Below are positions 1 through 23,366 of a stretch of 23,366 nucleotides of DNA, one piece after another. Source of the DNA: a virus. How positions within the stretch are numbered: position 1 is the first letter of the stretch; every line of letters begins with the position of its first letter. A model generated the notes under the pieces. That model worked only from the letters and a program-made list of their open reading frames with translations. It made no database searches and was not told where the DNA came from. The position numbers were made by a program, and so were the translations under genes. The DNA lies in IMG/VR virus record IMGVR_UViG_3300031227_004244, positions 1-23,366 of that record. One strand, given 5' to 3'.

Positions 1-418
1 TATCCACCGCCACAAAGTCAGCATTAGTCACAGTGTGTGAAGTTGCACTATTTGAATGATTGTACACAGTGTAATTGTATCTGTTTAGGACGGATGCCTG
101 TATTGTGCTGTCGGTTAATGTGCCTGCGTGGGTTACTGTCCCCGTAATATCTCCGATTATATCTCCAACAATATCACCGCCAAGGTTTAACGTAGTGCCA
201 GTTAAATTATCTATTGTGGCTGCGGCAATGCTCATAGCCTCACAGTAATCGTCCGTCCCGTTATAGAAGTTACCAAACTCATCATTCCATTCAGAGGATG
301 CAAAAATTTCATCATCCACAAGGGTTGCTTCTTGGGTTAATGCACCATAGCAAGGTAGAGATAAAAACAATATAAATAAAATCAACAGTATGTATATGGG
401 ACATTTTTTAATCATCAT
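1..418 (-). CDS. Tail fibre-like protein with signal peptide, 3' end cut by window edge
   Basis: Only the first 139 codons are in the window; the gene continues past position 1. It starts at ATG 418 or the adjacent ATG 415, overlapping the stop of the preceding fibre gene (410-408), so the two are probably translationally coupled. The N-terminus (MIKK, then a long Leu/Ile core, then LPCYG-ALTQ) looks like a Sec signal peptide. A short motif follows, VDDEIFASSEWNDEFGNFYN, which closely matches the preceding gene (VDENIPQVSSWNTEWGNIYN), so the two are tandem paralogues. Motifs of the type WNxEFxNIYN occur near the start of many phage fibre or tail-appendage proteins. Beyond it come Thr/Gly/Ile-rich repeats (GDIVGDIIGDITGTV) typical of beta-structured fibre shafts, and the start of a domain resembling the one at the end of the upstream paralogue. 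The fibre role is inferred from this and from the position at the end of the tail block. Confidence 0.75.
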   Translation of the reverse strand, partial: MMIKKCPIYILLILFILFLSLPCYGALTQEATLVDDEIFASSEWNDEFGNFYNGTDDYCEAMSIAAATIDNLTGTTLNLGGDIVGDIIGDITGTVTHAGTLTDSTIQASVLNRYNYTVYNHSNSATSHTVTNADFVAVD

Positions 419-1085
419 ATCCGTGGTTATAATATACCCAGCCTGAAGATACGCTGCCGTAAACACAGTTAACAGACACCATGTTAGTTACAGGGTTCGT
501 AGAGTCTGGGTATGAGGTTGTGCCTGAAGTTACAAAAGAAGCACCATTGCCTCTGAATAATTTACCGTTTGGATTAATTGTTAATCCATTAGTAGAGAAA
601 TAATCTTTTGCGTCTGTGTAGCTGAACACCCAACCCACAGAAGGTGAAGCAGGACATAATATTTCTACACCTCCACCAGTTGTATCTATAAGCAGGCTAT
701 CTCCATTACTTACAGTGTAGGGAGAAGCACCAACCGCAATAGCTGTATACTTAAAATGAGTAATAACATTATCATAATCAGCCCCCGTGATTGTAGATGA
801 ATCAATGCTAGAGCAAGTAGCTCCACCTGTGGTAGTTATTGTGGTAGCGTTAATGCCTCCGGTAAAGGTTGTGCCGGTCGTGGTTGTTATTGTCCCGTTG
901 GTTATGCTTATGCCTTCCAGGTAGTTGTCAGGGTTGTTGTATATATTCCCCCATTCAGTATTCCAACTGGACACTTGGGGTATGTTTTCGTCAACAACTG
1001 TCTCCACCTGGCTTAATGCGGCGTAAGCTTTTATTGAGATTACCGTTAAAGCTACCATCGTTAGTATGCATATAGTTTTTTTCAT
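408..1085 (-). CDS. Tail fibre-like protein with signal peptide
   Basis: This is a 225-residue protein. Residues 1-22 form a signal peptide (Lys-Lys, hydrophobic core, AYA cleavage box before ALSQ). Residues about 25-55 carry the WNTEWGNIYN motif shared with the next gene. About 60-105 is a Thr/Gly-rich stretch (GTITTTTGTTFTGGINATT) of fibre type. The C-terminal part from about residue 115 (YTVSNGDSLLIDTTGGGVEI, then CPASPSVGW) resembles the common phage fibre domain that usually reads GD-LLVDTSGG-LPASPS-GD. Its ATG (1085) overlaps the stop of the holin-like gene (ATGA). At 225 residues it is short for a complete host-binding fibre. It may be a short appendage, a tip, or an adaptor working with the following paralogue. 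A signal peptide is not expected on a protein assembled onto a virion in the cytoplasm. Confidence 0.75.
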   Translation of the reverse strand: MKKTICILTMVALTVISIKAYAALSQVETVVDENIPQVSSWNTEWGNIYNNPDNYLEGISITNGTITTTTGTTFTGGINATTITTTGGATCSSIDSSTITGADYDNVITHFKYTAIAVGASPYTVSNGDSLLIDTTGGGVEILCPASPSVGWVFSYTDAKDYFSTNGLTINPNGKLFRGNGASFVTSGTTSYPDSTNPVTNMVSVNCVYGSVSSGWVYYNHGYDD

Positions 1086-1327
1086 TTCATTAACGCCTTC
1101 ATTAGTATCATGATTAACCCACCTAATAATCCGAAGAAACTACTTATCCCTATAATCCTCGCCTTAAGTGTGGCTATTTCAGAATGAATGTTAATTCTTT
1201 CTGTAGTGCAGGTTGTGTCAATGTGCGTCCTGACCGTTTTTGTTAGCTCTTTAATGTCCTCTTTGGTAGCTAAAGTATTAAGCCGTGCTAAAACTTCAGC
1301 GTAATCTCTGCGGTCAGTTGGGGGCAT
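1082..1327 (-). CDS. Small coiled-coil protein with C-terminal membrane segment (holin-like candidate)
   Basis: This is an 81-residue protein. Residues about 5-55 are polar and probably helical or coiled-coil (AEVLARLNTLATKEDIKELT, then a heptad-like ERINIHSEIATLKAR). Residues about 57-78 are one hydrophobic segment (IIGISSFFGLLGGLIMILMK) ending in Lys. The layout, an amphipathic helix followed by a C-terminal transmembrane helix, is that of XhlA/haemolysin-type phage holin accessory proteins and of some small virion-associated membrane proteins. It has a good ribosome site (AAGGAG about 7 bases before ATG 1327). It lies between the largest internal virion protein and the fibres. In T7 the holin gene (17.5) also lies near the fibre gene. 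The holin role is a suggestion from topology and place only. There is no endolysin beside it; the lysozyme candidate is at the other end of the window. Confidence 0.6.
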   Translation of the reverse strand: MPPTDRRDYAEVLARLNTLATKEDIKELTKTVRTHIDTTCTTERINIHSEIATLKARIIGISSFFGLLGGLIMILMKALMK

Positions 1328-1338
1328 TGCGTGGCTCC

Positions 1339-4300
1339 TTATCTAGCTTTAGCTGTAAACATATTTACAATCTTTTCGTCCTTTACTAAAGGCAAATATC
1401 TTATTAGTTCTTTCCCGTTCATCCCTCTTAACGCAGAGATTTTACCGTCAGGGGTTAATCTTTTAAATATCCCCTGTGGGTACGGCACAAGCCTTTCCGA
1501 CACCCAGCCCAGAGGATTCTTTATTTCTCCTTCAGAAACAAGCTTAATAAATTCTCCAGATTCACCTTTTTTAAGCTCTCTCATGGCCGCTGATTTACGC
1601 TTTTGTATGTCTCTCTTTTCTGGAGTTAGGCGAACGTCTATACCTGATTGTTTCTTGTAAAGATCAAAGATGTTCTTTTCTGTTTGCGTTTGTCTCCACT
1701 CCCTTGGGGCTTGTGCTAGACCTGTGGCAGCTTCAATTCTTGACAACAGTGGAGCGTCATGTTCAATGTCCTTCCTTGCTTGCTTAATAGACCAAGGTTC
1801 AAATTTACCAACTCCCCATTTTAATGTTTGATATATTTGTTTAAGTATGCCTGCGTTCGGATTTCTAACCATATCTCCATAATAATCTTCGTTTGTTATC
1901 AACTCTGCCATAGCATTAAACATTGGCGATAGTTTATGTTTTGCTGTCCTGAGTGGATGCCTTACCCAGGCGATAGTCTCTGTCCCATATCCCATAATTT
2001 TTGTTCTTCTTGGGCTCCCGCTTTCGTCAACCTGCCCATTCTTTGGGAAATAAAAGTCTTTAAATTCTTGTGGTTCTTCCCCTGTATGTAAGTATTGGTA
2101 TGCTCCGCCAAGCATAGCCGTTAATGTCATAATTCCAGCCGCAGAAGCTTGCTCGTCTGTAAATTTTATATCTTTCACGTTGCCAGTGAGAAGATTTTTG
2201 ACTATCTTAGAGGTGTCAACCGCAGCTCCGCCGAATATCTTGCCAGTTCCCAGGGTGTATGTTGTTGAACGGACGAAAGCTTCCATTGCTGCCTCTGTGG
2301 TTTTGTCCCAAAAGAGATTGTCTTTAGACATTTTCCCATACAAATAGTCCTGTTGGTTCCATGTCATTCTTGCTACTTCGCCTTCTGTCATTAACCCTGC
2401 GTCTATTTTGTCGCCATAGAACTCAAGCCCTCGCTTATATGACTCATTAAAAGCTGACACCTTTATGGCAGGGATATAATGTTTCATTAATGGTTGCAGT
2501 GAAGCTTCTAATAATGCAGTAGGGGCTCTAAAAATTGCGCCCGCATAATTTTTATTTTTTAATTCAGTGTTAAATTTAGCTACCCTGCTATTAAAATCTC
2601 TTGGGGTTATAGTCCTACCTCCACCCATGTACAAATCTTCTGCCATCTTTATAGCTTCAGGATCATTCCCCGCCATCATTTTATTTATCAGCCGCTTGCC
2701 CTCTACAAACTTAACCGGCCCAGCGACAGGAGATGCCAGCATATTTTTAACACCTTGCAATGGCCTCCCTCTAACGATATCCTGCATTCCTTCCCCGAAC
2801 TTCTGACCTGCCGCATGCAAATTAGTGTTAGAAAAATGGAACCCAGACAAAGAAAGGTTAAATAGGTTCATTTGCCTGTTTGTCCACTGCCACCCTTTGC
2901 CTATGGCTGTTTTGCCAAGCCAATCAGAAGACAAGTGGTTGTTGATTATTCTGGCTAAATCTTCTTGTGCGTATAAATGTTCACCCCTTCCAACTGCTCC
3001 ATGATTAGGAAAATAAACTTTCATTATTGGCTCTTCTATTGGAACAAATCCCTCAGGAACATTGCCTTTAGTGAAGTAATCCATGCCACCCTTAGGTTGC
3101 AGTTCTGTGAATAAATCTTGGGTCATTTTAAATTTAATCGCTTCTGAATATTTAATCCTTGCAGCGTCTTCTATGTTTATAACTGGGTTTAATCCTGTGT
3201 CAATAGCAGACTGAAGATCGCTATGTACTCTCTTGTATTCAAAACTTCCCTTCATCCGCTGGAACCCTTCTTTGGTTGTTGGAGCTTCAAGGTCAGTTCC
3301 GTTGATCTTATTGTAAACATGAGTAAGCCAGTTGTCTAAATGGTTAATGCCCTTATATTGTGAGACTATACCATACAAGTGCTCACTAAATTCTTTATAG
3401 TGTTTAGCTAGGGCAAGCTCTTCTGTGTCCATCAAGTCAAGCCTGTTATTCTCAAATTTATTAGCCCAGGACAGATTCTTTTCATCTCCCCTTGCGTCAA
3501 GCCTGGACTTCGTTGCGTCACCTCTCGCAAAGAACATATCCTTGTCGTGTCTATATTTACCGATATGTTTGAAGAAAATATCCTGGTCAGAAACTTTAAC
3601 TTTCCCTAAAGGATTAAAGGTGTTTTTCAGCCAGTCAGTTGATTTCTTAACGCCCCCATAGAACTCTTTTGTTTTTGGAATAACGTCTCTCTCTAGGAAT
3701 GGATACTTTGTCTCAGGCAATCTTACGTCTAATGGTTGCCCTGATATTTCGTCTGCTATTGGAACAGTCTTAATAGGGACAACTTCGCCTTCTATTGTTG
3801 CTTTTGGTATTGATTGTCTGAAAACTGAAGGATTGATTTTTAATGTTTCTCTATATAAGCTTGGGTCAAAATCTTCAACTGTTGCTTGCTTAATCGCATT
3901 ACTAGTATCGTCTATATTCCGCAAGGCATCAGGCGTAGTCACGTCAACAGCGTCTAATTTTAACGCTCTCATTGCTTCTGGGATAGCCTTACTTATTGGC
4001 ATAGTTTCCATTGCCTTGATAGTTTGATCGAGAAACGCTTCCTGTTCTGGTATAGGTAGCGCAAAGAACTTAGGGGGCAAGAACTGTGAGGCTGTACGCA
4101 TTAAAGCTTTATTGTGAGCAGATATATCTTGCCCTGTTAATGCTGTGCCTGTCCTGGTTGCCATAACGCCTTGCAGGCCTATCTTTATCTTGGCTTGCAT
4201 GTCTAGCGGTGCGCCTTTAGCCCTAACCTTTTCTACTCCAAACCTGGTTAACATTGCGACAGGTATTCTTACTGGAGCGTAAGGCAGTATGTTCGCCACA

Positions 4301-5175
4301 GCAATAGCACTGCCTAGCCCTCCAGCTTCTAAGATGTCACCGCCTGATTTAATAATATTAGCTCTCGTAAATTTTAGCTCTTTATTTAAATACTTTACGG
4401 CCTGGTTGCCAGTTTCGTCCGCAGACCAGAAAGCTCCACCGGCAGGTATCGCCTGTGTAGCCTTAGAGAACGCTTTCCCTGCTAACAAAGACTTTTCTCC
4501 AAGCCAAGTTGCTGCGGTTTGCGCTCCTGGAATATGTGGAGCTACAGCACTGCCTACAGCACTGGACACACCCATTAATCCAACTGTTCTTAACAATCCT
4601 CCAGATAGTTTTGCTGGGCCTGAAGCAACCCTTCCTTTAAACCCATGCTTTGCTGCTACCTCAACTGGCTTCTTCCAGCCCCACGCTGCGCCAGAAAGAA
4701 GCTTGGCCCCTAACTCTACCGCTGTTTTTGGTGATTCTGTAATAGCTTCACTGGCCACTTCTTTCGCTGCTTGCCTTGATTCTTGGTTAGTGATAATCTC
4801 AACTCCCCATTTATTAGCATAGTCAGCCCTTGCCTTTTCTAGTTCTTGGCTCTTTTCTCCTGCGTCATACCTCTTCAAGAGAGCAATCTTTTCATGTGCC
4901 ATTGTCTTTTGCTCTTCCACTGGAGGCATTGAAGCCCTGTTAAAGGGGTCTTTTATTTTCTCCCAAACAGACCGATTACTAGCCGCTTGCTCGCTTGTTC
5001 TTTGCCTTATTGCTGGGGGTACCTGGTCTTCCGGAACCTCTTGACTTAAAGTTTCCGCTTTTTGGCGTACCTCTAAAGGTACTTGGTTGTAAGGCACTTC
5101 CTGCATGGCATTAGCTGCAAGCTGTTGAATCTTTAAAGGGACTTTGTCTAATGGTATTTCTTGTATTTGTGGCAT
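1339..5175 (-). CDS. Giant internal virion (ejection) protein, T7 gp16-like in size and place
   Basis: At 1278 residues this is the largest gene in the window. Its place after the nozzle, GNAT-like and coiled-coil proteins and before the fibres matches T7 gene 16, whose product is ejected to form the trans-envelope channel. Residues 5-64 hold three 20-residue repeats of the pattern QE(I/V)PxxxVPxx(I/V)xQ. Residues about 160-320 are Ala/Gly-rich with hydrophobic helices (AKLLSGAAWGWKK, VGLMGVSSAVGSAVAPH, GLGSAIAVANILPYAP) that could insert into membranes. The rest is mostly helical and polar, with another Ala/Gly/Leu segment near residues 1020-1040 (ASAAGIMTLTAMLGGAYQYL). I see no clear lytic transglycosylase motif like that at the N-terminus of T7 gp16. 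ATG 5175 overlaps the previous stop by one base (TAATG). The ejection role is inferred from context, length and composition. Confidence 0.7.
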   Translation of the reverse strand: MPQIQEIPLDKVPLKIQQLAANAMQEVPYNQVPLEVRQKAETLSQEVPEDQVPPAIRQRTSEQAASNRSVWEKIKDPFNRASMPPVEEQKTMAHEKIALLKRYDAGEKSQELEKARADYANKWGVEIITNQESRQAAKEVASEAITESPKTAVELGAKLLSGAAWGWKKPVEVAAKHGFKGRVASGPAKLSGGLLRTVGLMGVSSAVGSAVAPHIPGAQTAATWLGEKSLLAGKAFSKATQAIPAGGAFWSADETGNQAVKYLNKELKFTRANIIKSGGDILEAGGLGSAIAVANILPYAPVRIPVAMLTRFGVEKVRAKGAPLDMQAKIKIGLQGVMATRTGTALTGQDISAHNKALMRTASQFLPPKFFALPIPEQEAFLDQTIKAMETMPISKAIPEAMRALKLDAVDVTTPDALRNIDDTSNAIKQATVEDFDPSLYRETLKINPSVFRQSIPKATIEGEVVPIKTVPIADEISGQPLDVRLPETKYPFLERDVIPKTKEFYGGVKKSTDWLKNTFNPLGKVKVSDQDIFFKHIGKYRHDKDMFFARGDATKSRLDARGDEKNLSWANKFENNRLDLMDTEELALAKHYKEFSEHLYGIVSQYKGINHLDNWLTHVYNKINGTDLEAPTTKEGFQRMKGSFEYKRVHSDLQSAIDTGLNPVINIEDAARIKYSEAIKFKMTQDLFTELQPKGGMDYFTKGNVPEGFVPIEEPIMKVYFPNHGAVGRGEHLYAQEDLARIINNHLSSDWLGKTAIGKGWQWTNRQMNLFNLSLSGFHFSNTNLHAAGQKFGEGMQDIVRGRPLQGVKNMLASPVAGPVKFVEGKRLINKMMAGNDPEAIKMAEDLYMGGGRTITPRDFNSRVAKFNTELKNKNYAGAIFRAPTALLEASLQPLMKHYIPAIKVSAFNESYKRGLEFYGDKIDAGLMTEGEVARMTWNQQDYLYGKMSKDNLFWDKTTEAAMEAFVRSTTYTLGTGKIFGGAAVDTSKIVKNLLTGNVKDIKFTDEQASAAGIMTLTAMLGGAYQYLHTGEEPQEFKDFYFPKNGQVDESGSPRRTKIMGYGTETIAWVRHPLRTAKHKLSPMFNAMAELITNEDYYGDMVRNPNAGILKQIYQTLKWGVGKFEPWSIKQARKDIEHDAPLLSRIEAATGLAQAPREWRQTQTEKNIFDLYKKQSGIDVRLTPEKRDIQKRKSAAMRELKKGESGEFIKLVSEGEIKNPLGWVSERLVPYPQGIFKRLTPDGKISALRGMNGKELIRYLPLVKDEKIVNMFTAKAR
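4984..5163 (-). repeat. Three tandem 60-bp in-frame repeats (20-residue QEVP..QVP units)
   Basis: The 5' end of the 1278-residue gene encodes three successive units of exactly 20 residues, starting at residues 5, 25 and 45: QEIPLDKVPLKIQQ, QEVPYNQVPLEVRQ and QEVPEDQVPPAIRQ, each followed by six variable residues. The conserved positions are Gln, Glu, Ile/Val, Pro, then Val-Pro four residues on and Ile/Val-X-Gln. The DNA has diverged more than the protein, so selection has kept the pattern. Possible roles are docking to several copies of a partner, such as the portal or another core protein, or packing of the ejection core. Neither is shown by the sequence. Confidence 0.8.
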
Positions 5176-6356
5176 TATTTTTTATAGTATTTCTTTGTTT
5201 CTGGGTCAAATTCCCATCCGCCACCAAGGTCTTTCCTTGTAGATTTTAAAGGCGTAGCTGTTTCTTCTGGCTGTGTTTCTTTTTTTCCACCAACCTTAGC
5301 AACCAGACCATCCAATATTAACTGTAACGTTTTCGTGTTCTGTGGATTAAGCTTTGATTTTCCACCTTTGTCAGCCAAAGACCACAGCGCAGGGTTAGTG
5401 TCCCTTAATTCATCCATAGCGGTTTGATCTTCAGGACTTAAAGGTTTCCCGCCGACAATGCTTGTAAGTGTTTTTATTAAGGCTACATCTCCTTTTAAGT
5501 CACCGCCTGGCTCAAGCTTTGCTTCAGCTACTTTTTGTTGTGTCTTGCTGGTTGCTATCTGTTGTGTCTGAAGAGGGCTTAGCTCACCTAGAAGTTTTTT
5601 CTGGTTAGGATCAAGGAACTGCCCAGATGCTTCAGCTATAATAGCCCCAGTTAAATCTCTTGCGTTTGTTGCTGTGGCAGGGATAGTATATGCTGGTTTC
5701 TCTGATAATTGCCCTTCGAGATACTTCCGATTTTCGCTATCCCACATTTTTGTTCCCGCCCGTGCCGCTTTATATTTATCGTCAGGGACTTTTCCCTCAG
5801 CGTAAAGAGTTTCTACCTTTTGGTCAACTAACGTTTGCACTCCCTCGTGTTTTTTGTTTGCCGCTCCTAACCATTCTTGTTGCTGCTGCAAATTTAGAAG
5901 TTTGTTTATTTGTTCTTTAACCGGCAAGCCTACAATTAGTCCATATTGTACCGTTGCTTCACTCTTCTCTTTATAGCTTAACTTTGAATCTTTCAAGCTT
6001 TTTATGTACTCCTGACGTGCTTGCTTCGTTTTAGCAGAAGAACCTACAAACGAGCTAACTGACAAATCTAAAGACTCACCCTTAAAGCCAAGGCCCTCAA
6101 GCCCCTTTTTGTATATAGCTTTATTTATCGCAGGGTCTTCTATGGTGTCAGCTAACTCAAGGTAAGTTATTGACTTGTCAAACGTTGCCTCTTCAGCTTT
6201 TAGTTCTAACATTTGTTGGTTCTGTTTAGTTTGACGCATGTCACCCATCACGCCACCAACTTGGCCAATAAGCCCACTTAAAGAATCAACCGTCCCCATT
6301 ACGTTCTGAAAATTATTACCTTGGTTACGTGTTGTTGTCTGTCTATATTGTGGCAT
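5175..6356 (-). CDS. Internal virion protein candidate (T7 gp15-like position)
   Basis: This is a 393-residue, mostly helical and polar protein with no recognised catalytic motif. The N-terminus is Gln/Asn/Thr-rich, followed by a Gly/Met-rich stretch (GTVDSLSGLIGQVGGVMGDM, residues about 21-40) and a Gln/Lys/Glu-rich helix (RQTKQNQQMLELKAEEATF). The C-terminus has a Lys/Thr-rich linker and a short aromatic tail (GGGWEFDPETKKYYKK). It has a strong ribosome site (AGGAGG before ATG 6356) and overlaps the start of the giant gp16-like gene by one base. In T7-like phages the protein encoded here (gp15) joins gp14 and gp16 in the internal core and periplasmic ejection tube. That assignment rests on synteny and helical composition. 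I do not recognise sequence homology. Confidence 0.6.
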   Translation of the reverse strand: MPQYRQTTTRNQGNNFQNVMGTVDSLSGLIGQVGGVMGDMRQTKQNQQMLELKAEEATFDKSITYLELADTIEDPAINKAIYKKGLEGLGFKGESLDLSVSSFVGSSAKTKQARQEYIKSLKDSKLSYKEKSEATVQYGLIVGLPVKEQINKLLNLQQQQEWLGAANKKHEGVQTLVDQKVETLYAEGKVPDDKYKAARAGTKMWDSENRKYLEGQLSEKPAYTIPATATNARDLTGAIIAEASGQFLDPNQKKLLGELSPLQTQQIATSKTQQKVAEAKLEPGGDLKGDVALIKTLTSIVGGKPLSPEDQTAMDELRDTNPALWSLADKGGKSKLNPQNTKTLQLILDGLVAKVGGKKETQPEETATPLKSTRKDLGGGWEFDPETKKYYKK

Positions 6357-6364
6357 AAATCCTC

Positions 6365-7393
6365 CTATGAACTAAACCCGTATATTGCTCCAGCCACCGC
6401 CGGTATCACTAACGACAAACCAAAGGTCATTGGGGCCAAAGTTGCTCCGGTTGCCAGCGCATATCCACCAGCTACACTTGCTCCAAGCCCTGCTCCGCTT
6501 ATTGCGCCCTGAACTCCTTGTGCTGTCTGGTTAGGCCCTGGCCCTTGCGAAGATTGAACCCCTTGCGCCTGTCTTGCCTGTTGCATTTGATTAATTAAAT
6601 TAGTCATATTATTAGTTGGAAATACACTTGATGCTTGAGGTAAAGAACCTCCACTTTGCCCGCCACCACCTGAAATACCAGCAAGATTCATTAATGCGCC
6701 ATATTTCTGCCCGGTCTCGCTAGCTCCATAGCTCTCTGAAAACTGTCTCTGAGACTCAACGCTCTGCATGTTCTGTAAAGGTAAATCTAGCTGCTGCTGT
6801 AGGTTTAACGCTCTGCCCCCTCTTTCAGTTTTCCCTAGTTCACTTTGAATGGCTTCGGAAGAAAACGCAGTTGCGTTTCCTCCTGGCCTTAAACCTTCTG
6901 CCATAGACATCTGGCCAGTTTTCCCTTGCAGTGCTGCTTGCAGTCCCTTTAAGTCGCTTTGACCGGAAGAAACATACTCGTCTTCTAACCTACCAAGTTT
7001 TTCTTTTTGCTGTGGAGTTACCCCCTGGTCTTCGCCTCTTAATTTTGCTAAAGTTTTTTTAGCCAGGACATCTCTTAATTGAGACCGCTGGTCTGCAAAC
7101 TGATCTGGAGTTAAGCTTTGCTGTAATGCTCCACGTGCTTTGTTTGATAAGTCAAGCTGGCTACCTAATAATTTAGATTGGTAAGGTGCGAGTTCCTGAG
7201 TTAGCTCATTCCTTCGCCTTGTTTCCTGTATCTGTTCTTCCCCTAGCTCAAATGCCATCTTATTAGCTTCGAGCTGTTCTGGAGTTTGCTCTGGATATTC
7301 GGTTCTTTGGGTTGTGTTCCCTCCACCACCGCCACCGCCACGCTCATTTAAGACGGGCAACAAAAGTTTTTTTAAAAATGTTTTAATTTTCAT
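6365..7393 (-). CDS. Poly-glycine internal virion protein, paralogue 2 (T7 gp14-like position)
   Basis: This is a 342-residue protein. It begins with a short hydrophobic/basic helix (MKIKTFLKKLLLPVLNERG), then seven glycines (residues about 19-26), then Gln/Glu/Leu-rich helical coiled-coil regions from about 35 to 230. The C-terminus is Gly/Ala-rich and hydrophobic (GAISGAGLGASVAGGYALAT and on to the end, LSLVIPAVAGAIYGF), like a membrane-active segment. The N-terminal NERGGGGGG block and the following helix match the preceding gene, so the two are diverged tandem duplicates. Gly-rich starts followed by Gln-rich helices are common in podovirus proteins encoded next to the gp16-like gene. An ejected, membrane-interacting protein is a reasonable inference. 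The start ATG 7393 has a clear AAGGAG site. Confidence 0.6.
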   Translation of the reverse strand: MKIKTFLKKLLLPVLNERGGGGGGGNTTQRTEYPEQTPEQLEANKMAFELGEEQIQETRRRNELTQELAPYQSKLLGSQLDLSNKARGALQQSLTPDQFADQRSQLRDVLAKKTLAKLRGEDQGVTPQQKEKLGRLEDEYVSSGQSDLKGLQAALQGKTGQMSMAEGLRPGGNATAFSSEAIQSELGKTERGGRALNLQQQLDLPLQNMQSVESQRQFSESYGASETGQKYGALMNLAGISGGGGQSGGSLPQASSVFPTNNMTNLINQMQQARQAQGVQSSQGPGPNQTAQGVQGAISGAGLGASVAGGYALATGATLAPMTFGLSLVIPAVAGAIYGFSS

Positions 7394-7412
7394 TGTTTCT
7401 CCTTGGTCTTTT

Positions 7413-8435
7413 TCATACTCTAGTGCTGGAAACGCTGTGACTCCTACCTATAGTGCTTGAAGCAGGCGATCTACCGCTTGAATATCCTCCCCCGCCAGAA
7501 CCAATAGGAGCCACATAACTATTAGGCAAACCTTGAGGTTGAGATGTCCCTCCTACACCAAAAGGCCCACCGCCATCATTGAGCCCTTCCCCAAGGCCAA
7601 TAGCCATGCCCCTCGCTATCGCGTCAGCTTTTCCTTGTGCCCCAGCATTTCCGTCTATCCAGTTAGTCCCAGGAACTTGATAGTCCATAAAGCTACCCAA
7701 TGTTGCAAACGGGTTTTGGTTAGACGTTAACGATCCATATAGATTTTGTTTATTAGATTGAGCCTGCTGGTTTAATGCCTGTTGAAATTGACTCATTCCC
7801 GTTTCAAATGTTTGTTGAGCTTGCGGTAGTTGCCATGCTGCATTAAACTTTAACTGCTCTATTCCTCTGCTTGCCTCTCCTGCATTACCTAAAGCTTGGG
7901 CTAACATTTTATCCTGAAATACATCTCGAATAGAGCTCGATCCTACGCCTCTACTCATTGCGGTCTTTTTGCTCTGTAACATCCCTGTTTTAAACTGTCT
8001 CGTTATTGCCTCGTTAGCATTTTGCTTATATAGACCAGCTAATTCATTTAAGTTTTGCTGTTGATCTGCAGAAAGCTCAGGAGTCTCACCAGCTAAATAC
8101 TTTTGCTGGTTACTTAACAACTCACCTTCTATCTGTTGATTCATCAAGTCTTGCTCTGTTGGTTTTAAGGCTGCTTCAAGCCCCTTATATGCCTGCTGCT
8201 GCCCTTCTAGCTGTTGCTGCATAGAACTCTTGATCATTGGCCCAAACTGGCTTAAAATCTCATTTTGGCGCTTTGCTTCATCAACCTGCATACGGGTGAT
8301 TTCGAGCTGTTGCTTCTGTATTGCTCTTTCTTCTTCTGAAGCTCCCGGCACAGTATTGGTTACAGTTGTGTGCCCTCCACCGCCACCGCCACGTTCGTTG
8401 TTTAATATATTCCACAAAAAGTTAAGATATTTCAT
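7413..8435 (-). CDS. Poly-glycine internal virion protein, paralogue 1 (T7 gp14-like position)
   Basis: This 340-residue protein is a tandem paralogue of the next gene. It has a short amphipathic or hydrophobic start (MKYLNFLWNILNNERG), six glycines, Thr/Val linker, then long Gln/Glu/Leu-rich helices (residues about 35-225, with QQQQAYKGLE-type runs). The C-terminus (about 250-340) is Gly/Ser/Pro-rich and low in complexity, unlike the hydrophobic C-terminus of the paralogue. The two copies have therefore specialised at this end. Its start overlaps the end of the GNAT-like gene by 14 bases. It is probably a virion core or ejection component, from position and composition only. Confidence 0.6.
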   Translation of the reverse strand: MKYLNFLWNILNNERGGGGGGHTTVTNTVPGASEEERAIQKQQLEITRMQVDEAKRQNEILSQFGPMIKSSMQQQLEGQQQAYKGLEAALKPTEQDLMNQQIEGELLSNQQKYLAGETPELSADQQQNLNELAGLYKQNANEAITRQFKTGMLQSKKTAMSRGVGSSSIRDVFQDKMLAQALGNAGEASRGIEQLKFNAAWQLPQAQQTFETGMSQFQQALNQQAQSNKQNLYGSLTSNQNPFATLGSFMDYQVPGTNWIDGNAGAQGKADAIARGMAIGLGEGLNDGGGPFGVGGTSQPQGLPNSYVAPIGSGGGGYSSGRSPASSTIGRSHSVSSTRV

Positions 8436-8835
8436 GACGAATTAAGTATCCTTTTCCAATGATTTTACCACCATGTTTTTTATGCAAGTTAAGGACGGCA
8501 GTTCTATCCTCCCTAACAAACGATTCATGAGCGGTAACACCCTTGAATTTTAATATTTTATTTAAATTATTATTCAATATCCTGAGTACCTTAATTCCTT
8601 CTTTCGTTCGTCTTAAATCTTTGCGTAATATATAATGCCCCAAATACGCAGTATCGCTTTTACCCATGACACCACAAATAAACGCTGCCATTGTAGTTGT
8701 TTGAATATCCCAAACACATATCGCAATATCTCTTAAATAGCTTTCTGAAGGTAAAACGAAATCATCTTCATCTTTAATTAATTCAGCTAAAAAAGGACGA
8801 TGTTCATCTTTGTAAAAATCAAAAAGATATTTCAT
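8422..8835 (-). CDS. GNAT-like acyltransferase-fold protein at the T7 gp13 position
   Basis: This is a 137-residue protein. The pattern fits a small GNAT fold: a start with a polar helix, a central strand-rich part (AICVWDIQTTTMAAFICGVM, then TAYLGHYILRKDLRRTKEGI) where the last stretch resembles the V-P-x-x-R-x-x-G/A acyl-CoA binding loop region in a degenerate form, and a late Asn/His-rich helix followed by a strand (AVLNLHKKHGGKIIGKGYLI) typical of the GNAT C-terminus (LY-K-GF). T7 gp13 and relatives, which lie between the nozzle and the gp14 gene, are annotated as internal virion protein A with a GNAT-like domain, and this gene has the same place. The degenerate CoA loop leaves activity uncertain. 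It may be an assembly factor. Confidence 0.6.
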   Translation of the reverse strand: MKYLFDFYKDEHRPFLAELIKDEDDFVLPSESYLRDIAICVWDIQTTTMAAFICGVMGKSDTAYLGHYILRKDLRRTKEGIKVLRILNNNLNKILKFKGVTAHESFVREDRTAVLNLHKKHGGKIIGKGYLIRHEIS

Positions 8836-8838
8836 CTT

Positions 8839-10461
8839 TTAATTTCCGTATTCTGTTTTCCCTGGGACGAGCTCAACTCCATATCCGTAAACATCACACC
8901 CAACATTTAAATCCTCTTGTTCTACTGTTAGCTGTAAAGTTCCGCCTGATCCTGAAATAGACTGTGATCTTGGTATTAATGTTCCACCACCCCAAGAGTC
9001 TATATCAAATTTAAAATCTCCAAAGACTCCACCGGCTCCGGCCTGTGTAAATGTCTCAAGTTCTGACCCCTGGTTGCCTATCCTGTAATAAACATCCATA
9101 ACATTACTGCCTTGAGGTTTTAAAAACATAAACAACTCTTTAAATAATTTATTTAAAGTTGCATCTCCAAAGGTAATGTATGGGGTAGAAAAGCTCATCT
9201 TGTACGCGGCCCCATTATCATTATATGTTGTCCTGTTTAATCTGTTCACATATCCATCATAGTTTCCTGCTAACAACTCTTCTGATCCTACTGAGTTCTT
9301 AACAACAGCAAAGCAAGAAGCGTCTATATTGTTCCACTTGCTCCATCTTTTCCCTGTATAATCGTACACAAAACAAACGGTGTTAGTGGTTTGCCCTGAC
9401 TCAGTAAAGCTCCAGATTATGTAATTTAAAGGTGTCCAAACTTTCCCACAACAATTGGCTAACTGTCCATGTGCTAAATTGTCAAAGTCTTTTTGTATAG
9501 GCGCACTTAAGTACGTAGCCTCAATGTCACCATATTTCTCTGTAGTGCTTAGTTGGTGGATTCCTTGATAAGATACCCAGAAAACATCTCCAGCATAAGA
9601 GACAATACATTTATTGTTCACCGCTCCAACATTAGGAAGGATAGGAGCGAGAGCAAAGTCATCATCAGATGTGCCGGATATCCCCCATAAACTATAGTCA
9701 GTAAAGATTAAATTGTAGCTATAAAAGTTACCTAATATCCCAGTTATCTTACCACCAAAATTATCTATAACGTCTATGTACCCTGCGTCATCTGCGGTAT
9801 TCCAATCATCATATGTATATCCAGCAGAATAAAATAATCTGTAGGGGTAAGATGGAACGCCGCCAGCCCATAATCTATTAGCGTGCGCCTCTATACAGGA
9901 AGGATAGAAGTCAACCCCTGTAGGCGTACCAGTTAGAACGTCAGTAGAGCTATTGCCTTGCTTCCAAACATGAGGTGTTTCTGCTCCATTAACAACAACA
10001 ACAGCGTCTTGAGTTGTGTCTGCTTTCCTGAGAACTGAGAAATCTGTTTGCTTGTTGACAGTAAATGGCCCGGACGAAACCATGTCCCATTCACCATCAA
10101 AATCATCCATCTTGTATAGCTTGGCATCACACGAACCAACAAGCTTTCTTGTTTCTGCTCCGGTAGTTGATATTGACCTAAAGTCATAAATGCCGGTAAA
10201 AGTATTTGACCCGCTACTTTCGGCAATTTGGTCTGTAGGGTTTAAATATGTAATTCCACCCCTTTTTTTTCTTGTACCTATATGGTCATATAAAACATTG
10301 TCTGCCTTAGTTAATGCCTTTGGGTTAAGAATTAACGGCGAGATAGAGGTGTTAAGCCCGTCCAAAGGAGGCATGAATAAATACTTCTTGCGTTCGCTCT
10401 CTGCAAAGGCAGGACGAACAACAAGGAACAGTAAAAGTATTAGCGTGGATAGTTTTTTCAT
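8839..10461 (-). CDS. Tail tubular protein B/nozzle-like protein with an N-terminal signal peptide
   Basis: This is a 540-residue protein. After residue 20 it has the usual start of podovirus nozzle proteins (T7 gp12, P22 gp10-like): PPLDGLNTSISPLILNPKAL, then KADNVLYDHIGTRKKRGG, the typical 'genes list the defaults, the coordinates, R-x-G' opening. The rest is beta-rich with many Gly, Tyr, Trp and Asp, as expected for a six-bladed nozzle. The oddity is the N-terminus: MKK, then a Leu/Ile-rich core and RPAFA-ES, a well-formed Sec signal peptide with an AXA cleavage site. A second possible start, Met30 (just before PPLDGLN), has no good ribosome site. The annotated ATG 10461 overlaps the preceding stop (ATGA), so translation from it is likely. 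A nozzle must dock onto the capsid in the cytoplasm, so a signal peptide is hard to explain. Confidence 0.85.
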   Translation of the reverse strand: MKKLSTLILLLFLVVRPAFAESERKKYLFMPPLDGLNTSISPLILNPKALTKADNVLYDHIGTRKKRGGITYLNPTDQIAESSGSNTFTGIYDFRSISTTGAETRKLVGSCDAKLYKMDDFDGEWDMVSSGPFTVNKQTDFSVLRKADTTQDAVVVVNGAETPHVWKQGNSSTDVLTGTPTGVDFYPSCIEAHANRLWAGGVPSYPYRLFYSAGYTYDDWNTADDAGYIDVIDNFGGKITGILGNFYSYNLIFTDYSLWGISGTSDDDFALAPILPNVGAVNNKCIVSYAGDVFWVSYQGIHQLSTTEKYGDIEATYLSAPIQKDFDNLAHGQLANCCGKVWTPLNYIIWSFTESGQTTNTVCFVYDYTGKRWSKWNNIDASCFAVVKNSVGSEELLAGNYDGYVNRLNRTTYNDNGAAYKMSFSTPYITFGDATLNKLFKELFMFLKPQGSNVMDVYYRIGNQGSELETFTQAGAGGVFGDFKFDIDSWGGGTLIPRSQSISGSGGTLQLTVEQEDLNVGCDVYGYGVELVPGKTEYGN

Positions 10462-11381
10462 ATTCTTTTAACTAAATCACCTATGTAATATCTTCTGGTT
10501 AGCTGCTGTCTGGTTAATCCCCTTCGCCTTCTTATCGCTGGAACCATTTTAATCTTATCGTCACCTGAAGCTGCTTTACCTAACATGCTTTTGAAGGCAG
10601 CGTAATACATTGCCATCGTTCTATCGCCAGCCTTTATATTGTCAAGTTTATTGTAATAAATATCTGCCATAGTCCCAAGCTTAAGAACATATCTTTGCTG
10701 AGAAGGGACAAGCGGTTCATCACTGTCTGCGCTTAGTAGTGTTATTTTTTTCTTATAATCTATTGATAAAAGTATTTGCCGGTAAGGAACCGGAGCTAAT
10801 TGTATTTGATATTCTGCGTCAGAACTTAACTCTAAAGGACACCAATAGTCAGGGTCTTGGTTAAAGCTTAAGCTCGAAGGGTTGTGCATTCTAAGCTGTC
10901 TGATTGTTATCTTTTCAAGCTGACGAGCTTGGCGGTACTGTCTTATAGAGATAATCTCTTCGCAGTTAGACGGCATAGTAAATTCATTCTCGAAGAGCGT
11001 GTAGGTTGCTTCAGTATTTGTAGTGCCGTTATATGCTGCGTTTAAAGTTAACTGTAAGGCCGAAACATAGGTAACAATATATTCTTCTTCAAAGGAACCA
11101 ACCTTGATCTTTCTGCCAGTCATTGCAGCAGTGAAAGTTGTGCCAGTGCCAACGACAGTAGTGCTTCCTTTTGTCACAGATATTGTTCCAGTTGTATATA
11201 TAGCCGTGGTTTGCTGTGGGTAGTCTATCTCGTACAGCCATCTCCACGGATAATGATTCGCTAATTCTTCATAGCGATTATTAACCCAGCCTTTTACTTT
11301 TGTTACCAGGGTTGTATCAGAAGTTTTTAACCCTGTTCTTGAGATTGAATCTTCGAATATATTCTTGAAAGTGTCACCCAT
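10458..11381 (-). CDS. Tail tubular protein A/head-tail adaptor-like protein
   Basis: This is a 307-residue protein. The opening (VTKVKGWVNNRYEELANHYP, WRWLYE) is the helical start common to podovirus tail tubular A/adaptor proteins (T7 gp11-like), which form the dodecameric ring under the portal. Residues about 62-130 carry an inserted beta domain of a type often seen in these proteins (GTISVTKGSTTVVGTGTTF, then GRKIKVGSFEEEYIVTYV and LTLNAAYNGTT). The core resumes at about 133 with LFENEFTMPSNCEEIISIRQ, and residues about 190-307 are helical with a basic end (PAIRRRRGLTRQQ). It sits directly before the nozzle gene, as in T7 (genes 11 and 12). It has a good AGAGG site before ATG 11381. Confidence 0.8.
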   Translation of the reverse strand: MGDTFKNIFEDSISRTGLKTSDTTLVTKVKGWVNNRYEELANHYPWRWLYEIDYPQQTTAIYTTGTISVTKGSTTVVGTGTTFTAAMTGRKIKVGSFEEEYIVTYVSALQLTLNAAYNGTTNTEATYTLFENEFTMPSNCEEIISIRQYRQARQLEKITIRQLRMHNPSSLSFNQDPDYWCPLELSSDAEYQIQLAPVPYRQILLSIDYKKKITLLSADSDEPLVPSQQRYVLKLGTMADIYYNKLDNIKAGDRTMAMYYAAFKSMLGKAASGDDKIKMVPAIRRRRGLTRQQLTRRYYIGDLVKRI

Positions 11382-11396
11382 TTCTATACCTCTGGA

Positions 11397-11903
11397 CTAA
11401 TATGGTCTTTCGCTAATACCCTGAAGGAGAATGTCTATTCCTCCTGTTGTGACATCGCAGAACATAAAGACATACTCTGCTTGGTCTACCACTAAAGAAT
11501 ATACCTGGTCGCCCGTTACGGTTGTGGCCGCTCCTGCAAAAAACTTAGCCCCAGACGATACGTAGTAATATGGTGTTACCGCTATGCTTGGAGTAGAAGA
11601 ATTAAACGTATCACAGGCCACTCTAAGGTGAGTATATCCTGAACAGTTAAAGACAGTATAAATAGCAGGATCAGAGTTAGGGTTATAAATTGTAGTTGGC
11701 AGTACCCCTGCTGCTTTAGCGGTCGCAATTGTGGCGGCATAAGTAGTTAGCGTTGCTGTTGAGTCATCTGAAGTTACTGCAACCCTGTGGTATACCGGAG
11801 GGCCAAGCCCGCTCATTCTTGTAATTGGTCTTTGTGCGCTACTGAACGCTACCGCCCCAAAGATCATTGCCCCTGCTAAAAACCCTATTAATGCCTTTTT
11901 CAT
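11397..11903 (-). CDS. Exported small protein of unknown function with signal peptide
   Basis: The start is taken at ATG 11903, preceded by a strong AAGGAGGG site at the right distance and overlapping the stop of the LamG-stump gene (ATGA). This gives 168 residues. Residues 1-24 are a clear signal peptide (MKKALIGFLAGAMIFGAVAF, cleavage at SSA-Q). The mature part is Thr/Ala/Val/Tyr-rich and probably all beta, with segments such as AVTSDDSTATLTTYA, VFNCSGYTHLRVACDTF and VTPYYYVSSGAKFFAGA. Such small beta-sandwich proteins can be capsid decorations, fibre tips or surface proteins. I do not recognise a family. Position between the capsid and tail blocks, and close to the O-antigen ligase-like gene, suggests an envelope or virion role. 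It is one of three signal-peptide proteins in this cassette. Confidence 0.7.
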   Translation of the reverse strand: MKKALIGFLAGAMIFGAVAFSSAQRPITRMSGLGPPVYHRVAVTSDDSTATLTTYAATIATAKAAGVLPTTIYNPNSDPAIYTVFNCSGYTHLRVACDTFNSSTPSIAVTPYYYVSSGAKFFAGAATTVTGDQVYSLVVDQAEYVFMFCDVTTGGIDILLQGISERPY

Positions 11904-12289
11904 GACCACCCTCCTTTTAATTTAAATTTCTTGTAGTTTAATCCATAATTCAACATCGTCAGGGCAGGAACTCCGTCCGTCCAGGAAGGATCGTTCGTGT
12001 CTGCCCCCGTGGTTGAGCCAAGCATTAGAGGGTTATCTTCTTCCCCTGAGTCTCCAAGCTCCTGGCCTGTGCCTTCGTCCATTTTCCAGTAGGCAAGGAG
12101 GCCGTTAGTTATAAAGTCGGCATCGTCCTCTAGCTTGTACTCGTCAAATCCATACTCAACGAACACATACTCAGAAAGAGCGTAATCTTCAGTTAGTTTA
12201 TACTCTCCGCTATACGCATTTCTTGCGCTTAAGCATATTGCCGAAGCCAGCAAAATGGTTACGAAGGCGAATGCTAATTTTTTCAGCAT
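11900..12289 (-). CDS. Exported protein with truncated LamG-like (concanavalin) domain
   Basis: The start is ATG 12289, two bases beyond an AAGGAGAG site. A longer reading to 12319 lacks this support. The product is 129 residues with a signal peptide of about 28 (MLKKLAFAFVTILLASAICL, cleavage near AYS-GE). A Tyr/Glu/Asp-rich stretch follows (KLTEDYALSEYVFVEYGFDE), then GLLAYWKMDEGTGQELGDSG, the typical first strands of LamG/concanavalin-A-like domains (GLVAYWxFDEGSG-DSSGNGN). The pattern then fades (WTDGVPALTMLNYGLNYKKF) and stops, where a full domain needs about 150 residues more. It is therefore a stump, either a worn-down carbohydrate-binding protein or a small protein reduced to one motif. 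Its first 80 bases overlap the 3' end of the O-antigen ligase-like gene in another frame. Confidence 0.65.
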   Translation of the reverse strand: MLKKLAFAFVTILLASAICLSARNAYSGEYKLTEDYALSEYVFVEYGFDEYKLEDDADFITNGLLAYWKMDEGTGQELGDSGEEDNPLMLGSTTGADTNDPSWTDGVPALTMLNYGLNYKKFKLKGGWS

Positions 12290-13499
12290 GACTCTCCTTT
12301 TTAACTCTATATTTTTCAATCATTCCTATGCAGATTATTATTAGTAAGCCTGTAGAAGCCAACCTGCAAGGGTAATACCCTAAACTATGCACAATAATTG
12401 CAGTTAATGAAGCCTTGTACTCAACTGGACATTTAATACAATATAAATTTACGAGGAAACATATAACAATGAACAACCCAATCACTCCCAGCTCACACCA
12501 GGTTTCCAGGAACTCATTATGAGCGTGAGAGCTTATCGTATCTGCTCCCTCAAGAAACTGATATTGAACGTATGTCCTTAGTCCTGTACCAAGGATGTTA
12601 TCTTTTAGTGTCCTTCTGTCTGTAGGCTTTCTGTTTACTTCTTTTTTGTATGTAAGAGACTTTTTCCAAAGGAAACTTCTGTATTCGTTTTTACTTAGCA
12701 AACTAAAAATATCCACCCATTGTTGTTTGCTTGTGTAAACATTACAAATATCTCCTACTGTAGTATTTCTGGTTATCTTACCTGAATAAATTACAGGCAA
12801 TAGCGCAAGGCAACAAACCAAAGACACTACTAAGACTACAGCCAGTTGCTCAAACTCTTTCTTTGCTATGAAATAAAAGGTTATCCCTGAATACATAGCC
12901 AGGATTGCCATTGAGGATCGGCTCCACAGCACTCCTATAAAAAGAACTGAAGCTGCCAGCTTGTTCAAAACATCCTTGCCGGACAGTGATAAAACTAAAG
13001 GTATTGCAAAGGCCAGAAATGCTCCGGCGATCCAGTACGCGTCCCGAACAAAATCCTGTCCAATCTTTATCTCGAAATTATTTACAATCCAAAACCAAAG
13101 CATTAAATAACTTGAAATAAACACAGCCAATTTAACGTAATCTTCATCAGCTTTTTTAACAAAGTTTATTAAATACACAGCAATACAAAGAGTTATGCAG
13201 ACAACCATTGTGTCTTTAGAGTAATTCCTGATTAATATCTCTCTGATTAACTTACCTTGCTGTACCCTGATTATTTGCCCTGTAAAAAAATCATGGTAGA
13301 TCGAGACACCTAAGCAATAAACAAGGAAGGTTTTAATCCAGACATTCTTCTGACAAAGAGCAAACAACAATACTGCTACTGAGGCCCACACTACAAACTG
13401 TGAGCCTCTAGCAAACAGATTTCCAAAAAACGGGAATTTAACAAGAGGAAGAAATAATATTAAGCTATAGAAAATTATATTTTTAGCTCTGGCTTCCAA
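12210..13499 (-). CDS. O-antigen ligase/polymerase-like (Wzy/WaaL-type) membrane protein
   Basis: This is a 429-residue protein with about ten hydrophobic segments and a hydrophilic stretch at residues 240-325, between two sets of helices. Two motifs mark the family: SRSSMAILAMYSG (about 193-205), after which the membrane part ends in KK, and the region 301-342, which reads NILGTGLRTY and then SSHAHNEFLETWCELGVIGL. The HxHNEFLExxxExGxxGL block is the diagnostic end of the large periplasmic loop in O-antigen ligases and polymerases. In bacteria these join or extend lipid-linked polysaccharide on the outer face of the inner membrane. The start is TTG 13499. The frame opens only one codon earlier (TAG CAA TTG), and the first internal Met is at 98, so no other start fits. 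The 5' end overlaps the previous gene by 17 bases and the 3' end overlaps the next by 80. Phage copies could alter the receptor or block superinfection. Confidence 0.85.
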   Translation of the reverse strand: MEARAKNIIFYSLILFLPLVKFPFFGNLFARGSQFVVWASVAVLLFALCQKNVWIKTFLVYCLGVSIYHDFFTGQIIRVQQGKLIREILIRNYSKDTMVVCITLCIAVYLINFVKKADEDYVKLAVFISSYLMLWFWIVNNFEIKIGQDFVRDAYWIAGAFLAFAIPLVLSLSGKDVLNKLAASVLFIGVLWSRSSMAILAMYSGITFYFIAKKEFEQLAVVLVVSLVCCLALLPVIYSGKITRNTTVGDICNVYTSKQQWVDIFSLLSKNEYRSFLWKKSLTYKKEVNRKPTDRRTLKDNILGTGLRTYVQYQFLEGADTISSHAHNEFLETWCELGVIGLFIVICFLVNLYCIKCPVEYKASLTAIIVHSLGYYPCRLASTGLLIIICIGMIEKYRVKKESHAEKISIRLRNHFAGFGNMLKRKKCV

Positions 13500-13899
13500 T
13501 TGCTACCCCACTTGATTCATAATCAAAACCAACCTCCCAAGGTAATCCATATCCATCCGTAGAACCGTCAGTGCTAATAGATGACCCACTTCTTGTCACT
13601 GTTCCAGACGAAAACCGAAACGTGCCATTAGCATCAAACCAGGTACAGTTAACTATCTGTGTTGTCCCGTCACCAGCAAGTGATTCATAGCACAAACACC
13701 CTGGAGCAAACAGGTTCTGTACATGTGATCCAGTTACGTCACTTGCAGCATTTGTCCCTCCACCCCTTAAAACTGTAACGCTTGGAAACGGAGCATTCTC
13801 TTTGCCAAAATTTCTTAATCCTGGAACCTGGGCAAAGGAAAACGCCGCAGACAATATAAACACTGACAACACTACTATGATTGATAGTATTTTTTTCAT
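13483..13899 (-). CDS. Exported small protein of unknown function with signal peptide
   Basis: The start is ATG 13899, with a strong AAGGAGAG site seven bases before it. This gives 138 residues. Residues 1-24 form a signal peptide (MKKILSIIVVLSVFILSAAF, SFA-QVPG). The mature chain is Gly/Ser/Thr-rich (VTVLRGGGTNAASDVTGSHV, then FRFSSGTVTRSGSSIST) with two close cysteines (GCLCYE) and probably forms beta structure. I recognise no family. It directly follows the major capsid gene. The reading frame stays open upstream through a separate, probably real, small ORF (14133 to 13900), so a longer product with a cytosolic N-terminal part could also be made. It overlaps the TTG start of the O-antigen ligase-like gene. 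Confidence 0.7.
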   Translation of the reverse strand: MKKILSIIVVLSVFILSAAFSFAQVPGLRNFGKENAPFPSVTVLRGGGTNAASDVTGSHVQNLFAPGCLCYESLAGDGTTQIVNCTWFDANGTFRFSSGTVTRSGSSISTDGSTDGYGLPWEVGFDYESSGVAIGSQS

Positions 13900-14133
13900 A
13901 TTTACTCTCCTTAAAAGCCTATGAGACGCAAGGCATTCGACAGGAATAAGTTCTTTCCTTTGATCTTTTGTTGCGTTGAAATCTCCATATCCCTGTAATT
14001 TAAATTTTTCTACATTCTTGGTGTCAGCTAAAAAATATACATATTTCTTTGGCTGTTTTTGAGCGATCTCTTCTTCCACTACTGTTTCTTCTTTAACTGC
14101 TGGAACGACTTTCTTAACTGTCTTTGAACCTAT
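13900..14133 (-). CDS. Small in-frame ORF after the capsid gene, possible AUA start and no stop of its own
   Basis: Between the capsid gene and the signal-peptide gene there is an open frame with a near-perfect ribosome site (GGAAGGAGGT) placed seven bases before ATA at 14133, not before an ATG. The next possible start, GTG 14079, has only a weak GAAGAA site. The encoded sequence is Lys/Glu/Val-rich (KKVVPAVKEETVVEEEIAQK) and then KYVYFLADTKNVEKFKLQGY, GDFNATKDQRKELIPVE, which looks like a real compact protein and not random sequence. It has no stop: the frame runs straight into the signal-peptide gene at 13899. It is either a cytosolic extension of that protein or a separate gene whose stop was lost. 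ATA as start is rare. A base error or mutation of an ATG is possible. Confidence 0.45.
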
Positions 14134-14159
14134 ACTGAAACCTCCTTCCCTATAGTTAC

Positions 14160-14184
14160 GGCAGGGAGCAAAAAGCCCCCTGCC
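14160..14184 (-). promoter_or_regulatory. Stable hairpin between capsid gene and the next cassette
   Basis: The RNA of the minus strand reads GGCAGGGGGC, a loop of five U, then GCTCCCTGCC, so nine to ten base pairs form with one mismatch. It begins 11 bases after the capsid stop. No U tract follows (CGTAACTATAGGG), so it is not a classical intrinsic terminator. It may protect or process the abundant capsid mRNA, or pause transcription before the surface-modifying cassette. The strong ribosome site of the next ORF follows directly. Confidence 0.6.
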
Positions 14185-14195
14185 AACTGAACGTT

Positions 14196-15110
14196 TTACG
14201 AAGACCCTGGACTACCCCAAGTAGGATACCAATCAGAGAACCCGTAATCAAATTCCTCTCCAGTAACTATAATTGTAGATTTATTCAACACCTGGTATTC
14301 AGCTACAGTGTTAAACTTTTCTTTGTTCACGAAGAACAATTTATGCTGCCTATTGCTTGCAGGAAATAAGAACCAGGCGTTAGGATCAGTTAAATTGATT
14401 AACTCAACATTGCTCATCCTTCTGCGATTCACTGCATTGATTGACCTATCTGAGGTGTCAGGCCTATCAGGGGACATAATGGTCTCTTCAACTATCCAGG
14501 TTAGTTGGTATGGATGCACTATTCTCATTGCCTGTGCATTCTTCTTAAAACCCTGGTCGTTAGTCATGGCCTTCACTGAATTTATTCCTGTCTGTAAAGC
14601 TGTGACAGAAAAATCTATCCCAACAGTAGGCCTGTTTGGTTGAGTACCTGCGATTCCATATAATGGGTGAGCGGTGGAGAATAAAGCTACACCATCAAAG
14701 CCTGTGTAAGCTCCACTGAACCCATTGTTAAGAACAGAGCAAAGCACTTCGTCCTTGTTCCCGACATGCGCCTCCTTGACATCGTAAGCTGACTGCCCTA
14801 GAGCAACCTGCTTTGGAATATCTCTCAGTAGTTCTTTCGTTAACTGAAGGTACAGCGAATAATCTTCAGGAACATACTGAGTTGAGGGTTTTGGGAACCT
14901 GTAAACAGGATTAGCCTCTGTGCCTTCAGGCCTAATACTTGGCCTTCCGACCCCTGTTACGCCAACATGATTGATGAAAGAGCCAGGGCATGGGACATCG
15001 TTAAACAACGATATTGCCTGGCTAAGATTTGGCATGTCGTCCTGCATTATTAGCTCAAGATTTGCTAATAAGGCTGTTGTTAAGGTGTCAAAATTTCCTC
15101 TTAATTGCAT
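14196..15110 (-). CDS. Major capsid protein (HK97 fold, Mu gpT-like)
   Basis: This is a 304-residue protein. The pattern fits Mu gpT-like HK97-fold major head proteins: an N-terminal helix (LTTALLANLELIMQDDMPNL), a spine region with FPKPSTQYVPEDYSLYLQLT, the FDGVALFSTAHPLYGIAGTQ motif at residues about 140-160 (the widely shared LFSTAHP of these capsids), and a C-terminal strand set (ITGEEFDYGFSDWYP-type end). The helix PAxN-like region FFVNKEKFNTVAEYQVLN and the Arg/Asn-rich NAVNRRRMSNVELINL sit in the middle. It is preceded by the scaffold-like and small head genes, and is followed by a hairpin. There is no sign of an N-terminal delta-domain protease site by eye. It has a good GGGAGAG site before ATG 15110. 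Confidence 0.85.
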   Translation of the reverse strand: MQLRGNFDTLTTALLANLELIMQDDMPNLSQAISLFNDVPCPGSFINHVGVTGVGRPSIRPEGTEANPVYRFPKPSTQYVPEDYSLYLQLTKELLRDIPKQVALGQSAYDVKEAHVGNKDEVLCSVLNNGFSGAYTGFDGVALFSTAHPLYGIAGTQPNRPTVGIDFSVTALQTGINSVKAMTNDQGFKKNAQAMRIVHPYQLTWIVEETIMSPDRPDTSDRSINAVNRRRMSNVELINLTDPNAWFLFPASNRQHKLFFVNKEKFNTVAEYQVLNKSTIIVTGEEFDYGFSDWYPTWGSPGSS

Positions 15111-15133
15111 TTATATCACTCTCCCTTTAATCT

Positions 15134-15655
15134 TTAGATTCCTGTTGTGTCAAGAGAATCATGGTAGTTAATTCTTACTAAATACCTGGTGTACGCTCCC
15201 CAGGAGTCTGATTCATTCTTACCTATAATTCTAAGTTGATGCGTTGCTGTATTTGCAACAGAACTTACATCTAGTTCTATTGCAGATGTTCGATAGGTCG
15301 GGGTATGGGTTGCTATCATCACAGCGTTAGCGTTAACATCTGCCTGTGCTGGAGTTCCGCTACCATCATCTCCCTGTATTTCATAAATCTGGTCAGGGTC
15401 ATCACAAATCATAATCCAACCAGCCGTAGCCGTTGAAGCTCTATATTGCAAAGCAGTTCCAAGAACATACCCCGAGCTTACTCCACCTGCTTCAGCGGTT
15501 ACAATATTAACCCCACCATTAGCTTCTCCGTAAACCGGAGAAAACTGGTAAATCGCGGTTGCTGAGGCTTCTACATATACCCACCTAAAGCTTCTCTGTC
15601 TGCCCCAAGGTTTTAATCCAAAAGGGGCATCTACGCCATTACCTAAGATTCTCAT
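15134..15655 (-). CDS. Small head-associated (decoration-like) protein
   Basis: The start is ATG 15655, nine bases beyond a GGGAGG site. An apparent TTG three codons earlier sits directly on that site. This gives 173 residues. The opening MRILGNGVDAPFGLKPWGRQ resembles the PFGL/FGF-K/RPV start of small proteins often encoded next to the major capsid gene in podoviruses and related phages, some of which decorate the capsid. The rest is beta-rich, with Ala/Val/Thr-rich strands (TAEAGGVSSGYVLGTALQYR) and a region with acidic residues (DDPDQIYEIQGDDGSGTPAQ). The position right before the capsid gene supports a head role. No catalytic motif is visible. Decoration protein is the best guess, and a head completion role is possible. 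Confidence 0.55.
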   Translation of the reverse strand: MRILGNGVDAPFGLKPWGRQRSFRWVYVEASATAIYQFSPVYGEANGGVNIVTAEAGGVSSGYVLGTALQYRASTATAGWIMICDDPDQIYEIQGDDGSGTPAQADVNANAVMIATHTPTYRTSAIELDVSSVANTATHQLRIIGKNESDSWGAYTRYLVRINYHDSLDTTGI

Positions 15656-15670
15656 TAAAATCAACCTCCC

Positions 15671-16087
15671 TTAACTAATTTGAGCTGACACAGCGAAAGA
15701 CTTACTGTTTGATCTTATTTTATTCAACTCTTCCATCGCTGCTCTTTGGTTTTCTTGCCTGATATATTTCTGTGTTTTGCTTTGATTTGCGTAATACGCT
15801 GTCCTTTGCGCTTCTTTCTCTATTGGCATTGTGGCTAAAACCTCATCACCAACTTTAGGAGAATTTTCTCCGGCCTGCCAGCCTTCCCAGCCGTTCTTTT
15901 CTCTAAGTTTTGGATTACACCAACGCCCTGCCTCTCCTGGCTTAAGGTGTTTTTTCTCAGCCTCATGGTAAGCTTGCTCTTGAGTCTGTCGCTCCCAAGG
16001 CTCAACTACGTCGCTTTCGCCTATTGGAGGTTTAACCGCTTCTTCCATTGTCATCTTAATTTCTTCTTTCTTCTGTGTTTGTGCCAT
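15671..16087 (-). CDS. Small polar protein between scaffold and capsid genes, unknown function
   Basis: This is a 138-residue, highly charged protein with no membrane segment. The first 35 residues are Lys/Glu/Gln-rich and probably helical or disordered. The middle (PGEAGRWCNPKLREKNGWEG, W) resembles small phage proteins encoded in the head block that have a RWVN...GW motif, an approximate match only. The C-terminus is helical (AQRTAYYANQSKTQKYIRQE and on). It sits between the scaffold-like and head-decoration genes, so an assembly or head role is likely. I do not recognise a named family. It has a good AGGGAGA site. Confidence 0.5.
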   Translation of the reverse strand: MAQTQKKEEIKMTMEEAVKPPIGESDVVEPWERQTQEQAYHEAEKKHLKPGEAGRWCNPKLREKNGWEGWQAGENSPKVGDEVLATMPIEKEAQRTAYYANQSKTQKYIRQENQRAAMEELNKIRSNSKSFAVSAQIS

Positions 16088-16101
16088 ATCAATCTCCCTG
16101 G

Positions 16102-16962
16102 TTAAATATACTTAAAGTTAGATTTTATCTGAGCGAGCAGCTTTGGATCATTTCCCATAACATTAGCAGTAGCAATATCTTCATTAGTTAATGCAGCTGG
16201 CTGGCCTGAAGGTTGCTGCCTGTTTCCTGGAATGAAACTATTCTGAGAATTTTGGTTAAGCAATGTCTCTCTTGAGTCCAGTTGTTTATTTCTTGGAAAC
16301 AGAGCTGGATTCCTTAACTTTGCATTCTCTGCCGCAGCTATATATAACTGCTTCCCTTCAACTCCTGTCGCCTTTGCTAAAGCATTATATTCAGCTTTGA
16401 ATGACGCAAAGGCCGGTGAGCTAAAATCTTGCAACTCAGGATAATCAGTTTTGATTACAGCCTCGGGATTAACAGTAGGGGTTTCTTGCCGTGCAAAGTC
16501 AGGATCGACCAATGCTCTTTGTTTAAATTTCGCATATTGGTGTTCCTCTCTTGCGGCATCCCTTGCTATCCTTATATTATTAACGTCTGCGGCATTCTCG
16601 TCAGACATAGAGGCATAGTCCTCTAACTGCTTGTCAGTAATATTTAACAAGGGGTTTTCTTTCTGCTCTACTTGCTGCTTTGGAACTTCGTTAATTCTAT
16701 TCAAACTTTGCTGAGTTAATGCCTGCTGTTGCTGTGCGAAGTTTTTATAAAAAACAGCTTCATCTTCAGCCTTGGTTTGCTTTCTTCTGGCTTCTGCGAT
16801 TCTATTTTCTACAGGGACTCCCCCTTCGTCCAATTCAACAGTATTCCCACTTGTTACGCCCTGAGAATTAGGCGGTATGTTCTGCTCTGTTCCCTGGGAT
16901 GATGAGTCCGCAAGTTGCTGGTTTAGCAAGTTGTTGTTTACATCTATTGGTAAATCTGGCAT
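16102..16962 (-). CDS. Scaffolding-like protein
   Basis: This is a 286-residue protein, very rich in Gln, Asn, Glu and Ala, with long helical stretches (IAEARRKQTKAEDEAVFYKN, then FAQQQQALTQQSLNRINEVP) and a disordered N-terminus (LLNQQLADSSSQGTEQN). Such composition, and the position between portal and capsid genes, are typical of phage scaffolding proteins, which direct procapsid assembly and are released. The C-terminus is short and basic/hydrophobic (LLAQIKSNFKYI), as in scaffolds that use a C-terminal helix to hold the capsid protein. No protease motif is visible. It follows an intrinsic terminator (16994-17022) and has a strong AAAGGAGC site, so a promoter serving the capsid unit may lie close by, although I see none clearly. 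Confidence 0.65.
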   Translation of the reverse strand: MPDLPIDVNNNLLNQQLADSSSQGTEQNIPPNSQGVTSGNTVELDEGGVPVENRIAEARRKQTKAEDEAVFYKNFAQQQQALTQQSLNRINEVPKQQVEQKENPLLNITDKQLEDYASMSDENAADVNNIRIARDAAREEHQYAKFKQRALVDPDFARQETPTVNPEAVIKTDYPELQDFSSPAFASFKAEYNALAKATGVEGKQLYIAAAENAKLRNPALFPRNKQLDSRETLLNQNSQNSFIPGNRQQPSGQPAALTNEDIATANVMGNDPKLLAQIKSNFKYI

Positions 16963-16993
16963 TTTAAAGCTCCTTTAATTTATCCATAAAAAA

Positions 16994-17022
16994 AGCCATT
17001 ACGACATAGCTACGTAATGGCT
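16994..17022 (-). terminator. Intrinsic terminator between portal unit and capsid unit
   Basis: The minus-strand RNA has a perfect 10-base stem (AGCCATTACG paired with CGTAATGGCT) with a nine-base loop, followed directly by a run of seven U. This is a textbook rho-independent terminator. It lies in the 110-base gap after the 95-residue gene and before the scaffold-like gene. A second, weaker hairpin (CTCAGGGAGTCATGACCTTGAG, seven pairs including one G-U) lies just upstream on the same strand, at 17038-17059. No other function is seen in the gap. Confidence 0.85.
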
Positions 17023-17037
17023 CTTTTGCTTTATGGT

Positions 17038-17059
17038 CTCAAGGTCATGACTCCCTGAG
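17038..17059 (-). promoter_or_regulatory. Weak hairpin just before the terminator
   Basis: On the minus strand this reads CTCAGGGAGTCATGACCTTGAG, with seven pairs (one G-U) around an eight-base loop. It sits 14 bases after the stop of the 95-residue gene and ahead of the strong terminator, so it could be a tandem 3' stabiliser or a protein-binding element. It is weak and may be chance. Confidence 0.3.
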
Positions 17060-17072
17060 AATTTTACATGTC

Positions 17073-17360
17073 TTATTTTTTGTTCTTAGCCAACTTCTTC
17101 TGTTCTTTTTCGCACTGCATTTCGTACGACCTAACCATATAATCCAGGATATTCATACTATGTTTTGTCCCTTGATATCGCCCCCTTTCTGTGTGATATA
17201 CTTTTTCATCTAACCCAACATCAAGGATATTTTTAGCAATATTACCCATTGTTCCTTGTAATACTTTTTGATACTTTTTCCATCCTGGATGGGCTGTTAA
17301 AGACTTAAAGTCTACGTAATCTTCTGGTTCTACGTTAATCGTTAAAGGTGCTACTTTCAA
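17073..17360 (-). CDS. Small protein following the portal gene, unknown
   Basis: This is a 95-residue protein that starts at TTG 17360. The portal stop TAA and this TTG are directly joined, and the portal gene's last codons (GGA GGT) supply the GGAGG ribosome site, so translation is probably coupled. The only later Met is at residue 38. It is polar and helical: VEPEDYVDFKSLTAHPGWKK, then YQKVLQGTMGNIAKNILDVG, and a Lys-rich end (EKEQKKLAKNKK). The HPGWKxxQxxL pattern is seen in small proteins encoded just after the portal in several podoviruses. Its function is not established to my knowledge. It could support portal or scaffold assembly. Confidence 0.6.
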   Translation of the reverse strand: MKVAPLTINVEPEDYVDFKSLTAHPGWKKYQKVLQGTMGNIAKNILDVGLDEKVYHTERGRYQGTKHSMNILDYMVRSYEMQCEKEQKKLAKNKK

Positions 17361-19688
17361 TTAACCTCCCGTCCCAGGCGTTCCCCCTGGTGGCATATTA
17401 GGATTAGTCTTAGGTCTTTGTATGCCTCCTGGTTGCTGCATTGGAAACATACTTTCGCCCTGCTTCTGGGCAGCGTTCATAGCTGCTATCTTTGCCATTT
17501 CTTTACGTTGAAGTTGTGTCCGGTGTTGCAATATATGTGTCTTGAATAACGGCATCCTGTCTAGTTCTATTAGTGCAGCATTAGGAACCTGCACTCCGTC
17601 CATTTCCGTTGAGCCTTCGATAAAATCTTCTATCTTAGCTAAATGGTCAGGGTCATCATCCAGGACGTTAACTTCTATCTTCTCGCCCTGCATCATCTTC
17701 ATGTTCTCTATGTCCTGATCTTCTACAGGATTATTAGGAGGCTTTGTCAACATCTTATGATAGTAAGGAATTTCATAATCCAAGCATAGTTTTTTAGCCA
17801 TGTAGTAAATGTTGTGCGGCTGCACAATTCCTAACTGCAACATCATTGGGTTCATGAACTGTTGGAATAATAGAATGTCTGCCTGTCTTAAAAATTCTTT
17901 ATTTATATTGTCGATAGAGGTATTGAACGCCATGTCCGGCAAATCTCTCAGTTCTTCCTGTGTGATATCTAAGAACAACGGCTCTCCGTCCTCTCCCATC
18001 TGTCTAAAAATCTGTGTCTTTGGAGCGTATGCCCTCTCTAGTTTATATGCCTGCTTTAAGGCTTCTTTATATCCAAGCAGGAAACGTCTTAAAACCACCC
18101 TTGTTCTTATGTTTATTTCAGCTATTAGTTTTAATGTCGTCCCGACTGGCTGCCTTGAAGATTGCTGCTTCCCAAATGTTGCATCTGAGACTCCGGTTAC
18201 TTTCTCTGCAAACTGACCTTGAAGGGCAATGTCCTGTAAAGCAAAATTAGGGTTCTGCGGGAATTGCATGAACGCTAAATCGTCCATCTCGCCAACAGGC
18301 ACGAATGTTCCTGGTTCAATCTCAATCTTTTTATCTTCCATGTTTGACTGGGTGGAAGACCCAAGTTTAACCTTCCCCATTGGAGTAGAGATAAGGGTAG
18401 AATAATCAAGCCATAAGTTATAAGAAACATCGCTCCCCTCCTGTAAACTCTCCAGGCTTTCAGGGATACCAATACCCCAGATCGACTCTTCGTCCTCTAT
18501 GTCATAGTTAGAGAAGGTGAAAGGTCTCTCCCCGTGAGGGTAGATCATGTGTAAATGTCTTACGTTAGCTATCTTGTTTATCTTTGGAATGTAAGTTACT
18601 ATTATCTCTTCAAGCTTCCCTGTCCCTGAGATATCGTAAGAGTAAAAACATTTTCTTGCCCTGATTTCTGATATATACTCATTCCCAGTACTATCTTCAT
18701 CAATGCCCTGGTTATCTTTAACGACATCTGTTATTGGAGTATCGTTCTCGCTCTCCTTATCTGACTTGCATTTTTTTATTAACTCTATGTCCTCTTGCTT
18801 TAAGCTATCATAAACACCTTCTTTAAACTTAAAATCAATAGCGAAAGGATTTTCCGTGAATCTAAGTTGCACCCATCTGGCAGCTTGGAAGTCAGTTGCG
18901 TTTTGATCAAAGTAAATATCGTCAAGGTTAAGAGGCGCGATTTGCGCTCCGTCATACTTAACTGCCATTTTATGCTTATCAACATACAGCACCATATTAT
19001 CTGTGTCTGGATAGAAATCTAAGACCTCTTTGTCGTCTTTAGCCTTCACGTTACTATCTATCATCGTCTTTCTTTTAACTTTTATTTCATACTTGTATTC
19101 ACCTATAGTGCGATAATTAGCCTCTGCACCATACATCTGCACAACGACAGAGTTTACTTTTATATCGAAAGCCTGATCATCTGCAATGTCTTCCGGGGAC
19201 AGCTCAAATGTTTCAACTTCTATATTAGGTTTAATCTCTCGCTCGTAGTATGTGTAAAAAACCACTACCCCGTCTTGCGCTACCTTGTTAATGCTCCTGT
19301 CAAGATTGCGCTCATGGTTCTTGGTGTAGTTCTTGAGTTTACCGTTGAACCATTTTTCTTTCTTCTCTGTAGCCTCAACGTCCTCTCTTGATGTTGGTTG
19401 GAAGTGTACTATCTGCTCAGAGTCATGAATGGCCTCAAACATTTTTGCGGCTATTGCAGTCTTGTGGCTCTTTGTTATCGGCAGAGATAAGTCGGCCTGC
19501 CAGTCCTCTTTTTCTTTCCCCTTCTGCAAAAGGCCTTTAGTCTGCTCCTGAAATCTGGCAAGCTTAGTCCTCATGCCCTTAGAAGAAACGTCTATATCTT
19601 GATTATAGTCATGCTTAATCATTGCGCATAACTCTTTATTCTGTTTTTCTGTTAATTTAATCTTTTTGCTTTTAGTTGTGTTTATCAT
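17361..19688 (-). CDS. Portal protein
   Basis: This is a 775-residue protein. Its size and helical/beta composition fit the large portal proteins of P22-like and other podoviruses, which form the dodecameric DNA entry ring at one capsid vertex. A characteristic stretch lies at about residues 495-555 (VTGVSDATFGKQQSSRQPVG, then TTLKLIAEINIRTRVVLRRF), where a conserved Gly/Thr-rich tunnel segment is followed by a long helix. The region 400-430 (PHGERPFTFSNYDIEDEESI) is typical as well, a GERPF-type motif before the WGIGIPE loop. The C-terminal 35 residues are Met/Gln/Pro/Gly-rich and disordered. Its ATG 19688 overlaps the terminase stop (ATGA), the usual packaging order of terminase then portal. 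Confidence 0.9.
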   Translation of the reverse strand: MINTTKSKKIKLTEKQNKELCAMIKHDYNQDIDVSSKGMRTKLARFQEQTKGLLQKGKEKEDWQADLSLPITKSHKTAIAAKMFEAIHDSEQIVHFQPTSREDVEATEKKEKWFNGKLKNYTKNHERNLDRSINKVAQDGVVVFYTYYEREIKPNIEVETFELSPEDIADDQAFDIKVNSVVVQMYGAEANYRTIGEYKYEIKVKRKTMIDSNVKAKDDKEVLDFYPDTDNMVLYVDKHKMAVKYDGAQIAPLNLDDIYFDQNATDFQAARWVQLRFTENPFAIDFKFKEGVYDSLKQEDIELIKKCKSDKESENDTPITDVVKDNQGIDEDSTGNEYISEIRARKCFYSYDISGTGKLEEIIVTYIPKINKIANVRHLHMIYPHGERPFTFSNYDIEDEESIWGIGIPESLESLQEGSDVSYNLWLDYSTLISTPMGKVKLGSSTQSNMEDKKIEIEPGTFVPVGEMDDLAFMQFPQNPNFALQDIALQGQFAEKVTGVSDATFGKQQSSRQPVGTTLKLIAEINIRTRVVLRRFLLGYKEALKQAYKLERAYAPKTQIFRQMGEDGEPLFLDITQEELRDLPDMAFNTSIDNINKEFLRQADILLFQQFMNPMMLQLGIVQPHNIYYMAKKLCLDYEIPYYHKMLTKPPNNPVEDQDIENMKMMQGEKIEVNVLDDDPDHLAKIEDFIEGSTEMDGVQVPNAALIELDRMPLFKTHILQHRTQLQRKEMAKIAAMNAAQKQGESMFPMQQPGGIQRPKTNPNMPPGGTPGTGG

Positions 19689-21298
19689 TTTGCGTAACTA
19701 TACCGACCTTCAACGAGGTTTTTATATTTATACAACATATACTTTCTTGTGTGTTTCTCCAAATACCTTAAACAATCATGAGGATGCTCGTAATATCCTT
19801 CCTTTTTATACTTATGTGCTATTGCCCCGTCCTTACGTTTTTCAAAGGATAGGTTTCTAAACATCTCAACGCCTAAGGTGTTCGATCTGTTAACGATAAA
19901 ATTAGGGACTTTATGTTCTCTTAACTTAAGGTCGGCCCTTATAATCTTTACACTCTCAGGCTCAGTCTCGTCATTTTTAATCCTCTCGAACGTGTATCTT
20001 GGATATAAACCAAACGTATTCATTACCTGAATACTTGAACCTCTTGAACTCTTTTCCTGTACACCACCGTAAGCATCACAAAAATCATTAAATTCAATTT
20101 TTGTGTTAGAGTTAAAAAAGGGAAGCAACTGCTCTGCTTTTATTCTGTTGTATATATTTTTCGGTAAATATTCTCTTTTTTTATCTGAACCTACCCTGTA
20201 AAATTTAAGGTTTTTGTCAACCAGCAATTCCCCTGAAAGAAACATTCCTAGCCAGCACAGGTCTATATCATCTAAATCTGAACCAAGATATGTGTGCAGC
20301 CAAAGCATTTGATCTTGCTTGTTAATCTGCGCCCATATTATAGAGGGATGCCGATATCCGAAATCCCAAGCTCTAAAAGCAACACTATGTGGGTCAACTT
20401 CCAAGTCTTGGACGTGTATCCTATGGTTAAATTCCTTGTAATATCTTCCTGTGTAGTTTACTTTCTTGCCTTCAATTTGCTCTTCGTAAGCTTCTTCTGA
20501 CATCTGCCCTGTAGCTACTAGTTTAAGTAGCCTACTCTTTTCTTTCTCTACGTTTGGAGCCCAGTGAGGATTCTCATAACTTGGTGCTTCCCTACTAAAA
20601 TAATCTATTTCTGCAGGATTTTGCCCTAACTTATAAAAATCATCCATGAAATCACTAACATCAGAGCTAGTACTTGGGATAGACAGCCTTCCCTCTCTTG
20701 AAGTTAATGTTTGCTGTAAAAACTTCTCCCAAATCTCACGAAGAAATAACGATCCCTCTGACAGGATGATCCAGTCAAGTTCATCTCCAAGCAAACTTAC
20801 ACGATTATCGAAACTCTTAACAATTATCTCTACTGGTTGTGGGCTTAATCCAAGCTCTGGTTTCTGTAATGCTATATCGTAAGCCCAGTAAAACTTTAAA
20901 TACATCTGCCCCTGAACTGGGTTGTTAGTCTTGCGCTCAATCTTGTAGATCATGTCCTTTAGTCCACTCCTGGGGAACGTGGAGCCACCAAACAGAGCGT
21001 CCCAGATATACCGCCACTCTTTCTCTCCAAGAGAATAGTTAGGCGCTACAATCCATCCTCTACTGCCTGGAGTGCAGATTAAATCCATAACATCCATAGC
21101 AGCAAAAAGGCTCTTACCCCACCGCCTGCCTGAACGTATAGTTTTAAATCTACTTTCATTCTCGTGACAAATGATCTGTCCCGGATGTGGTTTATATCCA
21201 ATAATGTCAAAGAGCCCTGGTGTGTATACTCGCTCACCACTTTCGCTAACATCCCAACGACCGAGTTGGTTTTTTATCGCTACCTTTAGTTTGCCCAT
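19685..21298 (-). CDS. terL: Terminase large subunit
   Basis: This is a 537-residue ATPase-nuclease that pumps and cuts DNA at the portal. Walker A-like GRRWGKS is at 57-63. The Walker B region reads DWIILSE (175-181), where the usual Asp before the catalytic Glu is Ser. A motif like that of adenine binding/arginine (YSLGEKEWRYIW, about 88-99) lies between them. The nuclease domain starts with AWDFGYRHPSI (about 310-320), with the first acidic residue Asp312, then FCDAYGGVQEKSSRGSSIQV (about 407-424; Asp409), and ends with EHPHDCLRYL (about 504-513; Asp508). All parts needed for packaging seem present. It overlaps the zinc-ribbon gene before it (TAATG) and the portal gene after it. No standard small terminase gene is visible beside it. 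Confidence 0.93.
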   Translation of the reverse strand: MGKLKVAIKNQLGRWDVSESGERVYTPGLFDIIGYKPHPGQIICHENESRFKTIRSGRRWGKSLFAAMDVMDLICTPGSRGWIVAPNYSLGEKEWRYIWDALFGGSTFPRSGLKDMIYKIERKTNNPVQGQMYLKFYWAYDIALQKPELGLSPQPVEIIVKSFDNRVSLLGDELDWIILSEGSLFLREIWEKFLQQTLTSREGRLSIPSTSSDVSDFMDDFYKLGQNPAEIDYFSREAPSYENPHWAPNVEKEKSRLLKLVATGQMSEEAYEEQIEGKKVNYTGRYYKEFNHRIHVQDLEVDPHSVAFRAWDFGYRHPSIIWAQINKQDQMLWLHTYLGSDLDDIDLCWLGMFLSGELLVDKNLKFYRVGSDKKREYLPKNIYNRIKAEQLLPFFNSNTKIEFNDFCDAYGGVQEKSSRGSSIQVMNTFGLYPRYTFERIKNDETEPESVKIIRADLKLREHKVPNFIVNRSNTLGVEMFRNLSFEKRKDGAIAHKYKKEGYYEHPHDCLRYLEKHTRKYMLYKYKNLVEGRYSYAK

Positions 21299-21597
21299 TA
21301 GTGCAGTGCTACTTTTTCGTGTTCGACAACTTTCTCAACATCTTCATCTGGCAATTCGTTTGATTGGTTAGGCAAATATTTAAACATCGGGAACTGCCCT
21401 TTGATGCTGTACTCTCTGCCGCACCCTTTGCATTGATGAATTAAAGAGAATCCGGGCTTATGATGATTACTTACCAAGACTACAGGGTACATGATCTTTT
21501 TGCCTGTGTTATACATGAAACCTTTTTTGCAGAACTTACAAATTACGTCTATTTGAACTGCGCTGATATCACGTTCTATGATTGTTTCTTTTGGCAT
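21298..21597 (-). CDS. Zinc-ribbon protein directly before terL
   Basis: The start is ATG 21597, three bases after an AGAGG site. A longer reading from TTG 21615 would begin inside the terminator hairpin's U tract, so it is rejected. This gives 99 residues. Cys20-X2-Cys23 (ICKFCKKGF) and Cys56-X2-Cys59 (CKGCGREY) are two zinc-binding knuckles about 33 residues apart, a zinc-ribbon or rubredoxin-like layout. Between them lies a basic/hydrophobic part (KKIMYPVVLVSNHHKPGFSL). The gene overlaps the terL start (TAATG), so it should be made in step with the terminase. The small terminase subunit is usually encoded here and normally has a helix-turn-helix fold, which this is not. It could be a DNA-binding packaging factor. 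The function is otherwise unknown. Confidence 0.7.
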   Translation of the reverse strand: MPKETIIERDISAVQIDVICKFCKKGFMYNTGKKIMYPVVLVSNHHKPGFSLIHQCKGCGREYSIKGQFPMFKYLPNQSNELPDEDVEKVVEHEKVALH

Positions 21598-21617
21598 AAT
21601 CCTCTTTTCCCACAAAA

Positions 21618-21649
21618 AAAGGCATATCGCGTGCGCACGATATGCCTTT
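21618..21649 (-). terminator. Intrinsic terminator before the terminase operon
   Basis: The minus-strand RNA has a 12-base perfect stem (AAAGGCATATCG paired with CGATATGCCTTT) around an eight-base loop (TGCGCACG), directly followed by a run of seven U. It should end transcripts from the resolvase/lysozyme side, and the zinc-ribbon/terL unit then needs either read-through or its own promoter. The gap from 21598 to 21693 otherwise holds only three CTAG tetramers. Confidence 0.85.
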
Positions 21650-21693
21650 AAGAGTGGTTTCTCTAGCCTGGGGGACTAGTTATCTAGTTAAGT

Positions 21694-21771
21694 TTAATGG
21701 TCGATAATAAAATCTCCTATAAGTAATACAGCGAGAATCCCCATTCCCACTATGAAGGTTATGTATTTCAT
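21694..21771 (-). CDS. Possible 25-residue single-helix membrane peptide
   Basis: A tiny ORF, ATG 21771 to TAA 21694, encodes Met-Lys-Tyr-Ile followed by a mostly hydrophobic helix (FIVGMGILAVLLIGDFII) and Asp-His. That is one transmembrane span with almost nothing else. The ribosome site is weak (GGGAA). It lies shortly after the lysozyme and the 56-residue ORF and just before the terminator. A small membrane peptide near a lysozyme could take part in lysis or its control, but a chance ORF of this length is also likely, so confidence is low. Confidence 0.35.
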   Translation of the reverse strand: MKYITFIVGMGILAVLLIGDFIIDH

Positions 21772-21809
21772 TTCATTAATTCCCGTTGAGTTTTGTGGCT
21801 GTTATTTGT

Positions 21810-21980
21810 TCATTTAACAGCCATAAGTGTCTCTCGTACAGCTTTGTCCATTTTACGATGAAACTCTTTGCTTTTTTGAACGCGTACTTGCCTGAGAAAT
21901 TCATCCATCGTCGTCCATTGCTTGCCTATCCGCCGTCCGGCCTTTATGAGTTTACCACGGTCTATTTTATATACACTCAT
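21810..21980 (-). CDS. Small basic protein coupled to the lysozyme gene
   Basis: This ORF runs from ATG 21980, whose first three bases overlap the lysozyme stop (ATGA), to TGA 21810, and gives 56 residues. It is strongly basic and helical (VYKIDRGKLIKAGRRIGKQW, then TTMDEFLRQVRVQKSKEFHR, KMDKAVRETLMAVK), with no membrane segment. The start-stop overlap is the same type used throughout this phage, which supports it as a real gene. Its charge suggests nucleic-acid or membrane-phosphate contact. It is too small for a usual small terminase and I recognise no family. Confidence 0.6.
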   Translation of the reverse strand: MSVYKIDRGKLIKAGRRIGKQWTTMDEFLRQVRVQKSKEFHRKMDKAVRETLMAVK

Positions 21981-22555
21981 TTAGCAGCCTCCAGCAACAA
22001 CCCTATGTTTTCCTCTGCCCTATGGAAGGTATTCTTACCACCCCGATCTTCCAAAGCAGCAACAACACTATTAATTTGAGCGTAATATACGCTAAATTTA
22101 TCCTGCTTTTGACCGTCGCTCCACTTGATTTCTCTTGCTGCATTCCAATATTTCCCATCCCTGATATATTGAATCATTTTCTTAAAGCCGAGAAACCTGG
22201 TCATTCCCATATTGAACATCATGTCATCCATTACCGTCAATACTTCATAGGGCATTTCTCTGAGATGGACTTTTCTGTTGCTTGCATCAACCCCAAAACT
22301 ATCCTTGCCGAAGACAGCCATTACATCCTTAAGGCTCTTTATAGTATCTTCATGCAAAAACGCGTCTGCTATCTCTTCAGAATAGGGTGGAGATTTAACC
22401 CAATCGTAACCAAACTCTTTAACTATTGCTTCAGGAATATGATTATTCTCAAAGTTATGACCTTTTAAGCCGGTTAAATACCCTTGGCTGTCATAATAAA
22501 AACCAGGAACAAAGCCTTCAAATTTTCCTTTTCTGTCGATTAAGTTTTTGAACAT
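21977..22555 (-). CDS. T4-type lysozyme (GH24 endolysin)
   Basis: A start at ATG 22555, nine bases after the resolvase stop, gives 192 residues. A longer reading from TTG 22588 would overlap the resolvase by 25 bases. The catalytic stretch (KFEGFVPGFYYDSQGYLTGL, then KGH) contains Glu, nine residues on Asp and six further Thr, the exact spacing of the catalytic Glu11, Asp20 and Thr26 of T4 lysozyme. The helical rest ends in the expected way (NMGMTRFLGFKKMIQYIRDG, then KYWNAAREIKWS, as in the FxxMxxALxxxxWxxAA part of GH24). It cleaves peptidoglycan glycan strands. There is no signal peptide, so it would need a holin or other pore. It is far from the holin-like gene, but close to the tiny membrane ORF. 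Coupled to the next ORF by ATGA overlap. Confidence 0.8.
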   Translation of the reverse strand: MFKNLIDRKGKFEGFVPGFYYDSQGYLTGLKGHNFENNHIPEAIVKEFGYDWVKSPPYSEEIADAFLHEDTIKSLKDVMAVFGKDSFGVDASNRKVHLREMPYEVLTVMDDMMFNMGMTRFLGFKKMIQYIRDGKYWNAAREIKWSDGQKQDKFSVYYAQINSVVAALEDRGGKNTFHRAEENIGLLLEAAK

Positions 22556-22563
22556 TGTTTTTA

Positions 22564-23007
22564 TTATGCTTGAGGTTTTAATAAACAACTCATGATCCCA
22601 ACCTGCTTCATATGTCTTATGATCCTGTCGATTATACTAGAATCACTAACTTGCTCTATAACTATCCGTCCCGACTTACCCCAGAGCTTTGTGACACGCC
22701 CATCCCAAATGTGCGAATCCTGAGTAAACAGTGCATCAAGAAATCCTTTTTCCAAATTATCCTTGTCCGGCGTTTGTTGATGGGGTGTTAAATTATGGCT
22801 ATCCCTCTTCTTTAAACTCCAGGATTTAGGCATTGGGAGAATAAAAGTTAAGTGGTAGCCATAATCGAAGAGTGTAAAACTCCCCAACTTTAATTTTAAT
22901 TCATCTTTGTATCTCCAATATTCCTGTACGCATTTACGTTTACCCCACTTGTCGGATTGGGTCATTCGTGGTTTCGCTACAGGGTCTATTTCTATTACTT
23001 TTATCAT
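22564..23007 (-). CDS. RusA-like Holliday junction resolvase
   Basis: This is a 147-residue protein. The pattern fits the RusA family: an N-terminal strand and basic part (PVAKPRMTQSDKWGKRK, residues about 9-25), a strand ending in Pro-Lys (LTFILPMPKSW), and the acidic active region TPDKDNLEKGFLDALF (about 79-94) followed by a further Asp in IWDGRVTKLWG (about 100-110). Asp81, Asp83 and Asp102 probably hold the metal, as the three aspartates of E. coli RusA do. Such dimers cut four-way DNA junctions, useful for resolving branched replicating DNA before packaging. The following lysozyme gene begins nine bases after its stop, and its start is five bases after the 85-residue gene ends, so it belongs to a tight operon. 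Confidence 0.85.
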   Translation of the reverse strand: MIKVIEIDPVAKPRMTQSDKWGKRKCVQEYWRYKDELKLKLGSFTLFDYGYHLTFILPMPKSWSLKKRDSHNLTPHQQTPDKDNLEKGFLDALFTQDSHIWDGRVTKLWGKSGRIVIEQVSDSSIIDRIIRHMKQVGIMSCLLKPQA

Positions 23008-23011
23008 ACGG

Positions 23012-23269
23012 TTACGCTAAAACCTTTCTTCTAAATTCCTGGTCTAAAGAAAAATTCTCTCGATCCATTCTTTCTACTCTACGATAGGTCTCTAATAAAT
23101 CGTTAGGCAAAGAATTTAAAAATCTTTTTTTGTTAATTTTAATACACCCAAAGGTCTTTAAATAAATACAATCTTTATATATCTTGCCGTTCCATAAAGA
23201 ATGATCGTTTTTAAGCAATTTAATCAATCTCCGCGAATTGGTAAGACGTTGATTTCTATAGTTTTTCAT
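23012..23269 (-). CDS. Small basic protein of unknown function
   Basis: This is an 85-residue, Lys/Arg/Asn/Leu-rich protein with no membrane segment (RRLIKLLKNDHSLWNGKIYK, then CIYLKTFGCIKINKKRFL). The fold cannot be told from the sequence. A strand-like middle and helical C-terminus (DLLETYRRVERMDRENFSLD) suggest a small DNA-associated or regulatory protein, but this is a guess. Its ATG 23269 overlaps the preceding stop (ATGA), and the resolvase starts four bases after it ends. I recognise no family. Confidence 0.55.
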   Translation of the reverse strand: MKNYRNQRLTNSRRLIKLLKNDHSLWNGKIYKDCIYLKTFGCIKINKKRFLNSLPNDLLETYRRVERMDRENFSLDQEFRRKVLA

Positions 23270-23364
23270 AAAACAACATTGTAAAAGTGGCCTTTTCTCT
23301 GGACTCCCCTAAAGGACCCTTTGAATTTAGCTCTTAGTAGTAGAATAAACAAATCCTCCAGACG
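23266..23364 (-). CDS. C-terminal end of an upstream gene (cut by window edge)
   Basis: The frame that enters from beyond 23366 stays open for 32 codons and stops at TGA 23268-23266, overlapping the next gene's ATG. The visible end reads RLEDLFILLLRAKFKGSFRG, then VQRKGHFYNVVL, basic and hydrophobic. The ATGA link, common in this phage, supports that this is the real reading frame. Its function cannot be told. Confidence 0.55.
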   Translation of the reverse strand, partial: RLEDLFILLLRAKFKGSFRGVQRKGHFYNVVL

Positions 23365-23366
23365 GG

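Follow-up and report, generated by a model that had tools for sequence, protein, structure and literature searches.

The Wzy-like gene of virus record IMGVR_UViG_3300031227_004244 belongs to the late structural operon in a broad set of tailed phages, where it is paired with a predicted leader on the tail stabilisation protein; this pairing, which arose at least three times, is new here. Phage O-antigen enzymes are known as optional lysogenic-conversion genes. Here, an O-antigen-type enzyme has a conserved place within the structural operon of many phages that are uncultivated and apparently do not integrate, and it travels with predicted leaders on tail proteins.

The window, i.e., the whole 23,366-base stretch of this IMG/VR record, contains one minus-strand late operon (Table 1). 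The operon starts with resolvase and lysozyme-like genes, followed by the genes for the terminase, the portal, scaffold-like proteins and the capsid; after the capsid gene come a small gene (13899-13483), the Wzy-like gene (13499-12210), two further small genes (12289-11900 and 11909-11397), the adaptor and a stabilisation/nozzle-type tail protein. The region beyond the stabilisation gene encodes a small protein where phage Mx8 has its acetyltransferase, two glycine-run paralogues, a 1278-aa protein and two fibre-like proteins with predicted export signals. The paralogues (6365-7393 and 7413-8435) are adjacent, each starts with the glycine run NERGGGGGG, and they are probably ejection or internal virion proteins; the 1278-aa protein (1339-5175) carries three short repeats (QE[IV]P...VP..[IV]RQ) at its N-terminus. 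The capsid call is weak by profile and is backed by position and by relatives: a 30% identical counterpart is encoded ahead of the Wzy-like gene in the nearest relative (L002), a record that also matches phrog_371.

Table 1. Features of the late operon in the window (coordinates on the 23,366-base record)
Feature	Coordinates	Strand	Basis
Terminase large subunit	19685..21298	minus	phrog_2 3.7e-16
Portal protein	17361..19688	minus	phrog_1216 3.6e-36
Major capsid protein	14196..15110	minus	phrog_371 4e-4, Mu gpT 0.004
Putative exported partner, 138 aa, predicted Sec signal peptide (MKKILSIIVVLSVFILSAAFSFAQ)	13483..13899	minus	sequence, Shine-Dalgarno
Membrane protein of the Wzy_C / O-antigen ligase superfamily (429 aa; starts at TTG)	12210..13499	minus	PF04932, AF2, Foldseek
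Putative exported 129-aa protein, predicted Sec signal peptide	11900..12289	minus	sequence, Shine-Dalgarno
Putative exported small protein, predicted signal peptide (MKKALIGFLAGAMIFGAVAFSSAQ)	11397..11909	minus	sequence
Adaptor (SU10_adaptor), without signal peptide	10458..11381	minus	PF24175 1.1e-10
Tail stabilisation/nozzle-type protein, predicted Sec signal peptide MKKLSTLILLLFLVVRPAFA^ES	8839..10461	minus	phrog_5107 7e-31, phrog_3287 1e-23
Tail-fibre-like protein, predicted Sec signal peptide	408..1085	minus	phrog_31104 / phrog_5939 tail; N-terminus
Second tail-fibre-like paralogue, predicted Sec signal peptide, truncated at the edge of the window	2..418	minus	N-terminus

The first-pass annotation had placed an O-antigen ligase/polymerase homologue between the major capsid and tail genes, overlapped by both neighbours. 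The position of the gene stands, with the minus strand now assigned, the capsid gene upstream and the adaptor and stabilisation protein downstream; the overlaps are real as well, but the starts of both neighbours are corrected to later ATG codons with Shine-Dalgarno sequences. Specifically, the upstream neighbour begins at an ATG with AAGGAGAG and its stop overlaps the start of the Wzy-like gene by 17 nt, and the gene downstream begins at an ATG with AAGGAGAGTC and overlaps the 3' end by 80 nt. A 33% identical counterpart of the upstream protein directly precedes the Wzy-like gene in L002. The 129-aa protein has no Pfam match, and the next small protein matches neither Pfam nor PHROG. The TTG start of the Wzy-like gene is credible because a 41% identical homologue from another phage begins at the same place, with the common start M-E-x-R-A-K.

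The analysis confirms that the 429-residue multi-span protein belongs to the O-antigen ligase superfamily, as had been proposed from its motifs (H-A-H-N-E-F-L-E...E-L-G-V-I-G-L, S-R-S-S-M-A and G-T-G). A Pfam scan identifies PF04932 (Wzy_C) with 38.1 bits (cut-off 31.7), and a six-frame scan of the window with 49.2 bits. The AlphaFold2 (AF2) model, built template-free from a 41-sequence alignment that consists solely of phage proteins (pLDDT 77, pTM 0.80), has 12 membrane helices, with the HxHN motif (residues 325-328) at the end of a large loop that joins helix 9 to helix 10. A Foldseek search of the PDB started with this model identifies WaaL (7TPG) as the best match (E 3.4e-4, probability 1.00, TM ~0.43) and the only one below 0.001; RodA comes second with E 0.21, and assignment to another multi-span family was accordingly rejected. 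A sequence search of the PDB gives no match, and in a Pfam scan extended to E 1 PF04932 is the only hit, with neither PglL_A nor PglL_B detected.

H325, H327 and N328 are invariant across the 41 phage Wzy_C sequences, in part by selection, because all except the nearest relatives of the window protein were fetched with a pattern demanding HxHN. The motif corresponds to the catalytic-loop histidine, H338 in E. coli WaaL; the conserved loop arginines of that enzyme are R215 and R288. The arginine of the RxxxW motif is retained in 40 of the 41 phage sequences, the exception being the window protein, with S257 at this position; R244 may stand in for it after an insertion. The FPxH motif common in the other proteins is also missing from the window lineage, so that its activity could differ from that of the other Wzy_C phage proteins.

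A motif scan over 2.9 million viral contigs, which detects only proteins with the HxHN...E.G..G motif, yielded 57 stretches, and multi-span Wzy_C proteins are encoded in about 49 contigs; seven loci whose ORFs are soluble and match the motif by chance (L078, L085, L093, L097, L102, L111 and L123) were dropped. PF04932 is present in all 49 records and exceeds the cut-off in 44. A capsid gene lies at most 1.7 kb upstream of the Wzy-like gene in 25 of the 49, with at least three capsid families represented (phrog_9953 in 19, phrog_371 in 5 and phrog_334 in 1); these include G095 (phrog_9953, across a presumed circular junction) and G082 (phrog_371, with only a fragment of the Wzy-like gene). In 15 records, the adaptor gene follows immediately or a short distance downstream. 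In L073, a predicted exported protein and the Wzy-like protein are encoded ahead of T7-type tail genes (phrog_394 and phrog_376), with no capsid identified in this contig. The gene directly upstream of the Wzy-like gene has an exported or lipoprotein N-terminus, as predicted, in 27 of 35 viral contigs, counting related contigs as separate cases, compared with 23% of the other ORFs of these contigs.

The nearest relative, IMGVR 3300031227_000722, shares with the window the order capsid - predicted exported protein - Wzy. The Wzy-like proteins of the two phages are 41% identical and the capsid, portal and terminase proteins 30%, 36% and 48%, respectively, indicating that the gene diverged together with its phage. 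Relatives detected through the terminase at 23-33% identity (L011-L068) have little in common with the window beyond this gene and say little on the operon. Several other features of the relatives deserve mention: this nearest relative of matching gene order also encodes a lipoprotein-like 221-aa protein (L002 665-1330) adjoining its lysozyme, a beta-barrel protein of the outer membrane (DUF481; L009 4959-5693) and, on the minus strand (L009 305-1060), a 251-aa protein of ~11-residue repeats (QISWLTKAQISYLTKVQ...); and in a 40-kb relative, IMGVR 3300031772_000096 (L146/L145), at least five predicted exported tail-region proteins are encoded, with a lipoprotein before the Wzy-like gene.

These comparisons leave very little probability for a single recent capture of a host O-antigen gene by one phage, or for an annotation artefact. 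The GC content of the gene (0.37) is slightly lower than that of its neighbours (0.39-0.43), and the gene is absent from more distant relatives, as a chance acquisition would predict. Yet the 41% identical homologue is found at the corresponding location in another phage, although the capsid proteins of the two are just 30% identical; the same order recurs in 24 further contigs; and a pattern search of 84,980 genomes finds no close bacterial relative, only four weak ones. With the order conserved in 25 contigs and at least three capsid families, chance insertion was rejected, and the gene is a regular member of the late operon, as the first-pass annotation had maintained.

Six late-operon proteins of the window carry predicted Sec signal peptides, namely the stabilisation protein, both fibre-like paralogues and the three small proteins encoded around the enzyme (Table 1); the signal peptides were assigned by visual inspection and with a home-made rule, and export itself is a prediction. 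Sec signal peptides on late-operon and tail proteins are very unusual for a tailed phage, and we found nothing on point about exported tail proteins of such phages in the openly readable literature. The leader is absent from the capsid, portal, adaptor and terminase proteins. On the stabilisation protein, it is predicted in all 18 readable phages with the Wzy-like gene compared with none of 22 relatives that lack the gene, including Mx8, Mx9, BUCT555, HMO-2011, CRP-207 and several groundwater phages. The leaders end in AxA-like sites (e.g., MKKLSTLILLLFLVVRPAFA-ES in the window, MKKLLLTLFLSLSLTCGFA-QE in L103 and MKKLLIIALLLFSSKAYA-QE in L128), and the homology between stabilisation proteins begins just past the leader, at residue 29 in the window. 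The fibre-like proteins follow the same pattern with the single exception of MW202554, where the fibre (L158, 8494-9519) and a small protein (3958-4452) have predicted signal peptides in a phage without a Wzy_C gene; if this leader is functional, export does not require the enzyme.

A tree of the stabilisation proteins, built after removal of the leader residues, contains at least three changes of the Wzy/leader state, forced by well-supported branches, and a single clade of leader-bearing proteins from phages with the enzyme is rejected (p-AU 8e-8). Mixed pairs on this tree unite the window with MW202601 and L092/L128 with MW202524, the MW phages in both cases lacking the enzyme. The enzyme thus co-occurs with tail proteins that are putatively exported at three distinct positions on the tree. 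The Fisher value for the association, which ignores kinship, is 9e-12; the three independent contrasts, all in one direction, are suggestive and too few for significance alone.

The enzyme and the signal peptides could also be functionally unrelated adaptations to a particular host type, e.g., one with a thick surface glycan, an explanation of the co-occurrence that we consider quite unlikely. All phages found with the gene are uncultivated, the enzymes of the window, L103 and L128 have no match among 50,697 INPHARED records, and the fibre leader of MW202554 occurs without the enzyme, all of which would fit a shared host type; such an origin accounts poorly for the predicted exported gene directly upstream of the enzyme in 27 of 35 contigs, in phages of at least three capsid families.

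The interval between the capsid and stabilisation genes takes cargo in which glycan-related genes recur, given that it holds GT4/GT8 cytosolic glycosyltransferases and methyltransferases in the groundwater phages MW202524 and MW202512, which have neither the enzyme nor the leader (L157 285-6883 and L165 3768-5637, respectively; MW202512 also has an HNH endonuclease), and a holin and endolysin in Stenotrophomonas phage BUCT555 (L134 8209-8945, between capsid and adaptor). The conserved place of the gene, its pairing with the leaders and the glycosyltransferases in the same interval of relatives without it lead us to favour, tentatively, a role of the protein as a WaaL/Wzy_C-type glycan transferase in the inner membrane that moves host glycan onto one or more exported phage proteins; export, catalysis and acceptor are all inferred. 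Enzymes of this superfamily work at the periplasmic face on Und-PP-linked glycans, which WaaL transfers to lipid A-core. By analogy, these phages would attach Sec leaders to the outer tail parts (stabilisation/nozzle protein and fibres) and to the small proteins whose genes flank that of the enzyme; host glycan would be taken by the enzyme from its undecaprenyl carrier in the periplasm and would pass to the exported phage proteins in the manner of PglL or PilO. The PglL-type enzymes and WaaL have PF04932 in common, and for 21 of 31 PglL-type enzymes the gene adjoins that of the exported pilin target; PilO, which lacks the PglL motifs, modifies an exported protein encoded next to it (PMC3643930). 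A predicted exported protein is likewise encoded beside the window enzyme and may be its acceptor; given exported neighbours and exported tail parts, phage proteins would be natural acceptors. No acceptor motif shared by the partner proteins was seen. A more specific version, in which outer virion parts are Sec-exported and glycosylated in the periplasm by a phage oligosaccharyltransferase of the WaaL superfamily, with the last assembly steps outside the cytoplasm, appears rather unlikely. A point against the favoured reading is that an exported tail part would have to join a cytoplasmic head.

The small flanking proteins with predicted leaders, the leaders of the tail proteins and their repeated pairing with the enzyme, none of which the first-pass annotation had noted, make exported phage proteins as good a candidate acceptor as the host surface. 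There is a real possibility that the enzyme instead remodels the surface, as that annotation had suggested, with O-antigen or capsule units of the host polymerised or ligated in another way at a late stage of infection. Released progeny, or fibres of the phage itself in the periplasm, would then not bind to receptor polysaccharide on the dying cell, or superinfection would be prevented. The closest solved structure is indeed that of an LPS ligase, and the fibres, if exported, would give self-adsorption a reason. Wzy-beta transfers Und-PP-linked glycan onto another glycan unit, and the Wzy-beta of phage D3, with Iap, alters surface polysaccharide, as is also seen for epsilon15 (PMC4815439); the prophage polymerase WzyPh1 alters the linkage of the Acinetobacter baumannii capsule (PMC9241936). 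These cases are lysogenic, but 36 of 37 records with the Wzy-like gene besides the window lack a tyrosine integrase (many of them, like the window, are fragments), which argues against classical lysogenic conversion and fits the contrast with it drawn in the first-pass annotation. Furthermore, no inhibitor of the host polymerase was recognised, and surface remodelling alone leaves unexplained both the adjacent small proteins with predicted leaders and the place behind the capsid gene. If, as we tentatively prefer, tail parts are glycosylated, virions may bear the host's own sugars, and if these parts are truly exported, assembly of tailed phages would not be purely cytoplasmic in these lineages; if the cell surface is altered instead, the system would represent a lytic form of receptor masking.

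Among the known systems, WaaL (PDB 7TPG, PF04932) resembles the phage enzyme in fold, helix layout and the histidine motif HxHN in the loop before helix 10, but the two are only ~14% identical, WaaL is encoded in an LPS locus and the phage enzyme in a late operon next to predicted exported phage proteins, and the window protein has S257 at the RxxxW arginine, with R244 perhaps serving as the second conserved arginine. PglL and PilO (PMC3643930) belong to the same superfamily and are similarly encoded beside, and co-oriented with, a small exported protein; unlike these, the window enzyme is phage-borne, lacks PglL_A and PglL_B and would have an acceptor other than pilin. The Wzy-beta proteins of D3 and epsilon15 (PMC4815439), VG_p25 of VarioGold (PMC9658991) and WzyPh1 (PMC9241936) are phage-borne polysaccharide polymerases or ligases as well; the former three also have a Wzy_C domain, and the relatives of WzyPh1 are EpsG-like. 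All are from temperate phages, for which exported tail proteins are not described, and lie in moron or seroconversion cassettes (in the D3 type, with a polymerase inhibitor and an acetylase, away from the structural genes), in contrast to the window gene, which lies between capsid and adaptor inside the structural operon. The gene order itself, terminase - portal - capsid - adaptor - stabilisation - acetyltransferase, is that of Myxococcus phage Mx8 and also of Mx9, BUCT555 and ppBjS10J-1; the Mx8 module differs from that of the window in having no Wzy gene and a stabilisation protein without a signal peptide, and in BUCT555 the holin and endolysin occupy the interval.
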